Assembly: GCA_002771745.1 (NCBI GenBank)
Contig: PCUL01000006.1
Coordinates: 2,851 to 52,191, forward strand
DNA: 49,341 nt
Source: Bacteroidetes bacterium CG18_big_fil_WC_8_21_14_2_50_41_14
GTDB lineage: Bacteria; Bacteroidota; Bacteroidia; Bacteroidales; F082
Direction of reading: 5' to 3'
Every line of letters begins with the position of its first letter. Position 1 is the stretch's first letter. The notes under the pieces are model-generated. The model was not told the DNA's origin. It saw nothing but the letters and a program-made list of their open reading frames with translations, and made no database searches. Below, piece by piece: positions 1 through 49,341 of this stretch. Both the position numbers and the translations under genes were made by a program.

Positions 1-573
1 TTAAAACAGTTAACTGAGAAATACTACGAAGGACTTACTTCCCTGGAGGAAGAACGGCAGCTTTTAGAATGGCTGCGGACTTCTTCCGATGGAGCCGCTT
101 ATGCTGATGTTCTGACACAGCTGGAGCTAATGCTGCAACTGAATAGGGATATAAAGAACGATCCCGGATTTGATCAGCAGATTATTGCTGCTCTTCAGGT
201 CAATCGGCAGACCAAAAGAAGGAGGTTACAGAGGTCTTATCGTCTTACGGGCATCGCCGCTACTGTATTGGTTTTTCTGGCCGTCTGGCTAGGTAGTGAA
301 CTGTTAAAACCCACCGAGGTATTTGGGACTATCAACGATCCCACGCTTGCTTTTAACGAAACTACGCGGATACTGGACAAGGTTTCCGGTGGGTTGAATA
401 AAGGCCTCAGACCTGCTCAGCAATCGACCGAAAAGTTGGTGAAAGGGATAGGAAAGGTGGAAAAAGCAATTGAAAAATCGAACCAACTCAACGAAGTCAA
501 TAAAGCCTCACAATACCTGAATTCATTTACACGGGTTTATGTTAAACTCGGACATGAGAATAACAAAAATTAG
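1..573 (+). CDS. Anti-sigma-factor-like membrane protein, 5' end outside window
   Basis: The reading frame is open from base 1, so the gene starts upstream; an ATG at 130 is only an internal methionine. The first visible residues (a Leu/Glu-rich stretch around YYEGLTSLEEERQLLEWL) resemble the cytoplasmic N-terminus of FecR-like anti-sigma factors of Bacteroidota. A single membrane segment follows at about visible residues 81-101, then an extracytoplasmic tail of roughly 90 residues rich in Lys and Asn. No full FecR domain is present in this short tail. The next gene encodes a DUF4252 protein 21 bp downstream, and in Bacteroidota such pairs commonly follow an ECF sigma factor gene. I infer that the sigma factor lies just left of the window. 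The role as anti-sigma factor is a family inference; the membrane topology is visible in the sequence. Confidence 0.65.
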   Translation, partial: LKQLTEKYYEGLTSLEEERQLLEWLRTSSDGAAYADVLTQLELMLQLNRDIKNDPGFDQQIIAALQVNRQTKRRRLQRSYRLTGIAATVLVFLAVWLGSELLKPTEVFGTINDPTLAFNETTRILDKVSGGLNKGLRPAQQSTEKLVKGIGKVEKAIEKSNQLNEVNKASQYLNSFTRVYVKLGHENNKN

Positions 574-594
574 TAATCATTAAATATTATAACC

Positions 595-1131
595 ATGAAA
601 AAGACCATTTTAATTACCGCATTGTTTTTATTAGCACTGATGCCGGCGATACTCCAGGCACAGACGGCCATCGACAAATTGTATGAAAAATACGCCGGAC
701 AGGAGGGATTTACCAGCATTAACATTTCACCCGGAATGTTTCAGATGCTTGGTAACCTGGAAACCGATGACAGCACCGAAGGAGTAAAAGAGGCTCAAAA
801 TGTGATGGAGCAGCTTAAAAGTCTAAAGATGTTGGTTTATGAACCTAAAGAAGGACAGAAATTCGACTTCATGTCAGAGGTCAAAAAAACAGTCAAACTG
901 GGTGATTATGAAGAACTCATGGCCATTCGGGAGGAAAATTCCGATATCCGTTTTCTGGTGAAGAAAACCAAGGACAATCACATTTCAGAATTGCTGATGC
1001 TGGTTGACGATGAAAACGAGGGAATGATCATGAGCATGACAGGTAACATCGACATGAACACCATTTCAGAAATAGGTAAATCGATGAATATGAAAGGAAT
1101 GGAGAATTTGGATAAGCTAGACAAAAAGTAA
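595..1131 (+). CDS. DUF4252 domain-containing secreted protein
   Basis: This 178-residue protein has a clear signal peptide (MKKT start, hydrophobic core, cleavage near QAQ at residues 21-23). The rest matches the DUF4252 pattern: a short helical start (AIDKLYEKYAGQEGFTSINI), a conserved region around 'ISPGMFQMLGNL', and a Met-rich, Lys-rich C-terminus. DUF4252 proteins are of unknown function and in Bacteroidota often sit behind an ECF sigma/anti-sigma pair, which fits the upstream gene. It is probably co-transcribed with that gene because the gap is 21 bp. A terminator follows at 1152-1190. The family call is fairly secure; nothing in the sequence shows a biochemical activity. Confidence 0.75.
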   Translation: MKKTILITALFLLALMPAILQAQTAIDKLYEKYAGQEGFTSINISPGMFQMLGNLETDDSTEGVKEAQNVMEQLKSLKMLVYEPKEGQKFDFMSEVKKTVKLGDYEELMAIREENSDIRFLVKKTKDNHISELLMLVDDENEGMIMSMTGNIDMNTISEIGKSMNMKGMENLDKLDKK

Positions 1132-1151
1132 CATTAGCAGATGATGTAAAA

Positions 1152-1190
1152 ACAAAAAGGGCTTGTGCAAACTGCGCAAGCCTTTTTTTT
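1152..1190. terminator. Bidirectional intrinsic terminator
   Basis: A 9-bp stem (GGCTTGTGC paired with GCGCAAGCC, one G-U wobble, 5-nt loop) is flanked by an A-rich run on the left and eight T on the right. It can end both the plus-strand DUF4252 transcript and the convergent minus-strand thioredoxin transcript. Confidence 0.85.
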
Positions 1191-1209
1191 GTTTGGTTCG
1201 GCTTTTAAC

Positions 1210-1728
1210 TTATAAAAGTTTCTCGATTTCTTCCGTTGTGGCAGCATTGCTCGGTCTGGAAGCATTTGTATTTATAATATTGCCTTTGCGGTCGATAAGT
1301 ACATAGCGGGGAATTGTTCTTACATTCAGCAATTGGTTGTATTCCTGATGTACTTTTTGGCTGGCCAGGTAATGGTCCCCGGTTATCTGTAGTTGTTTGA
1401 TCATGCCTTCCCATTTAGCAGCGTCCTGATCCGAAGAAATGTAGACAAACACCACGTCTTTTCCTTTCAGTTGCTTTTTCATGTTAGCGGAGTGTGGCAT
1501 TTCACCACGACAAGGTCCACACCAACTGGCCCAGAAATCGAGATAAATCACTTTGCCTTTGTATTTAGCCAGGATGTCTTTAAAACCCATTTCAGCATTG
1601 GCTGCATCACGCAGGTTTACCAAATGAGCATCTTCCGGAAGTGCTTGTGTTGCATTGGATTGTTGTGAAAAAGCGGCCATGCCCATTAACAATATGCCTA
1701 CGGTAATAATTGATTTAAGAGTTCGCAT
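1210..1728 (-). CDS. TlpA-like thioredoxin-fold oxidoreductase, exported
   Basis: The 172-residue product has an N-terminal signal peptide ending near AFSQQ (residue 22) and one thioredoxin domain. The active site WASWCGPCR has redox cysteines C70 and C73, and the conserved cis-proline is P140 in RTIPRYVLID. This is the TlpA/ResA type of periplasmic thiol-disulfide oxidoreductase, used in Bacteroidota for cytochrome maturation or general disulfide reduction. It lacks the long N-terminal DUF4369 domain common in larger relatives, so it is a minimal version. It appears to be a single-gene unit, with its own TAnnTTTG element 18 bp upstream and a shared terminator downstream. The substrate cannot be read from the sequence. 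Confidence 0.88.
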   Translation of the reverse strand: MRTLKSIITVGILLMGMAAFSQQSNATQALPEDAHLVNLRDAANAEMGFKDILAKYKGKVIYLDFWASWCGPCRGEMPHSANMKKQLKGKDVVFVYISSDQDAAKWEGMIKQLQITGDHYLASQKVHQEYNQLLNVRTIPRYVLIDRKGNIINTNASRPSNAATTEEIEKLL

Positions 1729-1745
1729 TGTGATTCTTTTTTCTG

Positions 1746-1753
1746 CAAAAATA
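1746..1753 (-). promoter_or_regulatory. Candidate -7 element for the thioredoxin gene
   Basis: The minus strand reads TATTTTTG, a match to the Bacteroidota -7 consensus TAnnTTTG, 18 bp before the start codon at 1728. I do not see a good -33 TTTG at the usual distance. Confidence 0.45.
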
Positions 1754-1906
1754 GCATCATTTCTATTACTTGTGAAATTTTAACACTATTTTAGAAATAC
1801 TGGGGGCAAGCCAGGTTTTGAGAAATTAATAAATGAAGCATTAAAAAGTGATTATTGAATGAAGAGTTAATGATTTGAAATTCAGATTAAAATGTTAAAT
1901 GACCAA

Positions 1907-2563
1907 TTACTGTGTAAACACAAACTGAATCATATTTGCCCCCATTTCCAACGCTTCGGTGCGTTTTTCCTTGGAATCATGATGTACGCCCGGGTCTTCC
2001 CATCCATCACCCAAATCGCATTCGTAATCATAAAAGCAAACCAACCTGTTTCCGACAAACAAACCAAAACCTTGGGAGTCTTTATTGTCGTGTTCATGAA
2101 TTTTAGGCAATCCATCGGGGAAATCAAACTTCTGATGATAAATGGGATGATTTAAAGGAAGTTCAACAAACTCCTGATCGGGAAACACCCTTTTCATCTC
2201 CCTGCGGATATACGGATCAAGACCATAATTATCGGAAATATGTAAAAAGCCTCCCGACATCAGGTACTTCCGCAGGTTCTCCACCTCCTCGGGTGTTAAA
2301 ATAATGTTTCCGTGTCCGGTAATATGTACAAAAGGATAATTAAATAACTCGCTGCTTCCAATCGGAACAGTTGGAATATCCGTGTTGATATTGGTATTAA
2401 GCCGGTCGTTAGAAAATTTGACCAGGTTGGGCAACGAGGTGGGGTTGGCATACCAGTCGCCACCTCCGTTATATTTAACTAAAGCTATGGAAACATCTTG
2501 TGCACCAATAGGTTGAAAAAATAGAATGAATGTGATAAGTGCTAATATTTTAATCAGTTTCAT
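1907..2563 (-). CDS. DUF4159 domain-containing exported protein
   Basis: I place the start at 2563 (MKLIKILALITF...) because it opens directly with a signal peptide cleaved after IGAQ at residue 22. The longer frame to 2614 would add 17 hydrophilic residues and run into rsmE. The mature part has the DUF4159 signatures: an N-terminal VKYNGGGDWYAN, a central 'HITGHGNI' and 'LRKYLMSGGFLHISDNYG', and a C-terminal aromatic/acidic region (FYDYECDLGDGWED). The fold is related to glutamine-amidotransferase-like domains, but I see no complete catalytic triad. In many Bacteroidota this family is found near MoxR/AAA and BatA-like genes; here the neighbour is rsmE, 11 bp upstream, so the two are probably co-transcribed. 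The function is unknown. Confidence 0.8.
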   Translation of the reverse strand: MKLIKILALITFILFFQPIGAQDVSIALVKYNGGGDWYANPTSLPNLVKFSNDRLNTNINTDIPTVPIGSSELFNYPFVHITGHGNIILTPEEVENLRKYLMSGGFLHISDNYGLDPYIRREMKRVFPDQEFVELPLNHPIYHQKFDFPDGLPKIHEHDNKDSQGFGLFVGNRLVCFYDYECDLGDGWEDPGVHHDSKEKRTEALEMGANMIQFVFTQ

Positions 2564-2574
2564 TTTTTTTTGGC

Positions 2575-3285
2575 TTAAGGATTCAATAGGTTGATTACGT
2601 GAATGGTATGACAAGCTGCTACACCTGCAGTTTCGGTCCTTAGCCTGGCAGGTCCCAGTTTAACCGGAATAAAACCCTGTTGTTTTGCTGCTTCCACTTC
2701 TTCGCGCGAGAAATCACCTTCCGGGCCAATCAGTACCAGCGTGTTCTTGTTTGGTTTGCACAATTGTGCAAGCTCCTGCGTAACTTCTTTATCAATAAAG
2801 GCAATAAATTTATCCCCTTCAAAGCTTTGTGTAATGAAGGAATTAAACTTTTTAGGTTCATACAAATCAGGCAGCCGACTTTTTAACGATTGTTTCATGG
2901 CTGCCACCAATACTTTTTTAAGTCTGTCGGGTTTTACATCACGTCTTTCTGAGTGAAATGTGATGATGGGGGTGATGCTGTCTACACCCATTTCAGCGGT
3001 TTTTTCAAGAAACCACTCAAAACGGTTGATGTTTTTGGTGGGTGCTACGGCCAGATGGATGTGGAAGTTTCTGGTGCTATCCCCCTTTCTTTCGCTCTTT
3101 ACCTCAACCATACATCCTTTTGCATTTCCATCAATGATCTCACACTCGTAAAACATACCCTTTCCATCGGTAGTGGTTATCACATCACCAACCTGTTTTC
3201 GTAACACCCGGATCAGGTGCTTCGACTCTTCTTCATCCAGTTTAAACTGCGGTTTCTGAAGTTGGGGTGTGTAAAATAAATTCAT
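2575..3285 (-). CDS. rsmE: 16S rRNA (uracil-1498-N3)-methyltransferase RsmE
   Basis: RsmE methylates U1498 in the 16S rRNA decoding region using S-adenosylmethionine. The product is 236 residues from the start at 3285 (MNLFYTP), normal for the family; a start at 3297 adding four residues is possible. It has an N-terminal PUA-like part (ESKHLIRVLRKQVGD, ending in a basic strand) and a C-terminal SPOUT/trefoil-knot domain. The knot motifs are LVLIGPEGDFSREEVE and LGPARLRTETAG, followed by the terminal helix AACHTIHVINLL. It lies between the T9SS protein gene (17 bp gap) and the DUF4159 gene, probably in one transcript with the latter. This is a housekeeping gene. Confidence 0.95.
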   Translation of the reverse strand: MNLFYTPQLQKPQFKLDEEESKHLIRVLRKQVGDVITTTDGKGMFYECEIIDGNAKGCMVEVKSERKGDSTRNFHIHLAVAPTKNINRFEWFLEKTAEMGVDSITPIITFHSERRDVKPDRLKKVLVAAMKQSLKSRLPDLYEPKKFNSFITQSFEGDKFIAFIDKEVTQELAQLCKPNKNTLVLIGPEGDFSREEVEAAKQQGFIPVKLGPARLRTETAGVAACHTIHVINLLNP

Positions 3286-3302
3286 ATCGGCAGCCAAAGG
3301 AT

Positions 3303-6206
3303 TTATCTGACAATGATGACTTTGTGTGTAGATGATTTCCCTGTTCCGGAGGTTTTAATGAGATAAATCCCCGGTGCATACTGGCTGTTTTCGTTCATTA
3401 AAATTTTGCCTGGTCCATTTACAGGTTTGCTCATCAACTTTTGTCCCATCTGGTTGAGCAGTTCAACCTGATGGATGCCTGATTTTTCAGGAACCAACAC
3501 ATGGATGATTCCATTGGACGGATTCGGGAAAATCTGAACTTCTGAAATAACTGGTTTTTGCTCAATTGCAACGGTTTGCGAAATGGATACGTTGTCGATG
3601 AGGAGGGCATTTCCATAAAAGCTGTAGGTTTCGAAAGCAATTTTAATGTTCGACATGCCCAACCATGCACCCAGGTCGATGACGTTACATTCACTTCCCC
3701 AGCCGTTACCACACCAATCGGAGGCCACTTGTGGGAAGAAAAGATCGGCAGTAGGTTCGTGCGTGGCAAAATTACCTGAACCATCTTCACCCATGGCTTT
3801 TAATCGGGTCCAGGTTGCGCCACAATCAGCCGACAGGTAAACAATCAGCGAATCTGTAGCCGGGACGGCAGTATTTTGTGTGTAAGCATGTTGAAATTCA
3901 AGATAGGCATTGGTCATTCCTTCCAGGTTAAAAGGAGGGGAGATCAGCCGGTCGCGTTGCCCGATGGCCGGATAATCGCGGAAATTTACACCAGCCGCCA
4001 GGTGTCCGGGGCTGTTTCCTCCAATGGAAAAGATTTCCCAGGTTTTGCTATGGTCTGGGTTTTCAATTTCCCAGTTATATCTCTCAAAACCATTGTATTC
4101 AAAATCTTCGGCAAACCAGGGTTGATAACCTCCGGCAGATATCAAATCAAATTCGGTCAGGGTGGAAGACCCATTCAGGTTGGTAGCGGTGAGTGTAACG
4201 GCATAGTCGTTGGCCTCATTGAATTCCACTTCCGGGTTTTGGCTGTAGGGATCGGTTCCATTGATAAAAGTAACGGTAGATGGATCGAACTGCCATTCCC
4301 ATTGGATGGGACTGTACAGACTTGAATCGGTAAAATGCACCGGTTGATTGACACATACTTTCTCAACATCGGCAGAAAAACTGATTTCAGGAAGAATGGA
4401 CGAACTTACTGTGATAAACTGTTGTTTGGTAACCACATCCGTTCCCAACACATTGGAAGCGGTAAGGGTAACGGTAAAAGTTCCTTCGTTTGGATAGACA
4501 ATGTTTTGAGGATTTTGTTCACTGGAAACAGCGGGAACACCGCCTTCAAATTCCCATTGCCATTCGGAAGGAACACCAATGGTGAGGTCGGTAAAGTTGA
4601 CGCTTTCACCGGTGGGAATAATGGTTTCATCCGATGTAAAATCGGCTACCGGAGAAAAGGAAGGTTTCACCATGGCCCACCAGGTTCCCCAGGTGTCGCC
4701 GCCCTGTGGCATCATGGCGAATTCCTGAATAGTCCAGAAGTCGATATCGTTTTCGGGATCAACACAGGCTGCCGAATAATCCCCCCAACGGTTGCGGTCG
4801 CCGCCATAGGTTTTATAATAGGGAGCCTCGCCCTCTTTGTATTGGTAATAGGTACGCATGGAGTTGGGATCATCGTAATAGGCTTTAAATGAATATCCTG
4901 CGCCGGCATATTGGGTACTTGAAAATACATTGTGCCCGATCATGACATCTTCGTTGGCGTTTACCGCGATGGAAGGAAAGGCAAATGAAAAGGTGTTCGA
5001 CTGATCCTCGATGCGGCCATGTTCAAGAATGATTCCATCGGTGTCAAGTTCCCACCATTGCACGGCGCAACGCTGTGGGTCGCCTGCCGGAAGAAACACA
5101 TGGTGTACTGCCCATAGTTTGTTGTTGCGGTAAATAACGGTTTCCATGCGCGCATCTACTGAATTTATCAACTGCGAGGAGCCCAGCTGAGGCAAAAAAT
5201 TACCGTAATCTCCACCCCATCCTGACCAGGGTTCTGGTATTCCAATGTCGCCCTGGTATTCAAAAACCGGGTTGTTGAGCTCGCCACTCAGTTTGAATTT
5301 CTTGATGTATCCGTATCCGTTTTGATCTCCATCGCCGGTGGCAATCAGATACTGGTCTTCAGCCTGGTTGTCATAGGTTATGGATGGCACCAGGGTAAAA
5401 CCTTCGTAGGTGGCAAATCGGGTATAATTGATGTCCTCATCGCCATTGTAGGCCGCCATTTTATCAAAAACAAACACCGTGCGATAGTAATCGCCACCAA
5501 ACATGTTTCCGCTCACAGTAATCCATTTCTTGTTAAAACCAATGCTGGGATAATCAAACCAGGCGATATTGGAGGCATCGGTATCTACCCAGTAAAAGTT
5601 CCAGTCGCCCATGGGATCCGATGAGGTGCTTACACCAATGTACAACTTCGATTCATTTACGTTGGAGCCACTGGGGGTGGTCATAATCCAACGGTCGTTG
5701 TAGGGATCGTACAGGATTTTCGGGTCAAAAGTACCGGTAGTGCCGGGAAGTGGTCTCCAGAAATTTCCCAAGGCGGTGGTCATCAACACATTGCCTTCTT
5801 TGTCCTGTATGCGGACTTCCGTATTCAGGGTGGTCATCAGGTGGTTGGGACCGGCAGCACCCATTACGTCGGGAGGTATCGATCGCTGGTTGTCCTCCAG
5901 TGAGAGGAAGTCCCTGGTGGGCGCAGGCGACACTTCACGACTGGCGGGTTTATTGGCCCTCTGTGGTGAAGGCGCTTCCTGATAGATGATGCGGTCGGGA
6001 TTGGTTTTAAAATCAGGTGCTTTCCAGTTTTTGTTGGGGGTTTTTATCCCTGAAAAATTGCTGTAGTCGGTGATGGTGTCCAGCGCCATGGCTCCTACGT
6101 TTACCGTAGCGCCTTTAATGGCTTTGCCGGCTTTTCCGTGATAGCTTTGCGCTGAAAGAAAGGCGCTTAACACAATAAATAGGGTAACAAAAGAGATAAT
6201 TCGCAT
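3303..6206 (-). CDS. Large secreted PKD-domain protein with T9SS sorting tail
   Basis: From the start at 6206 (MRIISFVTLF) the product is 967 residues; the frame continues to 6245 but only the later Met gives a signal peptide (cleavage near LSAQ). After a Pro/Arg-rich linker there is a long N-terminal region of about 400 residues (LSLEDNQRSIPPDVMGAAGPNHLMT onward) that may be a beta-propeller-like fold. Two PKD domains follow, each with the [W-x-W-x-F] core (EWQWEFEGG and EWEWQFDPS). A jelly-roll region with acidic sites and 'LLIDNVSIS' resembles the MAM/choice-of-anchor family. The last 75 residues are a type A sorting domain (VFPNPSNG, a late GIYLIK, terminal Lys/Arg). It is therefore exported through the type IX secretion system and held on, or released from, the cell surface. 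No catalytic domain is recognisable. Confidence 0.85.
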   Translation of the reverse strand: MRIISFVTLFIVLSAFLSAQSYHGKAGKAIKGATVNVGAMALDTITDYSNFSGIKTPNKNWKAPDFKTNPDRIIYQEAPSPQRANKPASREVSPAPTRDFLSLEDNQRSIPPDVMGAAGPNHLMTTLNTEVRIQDKEGNVLMTTALGNFWRPLPGTTGTFDPKILYDPYNDRWIMTTPSGSNVNESKLYIGVSTSSDPMGDWNFYWVDTDASNIAWFDYPSIGFNKKWITVSGNMFGGDYYRTVFVFDKMAAYNGDEDINYTRFATYEGFTLVPSITYDNQAEDQYLIATGDGDQNGYGYIKKFKLSGELNNPVFEYQGDIGIPEPWSGWGGDYGNFLPQLGSSQLINSVDARMETVIYRNNKLWAVHHVFLPAGDPQRCAVQWWELDTDGIILEHGRIEDQSNTFSFAFPSIAVNANEDVMIGHNVFSSTQYAGAGYSFKAYYDDPNSMRTYYQYKEGEAPYYKTYGGDRNRWGDYSAACVDPENDIDFWTIQEFAMMPQGGDTWGTWWAMVKPSFSPVADFTSDETIIPTGESVNFTDLTIGVPSEWQWEFEGGVPAVSSEQNPQNIVYPNEGTFTVTLTASNVLGTDVVTKQQFITVSSSILPEISFSADVEKVCVNQPVHFTDSSLYSPIQWEWQFDPSTVTFINGTDPYSQNPEVEFNEANDYAVTLTATNLNGSSTLTEFDLISAGGYQPWFAEDFEYNGFERYNWEIENPDHSKTWEIFSIGGNSPGHLAAGVNFRDYPAIGQRDRLISPPFNLEGMTNAYLEFQHAYTQNTAVPATDSLIVYLSADCGATWTRLKAMGEDGSGNFATHEPTADLFFPQVASDWCGNGWGSECNVIDLGAWLGMSNIKIAFETYSFYGNALLIDNVSISQTVAIEQKPVISEVQIFPNPSNGIIHVLVPEKSGIHQVELLNQMGQKLMSKPVNGPGKILMNENSQYAPGIYLIKTSGTGKSSTHKVIIVR

Positions 6207-6242
6207 GGTGATTGTACTAAATGATTGATAGAATAACGGATG

Positions 6243-6250
6243 CAAATATA
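6243..6250 (-). promoter_or_regulatory. Candidate -7 element for the PKD/T9SS gene
   Basis: The minus strand reads TATATTTG (TAnnTTTG), 36 bp upstream of the chosen start at 6206. This supports 6206 over the longer start at 6245, which would leave no room for a leader. Confidence 0.45.
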
Positions 6251-6389
6251 GTATTTTGTTGGTAGTGGGGTGAAAGTGGAAAGTCGCCTGCCAGGCCGGG
6301 GAGTAGTGAACTATGAAGTTTGTGAAATTACCTATAATGAATCGATCATAACGATCAAAAAAATCTGCGGCCCATTACTTTTTCAGATT

Positions 6390-8000
6390 TTACAACTGTT
6401 CCAACACTACCGCCTCATAGCCCAGTAAATCCAAAAAATTATGTTGTGTCCGGTCGTTGAAACTGATGTAAGTGTTGAGCAGCACTTTCCAATGGGTGTT
6501 TCGGGGCAATGCGATGGTTTTTTTTCGTGAAGTAAAGTTGAGAACCACCAGGATATTTTCACCGTTTTGTTGTCTGAAATATGAAAGCACACCGGAATGA
6601 CCTTTTTCCAGAAATTCCATACGTCCTTCAGTCAGTGCGGCTTTGGAAGAACGGATGTGTAACAACTTTCTATACAGGGAATAAATGGACATTTCATCTT
6701 TGGCTTGATATTCAACACATTTCTCCTGATAGTGGTTGTTAACGGGCAGCCAGGGTTTCTCTGTTGAAAACCCGGCATTCACAGAATTGTTCCATAACAT
6801 GGGTCTTCGGGCCTGGTCGCGTCCTGAATAAAGAGGCCAGTATTTTAGGCCCAAAGGATCACTGATCTTGCTTCGTGGAACCGGCGTATTTTCCATGCCA
6901 ATTTCTTCACCATAATAAATAAATGGGGTGCCCCGCAGCGTTAACATCAGTACTGCCGACACCTTGGCTTTTTTTTCCTGTTCCGAAAACATTCCGTTCC
7001 GGTTAAAACTTCGGTGTAAGTCGTGATTCGACAACACATGGCATGGCCACCCTTCCTGGGGTATGAGCTTGTACCATTTTTTGATGCTGAGGTAATAACT
7101 TCGGGCATTCCATCTTGAAAAAAGCAACGAAAAATCAAATGCCATGTGCAACGAGTCAGTACCGTTGCCCAGATAACTTGCCGCTATGCCTGCATCACCG
7201 GGTGGTAGCGTATAGATCTCTCCAACAAGCAGTTTGTCAGAATATTCATTTACAATGGTCCTTAATTGTTTTACAATTTTTAGTGATTTATTTTGATTGG
7301 AATTGTATTTAAGCTCTTGAAAAAACGGAAGCTTAAATGTTAACGGATTGTCCCTGAATTTTTTATCCTTAATAATCATGTTGATGACATCCAGGCGAAA
7401 TCCGTCAACACCCATGTCCAGCCAATAGCGCATAATCCCATAAAAGGCCTCCTGCACTCCCTTGAGGCGCCAGTTCAAATCTGGCTGTTCTTTTAAAAAC
7501 GAATGAAAATAATATTGTTCAGTTTTAGCGTCCCACTCCCACGCACTTCCTCCAAAGGCATTTTTCCAATTGTTGGGAGGACCACCTTTAACCTTGTTCT
7601 CCCAGATATACCAGTCCCGTTTTGGGTTGTCGGTTGAAGACCTGGACTCCAGAAACCACGAATGAAGGTGAGAAGTGTGGTTGAGCACCAGATCGAGAAT
7701 CACCTTGATACCACGCGCGTGTGCTTCATCTAACAGTTGTTTTAAATCCTCCATACTGCCCAATGTTGGATCTGTTTCCATGTAGTCGCGCACATCGTAG
7801 CCGAAATCGAAGTTGGGTGTTTCGAAAATGGGTGTCAGCCAGATAGCTGCCACACCGAGTTGATGCAGGTAATCGAGCTTTTTTATCACACCTGCCAAAT
7901 CGCCTATACCATCGCCATTGGAATCGTAAAAGCTGCGGGTATAAATTTGGTAGATGGCGCCATGTTTCCACCAGACCCAATCTTCAGGTTTGTATCTCAT
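6390..8000 (-). CDS. GH13 alpha-glucosidase / oligo-1,6-glucosidase
   Basis: The 536-residue protein has all conserved regions of the GH13 alpha-amylase family. Region I is DLVLNH (103-108), region II GFRLDV with nucleophile D204, region III GEIY with acid/base E261, and region IV NHD with transition-state stabiliser D327. The QPDLN motif (172-176) is typical of the oligo-1,6-glucosidase/alpha-glucosidase group, which removes glucose from the non-reducing ends of short alpha-glucans. A C-terminal beta domain (from about residue 450) closes the chain. There is no signal peptide, so it should act in the cytoplasm. The start codon overlaps the stop of the upstream PHP-glycosyltransferase gene as ATGA, which implies translational coupling. 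An exact specificity (alpha-1,4, alpha-1,6, trehalose, sucrose) cannot be fixed by eye. Confidence 0.92.
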   Translation of the reverse strand: MRYKPEDWVWWKHGAIYQIYTRSFYDSNGDGIGDLAGVIKKLDYLHQLGVAAIWLTPIFETPNFDFGYDVRDYMETDPTLGSMEDLKQLLDEAHARGIKVILDLVLNHTSHLHSWFLESRSSTDNPKRDWYIWENKVKGGPPNNWKNAFGGSAWEWDAKTEQYYFHSFLKEQPDLNWRLKGVQEAFYGIMRYWLDMGVDGFRLDVINMIIKDKKFRDNPLTFKLPFFQELKYNSNQNKSLKIVKQLRTIVNEYSDKLLVGEIYTLPPGDAGIAASYLGNGTDSLHMAFDFSLLFSRWNARSYYLSIKKWYKLIPQEGWPCHVLSNHDLHRSFNRNGMFSEQEKKAKVSAVLMLTLRGTPFIYYGEEIGMENTPVPRSKISDPLGLKYWPLYSGRDQARRPMLWNNSVNAGFSTEKPWLPVNNHYQEKCVEYQAKDEMSIYSLYRKLLHIRSSKAALTEGRMEFLEKGHSGVLSYFRQQNGENILVVLNFTSRKKTIALPRNTHWKVLLNTYISFNDRTQHNFLDLLGYEAVVLEQL

Positions 8001-10681
8001 GGTCTGGGTGACGAAATAAGTTGAATATCAGTTAATAGTTGGTTCATTATGGTGGTGGCATCATAGTCTATTGACCGAAGCCTGGCTGCCTGCCTGATTT
8101 TCTTATGTAACTCTGTCTGATTAAAATAGCTGATTACTTTTTTTGAAAAGCCTTCTTTGGTATCTGCAAGGAATCCATTTTTACCATCTGTAATAATGTC
8201 TTTTGGACCCTTGTTGTTATAGGCAATTACAGGGAGTCCACAACTCATGGCTTCAAGCACAACGCAACTGAATGTATCGAATCTGCTGGGTAACAGGAGT
8301 AAATCGGCTGAGGAATACAAATCAACGAGCTGTTTTTGTTCCATCCATCCCATGAAAGTAGCATCGGGTAACAGCTGTTTTAAGGAATCTTCTTCAGGTC
8401 CCGATCCTGCAATAATGACTTTTAAATTTGGATGTGATCCCTTGATTTTCCCTATGATTTCAGGCAGTTCCATCACCCCTTTTTCTTTGCTCAATCGCCC
8501 TGCATAAATTACTGTCGGTTGGTTGCCCGGTAATGTATTTCTAATTTCATGATTATTTGTCGTTTGATAAATTTCGTCCACCCAATGTGCCGTCATTTTC
8601 AATTTCTCCTTATCAATTTTCATTTGTTCTCCTGAAAGCCAGTTTTGTTGATCTTTGTTTAACACGAAAACCAAATCAAACATATGATAGAAACCTCGTA
8701 AGAGTCGTTTTAATCTTTCCAAACTTGGCTTTTCGAGTTGAAGTACTTTTTTTCCAAACAACATCCAATCGGTGTGAAGGTAAAAATAGGCAGGAACGCT
8801 ATAGGCATGTTTTAGGAACAGGGCAACCAAACCCATGGGGAGCTCGGTGGAGGTCATAACCCTATCGTATTCACCCTCTTTAAAAATGGAATTTATTTTA
8901 TTGATGTTGGGAATCCGGATGGGTTGCTGGCTATAAAATGGCAGTGTGAACGTAGCGTCAGGTTTAACCACGATGAGGTTTTTTTCGGATGAGACCGTGT
9001 TGCTGCAAACCAACAAATCGATGGGTAGATCGTGTAGTTGTATGTGGTGAAGCATACTCTTTAGCACCATAGAAACCCCATTTTTATCTTCAAAAGTATC
9101 GGTTAGCCAAAGCATTCGTTTAGGATGTTTGTACTTTTGTAAGTGATCGGAAAAATTATTGAGCATCGGACGGGCATTGTACAGAACTTTAAAGCTGGTA
9201 AAGTTGGCTGCAAGCAGTATGCCTGATGCCAGAAATGGGAAAGACAATCCATCCAGGATTTTTAATAGCTGGCTTTTGTTGGCTGAATTCTTGTCTTTTT
9301 TGTCCGATGAATTACTCTTTATTAAATACGTCCGGAGGTCAGCCGGTAATTCAAAATCCTTGAGAATCTGGTGAAACGATAAACCAGTAAAATCGTACGC
9401 CAGTTTTAATTTTTCTATTTTTTTTTCGGCTCTCGCCCACAGCAGATTGTTAAGTTCATCGCTGATGTTTTGCACGCTCCTGGTATAAATGGCGGCAGCT
9501 TGTGTGGGTTGATTTTTTTTAGCATGTGCGATTTTTAATGCTTCATCAAATACAGGTTTATAAGGTTTTTTGATGAGCATTCGTTTCAGGTTTCCGGGGA
9601 CTACTCCAACAAACGACTGGTGAAATAGTTCTACGAATTTCATGGTGGTTTTATGTTGTTGCAATTCAGCGAAAGCGTTTGTAATAAACAGTGCCAACAT
9701 TTTTTCCTGAGCGGTACCCTGGTGTAACAGCAGCCGCAACAATCCAGGATCTTTATGGTTAATGGCTATCTGACAAACATAATCCAGAAAGGCGATGTTG
9801 AGTTTTTCGTTGTTGTTGTGTGAACCATAAGGAGCCATTTGCCCGTTTTTTATGGCTTCAAGAGCCAGCTGTGATGCCGGCATTGACTTTTTTCGTTCTT
9901 CAAGATCTGGTACATGAAGGCAGGTTCCCGAAAGTCCGGTAAAAATCCCCATGTGGCTGTCGGAACCGCCTGTCATGTACTTTTTATAAGGATGATTGCA
10001 AAAATCAGATGGTTTTATCCCTGCATGGTAGGCATTTGACTCTAATACGGTTGGTGTCAGACTCTCAATCCAGCTTTTAACCATCAGGTTTTGCCAGGTG
10101 TCGCGTTGCCCGTTGATCACCTCGAAGCGCTCAAAGACAAGCGACATCTTGTTGAAAAACGCCATATCCGGGATATGTTTTGGACTATAGTGATAGAGTG
10201 GATGTGCCCAAACCGTTGGAATATCATGCGAAACAGCATATTCCTGAAAGGCGTACACATTTTTCCTGAGTTTATTTAGCATGGTTTCCTGGGCGGGATC
10301 GAAACCATAAGCCAGCACATGAATGCCGATATGGAAATCGGGAACCGTGCAGCTAAATTCGGCACCGGTAAGTATGTCAATGCCTTTGTTTTGCAGCTCG
10401 TAGCACGAGCGGGCATTGTTGTGGTTGGTGATGGTAAAGGCATTGCATCCGTTTTGCTGAAGCGTTTTAAGTACTGTTTCTGTGGGAGTCCAGGTTTCAG
10501 GCACATTGAGGATACGCCCCAGTACTTCATCGGGTACATCGCTGTTGTAGTCATGGCAATGCAGATCCATCCTGAGGGTTTCCTGTATTGGAAACCGAAG
10601 TCGTTGTGTTTCGATGAAGGTGGAAATATCTGATTGAAGTAGTTTTGAAAATTCCCTGGCGTGACTAAAAGTAAGTTCCAT
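7997..10681 (-). CDS. PHP-domain / GT4 glycosyltransferase fusion
   Basis: This 894-residue protein joins two enzymes. Residues 38-290 are a PHP metal-dependent phosphoesterase domain with the expected metal ligands: DLHCHD (H41, H43), NHNN, GAEF, WAHPLYH and GGSDSHMG. Residues about 521-894 are a GT-B glycosyltransferase of family 4: an N-terminal WLTDTFEDKNGVS, the donor-site GRLSKEKG (728-735), and the C-terminal catalytic pattern FDTFSCVVLEAMSCGLP with E810. Between them lies a helical linker of about 230 residues with a hydrophobic stretch near 475-495 that might touch the membrane. There is no signal peptide. Coupling to the GH13 gene suggests sugar-polymer or glycoconjugate metabolism, but donor and acceptor are unknown. 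Confidence 0.85.
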   Translation of the reverse strand: MELTFSHAREFSKLLQSDISTFIETQRLRFPIQETLRMDLHCHDYNSDVPDEVLGRILNVPETWTPTETVLKTLQQNGCNAFTITNHNNARSCYELQNKGIDILTGAEFSCTVPDFHIGIHVLAYGFDPAQETMLNKLRKNVYAFQEYAVSHDIPTVWAHPLYHYSPKHIPDMAFFNKMSLVFERFEVINGQRDTWQNLMVKSWIESLTPTVLESNAYHAGIKPSDFCNHPYKKYMTGGSDSHMGIFTGLSGTCLHVPDLEERKKSMPASQLALEAIKNGQMAPYGSHNNNEKLNIAFLDYVCQIAINHKDPGLLRLLLHQGTAQEKMLALFITNAFAELQQHKTTMKFVELFHQSFVGVVPGNLKRMLIKKPYKPVFDEALKIAHAKKNQPTQAAAIYTRSVQNISDELNNLLWARAEKKIEKLKLAYDFTGLSFHQILKDFELPADLRTYLIKSNSSDKKDKNSANKSQLLKILDGLSFPFLASGILLAANFTSFKVLYNARPMLNNFSDHLQKYKHPKRMLWLTDTFEDKNGVSMVLKSMLHHIQLHDLPIDLLVCSNTVSSEKNLIVVKPDATFTLPFYSQQPIRIPNINKINSIFKEGEYDRVMTSTELPMGLVALFLKHAYSVPAYFYLHTDWMLFGKKVLQLEKPSLERLKRLLRGFYHMFDLVFVLNKDQQNWLSGEQMKIDKEKLKMTAHWVDEIYQTTNNHEIRNTLPGNQPTVIYAGRLSKEKGVMELPEIIGKIKGSHPNLKVIIAGSGPEEDSLKQLLPDATFMGWMEQKQLVDLYSSADLLLLPSRFDTFSCVVLEAMSCGLPVIAYNNKGPKDIITDGKNGFLADTKEGFSKKVISYFNQTELHKKIRQAARLRSIDYDATTIMNQLLTDIQLISSPRP

Positions 10682-10757
10682 TCAGATGACTTATATTGGT
10701 TGTGCCAAAAGTCCTGAATTCGTGTTAATTGTATATAAAGCGAGGATTAAGGTTGTA

Positions 10758-12794
10758 TTAAAAACCAATGGTAAGTGAAACCCAGAACCTTCTTCCCGGG
10801 GCATCCACTCCTGAACCGTGTACCCGATACAATGTATTGAAAATATTCTCAAGCCCAGTATTGAATTTCAGTATCTTCCATTCAAAATGACTTTCAATGT
10901 GTACAGAAGTCCAGCCGGGAGTCCCCCCATCGGCAATTCGGTCGTCGTCCTTATCACCACTGCTCAACCGGTTTTGACTGGAGGCAAACATCATCCCGAC
11001 ATCAAAACTCAATTGACGAAATGGACGATAAATGCCCCCCACATAGCCATTGAAAGGAGGTATTCGCCTTATCGGCTCATTATTTTCAGAGTTAAAACCA
11101 TAGGTATAGATTGCATATGCTCTGGCTGACAGATTACTGGAAAAAACATGTGTCAACTCCGCTTCCGCACCTCTGATAATAGCCCGGTGAATATTCTCCC
11201 GATGATAAACCTGGATGCCATCAATGGAATCCTGCCCCATATAGATAGTCTTTACATTGTCGATCAGGTCGGTAAGTAAATTTCGGTATAAAAATAAGGA
11301 AGCAAACCACCCTTCTCTCTTAAACTGAAACCCCAGTTCCATGTTAAAAGCCTTCTCCGGTTTTAATCCAAAATTAGGAACTTCATACCTGAAATCGGCT
11401 ATTCCAAAACTGGATACATCGCTGATATTGGGTGCGCGATAAGCCGTATTGGCAGAAGCCGAAATCCTGAATAACGGACTTAATGCCCACCCTGCACTTA
11501 GCAATCCTACCAAAGCATCGGGAGTTATGTGCGATTCACCAAACATAGGATCGTCTACCACCAGTTCTATAAAATTGTACCTGGCTCCGGTTTGAATGGT
11601 TAATCGTCCCTGTTCAATTTTATGAATGGTAAACAAGGAAGTACTCAACATGGAAGAATTATCGGGATACAATCCTCGTTCCGATTCCTGAGAAACGCCG
11701 TCAGTTAGGATTGTAGAAGCAGAACTGGCGATGTGATCGTAATAGCTCTCAACGCCTGTGGTGGCGATCCATTTTTCCGAAAACGAAGATATATTTTCCA
11801 GGATGAACCCCGAAGTAGTAACACCGTCTTTTTCCACATCTGTATGGTCGGCGTCTGATTTCCTTTTATTTCGTTGTTCAAATGAAGATTGAATGGAAAT
11901 TGTGGCTTTGATTTCAGAAAACAAAGGATGGCTTGTGTACATTTTGAATTTTAAATAGGCCAGACTACGTTGTTGAGGATCGAAACTGTACAAAGAAAAT
12001 GTCCCGGATTGAATCTGATGATAAAGGGGAACATCTTGTTGAATATCATGCTGAATAGCGAAGATCATTTCTTTGGAATGATCAAGTTTTATCTTCAGCT
12101 TCAGATCACCGGAAAAACCGCTGTAGCCGGTTGGACTAAGCACTTTACCCTGTTTACCCGGGTGTATGTCGCCAAATTTTTTGATTGAGAATCCCGATAC
12201 CAGTGCTAACTTTTTAGAAGAAAAGCCCAACTGAGCACGTGTACTTTTTTCCATGCTGTCGCTCATCCATTTTCCATAAACCGACCCAGTAATGCGGGGC
12301 TTTTGGTTTGAATATTCAGGCTCAATGGTTTGAATGTAAACGGTGCCACCAATGGCATCGGAGCCATATTGAACAGACCCCGAACCCCTCATCACCTCGA
12401 TTTTACTGCACATCAATGGATCAACAGTGTTGAGATACTGGTTTGGGCCCGAGCGAAAGGTAGCGTTGTTTAGCCTGATGCCATCGATGAGGATAAGCGT
12501 CTGATATCCGGTAAGTCCGCGAATAAAAGGAGAACCACCTCCCAGATTGGTTCGTTGCATCCAAACGCCCGGCATTCGTTCCATGGCTTCAGGTAAGGTA
12601 CCAGGTGATAATTGCCGGATTTGTTTCTCTTGCAACAGCGAGATCGCCGAAAGGCTTGTATAATACTTTTCGGAACTCCGTTGAGCCACAATAACGACTT
12701 CATCAAAAGTAATGGTATCCGTTTGTACAGAGACTATTTGTGCCCTTAGCCATCCCCACTGTAAGAGGAATACAAGTAAAAGCAATTTTTTCAT
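10758..12794 (-). CDS. TonB-dependent outer-membrane receptor
   Basis: The 678-residue protein begins with a signal peptide (cleavage near LRAQ, residues 16-19) and a TonB-box-like strand followed by a plug domain. Plug motifs include 'RMPGVWMQRTNLGGGSPFIRGL', 'ILIDGIRLNNATFRSG' and 'IEVMRGSGSVQYGSDAIGG'. A 22-strand barrel follows and ends in a terminal aromatic residue (SLTIGF), as expected for BAM-dependent insertion. It has no carboxypeptidase-like N-terminal extension, so it is a classic siderophore/cofactor-type receptor and not a SusC. The YncE-propeller/phosphoesterase gene ends 12 bp upstream, which points to one transcript and a shared substrate. The ligand cannot be told from sequence. 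Confidence 0.9.
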   Translation of the reverse strand: MKKLLLLVFLLQWGWLRAQIVSVQTDTITFDEVVIVAQRSSEKYYTSLSAISLLQEKQIRQLSPGTLPEAMERMPGVWMQRTNLGGGSPFIRGLTGYQTLILIDGIRLNNATFRSGPNQYLNTVDPLMCSKIEVMRGSGSVQYGSDAIGGTVYIQTIEPEYSNQKPRITGSVYGKWMSDSMEKSTRAQLGFSSKKLALVSGFSIKKFGDIHPGKQGKVLSPTGYSGFSGDLKLKIKLDHSKEMIFAIQHDIQQDVPLYHQIQSGTFSLYSFDPQQRSLAYLKFKMYTSHPLFSEIKATISIQSSFEQRNKRKSDADHTDVEKDGVTTSGFILENISSFSEKWIATTGVESYYDHIASSASTILTDGVSQESERGLYPDNSSMLSTSLFTIHKIEQGRLTIQTGARYNFIELVVDDPMFGESHITPDALVGLLSAGWALSPLFRISASANTAYRAPNISDVSSFGIADFRYEVPNFGLKPEKAFNMELGFQFKREGWFASLFLYRNLLTDLIDNVKTIYMGQDSIDGIQVYHRENIHRAIIRGAEAELTHVFSSNLSARAYAIYTYGFNSENNEPIRRIPPFNGYVGGIYRPFRQLSFDVGMMFASSQNRLSSGDKDDDRIADGGTPGWTSVHIESHFEWKILKFNTGLENIFNTLYRVHGSGVDAPGRRFWVSLTIGF

Positions 12795-12806
12795 AAAGAG
12801 AAAACT

Positions 12807-15560
12807 TTATGGATTGATCATGTCATCCACATGATCTAATTTCGGCGAGTTGGCCACAGCCTTCCAATCAAATTTTTCGTCAAACGGGTCAAGCGCCTTC
12901 TGTGGATCGAACACCCGCACATCAACAGGTAAGGCATGATATGGAGTGAAATCGGGTTGGATGGAAAACAAATCCGATAAATCAGAGGCACCCGCATCAA
13001 ATTGATTCAAGTACGGTATTCCGAGAATATTCCAGAAAGTTTTAAAAATGCTGCCAAAACTATAATGATGGTGACCTACATAGTTTTTTTTCGCGTATGG
13101 CGAAATAATCATCACGATGCTTCTGTGCGCATCCACATGGTCCTGGCCATTTTGTGCGTCATCTTCGGTCACCACAATGGCCATATTTTTCCAGAAAGGC
13201 GTTGAAGACAGGAATTCAATAATGCGACCGAGGGCCAGATCGTTATCGGCCATATAGCTTTCGCGGAAGGGGAATCCTGCCGCCGGCCTTTCGCCTGCTC
13301 CATGGTCGTTTGGAAGGATGAGCGAGATAAATCCGGGAGGCTCCATGCCCGGTTTCAACCACTTTTGGGTATATTCATCAATGAAAATATCAGCCCTGAA
13401 CTGATCGGGGATGGCCATGTTGAAAGTGGGATATTTCCGTGAAGAGTTAACAAAAACCGGGGCAGGTACAGGATAGTTTACCAGGTATTTTTCGCCTCCG
13501 TATTTCATGGTTGAATCAGAAATGGCACCGGCGAGTTCGACACTGAAACCAAAATTGAACAAGGATATGTTGTTTCTCTCTAAATGCTCCCACATCGATC
13601 CTGCTTCGTTATAATCTTCGGGATAAATGGCACCAGAGGATCCTACAAAAGCAAAATTCCCCGGGGCTGCTGAATTCTGTCTCATCCCCCTGCGTCCACC
13701 ATATGATGCAGATACACTGGTTTCTACCCATTCGTTGGGATAAGTGCATGTCAACCAGCGATGACCGTCGGCAGATACATCCGAATCTACATAGAAATTA
13801 TCGGACATGGCAAACCTTTGAGCCAAAGCCAGATGATTTACCATGATATCGGCATTTATTACTGAATCGGTTCGTTTGTTGTTATGGAATGAAACCCCTG
13901 CTCCATATCTGGCCATGGAGGGGTCGCCCCTGGCTTCTTTCACCTGACCAAACACTTCATCAAAGGTTCTGTTTTCTTTAGAAAGGAACACCACGTATTT
14001 GATTGGCGATGTAAACTCTCCGGGGTAGGCAGGCACGGGGTTGTTATCCTGGTTTTTTTTGTAAGGTTCTATTTTAAAATTGTTGCTCACTACTTTTTGC
14101 GAGAGCGCGCCAAGTTGGCTTTCATAGGGAATATCCAGTATCGAAACGGTTCCGTACATAATGCTGCCGATGTAGGTTCCCGCAATGGAGGGGTCAAAAT
14201 CAGCACCACCATTGGGACCGCTACCAAATCCTTTGGCATTGGCCACAACAAGTTTTTTTCCGTCGGGAGTCACTTTCAATTTGGATGGAAACCAACCAAC
14301 TGGTATATGACCCAAAACGTCGAACGTTTCTGCATTTATCACTGCAACGGCATTGATTCCCGATTCAGCTACATACAATCTTTTCATATTAGGAGAAAGG
14401 GCCAATCCAAATGGAATTACACCCCGCAGATTTGAAAACCGGGCATCCGGATACAAATGGATATGCTTAATAATGGTATCGGTTTTAGGATCGATGACAG
14501 AAATCAGGTCGTTATTGCCATTGCTCACGAAAAGATATTTATCGGAAGCCACCACAGAATTAGGACTGGAGCCACCTACAGCAGCAATTCCTTCAATAAC
14601 CTGGCCTACAAGAAAGCCCGTTTTTATTTTAGATGAAACATAGGCTGAATCTCCCAGATTGACAACCCAAACCGAGAAAGATTCAGGCACGTTGGGATCG
14701 CCCAAAGGAGGAACTGACATGGAATCGTTAAGTGCATATCCTTCAATTGCATGTTCTGACATATAGGCTGACGTTGGAAAATCCAGAGACTGCTCTTTCA
14801 GATGCTTTGCATCCAGTCCTGTAATAGCTTTGTATTCGTACATTCCCACATTGGCCACATAGGCTTTCTTTCCATCGGGAGATAAGGTTACTCCAAATGG
14901 ATATCGCCCCACCCGAACCCTGTTAACCAGTTTCCTTTGTTTTATGTCGATGATATTCAAACAGAAATTGATCTGATCAACCACATAAAGGGTATTGCCA
15001 TCGGTTGACAGAACCAGATCCCCCAGATATCCATAGCTATACTCATTTCCATTCCAGGAGGAAGCGCAATTGATGGAGTCAACTTTTTGGGAAGTGTTTA
15101 GATCAAATACGTAAATATTGTTGGAGTTTCCTCCGGAAACATATACATTCTTGTTGTCGTTAGTGATGGCCAGTCCCATGAAAACAGACTCAAGCACCCC
15201 TTTGTCGTTGTCGGGTCCTTCAGGTATCTGGGTAACCTGAATGTCATCGCTATCCAGGTTTTTTATCACCGAAATGGAAAATGGATTTGTACCTGAATTG
15301 GCTGTTACAGCCACCGTTCCATCAGGGCTTAACACCAAACCGTAAGGATGTGGTGCTACTGTAATTTGTTTACCCATCGGAGTAAGTATTCTACCATTGG
15401 GAATAATCGTTTCTCCGCTTTTTGCAACTTCACAATACCGGTTCCCGGCCGGAGCGCTCACTATATATTGCCGGTTAGTTGCACGCTGTTGGCAAGCGGT
15501 GAAAATAGTACCCATTGAAATCAGAGAGATCAATGCAAATAATTTAAGTAAATTTTTCAT
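12807..15560 (-). CDS. Surface lipoprotein: YncE-like beta-propeller fused to alkaline-phosphatase-type phosphoesterase
   Basis: The 917-residue product has a lipoprotein signal with lipobox cysteine C23 (IFTAC). Residues about 45-480 form a YncE/YVTN-type beta-propeller, shown by repeats such as GLVLSPDG, GVTLSPDG, GLALSPN and KVTPDGKKLVVANA. Residues about 515-917 form a phosphoesterase domain of the alkaline-phosphatase superfamily, with the metal/nucleophile strand KENRTFDEVFG (529-538 region), DNFYVDSDVSADGH (587-600) and a late 'VTEDDAQNGQDHVDAHRS' metal site. It should cleave a phosphate ester at the outer face of the cell or in the periplasm. It sits between SusCD and a TonB receptor gene. 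A terminator-like hairpin lies directly in front of its start codon. The substrate is not known. Confidence 0.9.
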   Translation of the reverse strand: MKNLLKLFALISLISMGTIFTACQQRATNRQYIVSAPAGNRYCEVAKSGETIIPNGRILTPMGKQITVAPHPYGLVLSPDGTVAVTANSGTNPFSISVIKNLDSDDIQVTQIPEGPDNDKGVLESVFMGLAITNDNKNVYVSGGNSNNIYVFDLNTSQKVDSINCASSWNGNEYSYGYLGDLVLSTDGNTLYVVDQINFCLNIIDIKQRKLVNRVRVGRYPFGVTLSPDGKKAYVANVGMYEYKAITGLDAKHLKEQSLDFPTSAYMSEHAIEGYALNDSMSVPPLGDPNVPESFSVWVVNLGDSAYVSSKIKTGFLVGQVIEGIAAVGGSSPNSVVASDKYLFVSNGNNDLISVIDPKTDTIIKHIHLYPDARFSNLRGVIPFGLALSPNMKRLYVAESGINAVAVINAETFDVLGHIPVGWFPSKLKVTPDGKKLVVANAKGFGSGPNGGADFDPSIAGTYIGSIMYGTVSILDIPYESQLGALSQKVVSNNFKIEPYKKNQDNNPVPAYPGEFTSPIKYVVFLSKENRTFDEVFGQVKEARGDPSMARYGAGVSFHNNKRTDSVINADIMVNHLALAQRFAMSDNFYVDSDVSADGHRWLTCTYPNEWVETSVSASYGGRRGMRQNSAAPGNFAFVGSSGAIYPEDYNEAGSMWEHLERNNISLFNFGFSVELAGAISDSTMKYGGEKYLVNYPVPAPVFVNSSRKYPTFNMAIPDQFRADIFIDEYTQKWLKPGMEPPGFISLILPNDHGAGERPAAGFPFRESYMADNDLALGRIIEFLSSTPFWKNMAIVVTEDDAQNGQDHVDAHRSIVMIISPYAKKNYVGHHHYSFGSIFKTFWNILGIPYLNQFDAGASDLSDLFSIQPDFTPYHALPVDVRVFDPQKALDPFDEKFDWKAVANSPKLDHVDDMINP

Positions 15561-15574
15561 GTTCAGTTATATTT

Positions 15575-15622
15575 AAAAAAAAGTCGGCTGCTCATTCCCT
15601 GATTGTGAATAAAGCAACCGAC
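15575..15622 (-). terminator. Strong intrinsic terminator/attenuator between susD and the phosphoesterase gene
   Basis: On the minus strand a 10-bp stem (GTCGGTTGCT with AGCAGCCGAC, one wobble) is followed at once by eight T. The inner TATTC/GAATG can extend the stem. The phosphoesterase start codon is only 14 nt beyond the T run, too close to fit a promoter after the hairpin. Confidence 0.8.
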
Positions 15623-15682
15623 AAAACAAACCAAAAAAATAATGAAAATGTTATATCAGATAGTCGCTAAATGAACACAATC

Positions 15683-17161
15683 TTAATTGATCCACCAGGT
15701 AGCCACACGCGTTTGATCGTTACCTGCACCAAACTGGCTGCTGATAGCTTGCGAAACATTGTCGGCATTCAACTGGTATTCAGCGTTTGGATACATCCAC
15801 CTTAATGGAGGTGTGGATGCGGGAAGATAATCAAAATGCGGATATCCTGTTCTCAGGCGATCAAAATAGGCGTTCCAGCCACCCTGCAAAAACGACTGGA
15901 AGTACTTTTGCATGATGATCCTTTCGATTTTTTCTTCCGGGGTTAGTGCATTGTCAAGTTCCACAATTGGTTGTGTCAGGTAATTAGTTGCGGACACCTC
16001 ATCCACATACGAAGCATATTCCAGGGCATAGGTGTTATAAAAGGCAAACGAACCCAGGATGGCATTGTTGTAGTATGTTTTGGCATCGCCTGAAATCCAT
16101 CCTCTCACAACAGCTTCAGCAAGGATCAACTGTAATTCAGGATATCCTAAAGCAACTGAAGGTTCGGTAGTTGGATCGGTGGTATAGCGGGAATTAACTT
16201 TGGACGCGTTTCCAGCGAAAGCTTTGTCGTTGTTCTCATCCGGTGAGGAAACAGGATTTCCTCCATCGTATCCGTTGAAATCGTCGATAGGTAAACCGGC
16301 TTCTTTGGCATTTCGGGTTTGTCCATAAAAAATAAAGAGACGGGGATCTTGGTGGTCGCGTAACTTTTGAATAAAGGTAGAGTCCCCATACCTGGAAGAA
16401 CCATAACTACTTGCGTTAAATTCAGTATATCGATTACCCAATTGGTCAACAAATACCAACTGACAGTTGTCTGCCACTGATTCAAATATAGCTTCGTTGT
16501 TAACAATCTGAGCAAATTCAGCAGCGATGTTCAAATTGGCATCTCCCTGCTTTTTGGATAAAGACATCAACACTTTCAATCTGAAGGAATTGATCATTTT
16601 TCGCCATAGAGCAGGATTTCCTTTGTAAATAATGTCTCCTTCAATTAAATCGTCGCCCATCATTTCATTGGCTTCCTTGAGTTCGTTAAGAATGCCTGCA
16701 AAAACATCCTTTTGTGTATCATAAACCGGGGTAAACAGGGCATCTTCTTCGCCCAACATGGCTTGGGAATATGGTATGTCACCAAATTGAATGGTCAATT
16801 TATAGAAATACCAGGCTCTGAAAAACTTAGCAAGTGCCTGATAAGAAGTGTTTTCGATGCGAGTAGCCTCTTCCATCATTTTTGCAACATCTCTAAGCCT
16901 GGAATAATTGTCAAAACTACCTCTGTCCCAACTATAGTACTGATTAGGTTCTTCTCCATCGGTTTGAACTACCATTCTGGTAGCAAACAAGGGTGATACT
17001 CCCTCTACCTGAAAAGCATTCCACTCAATGGTGGTTAGCAGCAATTGCGGGTGCGATTCCGAAACGTTGTTGGGATTAACATTGATATCTTCCAGTTTCT
17101 TGCAGGAGCTGAAGGCGGCGATTACGATGGAGATATAAAAAAGGATTCTTATTGTTTTCAT
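15683..17161 (-). CDS. SusD/RagB-like nutrient-binding outer-membrane lipoprotein
   Basis: The 492-residue protein has a lipoprotein signal with lipobox cysteine C20 (FSSC), followed by the short 'KLEDINVNPN' opening typical of the SusD-like_2 group. The helical tetratricopeptide-like core is seen in 'ALAKFFRAWYFYKLTIQFGDIPYSQAM' and in the C-terminal 'ERIIMQKYFQSFLQGGWNAYFDRLRTGYP'. SusD caps the SusC channel and binds the substrate on the cell surface. Its start lies 30 bp after the susC stop. It is followed by a strong terminator, so most transcripts probably end after this gene. The ligand class is unknown; no polysaccharide-degrading enzyme is nearby, which argues against a glycan utilisation locus. 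Confidence 0.92.
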   Translation of the reverse strand: MKTIRILFYISIVIAAFSSCKKLEDINVNPNNVSESHPQLLLTTIEWNAFQVEGVSPLFATRMVVQTDGEEPNQYYSWDRGSFDNYSRLRDVAKMMEEATRIENTSYQALAKFFRAWYFYKLTIQFGDIPYSQAMLGEEDALFTPVYDTQKDVFAGILNELKEANEMMGDDLIEGDIIYKGNPALWRKMINSFRLKVLMSLSKKQGDANLNIAAEFAQIVNNEAIFESVADNCQLVFVDQLGNRYTEFNASSYGSSRYGDSTFIQKLRDHQDPRLFIFYGQTRNAKEAGLPIDDFNGYDGGNPVSSPDENNDKAFAGNASKVNSRYTTDPTTEPSVALGYPELQLILAEAVVRGWISGDAKTYYNNAILGSFAFYNTYALEYASYVDEVSATNYLTQPIVELDNALTPEEKIERIIMQKYFQSFLQGGWNAYFDRLRTGYPHFDYLPASTPPLRWMYPNAEYQLNADNVSQAISSQFGAGNDQTRVATWWIN

Positions 17162-17191
17162 AGTTCAATGTTTTAAAAATTTTGTAAAAAT

Positions 17192-20100
17192 TTAGATGGT
17201 GAATTTAAAACCAAGTCCAAGGTATCGCGCCGAGGGATCCTGCAAATCGTTGTCCTGACCAAAATCAGGATCAACAATGATGGCTTTCTTCAAAATCAGG
17301 AGGTTATACCCAAAGGCATAAACCTCGAATTTTTTTGATCCTTTGATATTGAACAGGCTGGTAGCATCATAGGTAAACGAAACTGTGCGAAGTTTAACGA
17401 AAGTCCGGCTAACCACATTGGCAAATTCACTGCTTTCGTCCTCGGTAACGCGGGCACGGTAAGGATAGTTCTGGCTCCAGGTTTGCCAGCTAACGGCGGT
17501 GGTATTGTCTTGAAAAACACGGGTATCCGAAATAACTTCTCCATTCACGCCACGAACAAGTTCGCCACTCACCACATTTACCCCATCTGGAACATAAACA
17601 GGTTCACCTGCGGCATATTCAGCATCGCGCCAGGTGGTCGAATTGGGGTGTTTTCCACCCCACCACATCTTCTCAATGGTTCTGGACCAAAATACTCCTC
17701 CCACAGCACCATCAATTCCAATGTCCACCGATAGCTTTTTGTATTTAAAATTGTTGGTAAAGCCAAATATCCAATTGGGATCCTGATGTCCCATCATTTG
17801 TGGATAGGAATCCTTGGTAGGCAACCCGGTGGTTTCAGAAAGAATTACTTTTCCATCGGGAGATTTCATCCATCCGGTGGTATAGAAGTTGTCAACTCGC
17901 TCACCAACTGATAAATAGTTGTATTTATCCTCATCACCATAGATTTTGGTGAGTTTTTTTACATGATGCGACCAGTTAACAAGCACATCCCACTGGAAAT
18001 TGCGGTTGCGTATGGGCTTGGCCGTCAATACAACCTCTAAACCGTTGGAAGTGTATTCGTTTCCATTTACCTTATGGGAACTAAATCCGGTTGAAGGGGT
18101 TACCGGAAGATTCAATATCTGATTCTCATCAACCACATTATAATAGGTAACATCAAGAGCAAGTTTATTTTTCAGAAATGATGAGGAAAGACCCAATTCA
18201 ATAGATGTGGATTTCTCGGGTTTAATATTGGGGTTGATGATGTCACCGGGATAGGTAATCATGGTTGTCCCATCGTAACTCCCGGCATTGGTATAGTAGG
18301 ATGATGTTTGGTAAGGATCTAAGTCGCTTGAAACCGAAGCCCACGAACCATAAACCTTCAGGTAGTCGATGGCTTTGGGCATGGTTACTAAATTGGAAAC
18401 CAGGGTGCTCAGCGAAACCGATGGATAAAAATAGGAGTTATTGGCAACGGGGAGTGTTGACGACCAGTCGTTTCTTCCGGAGAAGGTCAAAAAGAAGGCA
18501 TTATAAAAATCCACATCAGCGGTAGCATAAACACTGCGTAAGGCTCGTTCCCGTAAGTAGGTGGAAGCTTTTACGTTTCCTTTGGTGTTGTTCAGGCTAT
18601 ACACCCATGGGGCGATAATCCCATCGGTAGCATTATAGTCCTGACCGTATTTGCGGTAGTTGGTTGCAGCACCGGCATTCACTGTCAGGTTTATCTGAGA
18701 GGTGAGTTGCTTGTGGTAGGTAGCCAACAAATCGTTGTCCATGGTAAGCCATTTGGAATTCCAGGTTTTGTAGTCGCCATCACGTGGGTCACCATAGTTT
18801 AGGTACGACTTGGGACTTTTTCTGTCTTCAAACAAGTTTTTGCTGATAGTCGAAGTCCTCATTTGTACCGAAAAGTCTTTGCTTATATCCCATTTAAGGC
18901 TCAACTGACCGTTCATGATGTCGGCATCATACATCTGAGTTAATTCATAAGCTGCAAAATATACGTTGTTGTACCAGGCATAATTGAAGTTTGCCTGACG
19001 GTATCCTTCCATTCCCGGGATATATTGATGAGCATCCAGATCCTGACCATTTACGTCATCACCCATCCAGATTAGAATCGTGTACATGTGGTTTTTGGGG
19101 CCATAGCCATATCTGGGATAGTTAGTGGAATACACTTTTCCGTATGAAAGCTTGCTGTCGAGGGTAAGATTGTTGGCCAGTTTGGCTGTCGAGGCAAAAT
19201 GCACACCACCGTTGCTCAGATCAGTGTTGGGCACCTGACCTTTTTGATAAGAATAGTTTCCGGAAAACCGGTAACTAAATTTGGCACTTTTGTAGGCCAT
19301 CGAAAAATCGGAGTTGGTAACGATACCTGTTCCCAAAAAGTCTTTCAGGTTGTCGTGTTGCTCCCATGGGGTGGGAGTTCTCGAATAACGTGACTGGTCG
19401 TCGTATTTGGTGCCTGCCACATCTCCGTACCAGGGAATGGATTCGCCGGTAACATTGTCGTAGATGGGACTATTCCATTGCGCGATCATCTTACCTGGCT
19501 CAAATTTTGGTCCCCAGATCATGTCGCCGTCAGAGATACCACCATCCTGGCCATCCCAGAAGGCATACTGACCATTCGAGCCGTTTCCGTATTGGGTTTG
19601 AGTTTCAGGATAAACCGTAAAGCCGGCAGTAAACATGGTGCGGTTGGAGAGGGTAATTTCCAGCCCCTCTTTATCAGCGGTTTTTGTGGTGATCAGGATG
19701 GCCCCATTGCGCCCTCTTGAACCGTACAAGGCAGAAGCAGAGGTGCCTTTTAATACCGTTATGTCGGCTATATCGTTGGACGACAGGTCGTAGAAATCTG
19801 TTTCAACAGGTATGTTATCAACTACAATTAATGGTGTTTTTCCACGTAGTGAAAAACCGGGTGCCTGAAAAATCCCTGTGGGATTGCTAACTGTCAACCC
19901 GGCCACTTTACCGGTGAGCAGGTTTCCAATGTTGGGAGCATCCACTTGTTCAAGCTCCTTGGTCTCCATTTGTTGCGTGGAATAACCTACGGTTTTTTTA
20001 GCATGTTCGATACCCAAAGCGGTTACCACAAACTCATCCAGATTCACCGAACTTTCGCTTAATTCTATGTTCATGGTTTTTTGAGTGCCTACGGGCATTT

Positions 20101-20339
20101 CTAAATTCTCATAGCCAATAAATGAAAAAACGAGTGTGGCCTCTGAACTAACAGTTAAAATATAAATACCCTTTGCGTCAGTTACAGTTCCGTTAAGAGT
20201 GCCTTTTTCGAGCACATTTACACCCGGCAAAGGATTCCCCGGTTATCTTGTCGGTAACCATTCCGGTAACACGCTCATTCTGGGCAAACAAGGCTGTCCC
20301 CAGAAATAGAAAGAGAATCATCATGTAGAAATTCTTCAT
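17192..20339 (-). pseudogene. SusC-like TonB-linked transporter with a +1 frameshift near the start
   Basis: The intact part (17192-20230) encodes 1012 residues: the end of a carboxypeptidase-like repeat domain (VNVLEKGTLNGTVTDAKG), a plug (GLTVSNPTGIFQAPGFSLRG, SALYGSRGRNGAILITT), a barrel and a terminal aromatic strand. The signal peptide is not in this frame. It is in another frame, from the ATG at 20339 (MKNFYMMILFLFLGTALFAQ), continuing as VTGMVTDKITG. The two frames would join as ITG-NPLPGVNV if one G were removed from the GGGG run at 20236-20240 (plus-strand CCCC), or as GESLPGVNV if one T were removed from TTT. As given, the transporter cannot be exported. The cause could be a real mutation, phase variation at the G run, or a sequencing error. 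Confidence 0.85.
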
Positions 20340-20396
20340 TGTTGTTGGTTTTTTAGATTTAGTGATTTTTATTTATTATTGCTTTATTTCGATTTT

Positions 20397-20945
20397 TTAA
20401 TTCCATTGAACTTGTATGCGATCAAAGACTAAAAGCATCTGATCCACATTATCTGACTTTTGAAGCAGATGTTCAATTTGGGATGATTCCTGATGACATA
20501 GCAGGATCGCAACATCCAAAACATGTCCCAACTTATGTTCTGCCTCGGTTTTATCAATAGTTCCCTTTCGAACACCTTTGGTATAGTACTTGTTGATTTT
20601 GTTAATACTTTGGTATAGGGTGGGTTTTTCTATCATCACGTGCCCACTAAAAGCACCCGGAGCAGGTTCTGTAGTGTAGGTGTAGTTTTTCTCTATCAAA
20701 TACATCTTTTTGGCAAAGGCCTCTCCGAATGCATGATTTCTGAGGTCGGAGCCATTCGCTTGTTCATACTGCGTTTGGAGGTTTGCCAGAGAACCCATAA
20801 TGATGATGCTTTCCATGGGAGCTTCAACTTCCATTATATTAGCTTTGTAAGCCGATTTTGTGTGATGAGCCACTTGCGACCAAAGTGATGTACCCGAAAA
20901 TATCCAGGCGATAGATAAAAGGATAAATAATTTTTTAGGTTCCAT
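20397..20945 (-). CDS. Exported hypothetical protein, first gene of the SusCD locus
   Basis: I do not recognise this 182-residue protein. It has an N-terminal signal peptide (hydrophobic core FILLSIAWIF, cleavage near LWSQ, residue 24) and no lipobox, so it should be periplasmic or outer-membrane associated. The rest looks mainly helical, with a Tyr-rich centre (NYTYTTEP) and a C-terminal helical region containing one cysteine. No catalytic motif is visible. The susC start is 57 bp downstream and a long leader with regulatory repeats lies upstream, so it is likely the first gene of the transcript. A role in regulation or in the function of the SusCD/phosphoesterase system is only an inference from position. 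Confidence 0.7.
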   Translation of the reverse strand: MEPKKLFILLSIAWIFSGTSLWSQVAHHTKSAYKANIMEVEAPMESIIIMGSLANLQTQYEQANGSDLRNHAFGEAFAKKMYLIEKNYTYTTEPAPGAFSGHVMIEKPTLYQSINKINKYYTKGVRKGTIDKTEAEHKLGHVLDVAILLCHQESSQIEHLLQKSDNVDQMLLVFDRIQVQWN

Positions 20946-21094
20946 GTTTAGTTGTCTTTTGGTTATAAGTAGAGTAGGTATGTGTGTCGTTTATTGTAAT
21001 AATTGAATCATTAAGAGATAAAAAAGTATGCGATAATTGAAATGGGTAAAAATCCTGATTTATTGTGGCACATTTCTGCTGAAATTTAATTGTG

Positions 21095-21102
21095 CAAATA
21101 TA
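21095..21102 (-). promoter_or_regulatory. Candidate -7 element of the SusCD/phosphoesterase locus
   Basis: The minus strand reads TATATTTG, a perfect TAnnTTTG. It would give a leader of about 140-150 nt before the hypothetical gene at 20945. A pair of heptamers ends 9 bp upstream of it. Confidence 0.45.
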
Positions 21103-21111
21103 TCGGCAGCC

Positions 21112-21184
21112 AGGTTATCACATGGTTAAGAGCATATTACGAAAAACTTATCATACTGTGAATTTAACTTTAATTATCTGTTAA
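21112..21184 (-). promoter_or_regulatory. PHO-box-like direct repeats
   Basis: On the minus strand TTAACAG-N4-TTAAAGT-N4-TTCACAG (21184-21156) and TTAACCA-N4-ATAACCT (21129-21112) repeat a TTAAC-like heptamer every 11 bp. The proximal pair ends 9 bp before the -7 element. A 7-4-7 layout just upstream of the core promoter is how PhoB/OmpR-type activators bind. AT-rich DNA can produce such repeats by chance, so this is a candidate only. Confidence 0.4.
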
Positions 21185-21419
21185 TTTCCGGCGACATTAT
21201 GGTTAAGAAGCAAAAATGAACCTTTAAAATGATCCTATATGTTACATGTGTTGAGCTGTTTACCATCAGTTTGTAAGTTTTAGAAAAACTTGACATTCGC
21301 GTAATATTCGATTCCCGTAATAAGAATGGTAATAGGAAGGAGGGGCGATCTGATATAAGCAGTCGTCAAAAAACAAACTCACCGTGGCAAACGGAGGGAG
21401 TGTTTGAAAATTATATCAA

Positions 21420-21447
21420 TAAAAAAACCCCGGCATGTTAGCCGGGG
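21420..21447 (-). terminator. Intrinsic terminator of the cytochrome bd operon
   Basis: The minus strand has a 7-bp GC stem (CCCCGGC/GCCGGGG, 6-nt loop) followed by seven T. It lies 32 bp beyond the stop of the 35-residue peptide gene. Confidence 0.9.
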
Positions 21448-21478
21448 TAAGTTTAATAATGAATTAGTTAAGGGGCAA

Positions 21479-21586
21479 TTATACCTCGGTTCGATCCAGT
21501 TTCTTTAAAGCATACAGGACCATTTTGTAGCTAAACCAGATAAAAACCGGCCAGCTGATCAACCACAATATTTCTTTTAAATACAT
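21479..21586 (-). CDS. 35-residue single-span peptide downstream of cydB (CydX-like position)
   Basis: This small gene encodes MYLKEILWLISW..., 35 residues, with one hydrophobic span (about residues 5-25) and a basic/acidic tail ending DRTEV. It begins 30 bp after the cydB stop and is enclosed by the same terminator, so it belongs to the bd oxidase transcript. In other bacteria cytochrome bd has a third small subunit (CydX, CydS or CydH) that stabilises the haems; this peptide has the matching size, topology and location. I see no sequence identity to the CydX consensus, so the call rests on position and composition. Confidence 0.7.
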   Translation of the reverse strand: MYLKEILWLISWPVFIWFSYKMVLYALKKLDRTEV

Positions 21587-21616
21587 TTTTCAGTTTTTTT
21601 AAAGGTGAATAATCAT

Positions 21617-22771
21617 CTAGTACGCGTGGTGGTCATCTTCCATTTCCTGGGAAGTGATGGGTTTTTTGTTGAGCGAACTCCATGCATACCAGATATATGC
21701 AATTACGAACGGAACCAGCAACGAAACATAACTCATGGCCACCAGCGTGTATTTACTCGATGACGCGTTCTGAATGGTAAGCGAACTTTGTAAATCGCTG
21801 GTAGAAGGATAGAAACAGGTGTTGTTAAATCCAACCAGAATCAGCAGCGCGAACACGGTGAGTATGGTGCCTCCACCGGTAAACCAGATGGCTTTGGTTC
21901 CACATTTTTCATAATGAAATGCCCCCCGGTAGATTCCCCATAAAACTGCCATCACACCTAAAAGCAGGATAACCGTATTCAAAGGCATTTCGATGAGGTT
22001 GTTGAAGTATTTGTATGGAACCATGCTCACCACACCATCGGCATCGTATCCAAATCCATCCATCAACAATACATTGATAAGGAAAAACAGGAAAAAAACC
22101 AAAAACGGCAACGCGTTAAATAACAACTGTTTGCGGGCACGAGCCAGGATAGTTTCATCCTCAATGTTGTTGAAGAAATACAGGATTCCCAATACTCTGG
22201 CCAGGAAGAATACGGCCAACCCCAACGATAGGTTGATAAAGGTTTCGTAACGGGTAAAGTTAAAGGCCAGCTCCAAACCTCTGTACGGATTTTGCCAGAT
22301 GCTGTGGTTCATGTTGGTCACCAGAAAATCGGAACCAGTAAAGAAAGTAGCCACCGCAGTACCCACGAGGATAGTTCCCAACAATCCATTGATAAACAGA
22401 AAGGTTTCGTAGGTTTTGGCCCCCAGGAAATTATCTGCTTTGGTTCTGTATTCATAGGAAACGGCCTGAATAATGAAGGCAAATAAAATCAGCATCCAAA
22501 CCCAGTAAGCTCCGCCAAAACTGGTGGAATAAAACAATGGAAAGGAGGCAAAAGCGGCACCACCAAAGGTGACCAGGGTGGTAAAAGTGAGGTCCCATTT
22601 GCGTCCAAGTGAGTTTACGAGCATTTTTATTTCGTTGTCGGTTTTTCCCAGACTTTTAATCATGGTTTGACCTCCTTGTACGAAAAACATAAATACCAGG
22701 ATGGCTCCAAGTAAGGATACGATCATCCACCAATACTGTTGCAATGCGAGATATGATAAATTTTCAAACAT
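21617..22771 (-). CDS. cydB: Cytochrome bd quinol oxidase subunit II
   Basis: CydB is the non-haem-ligating partner of CydA in the inner-membrane bd oxidase that reduces O2 to water with electrons from quinol. The 384-residue product has about eight to nine membrane spans and ends with a short charged tail (EMEDDHHAY). Typical features are the N-terminal QQYWWMIVSLLGAILVFMFFVQGG and the 'FPLFYSTSFGGAYWVWMLILFAFIIQAVSYEYR' block of the family. The start lies 2 bp after the cydA stop, so the two are translated together. This oxidase usually has high oxygen affinity and works at low O2 or under nitrosative stress. Confidence 0.97.
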   Translation of the reverse strand: MFENLSYLALQQYWWMIVSLLGAILVFMFFVQGGQTMIKSLGKTDNEIKMLVNSLGRKWDLTFTTLVTFGGAAFASFPLFYSTSFGGAYWVWMLILFAFIIQAVSYEYRTKADNFLGAKTYETFLFINGLLGTILVGTAVATFFTGSDFLVTNMNHSIWQNPYRGLELAFNFTRYETFINLSLGLAVFFLARVLGILYFFNNIEDETILARARKQLLFNALPFLVFFLFFLINVLLMDGFGYDADGVVSMVPYKYFNNLIEMPLNTVILLLGVMAVLWGIYRGAFHYEKCGTKAIWFTGGGTILTVFALLILVGFNNTCFYPSTSDLQSSLTIQNASSSKYTLVAMSYVSLLVPFVIAYIWYAWSSLNKKPITSQEMEDDHHAY

Positions 22772-22773
22772 AA

Positions 22774-24318
22774 TTAGTGCCCTCCTTCATTTTTTGATCC
22801 GGAAACGATCTGTGAAACCATAATTTTAATTTCTGCAATCAGCAGTACAGTAAAGGTGACGGCAAATATCCAGAAAGTCACCACCACAGATGATTTATCG
22901 ATATTGGATACTGCGCTGAGCGTGGGCATTAAATCCTGTACTACCCATGGCTGTCGACCCATTTCGGCCAGAACCCACCCGGCCTGGGAAGCGATGTAGG
23001 CCAGTGGAATAGTCCACAAGGCTATGTATAGTACCCACCTGATTTCTTCGATTTTTTTCTTGTAGAGTAGCACCAGAAGTACAATAAACAAAATCATGAA
23101 ATGTACCCCCAGGATAACCATGATATGGAATGAATAAAAGGCCATGGGGACACTAGGAACCAAATCGTTTGGGTCATCATAATAACCGTATCCAAAATAG
23201 GCATAGTTGGCTTCAAATACTTTTAGGTTCTCCGCCGCTGCTACCTGGTCTTTACGCTCCAGTGCATCCTTATAATCACCTAATGCCTTGATGGCCAGCT
23301 TACCTTTGTCGATTTTTTCATAATACGACATGATGCCGTGCTTTTCGTTACCGTTGATCAGGTCGTTGATGCCGGGAACGAACACATTGGAGTTTAATGC
23401 CACCATGTAGGATAGCAGGTTGGGGATTTCAATTTTAAAGGCAAACCTATCTACGTCAGGTTGCCTGGGGTCGGGAACTTCTTTGAGAAAGCCGATAACT
23501 ACCAGGGGTGCGCTTACGTTGCCATCATCCAGGCCTTCAAATGCGGCAAACTTCATGGGTTGAGTGTGATAAATATCCCGGGCCGATTCGTCACCCGTTA
23601 GTACCAGATAAAAGGACGACAACAAACCAAATACGGCTGCTACGATCATGCTTTTCTTCGCAAAATCCACATTCCGGTGCTTAAGCAGAAACCATGCACT
23701 TACGCCTACTACAAAAATCGCCGACAATACATATCCTGAAGAAATGGTGTGTAAGAATTTGTTGATGGCTGTAGGTGAAAAGAGGACTTCCCAAAAGTTA
23801 ACCATCTCATTTCGGGCGGTATCCGGGTTAAAACGCATTCCAACAGGATTTTGCATCCATGCGTTGGCTACCAGAATCCACAGTGCCGACAGATTCGAGC
23901 CAATGGCCACCAGCCAGGCAGAAATCAGGTGAAATTTTTTGCTAACACGTCCCCATCCAAAAAATAGGATGGCGATAAAGGTGGATTCGAGGAAGAAAGC
24001 CATAATGCCTTCTATGGCCAGCGGCGCCCCAAAGATGTCTCCCACAAACCAACTGTAGTTCGACCAGTTGGTCCCAAATTCAAACTCCAGAATAATCCCT
24101 GTTGCTACGCCAATGGCGAAGTTTACTCCAAACAGGGTCATCCAGAATTTGGTGATCTTTTTCCAAAGCTCATTACCGGTTCTCACATAAATTGTCATCA
24201 TGATAGCCACAATGAAACTCAATCCCAGCGTGAGCGGGACGAATATCCAGTGGTACATGGCTGTGAGGGCAAATTGTGCCCGCGACCAGTCGACAAGCGC
24301 CATGTCAAAATGTTCCAT
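22774..24318 (-). CDS. cydA: Cytochrome bd quinol oxidase subunit I
   Basis: CydA carries haems b558, b595 and d and oxidises quinol at the periplasmic Q-loop. The 514-residue product has the N-terminal haem ligand H23 (QFALTAMYHW; E. coli H19). It also has the acidic proton-path block 'GIILEFEFGTNWSNYSWFVGDIFG' with the following 'EGIMAFFLES', and the conserved GRQPW motif at 454-458. The length is normal for the family. It is the second gene of the transcript DUF4492-cydA-cydB-peptide; the DUF4492 stop is 4 bp upstream. Confidence 0.97.
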   Translation of the reverse strand: MEHFDMALVDWSRAQFALTAMYHWIFVPLTLGLSFIVAIMMTIYVRTGNELWKKITKFWMTLFGVNFAIGVATGIILEFEFGTNWSNYSWFVGDIFGAPLAIEGIMAFFLESTFIAILFFGWGRVSKKFHLISAWLVAIGSNLSALWILVANAWMQNPVGMRFNPDTARNEMVNFWEVLFSPTAINKFLHTISSGYVLSAIFVVGVSAWFLLKHRNVDFAKKSMIVAAVFGLLSSFYLVLTGDESARDIYHTQPMKFAAFEGLDDGNVSAPLVVIGFLKEVPDPRQPDVDRFAFKIEIPNLLSYMVALNSNVFVPGINDLINGNEKHGIMSYYEKIDKGKLAIKALGDYKDALERKDQVAAAENLKVFEANYAYFGYGYYDDPNDLVPSVPMAFYSFHIMVILGVHFMILFIVLLVLLYKKKIEEIRWVLYIALWTIPLAYIASQAGWVLAEMGRQPWVVQDLMPTLSAVSNIDKSSVVVTFWIFAVTFTVLLIAEIKIMVSQIVSGSKNEGGH

Positions 24319-24322
24319 AATA

Positions 24323-24535
24323 CTACTTTTTATTAATTAATTGTTCGATAACATAATCACTGCGTTCCTGATCGGTGCTGAAGTTGGTTTGTAGAAAGTT
24401 GGGGAAGAAGAACAGCTTTAGTATGGCAAACATGATAAACAGTTTGATAAAAATGATGAGCCACAATTTTTTGCCTACCGTCATGCTGCGAAAGCCTTCT
24501 GTGTAGAAATTGATTATACGTTTAACCGTAGTCAT
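24323..24535 (-). CDS. DUF4492 membrane protein preceding cydA
   Basis: This 70-residue protein has an amphipathic, basic N-terminus (VKRIINFYTEGFRSM), one membrane span (about residues 22-44) and a charged tail. It matches DUF4492, a family of unknown function that in Bacteroidota is found directly upstream of cydA. The 4-bp gap to cydA shows it is co-translated. A role in assembly or stability of the bd oxidase is inferred from this constant location. A candidate promoter and a palindrome lie 13-31 bp in front of the start. Confidence 0.85.
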   Translation of the reverse strand: MTTVKRIINFYTEGFRSMTVGKKLWLIIFIKLFIMFAILKLFFFPNFLQTNFSTDQERSDYVIEQLINKK

Positions 24536-24547
24536 GAGTTTATAGGT

Positions 24548-24566
24548 ATTTGAGTGCTCAAATATA
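24548..24566 (-). promoter_or_regulatory. Palindromic operator overlapping the bd operon -7 element
   Basis: ATTTGAG-TG-CTCAAAT is a perfect 7-2-7 inverted repeat (24548-24563), 13 bp upstream of the DUF4492 start. The minus-strand -7 element TATATTTG (24566-24559) overlaps its upstream arm. A protein bound here would block transcription, so I read it as a repressor operator. The regulator is unknown. Confidence 0.5.
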
Positions 24567-24854
24567 TGATATATTATATATAAATAGTTAATTTTTTGTT
24601 AATTTATTTTTCATCGCCATGAAATCCAGGTTGAATTAACTAATTTATCTTAAAATGAATCAATTAATGATCCTATAGGCTTATTAGCAAAAACAGCAGA
24701 TGATGAAAGCATGGATCAGCCTTCAAACCGAAGACCAGTAAAAGTAATGTTAGAAAATTGCAAAAAAAATCCGCAATGAGGCATAATGGCATCATATAAC
24801 TATATGATCTAAAAGGAACTTATTAGTCCCCCTTATTTATGAGCCGGAATGCGA

Positions 24855-24884
24855 TTGAATGTTGATCCGCTTTGTTTAAATTTG
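24855..24884 (+). promoter_or_regulatory. Promoter of the T9SS esterase gene
   Basis: A -33-type TTG (24855-24857) and a -7 element TAAATTTG (24877-24884) are separated by 19 bp, the usual Bacteroidota spacing. The start codon at 24934 is 49 bp downstream. Confidence 0.55.
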
Positions 24885-24933
24885 AACCTTTATTCAAATA
24901 TTCATTATAATAATTGGCTACAGCCTAAAGCTT

Positions 24934-26331
24934 ATGATAAGATTTAATGTGTTTCTTGGATTTTTTTTAACATGGTTCACCCTCATGAGCCAGGCAACTT
25001 TTGTAAATGACTCGATACCAGGATATACCCCTGCCGGAGAACCTATCTTTATTGCGGGTAGTTTTAACTCCTGGAACCCGGGCGATCCTGAATATGTCCT
25101 GGCAAAGGATGAACAAAACAAATGGTTCATTGTTATGCCTGAAAACCCCGAAGGCAGTAGTATTGATTTCAAATTTACTCGCGGAGACTGGAACCGGGTA
25201 GAAAAAGGGATCAACGGTGAGGAAATTCCTAACAGACAGTTTACTTTTGGAAATGGTGATACAGTACATTTTGTTATCTCTAATTGGGCCGATCATGGCG
25301 GGGTAGGAGGTTCAACAGCAGCTGACAACGTGGCTATAATGGATTTGCAATTTTATATGCCACAGCTTGATCGCGAAAGGCGTATCTGGATCTATACACC
25401 CCCCGGATATGAAATCGGCAATAAACGGTATCCGGTTTTATACATGCACGACGGGCAGAATCTTTTTGACAAGTACACATCTTATGTTGGTGAATGGGAG
25501 GTAGATGAGACATTAAATCGACTTTCAGCCGAAGGTTATCAGGTGCCAATTGTAATTGGCATTGATCATGGAGAATCGGACAGGATTAATGAGTATTTGC
25601 CCTGGGTAAATCAGCAGTATGGTGGTGGACAAGGTGCTGATTACATGGATTTTATTATCTATACCCTGAAACCTTTTGTCGATCAAAACTACAGAACCCT
25701 GCCCGGACGAGAATTTACCGGGATGATGGGAAGTTCTTTGGGAGGCCTGATCTCACATTACGGAGTGCTGAAATTTCAGGATGTTTTCAGCAAAGTGGGG
25801 ATATTTTCACCGTCCTACTGGATTTCTGACTCGGTTTGGGCGTTTACTACTGAAACCGGGAGACAACAGAGCATGAAAATCTATCAACTGATTGGCAGCA
25901 TGGAAGGCGGTGGAGCAATTAGTGATATGTGGGATATGCATCAATCATTGACCAACCTGGGTTTTAATGAAAACGAACTGTTTTCACTGGAAGTAGCAGG
26001 TGGACAGCACAATGAAACGTTCTGGAGAGATCAATTCACTGATGCGTATTTATGGATGTATGCTTCTTTTGCCAGCAAAATCTACGAAATAAGGCAAAGT
26101 ATAGAGATCGGGATAAACCCTAATCCGGTTTTTGACGTAATCAACCTCCCCGAAGATATTTTTGGAAAACACGATACCCTCGAAATCATCAATATGAACG
26201 GTGAAAAGGTAATTCAAATGAAAATTCGAAACAACAATACAGTGGATGTAAAAATGTTGACATCAGGAACTTATATCCTCCTGATCAGGTCAGATAAAAA
26301 TACCTATTCCGGCAGGTTTGTGAAACAATAA
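24934..26331 (+). CDS. Secreted esterase (EstD/enterochelin-esterase-like) with glucan-binding-like N-terminus and T9SS tail
   Basis: The 465-residue protein has a signal peptide (cleavage near LMSQ, residue 19) and an Ig-like module of about 100 residues with 'PIFIAGSFNSWNPGDPEYVL', typical of CBM48/AMPK-type glycogen-binding domains. An alpha/beta-hydrolase of the esterase D family follows, with 'KRYPVLYMHDGQNLFD' and the nucleophile elbow GSSLG (266-270, serine S268); a likely late histidine lies in 'AGGQHNETFW'. The last 75 residues are a type A T9SS sorting domain (INPNPVFDVINL ... SGTYILLIRS). It should act at the cell surface on an esterified or siderophore-like substrate; the substrate is unknown. 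Its gene is convergent with ctaB. Confidence 0.87.
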   Translation: MIRFNVFLGFFLTWFTLMSQATFVNDSIPGYTPAGEPIFIAGSFNSWNPGDPEYVLAKDEQNKWFIVMPENPEGSSIDFKFTRGDWNRVEKGINGEEIPNRQFTFGNGDTVHFVISNWADHGGVGGSTAADNVAIMDLQFYMPQLDRERRIWIYTPPGYEIGNKRYPVLYMHDGQNLFDKYTSYVGEWEVDETLNRLSAEGYQVPIVIGIDHGESDRINEYLPWVNQQYGGGQGADYMDFIIYTLKPFVDQNYRTLPGREFTGMMGSSLGGLISHYGVLKFQDVFSKVGIFSPSYWISDSVWAFTTETGRQQSMKIYQLIGSMEGGGAISDMWDMHQSLTNLGFNENELFSLEVAGGQHNETFWRDQFTDAYLWMYASFASKIYEIRQSIEIGINPNPVFDVINLPEDIFGKHDTLEIINMNGEKVIQMKIRNNNTVDVKMLTSGTYILLIRSDKNTYSGRFVKQ

Positions 26332-26368
26332 ATTTTCAATATTTCTGCAAAGTTGAGTAGCGATCTGC

Positions 26369-27226
26369 TTAAAACAAAGGGTCTATACTTAGCGATATAA
26401 TCATCACCAGCACAAAATAATTGATGCGCATAAAGTAATAAAACGGATTAAAATCCTGTTTTTTTGATTGCAACAAGGGTGCAAATACGGCCACCAACCA
26501 AACGGCAGCGATGATAATGATCATCTTGAAAAACAAGGTGGTGACCAATCCATAAACAGGAAGCATCAATGCCGCGATGGCAGTGGCAGCTGTCCAAACG
26601 AAGGTGGCATTTTTAATTTGCTGTTTGCTGATTTTTGCCGTGATAGAAGGGTATCCCGCTTTTTCATATTCTTTCCCATAATTGAGCATAAGCAACCAAA
26701 AGTGAGGAACCTGCCACACAAAGAAAAAGAAAGCCAGAATAAGCAACCGTGGATCGGTTAGTGAACCTCCACCTGCAACCCAGCCCACCATCGGTGGAAT
26801 AGAACCGATAATACTTCCTGGTATTACCGCGACAGCTGTTTTACGTTTTAATGGTGTATAGATGGCATTGTACCAGATCAATGCCAGCAAACCCAGTTGG
26901 GCAGCTAAAAAACCACTGCCCAAATAAATCAGGTAGGTTCCAAGAATAATTTCGGCGAACGAAATGATAAGCACCTTATTCCCGCTTATTTTACCCGAAG
27001 GAATAGGGCGTTTTCTGGTACGTTCCATCAAAGCATCGCGGTCCTTGTCTTGATAATGATTTAGGGCTGCAGCTCCACAGGCAAGGATAAAAATACCCAA
27101 CATAGGCAATATCACACCGGTGTCGATGGCGTTTTTTGCGAGGGCATAACCGGCCAACATAGTCAGCGTCACTGCAAAAGTGATCCTGACTTTATTAATT
27201 TCCAGCAATAATTTTAGCTTATCCAT
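26369..27226 (-). CDS. ctaB: Protohaem IX farnesyltransferase (haem O synthase)
   Basis: CtaB adds a farnesyl group to haem b to make haem O, the precursor of haem A for the caa3 oxidase encoded just upstream. The 285-residue protein has about eight to nine membrane spans. The prenyl-diphosphate/Mg site is seen as N56, D60, D64 in NHYQDKDRDALMERTRKRP, followed by the conserved 'YTPLKRKTAVAVIPGSIIGSIPP' loop. It starts 10 bp after coxB and is the last gene of the cox transcript. No haem A synthase (ctaA) is present in the window. Confidence 0.95.
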   Translation of the reverse strand: MDKLKLLLEINKVRITFAVTLTMLAGYALAKNAIDTGVILPMLGIFILACGAAALNHYQDKDRDALMERTRKRPIPSGKISGNKVLIISFAEIILGTYLIYLGSGFLAAQLGLLALIWYNAIYTPLKRKTAVAVIPGSIIGSIPPMVGWVAGGGSLTDPRLLILAFFFFVWQVPHFWLLMLNYGKEYEKAGYPSITAKISKQQIKNATFVWTAATAIAALMLPVYGLVTTLFFKMIIIIAAVWLVAVFAPLLQSKKQDFNPFYYFMRINYFVLVMIISLSIDPLF

Positions 27227-27236
27227 TGGAATCCAA

Positions 27237-28142
27237 TTATTTCAAGGTTTGAATGTAATCGATTATTTTATTGATGTCCTCATCCGACAAAATATCCTTG
27301 TAGGGTGTCATCAGATTTGGCTGATAGCTAACCGTAATCGCGGCGTTGGGTTCGGTGATGGATTGTGTGATAAAATCCCGGTCTACTGTAATGGTTTGTT
27401 CATTTCCGTCAATCAGAACATTTTCCTGACGGCCCATCAAACCTTTAAAACTAGGCCCGACCAACCGTGTACCATCTGTCGTATGGCATGAAATGCAGGC
27501 ATTTTTTTTCAGCAGGGTTAATCCGGGAGGTTCGTTGCTTAAATCAGGACTGCTTTTAAGCCAGGCGGCGTATTCATCTTCTCCCACCACGGAAACCGTG
27601 CTCAGCATATACGAGTGTAACTGCCCGCAGTATTCGGCACATAAAATATCGTACGAGCCCAGCTTTTGCGGGATAAACCACATGGAATTATTGCCTCCGG
27701 GAACCACATCGTGTTTTAAGCGGAAAGCCGGAATATACAAGCTGTGAAGAACATCCGGACTTTTGAGGTTGAGTTTTACAGGTTCGTCGACGGGAAGCAC
27801 CAGCGAGTCGGAAACTTTGCCGTCAGGATACTTAAAGGTCCATTTCCACATTTGTCCTGTGGCTTCAATTTCCATGGCACCCTCCGGAGCGTTAAGCATG
27901 GGTTTGTAGCCCGTCCATCCATAGTAAAACATGATGACTACCAAAATAGTAGGTATTACCGTCCACAGAATTTCCAGCCCGGTATGACCTTCGATGTTGG
28001 TGGCAACCGGATTTCTCTTTTTACTATACCTGATAAGAAAGTAGATCATTGTAAAGGTAATCCCGATGAGAAAAAACACAGATATCCCCAGAATTAAATA
28101 AAGCGTAAAATCAACACCTTCAACAAAATTTGAAGCATTCAT
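27237..28142 (-). CDS. coxB: Cytochrome c oxidase subunit II with fused haem c domain (caa3 type)
   Basis: This subunit receives electrons and passes them to CuA. The 301-residue protein has two N-terminal membrane spans and a cupredoxin domain with the CuA ligands H133, C168, C172, H176 and M179 (CAEYCGQLHSYM). A C-terminal cytochrome c domain follows with CISCH (C216, C219, H220) and the likely axial Met M278. The extra haem makes the oxidase caa3-type. There is no lipobox at the N-terminus. The gene lies after coxD (6 bp gap), downstream of subunits I, III and IV, an order unlike the usual coxB-first arrangement. Confidence 0.96.
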   Translation of the reverse strand: MNASNFVEGVDFTLYLILGISVFFLIGITFTMIYFLIRYSKKRNPVATNIEGHTGLEILWTVIPTILVVIMFYYGWTGYKPMLNAPEGAMEIEATGQMWKWTFKYPDGKVSDSLVLPVDEPVKLNLKSPDVLHSLYIPAFRLKHDVVPGGNNSMWFIPQKLGSYDILCAEYCGQLHSYMLSTVSVVGEDEYAAWLKSSPDLSNEPPGLTLLKKNACISCHTTDGTRLVGPSFKGLMGRQENVLIDGNEQTITVDRDFITQSITEPNAAITVSYQPNLMTPYKDILSDEDINKIIDYIQTLK

Positions 28143-28148
28143 AAATTT

Positions 28149-28460
28149 TTATCGTGTTAAGTAATCTAAAATAACCATGATTAAAAAGGAGGTAAACAAT
28201 GACATCACGATCGTCATCAAAACCCGGTAAATTCTGGGGTCATATTTCAAGTGCATGAAATAATATGCTACCACAAGAGCTTTTACACTGGCAATAAATA
28301 AAGCAGTAGCCACTGTAATGGTCCTCAAATCAGCTCCGAAAACAGAGATAAACACCGTCATCAGGGTAAGCAGGATGAGCCCGACCCAAGTGCCAAAATG
28401 TTCGCGGTAGCTGGTAATATGTTCCGCATGGGTTTCTTCTGTGGAATGTTGATTCTTCAT
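28149..28460 (-). CDS. coxD: Cytochrome c oxidase subunit IV-type membrane protein
   Basis: The start at 28460 (MKNQHSTEETH) is chosen because it lies 2 bp after the coxC stop; the frame continues to 28523 but inside coxC. The product is 103 residues with a His/Glu-rich N-terminus and three membrane spans, and carries the signature 'KALVVAYYFMHLKYDP' of the prokaryotic subunit IV/CyoD-like family. This small subunit supports CuB or core stability of haem-copper oxidases. It sits between coxC and coxB in the same transcript. Confidence 0.92.
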   Translation of the reverse strand: MKNQHSTEETHAEHITSYREHFGTWVGLILLTLMTVFISVFGADLRTITVATALFIASVKALVVAYYFMHLKYDPRIYRVLMTIVMSLFTSFLIMVILDYLTR

Positions 28461-28462
28461 TT

Positions 28463-29086
28463 TTAGTGAATTAAATAGAATAATGGGAACAAATAAATCC
28501 AGATTAAATCGACCAGGTGCCAATAAAGTCCCGAATTTTCCAACAATTGATACCGGCTTTTATTTACCTTGCCACTTTTAATCTTTGCTACCACAACCAT
28601 GATGAATATCCCTCCCACGATCACATGCAGGCCATGTAATCCTGTCATAAAGAAATACAAGTTAAAATAAAGTTTTTCACCATTTGGCAATTGATTAAAA
28701 TGATCCATGCCTGGGAATAAACCGTGTTCAAACTTGGACGACCATTCAAAATATTTAACAACAAGAAAAATCAGGGCTGCCAGGATGGTCAACCAGAGCA
28801 GGAGGATCGATTTCTTCGAGTCTCCTTTCTGAAGTGCTGAAATGGACATGGCCACGGTCATACTACTGGTGAGAAGGACTACTGTGTTCGCAGTGCCAAT
28901 CCATACATTCAGGTTGAAAGAAGCCAACAGGAAGGCATCCTGGTTTAATGAGCGGTAAACCATGTAAACCAAAAACAAACCTCCAAAAAGGAGCAGTTCG
29001 GTGTAGAGGAAGAGCCACATACCCATTTTTGATGCTTTTGCATCGTAATGATGCCCTGAATTGGGCAAAGTGAAATGGTGGTTCAT
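28463..29086 (-). CDS. coxC: Cytochrome c oxidase subunit III
   Basis: Subunit III has no redox centre and stabilises the oxidase core and its proton uptake path. The 207-residue protein has five membrane spans, the short form without the two N-terminal helices. Family marks are 'KMGMWLFLYTELLLFGGLF', a central 'NTVVLLTSSMTVAMS', the 'FFMTGLHGLHVIVGG' helix and the C-terminal 'YWHLVDLIWIYLFPLFYL'. It starts 9 bp after coxA. Confidence 0.95.
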   Translation of the reverse strand: MNHHFTLPNSGHHYDAKASKMGMWLFLYTELLLFGGLFLVYMVYRSLNQDAFLLASFNLNVWIGTANTVVLLTSSMTVAMSISALQKGDSKKSILLLWLTILAALIFLVVKYFEWSSKFEHGLFPGMDHFNQLPNGEKLYFNLYFFMTGLHGLHVIVGGIFIMVVVAKIKSGKVNKSRYQLLENSGLYWHLVDLIWIYLFPLFYLIH

Positions 29087-29095
29087 AAATGGACG

Positions 29096-30709
29096 TTATT
29101 GTGATTTTGCATTGGGATAATTGTACGGGCCTCCTTCGGGAAGTTCAGGCATCTTGTCGAAATTGTGCAAGGGTGGGGGAGAGTCGGTTTGCCATTCGAG
29201 GGTCATGCCATTCCATGGATTTCCGGTTGCCTTTGGCCCTTTTCTGTAGCCTGCAATTAAATTGTAGATCATCAGCAACAACCCCACAACCAGTATCCAT
29301 GATCCAATAGTGGATATCTGATTCAATGTGTGAAATTGAGGCAGGTAATCGTAGTAGCGACGTGGCATTCCCATGATGCCCAGGATCAACATAGGAAAAT
29401 ACAAGATGTTGAACCCGATGAACAGGAATCCGAAAGCCACATAGGCCCGAGTCATGTTGTACATTTTGCCCCACATCTTAGGAAACCAGTAATGTAATGC
29501 CCCAAAAAAGGCAAATCCCGCTCCACCAAACATCACATAATGAAAGTGGCCTACAACGAAATAGGTGTCGTGAACATGTACATCCACGGCCAGAGCGCCC
29601 ACAACCAATCCTGTTAAACCGCCAATAAGAAAGTTAAAAATAAAGGCCAACGCAAAAAGCAACGGGACTTTAATATCGATAGAACCTTTGTATAGTGTGG
29701 CCAGCCAGTTAAAGACTTTAATAGCCGTGGGGATGGCAACCAGGAAGGTTAGAATAGAAAAAATAATGGCAGCAGAGCCACTCATGCCCGAGGTAAACAT
29801 GTGATGTCCCCAAACAAAATAGCCAACAAAGGCAATGGCCATACTGGAATAGGCGATGGGTTTATATCCAAAGATGGTACGTTGCGAAAAAGTAGGGATA
29901 ATCTCCGAAACCACGCCCATGGCAGGTAAGGCCATAATATAAACCGCGGGGTGCGAATAGATCCAAAACAGGTGTTGATATAAAATGGGATCGCCACCCA
30001 TGGAGGGATCGAACAAGCCTATGCCAAAAACCCGCTCCACCACTATCATTAACAGGGTAATACCAATAACGGGTGTGGCCAATACCTGAATCCAGGAAGT
30101 AGCATAAAGTCCCCACGCAAACAAGGGCATTTTGTTAAAGGTCATGCCCGGGGTTCGTAATCGGTGGATGGTGACAATGAAGTTTAATCCGGTTAAAATG
30201 GAGGAGAAACCCAAAACAAAGGCTGCCATCACCGACATTGAGACGTTGGTTCCTGTTTTAACACTGTAAGGAGCGTAAAACGTCCATCCGGTGTCGGCGG
30301 GCCCACCCCCAAAAACAAGAGTCGAAAGCGCAAACAATGCACCTATTATATACAACCACCACGACATTAAATTTAAACGTGGTAAGGATACGTCATCTGT
30401 TCCCAACATGATGGGGAGAAAAAAGTTCCCAAAAACAGCCGGGATGCTGGGGATAATGAATAAAAAAATCATGATCACACCATGAAGCGTGAATACCTGA
30501 TTATAGGTTTTCGCTTCCATAATGTCGCGACCCGGATTAAACAATTCAAGACGCATGAAGATTCCAAGGGTTACGCCAACAAGGAAAAATGCGCCAATGG
30601 CATAAAGGTACATTAACCCAATGCGCTTGTGATCGAGCGTGAATAACCACGACCAAATCCCCTTTTTTACATTGAGGTAATTGATTTGCTGAGTTGCAAT
30701 TGAAGTCAT
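29096..30709 (-). CDS. coxA: Haem-copper oxidase subunit I, A2 type
   Basis: This is the catalytic subunit with low-spin haem a, haem a3 and CuB, pumping protons while reducing O2. The 537-residue protein has twelve expected membrane spans. Ligands visible are H76 and H390 (low-spin haem), H388 (haem a3) in VGHFHY, and H253, H302, H303 (CuB). Y257 is the tyrosine that crosslinks to H253. The proton-path glutamate of mitochondrial-type enzymes (HPEVY) is missing: the motif here is YSHPAVY (251-257), the hallmark of A2-type oxidases such as that of Rhodothermus. The gene follows the SCO gene by 10 bp and is first of the oxidase subunits. Confidence 0.97.
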
Positions 30710-30719
30710 TTTAATGGTG

Positions 30720-31517
30720 TTAAATTTGGTCCGTTTTTTTTGATTTTCTACCTTTTAGCGTAAGCGAAGCCAGGAATATAAATGCGATAAGCAAAATTAT
30801 CGTGCCTGAGATTTTGGTCATGTTGAACACGTATTTTTTTCCTGCCGGATCGTAGCTAAAGCAATAATTGAGCATCTTGGTGATGGTGGGTCCGGAACGC
30901 CCCTGTGCAGCCTCGGCCACTGCCATCTTGATATCGAATGGAAGAAAGTAAGCACTGCCATAAAGATAGCGGGTGATTTTTCCTTTCGGACTTAACACGA
31001 TTAAGGTGCCAGGGTGAATAAACTGAGTTCCTTCTTTCTTAACTTTAAACCCTACTTCATCAAGAAGCTTAAAGATATTGGCACTGTCGCCTGTAAAAAA
31101 ATGCCAACCGTTATCCGTATCACCATGCGACAGTAGTTTAGCGTAGGTGTTTTTCTTTTTTAAGGCAAGGGGTGGTTTTTCTACCTGGTTAAAACTAATG
31201 GTAAAAACCTGATAATCTTTTCCCATGGTGATGTCGGCCTTCTCCAGGGCTTCGGCCAGTCCGTTGAGCAATGGTGAGCAAATGCCAGGACATTCGTAAT
31301 AAACCAGCGAAATAATAGTGGGTTTGTTGATGGCCTCTTTCAGATTTACCCTGTTGTATAGCTCATCGGTAAAGATCAGATCTCCCGAGAGTGTATCATC
31401 CAAATGTTCATACACACCAAGTTCTTCCTGCGCGTGTATGGGGTTGATCATGGCAATAAGCGAAACTATAACCGCGGCTAACACCTTGGTTATATTTCTT
31501 AATAAATTCATTTTCAA
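30720..31517 (-). CDS. SCO1/SenC/PrrC copper chaperone
   Basis: SCO proteins deliver copper to the CuA site of subunit II or keep its cysteines reduced. The 265-residue product has a signal peptide (cleavage near IHAQ, residue 30) and a thioredoxin-like domain with the copper ligands C76 and C80 (CPGIC) and H168 (FIHPG). A C-terminal membrane span (about 236-255) and a basic tail follow, an uncommon C-terminal anchor. It is the first gene of the cox transcript, 10 bp before coxA, in line with a dedicated role in caa3 assembly. Confidence 0.94.
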
Positions 31518-31848
31518 TTTTGTACGATTTTAAGTTGTGCTGATGGTTTCAGGCGGCTAATTTAGACCAAATAAAAATAAGAACAATTTATTTTGGCATA
31601 AATAAAACTTAATGTGATATATAGCATAGTATATTGAATCAATTTGTTACTTCGGGTATGCTTCATGAAAATTGATGTTGAATTATAAAAAAATTGATTA
31701 ACAAAGGATTGTAAATTCCAAAAAAAAAGACTATTTTTCCCATATTAATACTCATTTACATTTTTAGTAGTTGACTAGTGTTTTGATTATATGTGAATTA
31801 TGATTTTCGGTAAGGCAATTGTTAGTAGTTAAACAAAAAATTAAAGTT
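31518..31848. other. Divergent intergenic region between the cox operon and the LruC gene
   Basis: These 331 AT-rich bases must hold the promoters of the SCO-cox operon and the LruC-domain gene, but neither shows a clean TAnnTTTG element. An imperfect inverted repeat, CCAAATAAA ... TTTATTTTGG (31567-31596), lies 50-79 bp before the SCO start. I see no RNA gene or open frame. Confidence 0.55.
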
Positions 31849-33909
31849 ATGAGAGCACTTAAATTATTTATGTTCTTATCCGTTGTCTCTGTGGTCGCAA
31901 TGAGTTGCAACAAAAGAAATGACAACATCATCGATCCTACCATCAAGTCAGTTAATGATTTGAAAGTGCCATCCGATTTCGATTGGAAAACCACCCAAAC
32001 CATTTCTGTTATTGTTCATCTTCCTGCTATTGGGGAAGTGCAACCTTTGATCATTACCAACAGGGATGCATCAAGGAGGTATTTCAGAGGGTATCCGGAG
32101 GATGGTTCCAGAACCATCAACACTAAAATTACCATTCCGGCTTACATGCATGAGTTAAGGCTAATGTACAATGGTGCTACGGGGCCCAATATGGTATTCA
32201 TTACCAACAATTCGTTGGTGTATAATTTCAACAATACGACAAAGTCGGCCACCTCTGTCGGATGTGACCTCGATGGTTTTACAACCTATAGCAAAGGTGG
32301 ATGGGGAAGCCCAGCCAACGGTAATAATGTTGGCCAGTTGCGCGATCAATATTTTGATCAGGTGTATCCCGGCGATTTTGTGGTAGGCAATCCTGCGCAA
32401 TTTACTGTTACATTTAATGCATCAAACGATGTGGAGACTTATTTGCCTGGCGGCGGTCAGCCTCAGGTACTTACTCAGGACTGGTTGAATCCCGGAGGAA
32501 GTGAACATTTGGGAAATATGGCGGACCAGATTATTGCAGCCCGGCTCAATCGCGATTATAACCAGGCTGGTTTTCTTGGAGTGAACTCAACTTATTCGCT
32601 CGGAGAACTTGTTTTTATGGATGGTCCTTTTGCTAATGTTTCTGTGAACGATTTTCTGAACATGGCCGAAATAGCTCTTGGCGGTGGGGATATGAATGGA
32701 CACACGGCTGATGAGTATTCCAGTGCCGCGGAAAACATCAACCTCAGTTTTCATGAAGGAGAGAACGATGATATTTTAACATGCCCCGAAGATACTGAAT
32801 TGGAAGATCCTTACATCGAGCTTTCCTCCGTTTGTTCCGAACCGGATGTCATTTTTACCATCATCAATACAGGTGATGGGGATATGACAAGTGCTAAAAC
32901 CTATACATTATATAAGAATAATGTTGAAATTGACGATGGAAACTATCAGCTTTCTGTCAATCAAACAATGGATATTACTGCCAATGGAACCGATACCGAC
33001 GAGTTTAAGCTGGTTATAGAAACGCCCGATCAGGGCACTTTGCAGGAAATAATTAACGGCTGTGGTGATGGTGGGTCTACTTCTGAACAGTTGGCTGGTT
33101 CACTGGCTTATGAAGACTTGTGGCCAGGCAAGGGAGACTACGATTTCAACGACCTGATCATTGATTATGATTTTGAAATCAATAAAAACGATCAGGAAAT
33201 TGTCCAGGGAATCACCGCAACATTTGTTGTAAAAGCTTTCGGAGCCGCGTATCACAATGGTTTTGGGTTTACTTTGCCAACAGTTAATCCTACTGATATT
33301 GTGTCTGTTATTGGTTATAATGTGATTAACGGAACGGTGTTTACTATTGGAGGCAATGGTTTGGAATTAGGGCAGAGTAAAGCCACCATCATCGTTTTTG
33401 ATGATACGCGTCGCATTATGCCGCAAACAACAGGTGGCGTTGGAGTAAATACGCAATTGGATTACGATTATATTGATCCGGTAACCATCGTGGTGAATAT
33501 TGTTTTTGAAGACAACGCCATTACATACAGCGAATTGAATATTGGAAGTTTCAATCCGTTCATCATTGTCAACACCATGATAAATGGAGTACCTGGCGCA
33601 CGCGGTTTGGAAGTCCACCTGCCCGACTATGAACCTTCCGATTTATTTGACGAAACGTATTTTGGACAATGGGAGGATGACTCATCTGTAGCTGAGGGTC
33701 GGTATTTTGTCACAGCCAATAACCTCCCCTGGGCCATCAACATTGCTGAAGAATTTGACTGGGTAATTGAATTTCAGGATATCACCGGCGCATACAACAT
33801 GTTTGCAGAGTGGGCACAAAGCGGTGGGATTAACTATCCTGACTGGTATCAAGATAACAATGGATATAGAAATGATAACCTCATCTATCCTACCCAGATT
33901 GTTAAGTAA
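31849..33909 (+). CDS. LruC-domain surface lipoprotein
   Basis: I use the start at 31849 (MRALKLFMFL) because it gives a lipoprotein signal with lipobox cysteine C20 (VAMSC); the frame begins 30 bp earlier. The product is 686 residues. Residues about 400-686 carry the LruC domain signature (LAYEDLWPGKGDYDFNDLIIDYDFE) named after a Leptospira outer-membrane lipoprotein. The preceding 380 residues are beta-rich and acidic without a family I recognise. Asp/Asn-rich loops such as GDYDFND may bind calcium. It is surface exposed in all likelihood. It is divergent from the cox operon and followed by its own terminator, so it is probably unrelated to respiration. Confidence 0.85.
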   Translation: MRALKLFMFLSVVSVVAMSCNKRNDNIIDPTIKSVNDLKVPSDFDWKTTQTISVIVHLPAIGEVQPLIITNRDASRRYFRGYPEDGSRTINTKITIPAYMHELRLMYNGATGPNMVFITNNSLVYNFNNTTKSATSVGCDLDGFTTYSKGGWGSPANGNNVGQLRDQYFDQVYPGDFVVGNPAQFTVTFNASNDVETYLPGGGQPQVLTQDWLNPGGSEHLGNMADQIIAARLNRDYNQAGFLGVNSTYSLGELVFMDGPFANVSVNDFLNMAEIALGGGDMNGHTADEYSSAAENINLSFHEGENDDILTCPEDTELEDPYIELSSVCSEPDVIFTIINTGDGDMTSAKTYTLYKNNVEIDDGNYQLSVNQTMDITANGTDTDEFKLVIETPDQGTLQEIINGCGDGGSTSEQLAGSLAYEDLWPGKGDYDFNDLIIDYDFEINKNDQEIVQGITATFVVKAFGAAYHNGFGFTLPTVNPTDIVSVIGYNVINGTVFTIGGNGLELGQSKATIIVFDDTRRIMPQTTGGVGVNTQLDYDYIDPVTIVVNIVFEDNAITYSELNIGSFNPFIIVNTMINGVPGARGLEVHLPDYEPSDLFDETYFGQWEDDSSVAEGRYFVTANNLPWAINIAEEFDWVIEFQDITGAYNMFAEWAQSGGINYPDWYQDNNGYRNDNLIYPTQIVK

Positions 33910-33944
33910 AAGATTTTAATTATTACTTTCACCACAATAGTGTT

Positions 33945-33996
33945 AGCAACCTGCTTCTATTCCCAAAAACAAGGGATGAAGCGGGTTGCTTTTTTA
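33945..33996 (+). terminator. Intrinsic terminator of the LruC-domain gene
   Basis: AGCAACCTGCTTC pairs with GAAGCGGGTTGCT (13 bp, one wobble), an inner TCCC/GGGA extends it, and TTTTTA follows. Confidence 0.85.
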
Positions 33997-34127
33997 TTGT
34001 GTGAATTTAACATATTTCACTACAGCAAAGTAGTTTAAACGACAGGAAAAATTAGGATGTCTCGTTTCATGAATTTTTAAATAAAAGAGACGAAAAACAG
34101 GGTGTCATGCGAATCCTGTCTTCCCCT

Positions 34128-34592
34128 TTACTTAACCCCGACATGCTTGGCTTCCAGGCTAAACTCGGCCACAGGTTGGGTGATGGCGTTTATTTCCTCA
34201 TCACTTGCTCCTTCATCTGCAGCCTGCAACTGGAGTCTTTTTACAGAAATAATTTCTTTGGTGACCAATCCATCTATTATGGCCGGTTTTCCGATGGCCG
34301 TAGTATCCACAACGTAAACATCCTTCGGAAAAGTAACCAGCACACGCTGTCCATTTCCCATGTCCATCTCAAGCCAGCACCCGGAACCGTGGCAAACCTC
34401 CACGATGGTTCCAGTAAGTTGAAGTTCAAGTTCATCGTCGGTTTCCATGGCTGCAGCCAATTCTACGGCCTGAACGACGGGTAGCTTTGCATTCTGGATT
34501 TGAGTTGCATCTCCTTTATCTGATTTTGGAGAGGTGTCGCATCCTGAAATAACCAGTACAATCAATAATGAATAAAATATAAACTGTTTCAT
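34128..34592 (-). CDS. DUF4920 lipoprotein
   Basis: The start at 34592 (MKQFIFYSLL) gives a lipoprotein signal with lipobox cysteine C18 (VISGC); the longer frame to 34733 runs through a terminator into the upstream gene. The 154-residue product contains the DUF4920 core 'GTIVEVCHGSGCWLEMDMG' with cysteines C67 and C72, which may bind a metal. The fold resembles small OB-type domains. DUF4920 has no proven function. Here the gene follows the cytochrome c gene at the end of the cbb3 region, and a role in metal or redox handling is only suggested by position. Confidence 0.8.
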   Translation of the reverse strand: MKQFIFYSLLIVLVISGCDTSPKSDKGDATQIQNAKLPVVQAVELAAAMETDDELELQLTGTIVEVCHGSGCWLEMDMGNGQRVLVTFPKDVYVVDTTAIGKPAIIDGLVTKEIISVKRLQLQAADEGASDEEINAITQPVAEFSLEAKHVGVK

Positions 34593-34606
34593 GGTGTTGT
34601 TTTTGT

Positions 34607-34649
34607 AAAAAATGCCGGCGTCTTTCAAAAGAAAGAATCCGGCATTTTT
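34607..34649 (-). terminator. Terminator between the cytochrome c and DUF4920 genes
   Basis: A hairpin with stems TGCCGG/CCGGCA and TCTTTC/GAAAGA, six T following on the minus strand, lies 17 bp beyond the cytochrome c stop. Confidence 0.75.
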
Positions 34650-34665
34650 AGTTTTTAAAATAATG

Positions 34666-35088
34666 TTAACGTATGATTTTGATGTCTTTAACATCTTCAA
34701 TCTTAACGGTACCTCCTTTGTTTCCCCACGCATTAAGCACGTAATTTATTACATCTACAGCGTCCTGATGAGTTTCAACCTGAAATGGCATGGGCAGGTT
34801 GTAAACAGCCCCATTGACTGTAATTTCTTTGTGCGACCCGTTCAACACTTGTAGAACGGCCCTTTTTTTATCGGCCATTAAATAATCGGAACCCTTTAAC
34901 GGAGGAAAGGCGCTGGGAATTCCCATACCATTCAACTGGTGACAGGCGACGCATTTGGCCTTATAAATAGCTGCTCCTTTTGGATACTTTGTATCTGCAG
35001 GATCATCGTCAGGTGTATTGGCGGCAAAATTGTTTCCACTGAAAGCCATCATGGCACACAGCAGCATCGATGTGGTAATTATTTTCAT
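34666..35088 (-). CDS. Small periplasmic c-type cytochrome
   Basis: The 140-residue protein has a signal peptide (cleavage near NFAAN, residue 24) and one class I cytochrome c domain. The haem site is CVACH (C46, C49, H50) and the axial Met is likely M100 in LPMPF. It probably carries electrons in the periplasm, perhaps between alternative complex III and the oxidases encoded on both sides, but the sequence does not show its partner. It has its own TAnnTTTG element (35115-35122) and a terminator after it, so it can be expressed apart from the cbb3 genes. Confidence 0.9.
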   Translation of the reverse strand: MKIITTSMLLCAMMAFSGNNFAANTPDDDPADTKYPKGAAIYKAKCVACHQLNGMGIPSAFPPLKGSDYLMADKKRAVLQVLNGSHKEITVNGAVYNLPMPFQVETHQDAVDVINYVLNAWGNKGGTVKIEDVKDIKIIR

Positions 35089-35114
35089 TTTAATTCATTA
35101 AAGGTTTGAAGCGG

Positions 35115-35122
35115 CAAAGGTA
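35115..35122 (-). promoter_or_regulatory. Candidate -7 element for the cytochrome c gene
   Basis: The minus strand reads TACCTTTG (TAnnTTTG), 26 bp before the start codon at 35088. Confidence 0.45.
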
Positions 35123-35190
35123 ATAAAAGGATTAATTTAGATCTGTTCCAGCTAATTAAAACGCGAAATAATTTTCCCGCTCAGTTCAGG

Positions 35191-35946
35191 TCATCCCCCG
35201 CAACAACCCATCTTTAGCGTGTTTTTTTTCTCAGTAGCAGGGGGCATCATTTTCTCGTGGGGAACCAACATTTTGGTGGGTGGGCTAATAAAGGGTATCC
35301 CTAAGGAAAGTCCGCGCAATACGAAAAGTATCCCTAAAATCACAATAAATATGGGCAAGACTTTGCCGAATCGTTTGCGTAGGTTCCGGCCAATGACGTT
35401 TCCAAGGAGTGGAATGGTGGCCATAATCGGGATGGTGCCCAGACCAAAAATCACCATGTAAATGATTCCAAAAAATGGTTCGTTGGTATTGATGGCCCCG
35501 GCAACAGCCACATACACCAGTCCGCAAGGCAGCAACCCGTTCAGAAGTCCGATTAAAAACAGGGAAGGCAAAGAACTGATGGCAAATAGTTGTCTGAATT
35601 TACCAATGAGTTTTCCCGCATAACCAAAAAATAGCTGCTCAATTTTTATTTTACCTTTGAAAAGTGCAGGAAAAACCACTGATACAATCATGATGACACC
35701 AATACCAATGGACGCCCACTGTTGCAAACCGGCCATCTCAATTCCATGTCCCAGTAGTCCAAAGATGGCTCCCAGAATACCATAGGTTAGTATTCTACCC
35801 AGATTGTAGGTTAAACTTCCGAGTATTTTGTAGCCAAAGTTTCGTTTTCCGAGAGGCAGGGCCACAGCGATAGGGCCGCACATCCCTATACAGTGCAAAC
35901 TACCAACAAGCCCTGTTAATAAAGCCATTAAATACAGTTCTTCCAT
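35191..35946 (-). CDS. Sulfite exporter TauE/SafE family protein linked to cbb3 assembly
   Basis: The 251-residue membrane protein has about six to seven spans and begins with the motif LVGSLHCIGMCGP (H18, C19, C23), characteristic of the branch of TauE/SafE-like proteins found in cbb3 oxidase operons. That branch is thought to take part in metal (copper) movement or cytochrome assembly; its substrate here is unproven. The C-terminus ends in KMGCCGG, adding two cysteines that could bind a metal. Its ATG overlaps the ccoH stop by one base, so it is co-translated with ccoG-ccoH. Confidence 0.85.
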   Translation of the reverse strand: MEELYLMALLTGLVGSLHCIGMCGPIAVALPLGKRNFGYKILGSLTYNLGRILTYGILGAIFGLLGHGIEMAGLQQWASIGIGVIMIVSVVFPALFKGKIKIEQLFFGYAGKLIGKFRQLFAISSLPSLFLIGLLNGLLPCGLVYVAVAGAINTNEPFFGIIYMVIFGLGTIPIMATIPLLGNVIGRNLRKRFGKVLPIFIVILGILFVLRGLSLGIPFISPPTKMLVPHEKMMPPATEKKNTLKMGCCGG

Positions 35947-36386
35947 TACTTAATGTATATTGGTTTTTCAACGTAGAACTTTTTACCCTGAAAGCTCCAT
36001 TGCGATTTTAACAAGTATTTACCTTTCGAAAATTGCTGAATTGGGAGATGCATTTGGTTGCTGTCGGTCTGACTAAAGTAATAAACACGATCCATTTTGT
36101 TGTTAGATGGCCTGAAGAAAACTAAGGTTCCGGTATCAACAACCAATCCGGGGAAATAAACCACCAGTTCTGTCTCATTTTGGGAAACTGAAAACGTAGC
36201 ATTTTCCAACCTGGCATTAGCCATTTCATCAATACGTGTTTGATATTGAATTCCCTTAGGATAATAATCTTTTTCAACCAGGATGATGTCATTCCTGAAA
36301 GTCATGTAAACTAAAATGATAAGAAATGACATAAAAGCGATGATCCACAAAGCCAGTTTGGTTCCCCAGTTCCATTTTGTTTTCAT
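35946..36386 (-). CDS. ccoH: CcoH/FixH-type cbb3 oxidase assembly protein
   Basis: The 146-residue protein has one N-terminal membrane span (about residues 9-30, LALWIIAFMSFLIILVYM) and the FixH signature 'EKDYYPKGIQYQTRIDEMANA'. A beta-rich periplasmic domain follows. In other bacteria CcoH stabilises the oxidase during assembly. The gene is between ccoG (9 bp gap) and the TauE/SafE gene (1-bp overlap). Confidence 0.92.
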   Translation of the reverse strand: MKTKWNWGTKLALWIIAFMSFLIILVYMTFRNDIILVEKDYYPKGIQYQTRIDEMANARLENATFSVSQNETELVVYFPGLVVDTGTLVFFRPSNNKMDRVYYFSQTDSNQMHLPIQQFSKGKYLLKSQWSFQGKKFYVEKPIYIK

Positions 36387-36395
36387 ATTTTTATT

Positions 36396-37802
36396 TTAAT
36401 CAAGTGAAGAGGGTCCGACAAAGGAAGACTCCTGGGTTTCTATTAATACGCCTTCCGAATACAGACCAATCTGAAACGTTGTTTGCGAGGAGCGAAGTGC
36501 CTGTGTCGGAAGAATAACCAAGAAGGTTCCCTTTCCCATTTTGCCTTTCTCCACGGCACTGTGATCGCCAATATATTGGATTCGTCCGGGAAGCGATTCT
36601 ATTTTAAAAACCACATCGATGGTCGCGTTGGTTTTATTTACCAGATCGAAGGTGTAAATATTGCTTAGGCTATCTGAACCATAATTTTGGTACATGCTTC
36701 CACTTGCCCTCAGAATGGTGACTTCGAAATTACCCCTGAACATAAACAGAGAGGCCAAAAAGATCAAAAGCAGGGTAAGCACGGCAGAGTAAGCAATGGA
36801 ACGTGTATTGAAAATGGAGTGTTTACCTGTACTGATACCTACTTCCGAATCGTATCGGATAAGTCCTTTTGGTTTGTTGATTTTTGACATGATGGCATCG
36901 CACGCATCCATGCAGGCTGTGCAATTAACACATTCCATCTGAGTTCCATTTCTGATGTCGATACCTGTTGGACAGACCACCACGCAACTGTTACAATCGA
37001 CACAATCCCCCATATCGGCCTTCGTTTGTAGTTTTAACGGACCTCTGGGTTCTCCACGTTTATAATCGTAGGCTACCAGAATGGTTTTTTTATCGACCAG
37101 CACGCTTTGTAGCCGACCATAAGGACAGGCTATGGTGCAAACTTGTTCGCGGAAAAAGGCAAAAATAAAATAGAATGCCCCGGCAAATGCGAACAATCCG
37201 GCCAAACCGCCCCAATGATTAACGGGGTCATTAAGCAGAAAATGTTTCACCTGGTCGAAACCAATTAGATAGGAGAGAAAGGTAATGGCCGTTATAAAAG
37301 AGATGATATAAAAAACAGCATGTTTGAGCGATTTTCTCCACAATTTGTCAAAGTTCATCGGGCCTTTGTCGCGCCGGCGTTGAGCGGCCCGGTCTCCTTC
37401 GATCAGATACTCAATTTGCCTGAAAAGGAACTCCATAAAGATGGTCTGAGGACAAACCCATCCGCAAAAAATACGGCCAAAAATTACCGTGAACAAGGTG
37501 ACAAAAACAATGAGGGTGATAAACGAAATTAAAATCAGGTGAAAATCCTGAGGCCAGAAAGTAATACCAAAGATGATAAATTTTCTTTGCAGGAAATCAA
37601 AAAGCATGATGGGATCGCCATGAATTTTAATAAACGGACCTGTGTAAAAGACGAGCATGAGGAAAACGGCTACCCACCGTCTATAGTTAAACAGCCTACC
37701 TTTAATTTTTTTGGAATATACCCATGCACGTTTCCCGCTGGCATCAACGGTGGTTAGCTTGTCACGAAAGTTCTCTGGAGAAACAGGTGTTTTTATTGTC
37801 AT
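36396..37802 (-). CDS. ccoG: Cytochrome c oxidase accessory protein CcoG (FixG)
   Basis: CcoG is a membrane ferredoxin that reduces copper for insertion into the cbb3 oxidase. The 468-residue protein has N-terminal spans, the motifs CGWVCP (113-118) and CTIACPYG (222-229), and a di-cluster ferredoxin region with C267, C270, C273, C277 and C291, C294, C297, C301. An Ig-like periplasmic domain forms the C-terminus. The gene starts its own transcript (candidate -7 at 37834-37841) after the ccoP terminator, followed by ccoH and the TauE/SafE gene. Confidence 0.96.
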   Translation of the reverse strand: MTIKTPVSPENFRDKLTTVDASGKRAWVYSKKIKGRLFNYRRWVAVFLMLVFYTGPFIKIHGDPIMLFDFLQRKFIIFGITFWPQDFHLILISFITLIVFVTLFTVIFGRIFCGWVCPQTIFMEFLFRQIEYLIEGDRAAQRRRDKGPMNFDKLWRKSLKHAVFYIISFITAITFLSYLIGFDQVKHFLLNDPVNHWGGLAGLFAFAGAFYFIFAFFREQVCTIACPYGRLQSVLVDKKTILVAYDYKRGEPRGPLKLQTKADMGDCVDCNSCVVVCPTGIDIRNGTQMECVNCTACMDACDAIMSKINKPKGLIRYDSEVGISTGKHSIFNTRSIAYSAVLTLLLIFLASLFMFRGNFEVTILRASGSMYQNYGSDSLSNIYTFDLVNKTNATIDVVFKIESLPGRIQYIGDHSAVEKGKMGKGTFLVILPTQALRSSQTTFQIGLYSEGVLIETQESSFVGPSSLD

Positions 37803-37833
37803 TTTTTATTTCATTCGTCACTTTTCCGAAGAG

Positions 37834-37841
37834 CAAAGTTA
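37834..37841 (-). promoter_or_regulatory. Candidate -7 element for ccoG-ccoH
   Basis: The minus strand reads TAACTTTG (TAnnTTTG) 31 bp before the ccoG start. It overlaps the end of TTGAT-TAAT-GTTAA, an imperfect match to an FNR-type site. Confidence 0.45.
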
Positions 37842-37851
37842 ACATTAATCA

Positions 37852-37883
37852 AAGCAAAAGAAGCCGAAAAAACATGCGGCTTC
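37852..37883 (-). terminator. Terminator after ccoP
   Basis: The minus strand has GAAGCCG/CGGCTTC (7 bp, T-rich loop) followed by TTTTGCTTT, 24 bp after the ccoP stop. It separates ccoS-NO-Q-P from ccoG. Confidence 0.65.
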
Positions 37884-37907
37884 CTGTATTTTAGAATAAT
37901 AATTTGA

Positions 37908-38507
37908 TTAATAAGCCGCACCTTGTGGTTCCTTTGGAATGGCCGGTGTTGTACCTTGTAAATCAACCAGGATATAACTGATTACTTCCAGACGGGCCCG
38001 CTCCGAAAGCTGGCTTTTGTATGGAATCATACCCTTTTCAATAACACCATCGGCCACCACCTGGTATAATTTCTCTACCGAGTTGCCGTGAATCCAGTAG
38101 TTATCTGTCATGTTAGGACCTACCAGTCCACCCCCATCCAAAAGATGACAGACGGAACAAATTTTTGTCCAGGTTTCTTTTCCACTGGCCAGTGAAGCGG
38201 GATCATTTAGAATTTTAACTTCAAAAGTGGCGCTGTTTTTCATCGGTAGCGCATCTTTGGCTGTAGCCATTGCGAATTCATATTCCCGGTTTTGTATCAG
38301 ATCGTCGGAGTGGAAAATCCACAGTCGGATTAAATAAACGATGGCAAAGGCTATACAAATGTAAAAGAGCCATTTCCACCAGGGGGGCAAATCGTTGTCA
38401 AGTTCCCTGATACCGTCATAATCATGGTCTTTTATCAACCTTTGGTTGGTCAGGGTATCTCTTTCATAATCTTCGTTATGGTCGTTTTTTATGTGATTTG
38501 TTGCCAT
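37908..38507 (-). CDS. ccoP: cbb3 oxidase subunit III (CcoP), single-haem form
   Basis: CcoP passes electrons from soluble or membrane cytochromes to CcoO. The 199-residue protein has the FixP_N opening (DGIRELDNDLPPWWKWLFY), one membrane span (about 45-63) and one cytochrome c domain with CSVCH (C117, C120, H121) and likely ligand M160. The classical proteobacterial CcoP has two haem c sites and about 300 residues; only one is present here. The gene is 19 bp after the ccoQ stop and ends before a terminator. Confidence 0.93.
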   Translation of the reverse strand: MATNHIKNDHNEDYERDTLTNQRLIKDHDYDGIRELDNDLPPWWKWLFYICIAFAIVYLIRLWIFHSDDLIQNREYEFAMATAKDALPMKNSATFEVKILNDPASLASGKETWTKICSVCHLLDGGGLVGPNMTDNYWIHGNSVEKLYQVVADGVIEKGMIPYKSQLSERARLEVISYILVDLQGTTPAIPKEPQGAAY

Positions 38508-38526
38508 AGTTACTAGGTGTAAATTG

Positions 38527-38724
38527 TTAGTTTGAATGAGGTTTTGAAGGGAGATCGTTATCCTGATCCAGGGGCAACCGGCTCATTTCCTCAATTTCTG
38601 ATTCATTTGTCCTTAACGTTAGCCAAGTGACCAGAATAAAAAAGATAAAAAATAAGAGCATCGAAATAATGGGGTAAATTTCTATTCCGGCAATGTTTTC
38701 AAGAATATTGATAACGATCTTCAT
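38527..38724 (-). CDS. ccoQ: CcoQ/FixQ-like small subunit
   Basis: This 65-residue protein has one membrane span (about residues 18-37, IISMLLFFIFFILVTWL) and an acidic, hydrophilic tail. Small proteins of this form between ccoO and ccoP are CcoQ, which stabilises the oxidase. Sequence conservation in the family is low, so the call rests on size, topology and the site between fused ccoNO (25 bp gap) and ccoP. Confidence 0.8.
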   Translation of the reverse strand: MKIVINILENIAGIEIYPIISMLLFFIFFILVTWLTLRTNESEIEEMSRLPLDQDNDLPSKPHSN

Positions 38725-38749
38725 ACCTTCTTCAAATAACGGTTTTTAA

Positions 38750-40870
38750 TTATTTATTTTTATATACATCGGTTCCAAGGCGTTGCAGATAGGCAATCAA
38801 GGCAATAATCTCCTTGTTTTTATCCACCTGTATACCGTTGACTTGTAAATCTGCGACAATTTGTTCGGCCTGGGCATTCAAATCGGCAACAGCCTGGTCG
38901 GCATATCCGTTACCATAAGGTACTCCCAGTTTGATCATGGCATTGATTTTTGCCACTGTATGGCTCAAATCAACTTCATTTTCTATTAACCAAGGGTAGG
39001 CCGGCATGATGGATCCGGGGCTCACCTTCTGGGGATTCTGCATGTGATTGAAATGCCACGAATTGGGTTTGTAGTTGGGCAGAGTATTTACCCCTTCACG
39101 TGATAAATCGGGTCCGGTGCGTTTTGAACCAAAAAGGAATGGATGGTCATACACCGTTTCACCAGCTTTGGTGTACTCTCCATAACGTTCAGTCTCACTT
39201 CTGAATGGCCTGATCATCTGTGAATGACAAAGATAGCATCCTTCTCTGATATAAATATCCCGACCTTCTAGTTCTAACGGCGTGTATGGTTTTACTGCCG
39301 AGATGGTGGGTACATTTTCTTTCACCAGGTACATCGGAACAATTTCTAACAATCCACCGATAAGGATTACCACCAGCGCGGCGAGGGTGAATTGTAACGG
39401 ACGTCCTTCCAGTCGGCGATGGAACCCTTCTTTGGCCTTTGGGGTTTCTTTGGCAGGAGCTGAAGCTTGTTCAAAACGGACAAAACTCCCTGCCTGAGCA
39501 GTTTTAACAACGTTGTAAACGAACATCAGGGCTCCGATGATATAGAGTGATCCTCCAAATGCCCTCAGATAATACATGGGAAGTATTTGTGTAACGGTCT
39601 CAAGGAAGTTGGGATAGGCCAGGAATCCTTCGGCTGTAAACTGCTTCCACATTAAGGCTTGCGTAAATCCGGCGAAATACAATGGAATGGAGAAAAACAG
39701 CATGCCCAGTGTGGCTATCCAAAAGTGTACGTTCGCCAGTTTGGTGGACCAAAGTTTGGTATTAAACAATCGGGGAACCAGCCAGTAAATCATACCGAAA
39801 TTCATCATCGAATTCCATCCCAATGTTCCAATGTGCACATGGGCAATGGTCCAGTCGGTAAAATGACTCATGGCATTCACAGTCTTTAGCGAAAGCATGG
39901 GACCTTCAAAGGTGGCCATACCATAGGCTGTTACTGCAACGACAAACATCTTTAAAACAGGATCTTCGCGTACTTTATCCCAGGCTCCGCGTAAGGTTAA
40001 TAATCCGTTGATCATACCACCCCAGGAAGGTGCTATCAACATAACAGAAAATACAACACCCAATGCTTGTGCCCAATCGGGAAGTGCGCTATATAATAAA
40101 TGGTGTGGACCAGCCCAGATATAGAGAAATATCAGGGCCCAAAAATGGATGATCGACAATTTGTATGAATAAATAGGTCGATTGGCGGCTTTTGGTATAA
40201 AATAATACATCATACCCAAAATAGGCGTGGTTAAAAAGAATGCCACGGCATTGTGTCCATACCACCATTGTACCAAAGCATCCTGAATACCAGCGTAAAT
40301 AGGATAACTGTGGGTGAATGACGTGGGTATAACCAGGTTGTTGGTGATATATAAAACCGCGATAGTTACCCAGGTAGCCAAATAGAACCAAATCGAAACA
40401 TAAATGTGTTTAACCCGGCGTTTTACCAGTGTCATAATCATGTTGAGCCCGAATACAACCCAAATCAACACCACGAGTACATCAATTGGCCAGATTAATT
40501 CCGCATACTCTTTCGACTGTGTAAATCCAAAAGGAAGTGTAAGAGCCGCCAGAACGATAATTAATTGCCAACCCCAAAAATGAATTCCTCCAAGTAATTT
40601 ACTGTACATGGGGGTTTTAAGTAACCGGGGCATGGAGTAATAAACTGCCGTAAAGATGCCGTTGCCAACAAAGGCAAAAATAACCGCGTTGGTATGCAAT
40701 GGCCTGATGCGGCTATATACCAACCAGGACAGGTTCCCGCTCATTTGCGGGAAAATCAGCTCAAGTGCGGCGATAAGCCCTACCAACATGCCTACAACGC
40801 CCCAAATAACGGTGGCCCATAGAAACAGGTTGCTAAACTTGTTGTCATAAGTAAATTTTTGTAGCTCCAT
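38750..40870 (-). CDS. ccoNO: Fused cbb3 oxidase subunits I and II (CcoN-CcoO)
   Basis: This 706-residue protein joins the catalytic CcoN and the haem c subunit CcoO. In CcoN, haem b ligands are H59 and H346, haem b3 is likely bound by H344, and CuB by H206, H256 and H257. A charged linker (about 460-490, with APAKETPKAKEG) leads to one membrane span and the CcoO domain. The latter has CYLCH (545-549) and axial M622 in GSIMPAYPWL. Fusion of these two is common in Bacteroidota. cbb3 oxidases have high oxygen affinity and reduce O2 with electrons from c-type cytochromes. It follows ccoS by 9 bp. Confidence 0.96.
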   Translation of the reverse strand: MELQKFTYDNKFSNLFLWATVIWGVVGMLVGLIAALELIFPQMSGNLSWLVYSRIRPLHTNAVIFAFVGNGIFTAVYYSMPRLLKTPMYSKLLGGIHFWGWQLIIVLAALTLPFGFTQSKEYAELIWPIDVLVVLIWVVFGLNMIMTLVKRRVKHIYVSIWFYLATWVTIAVLYITNNLVIPTSFTHSYPIYAGIQDALVQWWYGHNAVAFFLTTPILGMMYYFIPKAANRPIYSYKLSIIHFWALIFLYIWAGPHHLLYSALPDWAQALGVVFSVMLIAPSWGGMINGLLTLRGAWDKVREDPVLKMFVVAVTAYGMATFEGPMLSLKTVNAMSHFTDWTIAHVHIGTLGWNSMMNFGMIYWLVPRLFNTKLWSTKLANVHFWIATLGMLFFSIPLYFAGFTQALMWKQFTAEGFLAYPNFLETVTQILPMYYLRAFGGSLYIIGALMFVYNVVKTAQAGSFVRFEQASAPAKETPKAKEGFHRRLEGRPLQFTLAALVVILIGGLLEIVPMYLVKENVPTISAVKPYTPLELEGRDIYIREGCYLCHSQMIRPFRSETERYGEYTKAGETVYDHPFLFGSKRTGPDLSREGVNTLPNYKPNSWHFNHMQNPQKVSPGSIMPAYPWLIENEVDLSHTVAKINAMIKLGVPYGNGYADQAVADLNAQAEQIVADLQVNGIQVDKNKEIIALIAYLQRLGTDVYKNK

Positions 40871-40879
40871 AAGCTTAAA

Positions 40880-41107
40880 CTAATTAGTTAAAAAATGATT
40901 CTGATCTATTTTATTTTCCTCTGTTTTTTCTTCATCAGAAGTAACGACACTGGCTGAATCCTTTTTTTTTGATTCGTCAAATAATATCCTGACGGAAGGA
41001 GAATACATGTCATCGTACTGGCCATTTCGAACTGCCCAGATAAAACCCAGCAAAAAGCCACCTGCAACGATAATTCCAATAACGGCTAAAAGGATAATGA
41101 CGGTCAT
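40880..41107 (-). CDS. ccoS: cbb3 oxidase assembly protein CcoS
   Basis: The 75-residue protein has one membrane span (about residues 4-27) and the family signature 'GFIWAVRNGQYDDMYSPSVRILFD', then an acidic/Lys tail. CcoS is needed to insert haem b and CuB into CcoN. It is the first gene of the ccoS-ccoNO-ccoQ-ccoP transcript and has a TAnnTTTG element 34 bp upstream. Confidence 0.94.
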   Translation of the reverse strand: MTVIILLAVIGIIVAGGFLLGFIWAVRNGQYDDMYSPSVRILFDESKKKDSASVVTSDEEKTEENKIDQNHFLTN

Positions 41108-41141
41108 TTAAGTATTCCAGTTCCCAATTACATTTACGTAT

Positions 41142-41149
41142 CAAAATTA
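41142..41149 (-). promoter_or_regulatory. Candidate -7 element for ccoS-ccoNO-ccoQ-ccoP
   Basis: The minus strand reads TAATTTTG (TAnnTTTG) 34 bp before the ccoS start, in the 123-bp gap after ccoI. No good -33 is visible at the usual distance. Confidence 0.45.
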
Positions 41150-41230
41150 GAAAATTTACGTCTCTTTTACACGGGTTTTGTAATTTAAATAGAATTTAAA
41201 TAACATCTAAATGTAATGATAAACAGCGTG

Positions 41231-43609
41231 TTAAAGTTTGTACCGTTTGGCCATGAGGCGAATTGAGAAGGTGGCGAAGGTTACAACAGTCACCGAACTG
41301 ATGGGCATGAGGATGGCTGCGATGATCGGAGAGAGCAAACCTTGTACCGCGAAAAAGAGTCCGACGAGGTTATATAGAAACGAGATTATAAAGCTTAAAA
41401 TCACTATCCGAATGGCCAGTTTTGAAAATCCAAAGAAGGAGGGAAGCCGTTCAAATTGTTTCGATTCGACGATCCCGTCACAAGCTGGCGAAAAGCTGTA
41501 AATGTCATCGGCTATGGTCAAACCCACGCTACTTTCCATTAAAGCTCCTGCATCATTCAATCCATCTCCAACCATGAGTACTTTTTTTCCGGTACTTTTT
41601 AATTGTTTGATAAACGACATTTTATCCTGGGGGCTTTGGTTAAACCGGAGGTATTCGTCGTTGCCAAATAACGGCCCCAGGTTGTTTTTCTCACTGTCGT
41701 TGTCGCCTGAAAGTAAATACAATGCATGGCTTTTTGAAAGTTCCCGGATGACGGCCTCTAATCCGGGGCGATAGGAATTTGCGATGCTAAAATACCCTGC
41801 AACATGATGATTAATAAAACAATATACGTTGCTGGTGTTGGGTGCGTCATCTACCTTTCCTGTGATAAACTTTTTCGAACCCAGGTTGATTCTCGTTCCA
41901 TTTACAATACCTGAAATGCCCATGGATGGAATTTCCTGATAGTCGCTTATTTCAAAGCGTTGATCACCCGCGATGCTTTCCTTAATGCACGTGCTTAATG
42001 GGTGGCTGGAATGGGATGCCAGAAATTTGATTTTCAATAAGTCTTCACCGCTTAGGTTATTCCCAACAAACCGGATGTCCATACTTTTGTTCAGGGTAAT
42101 TGTGCCCGTTTTATCAAAGACGATGGTGTTAATTTTACTCAGGTTTTCGATTACCTCTGTATTTTTAATATAAAATCCGGCTCTGCCAAAAACACGCATG
42201 GTACTACCAAAAGTAAATGGAACGGTGAGGGCCAACGCGCAGGGACAAGCGATAATTAAAACGGATGTAAACGCATACAAGGCCAGGGATGGATTATAAA
42301 AAAGCCAGTAAATACCAGCTGTAACACCGATGGCCAGAATAATGATTGTAAAGTATTCACTTACTTTGTTTATGATACTACCCAAAGAGCTGTCGGGTTT
42401 GCCGAACCCTTTGTCCTGGTTCCAAAGCTGGGTAAGGTAGCTTTGTTCTACCTGATGAATTACCTCCAACTCAATGGAGCTGCCCGACTGACGTCCTCCC
42501 GCGTAAATCATCTCGCCGATTTTTTTTGGAACAGGAATCGATTCGCCAGTTACAAATGAATAATCGATTTTTGCAACTCCTGAGAGAAGGGTGGCATCGG
42601 CCGGTATCAATTCCTGGTTTCGAATGAGAATACGGTGTCCTTTTTCTAGTTTGTTTAAAGGAATACTCTGCTCGCCGGAACCTGAAACCAGGGTAACGGC
42701 AACCGGAAAGTAACTTTTATAATCCCGTTCAAACGATAATGCCTGATATGTTTTGCTCTGGTACCATTTACCAATCAACAGAAAAAATACCAGTCCGATA
42801 AGCGAATCCATGTAACCTATACCTTGTAGGGTGGCAATTTCGTAAGTGCTTTGTATAAAGAGGGTGAAAATGCCCAAAGTGATGGGGAGATCAATGTTGA
42901 TTATTTTATGCTTCAGACCTTTAAAAGCGGATAAATAATAGTCGTTCGCACTGTAAAACATTACCGGCAATGCCAATATAAAGCTCATCACTCCAAAGAA
43001 ACCGGTAAATAAACTTCCCAATTGATCGCCTCCGGGGAGATACTCAGGGAATTTGTATAACATCACATTCATGAAACTAAATCCGGCAATACCTATTTTA
43101 ATCAGCAGTGTACGATTGCTGTGGGTTTCTTTTTTGTCGAGTTTGGCAAGGTTAATTTCGGGAACGTAATGGATGGAAGCAAGTAATTCGACCAATTGTC
43201 GCAAGGTAATTTCTCCGTTGTTAAAGGTGATGCTGACCGTTTTTGCAGGGAAATTCACTAAGGATTGGTTAACACCTGAATGGAGTGTGTGCAGGTTTTC
43301 GAGGAGCCAGATACACGAAGCGCAATGAATGGTTGGGATATACAAGTTCACCACGCAAATGCCACTATCAGAAAATGTGAGTAGTTTTTCCGCGATTTCT
43401 TCATTGTCAAGAAACGCAAATTTTTGGTTGTTGACGGTTTTTTCTAACTTAATGCCTGCCATGGGCTGGATTTCGTAATATTTTTCCAGCTGACTTTTAT
43501 TAAGTATCTGATAAACAGTGCTACATCCATGGCAACAGAATGCCTTTTCGTTCCAGAGAACAGGCTGACTGCCGCAATCTTCGCCGCAATGAATGCAGGG
43601 TGTGCCCAT
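41231..43609 (-). CDS. ccoI: Copper-translocating P-type ATPase for cbb3 assembly (CcoI/FixI)
   Basis: CcoI exports copper from the cytoplasm for loading into the cbb3 oxidase. The 792-residue protein starts with a Cys-rich metal-binding module (C5, C8, C12, C25, C26, C29) and an HMA domain with C96 and C99 (HCASC). The actuator has TGES (354-357). The membrane copper site is CPC (455-457), phosphorylation occurs at D499 in DKTGT, and the HP site lies in SSHPLST. It has about eight membrane spans. Its ATG shares one base with the stop of the DUF3365 gene, so the two are translationally coupled. Confidence 0.96.
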   Translation of the reverse strand: MGTPCIHCGEDCGSQPVLWNEKAFCCHGCSTVYQILNKSQLEKYYEIQPMAGIKLEKTVNNQKFAFLDNEEIAEKLLTFSDSGICVVNLYIPTIHCASCIWLLENLHTLHSGVNQSLVNFPAKTVSITFNNGEITLRQLVELLASIHYVPEINLAKLDKKETHSNRTLLIKIGIAGFSFMNVMLYKFPEYLPGGDQLGSLFTGFFGVMSFILALPVMFYSANDYYLSAFKGLKHKIINIDLPITLGIFTLFIQSTYEIATLQGIGYMDSLIGLVFFLLIGKWYQSKTYQALSFERDYKSYFPVAVTLVSGSGEQSIPLNKLEKGHRILIRNQELIPADATLLSGVAKIDYSFVTGESIPVPKKIGEMIYAGGRQSGSSIELEVIHQVEQSYLTQLWNQDKGFGKPDSSLGSIINKVSEYFTIIILAIGVTAGIYWLFYNPSLALYAFTSVLIIACPCALALTVPFTFGSTMRVFGRAGFYIKNTEVIENLSKINTIVFDKTGTITLNKSMDIRFVGNNLSGEDLLKIKFLASHSSHPLSTCIKESIAGDQRFEISDYQEIPSMGISGIVNGTRINLGSKKFITGKVDDAPNTSNVYCFINHHVAGYFSIANSYRPGLEAVIRELSKSHALYLLSGDNDSEKNNLGPLFGNDEYLRFNQSPQDKMSFIKQLKSTGKKVLMVGDGLNDAGALMESSVGLTIADDIYSFSPACDGIVESKQFERLPSFFGFSKLAIRIVILSFIISFLYNLVGLFFAVQGLLSPIIAAILMPISSVTVVTFATFSIRLMAKRYKL

Positions 43610-44286
43610 TATGGTTTGTCGCTCTTGATCAGAATATGATTAAAGGTAATGGCCCACATTCCCCGGGGTTGACCTACTTCAAAATCAATGGCTTTGTCGT
43701 TGGGATATAGTTTTCTTATTTTAGCAGCAACGTCGGTTGGAATATCAACATACAGCTTGCCATGACAAACCATACATTCTTGTTTAACATCAATGAGTTT
43801 GTAATAAACCGGATGCCCGTCCTTGTCAACGTCGACCCTTGTTTTAGGAATAGCCCTTTGAATATATCCCATGACATATTCCTTATACACAGTGTTTTCG
43901 AAGTCATTCGTTTCATTATCGGGGTTGCGGTTTTTTTTTGCCACGCGTTTAACTCCAACGTTTAGCACCCGCGCAAGCGAATCGGTGATGGGAATGGCTT
44001 GTGTATTACAAAATTCGAGGGCATACATAGGGCCACCCTTTTGCATGGCGTCCATGAGTGCCGACTTGATCCCAAACATGGACTGATGAACCAGAATAGC
44101 TCCTTGTATCATCAACTCCCGGTGCAAACTGTCATTTAAACCAGGGTAAACCATGACCTCGTTTTCTTTTACAGGTTGCTGATTTTCTTTTGCAGGTTGT
44201 TGATTTTCTTTTGTTTGCTTATTGGTTTGGAGGCATCCTGAGAACAGCGTGGTGTAGAGAAGAAATAGGAGGGAGATTGTTTTCAT
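43609..44286 (-). CDS. DUF3365 haem-binding lipoprotein (Tll0287-like)
   Basis: The 225-residue protein has a lipoprotein signal with lipobox cysteine C18 (LFSGC). A low-complexity linker repeats KENQQP (residues 26-43). The Tll0287-like/DUF3365 domain has the c-type haem site CMVCH (C171, C174, H175) and the conserved ending GQPRGMWAI. Related domains bind haem and are proposed as sensors or electron carriers. Here the gene is joined to slyD (12 bp) and ccoI (1-bp overlap), which ties it to copper/cbb3 biogenesis. The 21-bp tandem repeat in the linker DNA may vary in copy number. The function is inferred, not shown. Confidence 0.85.
   Translation of the reverse strand: MKTISLLFLLYTTLFSGCLQTNKQTKENQQPAKENQQPVKENEVMVYPGLNDSLHRELMIQGAILVHQSMFGIKSALMDAMQKGGPMYALEFCNTQAIPITDSLARVLNVGVKRVAKKNRNPDNETNDFENTVYKEYVMGYIQRAIPKTRVDVDKDGHPVYYKLIDVKQECMVCHGKLYVDIPTDVAAKIRKLYPNDKAIDFEVGQPRGMWAITFNHILIKSDKP
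44158..44220 (-). repeat. 21-bp tandem repeat in the DUF3365 gene
   Basis: About two and a half copies of a 21-bp unit (TTTCTTTTRCAGGTTGYTGAT on the plus strand) encode KENQQP-like hydrophilic linker repeats after the lipobox. Confidence 0.8.
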
Positions 44287-44298
44287 GTGAAATAATAC

Positions 44299-44748
44299 TT
44301 ATGGTTTAATAGCAATAATTTTTCCAACAAAGCGTAAATCGTGCCCGGCAAGCGGATGATTGAAATCCAGGGTAACATATTCCTTTCCGATGGCAATTAT
44401 TTCGCCGTGGTGTTTATTTCCGTCGTCATCGGTCATGGGAATGACATTGCCCTTTTGAAGCATGTTTTCATCAATTTTCCCATCCGCTTGAAAAGTATCT
44501 ATTGGCAAATCAAACACGGCATAGGGGTCGGTGGGGCCGTATGCGTTTTCAGCATTGATGACGAAGTCAAACGAGTCACCGGTGTCGAGATGAACCAGGT
44601 TTTGCTCAAAATCGGGAAGTAACTGGTTGTTGCCAAGAGTAAGCGTTACAGGTTTGTCTTCAGGTACCAATTCCATCGTTTTTCCCGTCTGTACGCTTAT
44701 CAGCGAGTAGGTTACCTGAATATTTTTTAAAGAATTTTTTTGCTTCAT
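44299..44748 (-). CDS. slyD: FKBP-type peptidyl-prolyl isomerase, SlyD-like
   Basis: The 149-residue protein has the SlyD arrangement: an FKBP core interrupted by an inserted flap. It begins VTYSLISVQTGK, contains 'NQLLPDFEQNLVHLDTGDSFDFVI' and 'NAYGPTDPYAVFDLPIDTF', and returns to the core at 'VTLDFNHPLAGHDLRFVGKI'. The His/Cys-rich metal-binding tail of E. coli SlyD is missing. It helps folding by cis-trans prolyl isomerisation in the cytoplasm. It is the first gene of the slyD-DUF3365-ccoI transcript, with a TAnnTTTG element 19 bp upstream. Confidence 0.92.
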   Translation of the reverse strand: MKQKNSLKNIQVTYSLISVQTGKTMELVPEDKPVTLTLGNNQLLPDFEQNLVHLDTGDSFDFVINAENAYGPTDPYAVFDLPIDTFQADGKIDENMLQKGNVIPMTDDDGNKHHGEIIAIGKEYVTLDFNHPLAGHDLRFVGKIIAIKP

Positions 44749-44767
44749 AATGACATTGAATCCATTG

Positions 44768-44775
44768 CAAAAGTA
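44768..44775 (-). promoter_or_regulatory. Candidate -7 element for slyD-DUF3365-ccoI
   Basis: The minus strand reads TACTTTTG (TAnnTTTG) 19 bp before the slyD start and after the terminator of the complex III operon. Confidence 0.45.
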
Positions 44776-44791
44776 CTACGATTACCGGAAT

Positions 44792-44826
44792 AAAAAAAGC
44801 CCTTTCCATCATGTGTGAAAAGGGCT
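44792..44826 (-). terminator. Terminator of the alternative complex III operon
   Basis: On the minus strand AGCCCTTTT pairs with AAAGGGCT across a short loop and is followed by seven T. It lies 19 bp beyond the actF stop. Confidence 0.88.
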
Positions 44827-44845
44827 CTTAATGGCGATCGTTTTA

Positions 44846-46036
44846 TTAAAAGTGTTCTTCGGTTGTACTTTCGAGTAGGTAAGGATGGTTTTTTGGTATC
44901 AGGGGCATTTTCGATAAAGAATAACCTGTTACCAAGCCAAATAATCCGGCAAAGCCGATAAAGGTTCCGACTTCGATAAGAGAAATAGCGTGTTTAAGTT
45001 CGATGCTGGGCATAATGGACATGTACAACTCTACCCACTGTCCAACGATGAGCACAAGTACAGCGAACAACACCAGGTTTTCATTTTTAGCCACCCGGTT
45101 CCACATTAGGAAAAGAAATGGGAACGCCCAGTTAACGAGCAGTTCAGTATAAAACATGGTTTTGTATTCACCCATTTCGCGGGGCACATAATAAATGGTT
45201 TCTTCAGGAATGTTGGCGTACCAAATTAACAAGTATTGCGACAGCCACATGTAGGCCCATATAATACTAAGTGCAAAAATGTAACGTGAGAAGTTGGCGA
45301 TGTGTTCTTTGGTGAGCATGGGCAGATAGCCAAGTTTACGCAGGATAATGGCGATAGCGGCAATGGCGGCTACTCCATGGAAAAAGGCGCTAATAAATTT
45401 TTTCACCACATAAATAGTGCTGTACCAGTGCGGATCGAGCGACATGAGCCAGTCGATGCTGAAGAGTGAAAACGAGAAGGCGAAAACAAAAATGAATACT
45501 TTTGAGCTGAACTCAATTTTACTAAAATAAGCAACACCACCCACCTTATCCTCACGCAACGACAGGCTCTTGATACGGTATGTGAGAAAAATCCATAATC
45601 CGAAGAAAACGACAAAACGCAGTGCGAAAAATGGGAGGTTCAGGTAGGGTGCTTTATGCTGAAGCAAAGGATCTTGTGCAACGGCATCTGCATGTGTCCA
45701 ATGGTATAAATCATGAACACCCAAAAACATCAAAGCAAACAACACAAAACTAACAATCAGGTAGTTGCTCATGGCTTGTGGAATGCGCAAATAGGCCGCC
45801 GACCAACCCGACTGGGTTACCGCCTGGATGGCCATCCAAAACAAGGCACCCATTGCTATCGAAAGAAAATAATAATTATTCAGCAATAAGTTTGCCCAGG
45901 TCCTGGTTCCGTTTTCTGTGACAAAACCTGCGATTACAGAGATAACACCCAGCACGATCATGACAAGCATGATCAATTTAAATTTGCCACTGAGTTGTAC
46001 TTTTTTATCCATGTCGGTGATTTTAATGTGAATCAT
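44846..46036 (-). CDS. actF: Alternative complex III subunit ActF
   Basis: ActF is an integral subunit of the quinol:cytochrome c oxidoreductase that replaces the bc1 complex. The 396-residue product has about ten membrane spans without redox motifs, as expected, and resembles the C-terminal part of ActC. A second possible start (MDKKVQLSGKF, 46012) removes eight residues and may be the true one; the 46036 start lies 2 bp after actE. Marks of the family include 'WAFPFLFLMWNRVAKNE' and 'EVGTFIGFAGLFGLV'. It ends the operon. Confidence 0.93.
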   Translation of the reverse strand: MIHIKITDMDKKVQLSGKFKLIMLVMIVLGVISVIAGFVTENGTRTWANLLLNNYYFLSIAMGALFWMAIQAVTQSGWSAAYLRIPQAMSNYLIVSFVLFALMFLGVHDLYHWTHADAVAQDPLLQHKAPYLNLPFFALRFVVFFGLWIFLTYRIKSLSLREDKVGGVAYFSKIEFSSKVFIFVFAFSFSLFSIDWLMSLDPHWYSTIYVVKKFISAFFHGVAAIAAIAIILRKLGYLPMLTKEHIANFSRYIFALSIIWAYMWLSQYLLIWYANIPEETIYYVPREMGEYKTMFYTELLVNWAFPFLFLMWNRVAKNENLVLFAVLVLIVGQWVELYMSIMPSIELKHAISLIEVGTFIGFAGLFGLVTGYSLSKMPLIPKNHPYLLESTTEEHF

Positions 46037-46038
46037 GT

Positions 46039-46617
46039 TTAGTTGGAAAGGCTTCTGATATAATTAATAATCTTCCACCGTTTTTCCGGCGCGATCTGTG
46101 ATCCGTGAGGACCCATGAGCCCGGAAATGGATCCCATGGTGATGACATAATACAATTCTCCATCGGGTTTCGATGTAATAAAGGTTTCGACAAGCGATCG
46201 GGGTTTGGCAGGAAACAGACCGCTGGTGTATAAGTAACCATCACCTTTTCCCTGATCTCCATGGCAGTCAACACAAAAAATCGTGTAAAGCCGTTTACCC
46301 TCTGCAATCGTTCCGGTATCGCCAGTCAACGGATTAACAAGCTGTACACCAGCCAGTGTTTGGTTTACGACCCTGTCGGTAATAGTCGCCCCCGGGTATG
46401 GAAAAGGCATGTAACCTCGTGCAACAGCACCCGTCACAGGCAATTGGTTGGTCAGGCTGTCGCGGAAGATCGGATTTGGAGAATAGGCTTTATAGTATTT
46501 GGTGTAATACATGTCACGCACCCCCATGTAATCGTAACCTGGATTGTTTTTATCCTTGTTGCACGATAACAACGCGAAAGGAATGATCATCAGGGTTAAA
46601 AAACGTAAGAATTTCAT
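46039..46617 (-). CDS. actE: Alternative complex III monohaem cytochrome c subunit ActE
   Basis: ActE is the cytochrome c through which alternative complex III can hand electrons to the oxidases. From the start at 46617 (MKFLRFLTLM) the product is 192 residues with lipobox cysteine C19 (ALLSC). The frame begins earlier (46644), but that start overlaps actD and delays the signal. The haem site is CVDCH (C115, C118, H119), with likely ligand M168 in SGLMGPHGS. Upstream of the haem lies the conserved 'YMPFPYPGAT' segment. It is placed between actD and actF. Confidence 0.94.
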   Translation of the reverse strand: MKFLRFLTLMIIPFALLSCNKDKNNPGYDYMGVRDMYYTKYYKAYSPNPIFRDSLTNQLPVTGAVARGYMPFPYPGATITDRVVNQTLAGVQLVNPLTGDTGTIAEGKRLYTIFCVDCHGDQGKGDGYLYTSGLFPAKPRSLVETFITSKPDGELYYVITMGSISGLMGPHGSQIAPEKRWKIINYIRSLSN

Positions 46618-46630
46618 CTTGAAGGATTTT

Positions 46631-47158
46631 TTACTCATGGTCATTTACTGTTGATTCTTTTATTTCAGTGGCTCCGGTTTCTTTAAGCATCTTCATCAAA
46701 TGCTTTGTTTCCTGCTCGTTCATGTCCTCAGTATTGGCAATCACAAGAACAAACTTGTCTTCCGTGGATCTGGGATCAGGCAAAACAACCTGCTTTCCCG
46801 GAAACATTTTTTCCCTGCCAAGGTAGGTTAGAAAGGTCAATAAGGTGCCGATAAAAATAGTCCCGACAAACATAATGATGATGAATGACAGGGTGTTAAG
46901 TGGCTTCCCTCCAAATTTCAACGGGTAGCTTACCACCGACATCCAGTAAAGCATCATAAAGATGGCGACAGCCCCGACAGCTCCATACACAAAGGTTGCA
47001 TAGGGTAACCGGGTGGTTAGCTTAAGCCGCGACCAGATACCATGAATGGGAAATGGAGAATATACATCAGCTACAACAATGCCATCGGCTTGTAGTTTGT
47101 CGATAGCATGCAGCAACACGTCCTCATCTTCGTAAATGCCCAGTATATTAGTTTTCAT
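46631..47158 (-). CDS. actD: Alternative complex III subunit ActD (DUF3341)
   Basis: The 175-residue protein has the DUF3341 opening 'LGIYEDEDVLLHAIDKLQADGI' and 'YSPFPIHGI', then two membrane spans (about 60-80 and 95-115) and a cytoplasmic tail. ActD anchors the complex; it has no cofactor. It overlaps actC by 11 bp, so translation is coupled. Confidence 0.95.
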   Translation of the reverse strand: MKTNILGIYEDEDVLLHAIDKLQADGIVVADVYSPFPIHGIWSRLKLTTRLPYATFVYGAVGAVAIFMMLYWMSVVSYPLKFGGKPLNTLSFIIIMFVGTIFIGTLLTFLTYLGREKMFPGKQVVLPDPRSTEDKFVLVIANTEDMNEQETKHLMKMLKETGATEIKESTVNDHE

Positions 47159-48524
47159 CTGTAAATGATTTTAACGTGGTTGTTTCTTTTAATACTCCTT
47201 TCACCTCACTGATAGCAATGGTTGGTAGCCAGCGGAAAAATGCAAGTACGCCTAACACAAATAATCCGATGGTGCCGACAAAAGCCGCTATTTCTGTAAT
47301 AGTTGGCGAATAGGTTGCCCAGGTAGCCGGCAAAAAGTCTTTGGAAAGTGAAGTCACCACGATGACATACCGTTCGAACCACATTCCAATGTTGATAAAG
47401 ATGGACATGATAAATACGATGGCGATGTTTTTTCGAATGGCCTTAAACCAGAATAATTGAGGAATAATGGCATTGCAGGTAATCATCGTCCAATAGGCAA
47501 AGGTGTAATCGCCCGTGACCCTGTTTTTCATGAAGGTAAAGAGTTCATATTCAGATCCTGAATACCAGGCGGTGAATAGCTCCGTCATGTAGGCTGTGGC
47601 CATGATAAGTGAAATAAACGTCAATATTCGGGTAATGGCATCGAGGTGGCCATCCGTTACATAATCCTTAAAGCTGTATAATTTTCTAAGGATAATCATC
47701 AACGTGAGTACCATGCCAAATCCTGAAAAAATAGCACCTATAACAAAATAGGGAGGGAAAATAGTGGTGTGCCAGCCCGGTACAACGGATACTGAAAAGT
47801 CCATAGAAACAATGGAGTGTACCGAAACTACCAATGGAGCGGCCATTCCTCCCAGGAGCAAAGCGGCAGTTTCGAAACGCAGCCAGCTTTTAGCATTCCC
47901 AATCCATCCAAAACTCATGGCGCCATAGATTTTTTTCTTTATTTTGGAGGCGGTGGATTCGCGAATGGTGGCAAAATCAGGAATCATGCCCATGTACCAA
48001 AACAAAGCAGAAGCCATGAAATAGGTGCTGATGGCCACTACATCCCAAAACAGGGGTGAGTTAAAATTATCCCAAAGTGGGCCACGGGTATTCCAGTAAG
48101 GGAAAATAAAGAATCCATCCCAAATTCTGCCCATGTGAAGTAAGGGGAACAATCCTGCCGCCATCACGGCAAAAATGGTCATGGCCTCGGCTGCCCTGTT
48201 AATCGAGGTCCGCCATTTTTGACGCAGGATGAGCAGGAATATCGAAAAGGCAGTTCCTGCATGACCGATACCGATCCACCAAACAAAATTGATAATGGCA
48301 TATCCCCAGGCTACGTTGTTGTTTAATCCCCAGGCTCCGATACCCGTGGAAATGGTGTTGTAAAATCCCCAGGAACCCCATGCCATGGCGATGATTGCAA
48401 GCCCTGCCGTAACCCACCACCAAATTGGTGTGGGTGCATCGAGTGGCCGCAGCACATCCCTGCCCACATCGCTGTAGGTCTTGTTTCCCTTTATTAGTAT
48501 TCCTCTTACTCTGGTATTGTACAT
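47148..48524 (-). CDS. actC: Alternative complex III subunit ActC (NrfD family)
   Basis: ActC is the quinol-binding membrane subunit of alternative complex III, of the NrfD/PsrC type. The 458-residue protein has about ten spans; family marks are 'WWIGIGHAGTAFSIFLLILRQKWR', 'HMGRIWDGFFIFPYWNTRGPLWDNFNSPLFWD' and 'VSVHSIVSMDFSVSVVPGWHTTIFPPYF'. It starts 24 bp after the actB stop and overlaps actD. Confidence 0.95.
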   Translation of the reverse strand: MYNTRVRGILIKGNKTYSDVGRDVLRPLDAPTPIWWWVTAGLAIIAMAWGSWGFYNTISTGIGAWGLNNNVAWGYAIINFVWWIGIGHAGTAFSIFLLILRQKWRTSINRAAEAMTIFAVMAAGLFPLLHMGRIWDGFFIFPYWNTRGPLWDNFNSPLFWDVVAISTYFMASALFWYMGMIPDFATIRESTASKIKKKIYGAMSFGWIGNAKSWLRFETAALLLGGMAAPLVVSVHSIVSMDFSVSVVPGWHTTIFPPYFVIGAIFSGFGMVLTLMIILRKLYSFKDYVTDGHLDAITRILTFISLIMATAYMTELFTAWYSGSEYELFTFMKNRVTGDYTFAYWTMITCNAIIPQLFWFKAIRKNIAIVFIMSIFINIGMWFERYVIVVTSLSKDFLPATWATYSPTITEIAAFVGTIGLFVLGVLAFFRWLPTIAISEVKGVLKETTTLKSFTDEN

Positions 48525-48548
48525 GTTATCAGTTTTTTTTGTTCAATA

Positions 48549-49341
48549 CTATGCTTCTGTATTTCTCACCCTGGTTAAATAACTTGTAGAAGGCAGGGTA
48601 TGGAGTTGTTCCAGTAAATGGTACATGCGGTCTTCTTTTACCTGCTTATATACTGCACTTTCTTTATTCAGCAGGTTGCCAAATTGAATGGCATCGGCGG
48701 GACAACTTTGCTGACAGGCAGTCCTGATTTCACCATCGCGCAGTTCGCGGTCTTCCATCTTGGCCACCAGTTTTTTCTCCTGAATGCGCTGTACGCAAAG
48801 CGAGCATTTTTCTACAACACCTCGTTGACGAACTATTACATCCGGGTTGAGTACCATTCTGCCCAGCTCGCTGTTCATGTTGAAGTCGAATTTATTGTTG
48901 TTGGTAAACTCGAACCAATTAAAGCGACGTACTTTGTAAGGACAGTTGTTCATACAATAACGTGTTCCGATACAGCGGTTGTAGGCCATCTGGTTCAGGC
49001 CTTCGGTACTGTGGTTGGTGGCAGCAACAGGACATACATTTTCGCAAGGGGCATTGTCGCAATGCTGGCACATCACCGGTATGTGGTACACTTCCGGATT
49101 CTCTTCACTACGGGCATAATACCTGTCGATGCGCATCCAATGCATGATACGCCGGTTTTTTACCTGTTCTTTACCGATTACGGCTACATTGTTTTCTGAT
49201 TGACAAGCAATAACACAGTTTGCACACCCGGTACAGCTGTTCAGGTCGATGGACATCCCCCAATGCAAACCATCGTATTGTATCTTACTGTATAACGAAA
49301 CATTGTGTTCCTCATCGAAAACATGCTGTTCGTTTCCGGCA
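48549..49341 (-). CDS. actB: Alternative complex III iron-sulfur subunit ActB, C-terminal part
   Basis: The frame is open to the right end of the window, so the gene is cut and its N-terminal molybdopterin-oxidoreductase-like part lies outside; a TTG at 49268 is not the start. The visible 263 residues hold the ferredoxin-like domain with CTGCANCVIAC, CQHCDNAPCENVCP, CIGTRYCMNNCPY and CSLCVQRI, enough for four Fe-S clusters (three 4Fe-4S and one 3Fe-4S are usual). ActB takes electrons from the quinol site in ActC toward the haems of ActA and ActE. ActA should lie further right. Confidence 0.94.
   Translation of the reverse strand, partial: AGNEQHVFDEEHNVSLYSKIQYDGLHWGMSIDLNSCTGCANCVIACQSENNVAVIGKEQVKNRRIMHWMRIDRYYARSEENPEVYHIPVMCQHCDNAPCENVCPVAATNHSTEGLNQMAYNRCIGTRYCMNNCPYKVRRFNWFEFTNNNKFDFNMNSELGRMVLNPDVIVRQRGVVEKCSLCVQRIQEKKLVAKMEDRELRDGEIRTACQQSCPADAIQFGNLLNKESAVYKQVKEDRMYHLLEQLHTLPSTSYLTRVRNTEA

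Follow-up and report, generated by a model that had tools for sequence, protein, structure and literature searches.

A five-gene locus on the minus strand of the window (the whole 49,341-nucleotide stretch of DNA analysed here) reads best, in our view, as a PUL-like system of the PUS type for acquiring organic phosphorus, built around a propeller-phosphoesterase (PPE) and using import followed by periplasmic cleavage. We favour this reading by a modest degree only, because the tree-based association test, taken alone, is not significant. The PUS-type SusCD system probably evolved on phosphonate esters, and phosphonates are a notable share of environmental organic phosphorus. The window's lineage probably keeps only the phosphate or alcohol part of the compound, or now uses a phosphate ester, because it carries SusCD, PPE and a second TonB-dependent receptor (TBDR) without the catabolic genes that were tested. 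The organic-phosphorus role advanced in the first-pass annotation is upheld by an intact active site, by phosphonate genes in orthologous loci and by a precedent in Flavobacterium (PMC8115612).

A conserved five-gene locus

Open reading frames and domain calls place all five genes where the first-pass annotation had put them. Reading along the minus strand, X182, a 182-residue exported protein with a signal-peptide-like start (20397–20945), is followed by a SusC-like TonB-dependent transporter (17192–20339; TIGR04056, 459 bits against a cut-off of 368), a SusD-like lipoprotein (15683–17161; PF12771, 218 bits against 27), the 917-residue PPE lipoprotein (12807–15560) and the heme/B12-receptor-like TBDR (10758–12794), which has barrel and plug domains (PF00593 and PF07715). 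As in a PUS, the SusC-like and SusD-like genes are adjacent, with the SusC frame broken near its start in this assembly: the ATG of the signal peptide, at 20339, is out of frame with the ORF at 17192–20230. The SusC ORFs of the congeneric loci L001 and L002 are intact (1048 residues), and we therefore attribute the break either to faulty assembly or to a lesion peculiar to this strain. No glycoside hydrolase is found among the five genes, as had been claimed, nor any other CAZyme of the kind that accompanies SusCD in a PUL; an ORF on the same strand two genes downstream of the block (6390–8000) is presumably of the GH13/alpha-glucosidase type.

All five genes were observed together only in the window's genus (the window, L001 and L002). 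The window's proteins share 85–97% identity with their L001 and L002 counterparts, the gene order is the same, and dN/dS, calculated for X182, SusD, PPE and TBDR but not for SusC, is 0.13–0.20. The block is therefore more than a chance arrangement. The expectation that the gene order would recur in related genomes holds in full for this one genus, and in other genera for four-gene and two-gene subsets.

We compared PPE loci drawn only from genomes that contain a perfect match to any of six peptide patterns, keeping 80 of 114 confirmed stretches. L004, identical in sequence to L003, was removed from the neighbourhood counts, the repeat-enrichment test and the PPE tree, which leaves 79 loci. Neighbouring genes were grouped into single-linkage BLAST clusters, each typed by one representative. 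In 11 of 12 genomes, the protein most similar to the window SusD is encoded at the PPE locus. TBDR lies at most two genes from PPE in 26 of the 79 loci, and this pairing is real. The best NCBIfam model for TBDR is the hemin receptor TIGR01785, to which we do not assign it, the score being under the curated cut-off (211.8 bits against 316.85).

X182, for which neither Pfam nor NCBIfam gave a match at E ≤ 1, is conserved and under purifying selection (dN/dS 0.16–0.20), and its homologues adjoin SusC in 6 of the 79 loci. Across 295 genomes of the class, a profile search returned, apart from the window's genome, a single weak and partial match (21 bits); G009 and G023, which hold X182, lie outside that listing. 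The first-pass annotation had regarded X182 as a possible new component to be approached through its structure. A model was obtained (pLDDT 71, from seven sequences), and it gave no clear structural match: none with Foldseek at E ≤ 0.001 and none with VIA at Z ≥ 8, where the best hit was a designed repeat protein (Z 6.3, rmsd 3.9, 105 residues aligned).

The catalytic domain of PPE

Besides its lipobox, PPE contains a YncE-type propeller (PF21783, 35 bits against a cut-off of 27) fused to a PF04185 domain (33 bits against 23), and its predicted model has a pLDDT of 82. All 29 aligned PPE sequences keep E529, N530, S596, N751-D752-H753, D772-N773-D774, E799-D800-D801, D807, H808, D810 and H812 unchanged. 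In alignment with AcpA (2d1g) the EN and DD motifs coincide, and S596 is presumably the nucleophile, as in AcpA. The metal-site motifs and the serine of an AcpA-type enzyme are thus all in place, and the corresponding activity is predicted from them. With these residues intact and PF04185 over its cut-off, PPE occupies the position beside SusCD that a phosphoesterase takes in a PUS and CAZymes take in a PUL.

By sequence, the catalytic domain is closest, among proteins of solved structure, to AcpA and phospholipase C; PPE scores far under the cut-offs of the NCBIfam acid-phosphatase model (38 of 363 bits) and PC-PLC model (17 of 580). The propeller has the YncE-type fold, as PF21783 indicates, and PPE remains under the cut-off of the YncE equivalog NF052280 (44 of 400). 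Its model superposes on 3vh0 with Z 34.2 (rmsd 3.6, 311 residues aligned), a result tied with many other propellers, so that the fold alone is unspecific. Propellers likewise fill the Foldseek and VIA lists for PPE, and the kinship of the catalytic domain is read from sequence.

Phosphonate genes in related loci

Several related loci outside the window's genus carry phosphonate genes. In L023 and L046, from another genus of the same family, a single strand reads X182-SusC-SusD-PPE-DUF5690-PhnW-PhnX, and L051 and L043 have the same core with PbfA inserted. L005 and L006 are ordered PPE-TBDR-TIGR03364 oxidoreductase-PhnX-like-DUF5690, with SusC-SusD next in L005; on the PPE tree they form the sister of the window clade and are its nearest relatives outside the genus (SH-aLRT 98). 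Cluster representatives exceed their cut-offs for PhnW (481 against 401), phosphonatase (343 against 220), TIGR03364 (430 against 285), PhnX-like (233 against 219), PbfA (719 against 525) and DUF5690 (547 against 25), and that of Phn-HD is narrowly under (212.7 of 214.6). The 2-aminoethylphosphonate pathway is therefore present in orthologous loci, SusCD-PPE being accompanied in L046 by a PhnW and a PhnX that pass their curated cut-offs; both were also found in genomes G009 and G023. Spirosoma luteum and Flavobacterium soyangense are cultured species with a phosphonate version of the locus.

Across the sample, phosphonate genes occur in 17 of 79 PPE loci, 12 of which also have SusC or SusD close by. 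When only the 40 loci with at least three genes on each side are considered, phosphonate genes accompany PPE in 10 of 13 loci with SusC/D versus 2 of 27 without (Fisher P = 1.8e-5). These counts score L026 as SusCD-positive although its SusC sits on the opposite strand, and we set it by hand to SusCD absent for the PPE-tree test; in both analyses the SusC-SusD of L005, five genes off, fall beyond the four-gene limit. When the tree is taken into account, six of seven independent pairs show SusCD associated with phosphonate genes, which is not significant (P = 0.125). Also against the proposed reading, 40 of the 79 PPE loci, and 14 of the 40 well-flanked ones, have no TBDR, SusCD, X182 or phosphonate genes.

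At least one phosphonate gene of our panel is present in 15 of 24 PPE-holding genomes; the remaining nine, both Ignavibacteria among them, have none. PhnJ was found in 0 of 41 genomes. In the three PPE genomes of the window's genus, searches found no PhnW, PhnX or DUF5690, and at a threshold of E ≤ 1e-30 they gave no match for PbfA, TIGR03364, PhnX-like or Phn-HD either. The hydrolytic 2-aminoethylphosphonate pathway, taken as PhnW or a TIGR03364 enzyme together with PhnX or a PhnX-like hydrolase, was thus not found in the window genome (93% complete) or its two congeners. A PF04185 profile search of the window's own genome gave no match, though the window PPE exceeds the PF04185 cut-off, and the absences of PhnW, PhnX, DUF5690 and PhnJ obtained by such searches are consequently weaker evidence. 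Because PhnW, PhnX, PbfA, TIGR03364, Phn-HD, PhnJ and DUF5690 all went undetected, the substrate in the window's genus may now be a phosphate ester.

These absences, together with the nine PPE-holding genomes that have no panel gene and the nearness of AcpA and phospholipase C, fit a plain phosphate-ester system. PPE would then be a phosphodiesterase or phosphatase acting on lipid head groups, glycerophosphodiesters or nucleotides, the window's genus would show the basic form, and the phosphonate genes of its relatives would be an add-on. The in-locus phosphonate genes of the sister clade L005/L006 and of all four X182-SusCD relatives (L023, L043, L046 and L051) argue against it, as does the presence of SusC/D in 10 of 12 well-flanked phosphonate loci. 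We regard a plain phosphate-ester system as possible, leaning to doubtful.

Site of cleavage

In Bacteroidota, acidic residues right behind the lipobox cysteine mark surface lipoproteins. Among 19 proteins of the SusD cluster a lipobox was found in 14, and all 14 have one to three acidic residues just behind the cysteine. The PPE lipobox continues as CQQRATN, with zero acidic residues in the six positions after the cysteine, and the same holds in L001 and L002. No lipobox was detected in the PPE of the X182-bearing phosphonate loci L023, L043, L046 and L051, by a crude pattern that misses some cysteines. Since the window PPE has no surface-export signal and its closest phosphonate counterparts no lipobox, import first and cleavage in the periplasm is likelier than cleavage at the surface.

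The first-pass annotation had proposed the reverse order, in which PPE cuts outside the cell, SusC imports the organic part and TBDR takes up a cofactor or metal complex, after the example of YncE and YncD. PPE is indeed a lipoprotein in the window's genus, with its YncE-type propeller beside a TonB receptor, and TBDR does resemble heme and B12 receptors. The missing acidic motif and lipoboxes, the score of TBDR under the hemin cut-off and the lack of any link from TBDR to a cofactor make this scheme unlikely, and its surface cleavage is not supported.

A Pho-box-like repeat upstream of the locus

Upstream of X182 lies a putative promoter (21095–21129, minus strand), in which a TTAAC-N6-ATAAC direct repeat resembling a Pho box precedes a -7 element (TATATTTG) that we take, from the promoter consensus, to be of the Bacteroidota type. 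The repeat and the -7 element are preserved in L001 and L002, which are not independent of the window. The strict combination of the repeat with TANNTTTG occurs once in the window's own genome.

The motif was picked after viewing the window, which makes its statistics post hoc. With at most one mismatch allowed in the 10 positions, the motif is present in 18 of 84 target regions upstream of system genes versus 29 of 375 others from the same loci (post hoc P = 5e-4); 50 runs of Markov copies gave a mean of 3.7 and a maximum of 7, against the 18 observed. At 10 of 10 positions the counts are 3 of 84 versus 3 of 375 (P = 0.08), and the full set of 80 loci, with the duplicate L004 kept, yields 19 exact matches versus 6–14 in five Markov controls. 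Under the one-mismatch rule, the repeat accompanies 2 of 5 over-cut-off PstS genes and 2 of 20 homologues with weaker scores; one instance, in the L046 genome G009, is a triple repeat of 11 bp. The window genome's sole PstS-like gene, itself under the cut-off, has no repeat, and in the window's genus an identical repeat lies 284 bp ahead of cydA, which counts against a Pho box. Judged by title and abstract, the literature matches listed included no on-point paper on a Bacteroidetes Pho box. Support for a Pho box is mixed, and the locus may be under phosphate control.

If real, the repeats would point to phosphate and away from a role in nitrogen or carbon acquisition, in which relatives would use the aminophosphonate mainly as a nitrogen or carbon source, independent of phosphate. 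PhnW, PbfA and the TIGR03364 enzyme do act on the amino part, and AepP of Pseudomonas putida offers a precedent (PMC8316502). None of PhnW, PbfA and the TIGR03364 enzyme was found in the window's genus, and we consider the nitrogen or carbon role improbable.

Proposed mechanism

We propose that a conjugate containing phosphorus would be bound by SusD and SusC and would cross the outer membrane with their help. PPE most likely faces the periplasm, where it would then cut a P–O ester bond at its AcpA/phospholipase-C-type metal site, with its propeller serving as a binding platform. In the orthologous loci, gene context suggests that cleavage would release an aminophosphonate, for instance 2-aminoethylphosphonate. 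Transport of this product into the cell would fall to DUF5690, and cleavage of the C–P bond to PhnW/PhnX or to the TIGR03364 oxidoreductase with the PhnX-like hydrolase. We infer roles in this system for X182 and TBDR as well.

In its fullest form, the proposal is a dedicated Bacteroidota PUL-like system for phosphonate esters (conjugates such as phosphonoglycans or the head groups of phosphonolipids), with SusCD for import, PPE as periplasmic hydrolase, DUF5690 as permease, X182 as a new component, and loss of the C–P genes in the window's genus. We put it forward tentatively, as somewhat short of an even chance. That the locus instead serves a metal, heme or quinone ligand while the phosphoesterase does something else, such as acting on the envelope of its own cell, is very unlikely, given the recurrent linkage to phosphonate genes and the intact catalytic residues, and despite the heme/B12-receptor likeness of TBDR and the occurrence of PPE in Ignavibacteria and in further loci that have no SusCD, TBDR or phosphonate genes. 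Should the phosphonate-ester system be real, it would give testable roles to PPE (a widespread enzyme family), DUF5690 (an uncharacterised transporter family) and X182 (a small exported family), and would extend the PUL principle to phosphonate esters.

Comparison with known systems

In the open-licence PMC literature we found no account of the uptake of bulky phosphonate conjugates by Bacteroidota, no paper on DUF5690 and none on a YncE/alkaline-phosphatase protein with SusD and a TonB-dependent receptor; among the matches listed there, no phosphonate PhnW/PhnX paper involved SusD. PPE shares its EN and DD motifs with Francisella AcpA (2d1g) and the PF04185 phospholipases C and, unlike them, has its catalytic domain fused to a propeller. 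E. coli encodes YncE beside the TonB receptor YncD, which we take to be PqqU; the window likewise pairs a YncE-type propeller with a TonB receptor, but as part of one protein with a phosphoesterase. PqqU is reported to import PQQ (PMC12124388).

The orthologous Bacteroidota loci share PhnW, PhnX, PbfA and the TIGR03364 oxidoreductase, perhaps a candidate PbfD, with the PhnW-PhnX/PbfA/PbfD clusters described in the main texts of PMC8154272, PMC10590968 and PMC12366243, in which neither the word TonB nor the word SusC appears; none of these four genes was found in the window's genus. AepP, a permease for 2-aminoethylphosphonate, serves P. putida when this compound is the nitrogen source (PMC8316502). 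Like AepP, DUF5690 of the orthologous loci is a putative inner-membrane permease gene beside PhnWX, a likeness of gene setting that is seen in relatives only, DUF5690 being absent from the window's genus.

In Flavobacterium, phosphate depletion induces SusCD loci that adjoin phosphoesterase genes (PMC8115612). Its PUSI and PUSII have other enzymes (pf00149, pf16670 and PhoA1), and the excerpted PUS descriptions in that paper name no YncE-PF04185 fusion, X182 or DUF5690. PPE occurs in only 3 of 121 Flavobacterium genomes sampled (E ≤ 1e-40) and is therefore no core part of the Flavobacterium phosphate regulon; with PPE this rare in the genus, the WD40/YVTN-type lipoprotein Fjoh_3414, induced at low phosphate (PMC8115612, Table 1), is not established as a PPE homologue. 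The likeness of the window's locus to PUS/PusCD of Flavobacterium is one of gene arrangement: both set a SusCD pair beside a phosphoesterase, without CAZymes.

A conserved SusCD-phosphoesterase locus

The five-gene locus (10758–20945, minus strand) is real, conserved and of the type of the Flavobacterium phosphate utilisation system (PUS). Family searches matched SusC to TIGR04056 and SusD to PF12771, identified the propeller-phosphoesterase (PPE) as a lipoprotein joining a YncE-type propeller to a PF04185 phosphoesterase domain and the second receptor (TBDR) as a TonB receptor, and assigned no family to the 182-residue exported protein (X182). Two loci of the window's genus, L001 and L002, carry the five genes in identical order, with cydB upstream and an 894-aa PHP/glycosyltransferase-type gene downstream. 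The gene content agrees with that given by the first-pass annotation. Compared with L001 and L002, dN/dS is 0.16–0.20 for X182 and 0.13–0.18 for SusD, PPE and TBDR. The window's SusC ORF has its signal peptide out of frame, and its likely ATG at 20339 sits in a different frame; the start region (20220–20339, minus strand) is broken in the window and belongs to intact 1048-aa ORFs in L001 and L002.

The adjoining stretch at 6390–10681 (minus strand) holds the 894-aa gene, whose product we take to be a fusion of a PHP-type domain with a glycosyltransferase, and then a gene of the alpha-glucosidase type; L001 and L002 retain the two. By eye, positions 21617–24318 and 27237–49268 form a dense respiratory block with cytochrome bd, heme-copper oxidase, fused cbb3-type oxidase and alternative complex III-like genes.

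Recurrence of the parts

Scanning the GTDB species collection for PPE patterns yielded 114 confirmed stretches; the best 80 were taken and one duplicate (L004) was removed, leaving 79 loci whose neighbouring ORFs were clustered and mapped, 40 of them well-flanked (three or more genes to either side). TBDR lies within two genes of PPE in 26 loci (18 well-flanked). SusC or SusD is no more than four genes away in 17 (13 well-flanked), X182 is present in 6 (5 well-flanked) and a phosphonate gene in 17 (12 well-flanked); 40 loci have none of these (14 well-flanked). Conservation of gene order in relatives thus holds in part: the complete set was seen only in the window, L001 and L002, and the pairs PPE-TBDR and SusCD-PPE are each found again in other loci.

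When the window's SusD was searched in 12 genomes, picked for holding SusCD-PPE loci, with matches placed by contig coordinates, the top match lay inside the PPE locus in 11; in the exception (G474), that copy ranked second, 6 bits behind. The result is informative because four of these genomes hold 8–14 SusD homologues (E ≤ 1e-10), and trivial for G335 and G476, which have just one each.

A second, more distant propeller-phosphoesterase (28–43% identical to the window's PPE), often adjoining TBDR, lies beside or near the main copy in L005, L011, L012, L015, L017, L024, L026, L027, L029, L033 and L073. Four Ignavibacteria-type loci (L025, L041, L042, L077) share a constant PPE neighbourhood from which SusCD, TBDR and phosphonate genes are all absent.

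Linkage to phosphonate genes

Typed by a single representative per cluster, recurrent PPE neighbours exceeded curated cut-offs for DUF5690 permease, PhnW, PhnX phosphonatase, TIGR03364 FAD oxidoreductase, a PhnX-like hydrolase and PbfA; the Phn-HD representative fell narrowly under (212.7 versus 214.6). L023 and L046, which their coordinates place at PPE in G023 and G009, two genomes of the window's family, read X182-SusC-SusD-PPE-DUF5690-PhnW-PhnX on a single strand, an arrangement for which a non-exhaustive literature search found no published description. Between SusD and PPE, L043 has PbfA inserted, and L051 PbfA plus an oxidoreductase of the TIGR03364 cluster. The proposed role in organic phosphate acquisition is supported in part, the gene context of relatives sharpening it to a phosphonate-linked family.

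Twelve well-flanked loci carry phosphonate genes, and 10 of these have SusC or SusD nearby, versus 3 of the 28 that carry none (Fisher 1.8e-5, among related loci). Because of this relatedness, we built a PPE tree (quick method, 41 rows), on which SusCD and phosphonate genes vary in the same direction in six of seven independent pairs, a non-significant result (p = 0.125). The opposing pair is probably the window clade, with SusCD present and the phosphonate gene absent. Its sister (SH-aLRT 98) is L005/L006, which carry PPE-TBDR-TIGR03364-PhnX-like-DUF5690, with SusC-SusD adjoining in L005. Since this sister carries phosphonate genes, the tree suggests that the window's locus derived from a phosphonate locus through gene loss, though it could have been assembled independently.

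None of the phosphonate genes searched for was found in the window's genus. The window's own genome gave at most 28 bits for PhnW and 40 bits for PhnX and no DUF5690 match, absences that are not absolute because a PF04185 profile search of this genome was also blank, overlooking PPE itself, which passes that cut-off in hmmscan. A joined panel (PhnX, PhnX-like, TIGR03364, PbfA, Phn-HD and an alkaline-phosphatase-type protein; E ≤ 1e-30) found phosphonate genes in 15 of 24 PPE-holding genomes. The nine with none are the window's genus (G000, G001, G004), with only class-III aminotransferases at ~30% identity, and G015, G345, G346, G347, G348 and G352. PhnJ was found in 0 of 41 relatives. The window's genome is 93% complete, and two congeners with the same absences are 99% and 97% complete. 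Assigning the relatives' substrate to this genus is tentative.

X182 and the second receptor

X182 was seen solely in PPE loci (6 of 79), immediately before SusC; among 295 genomes of the class, it was found only in the window's own genome, plus one weak partial match. Our guess is that it is a helper, either associated with SusCD or periplasmic. The TBDR protein is similar to receptors for heme and B12 but scores under the hemin cut-off. Several clades, some with SusCD and some lacking it, pair TBDR with PPE, so this receptor may handle substrates of that same class, perhaps standing in for absent SusCD.

A Pho-box-like repeat

At 150 bp upstream, X182 is preceded by a TTAAC-N6-ATAAC repeat with TATATTTG behind it, an arrangement that L001 and L002 retain. 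Repeats of this kind are over-represented ahead of the system's genes (18/84 versus 29/375; p = 5e-4, with the motif chosen post hoc), but full motif matches number 3/84 versus 3/375. A triple repeat precedes pstS in G009, but only two of five clear PstS genes have the repeat upstream. Phosphate control of the locus is no more than plausible. A TTAAC-N6-TTAAC repeat at 24587–24602 (minus strand), ~284 bp upstream of cydA and equally distant in L001 and L002, counts against phosphate-gene specificity, or may point to cydAB being under shared control. Elsewhere, a triple 11-bp TTAAC repeat precedes a small lipoprotein gene ahead of a second propeller-phosphoesterase (L055:1326–1915, L065:2058–2647).

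Enzyme, topology and comparison with known systems

In a 29-sequence alignment, E529, N530, S596, N751-D752-H753, D772-N773-D774, E799-D800-D801, D807, H808, D810 and H812 are invariant. A profile made from this alignment hits the acid phosphatase AcpA (2d1g, E 8e-10), with the EN and DD motifs aligned, and marginally phospholipases C. The predicted model (pLDDT 82, pTM 0.85) places the propeller at residues 60–480 and resembles E. coli YncE (3vh0; Z 34.2, rmsd 3.6, 311 residues); many other propellers score equally, designed seven-bladed ones among them. It is uninformative on active-site geometry because pLDDT is below 50 at 595–599 and 802–809, close to catalytic residues.

AepP genes occur alongside PhnWX or PhnWAY genes, as described in PMC8316502. 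PbfD, PbfA and PbfF are described in PMC10590968, PMC8154272 and PMC12366243, whose main texts lack the words TonB and SusC.

Acidic residues behind the lipobox signal surface export. SusD has one to three of them in all 14 sequences with a lipobox detected by pattern (of 19); in the window's PPE, the lipobox is followed by QQRATN, without acidic residues. The PPEs of L023, L043, L046 and L051 have signal-peptidase-I-type leaders ending in AQ and no lipobox, and both leader types are found across the family. The earlier proposal of cleavage at the cell surface is not supported. Because PPE would be periplasmic under the export-signal rule, substrate import would precede its cleavage. For PUS loci, the authors of PMC8115612 propose this same import-then-cut order.
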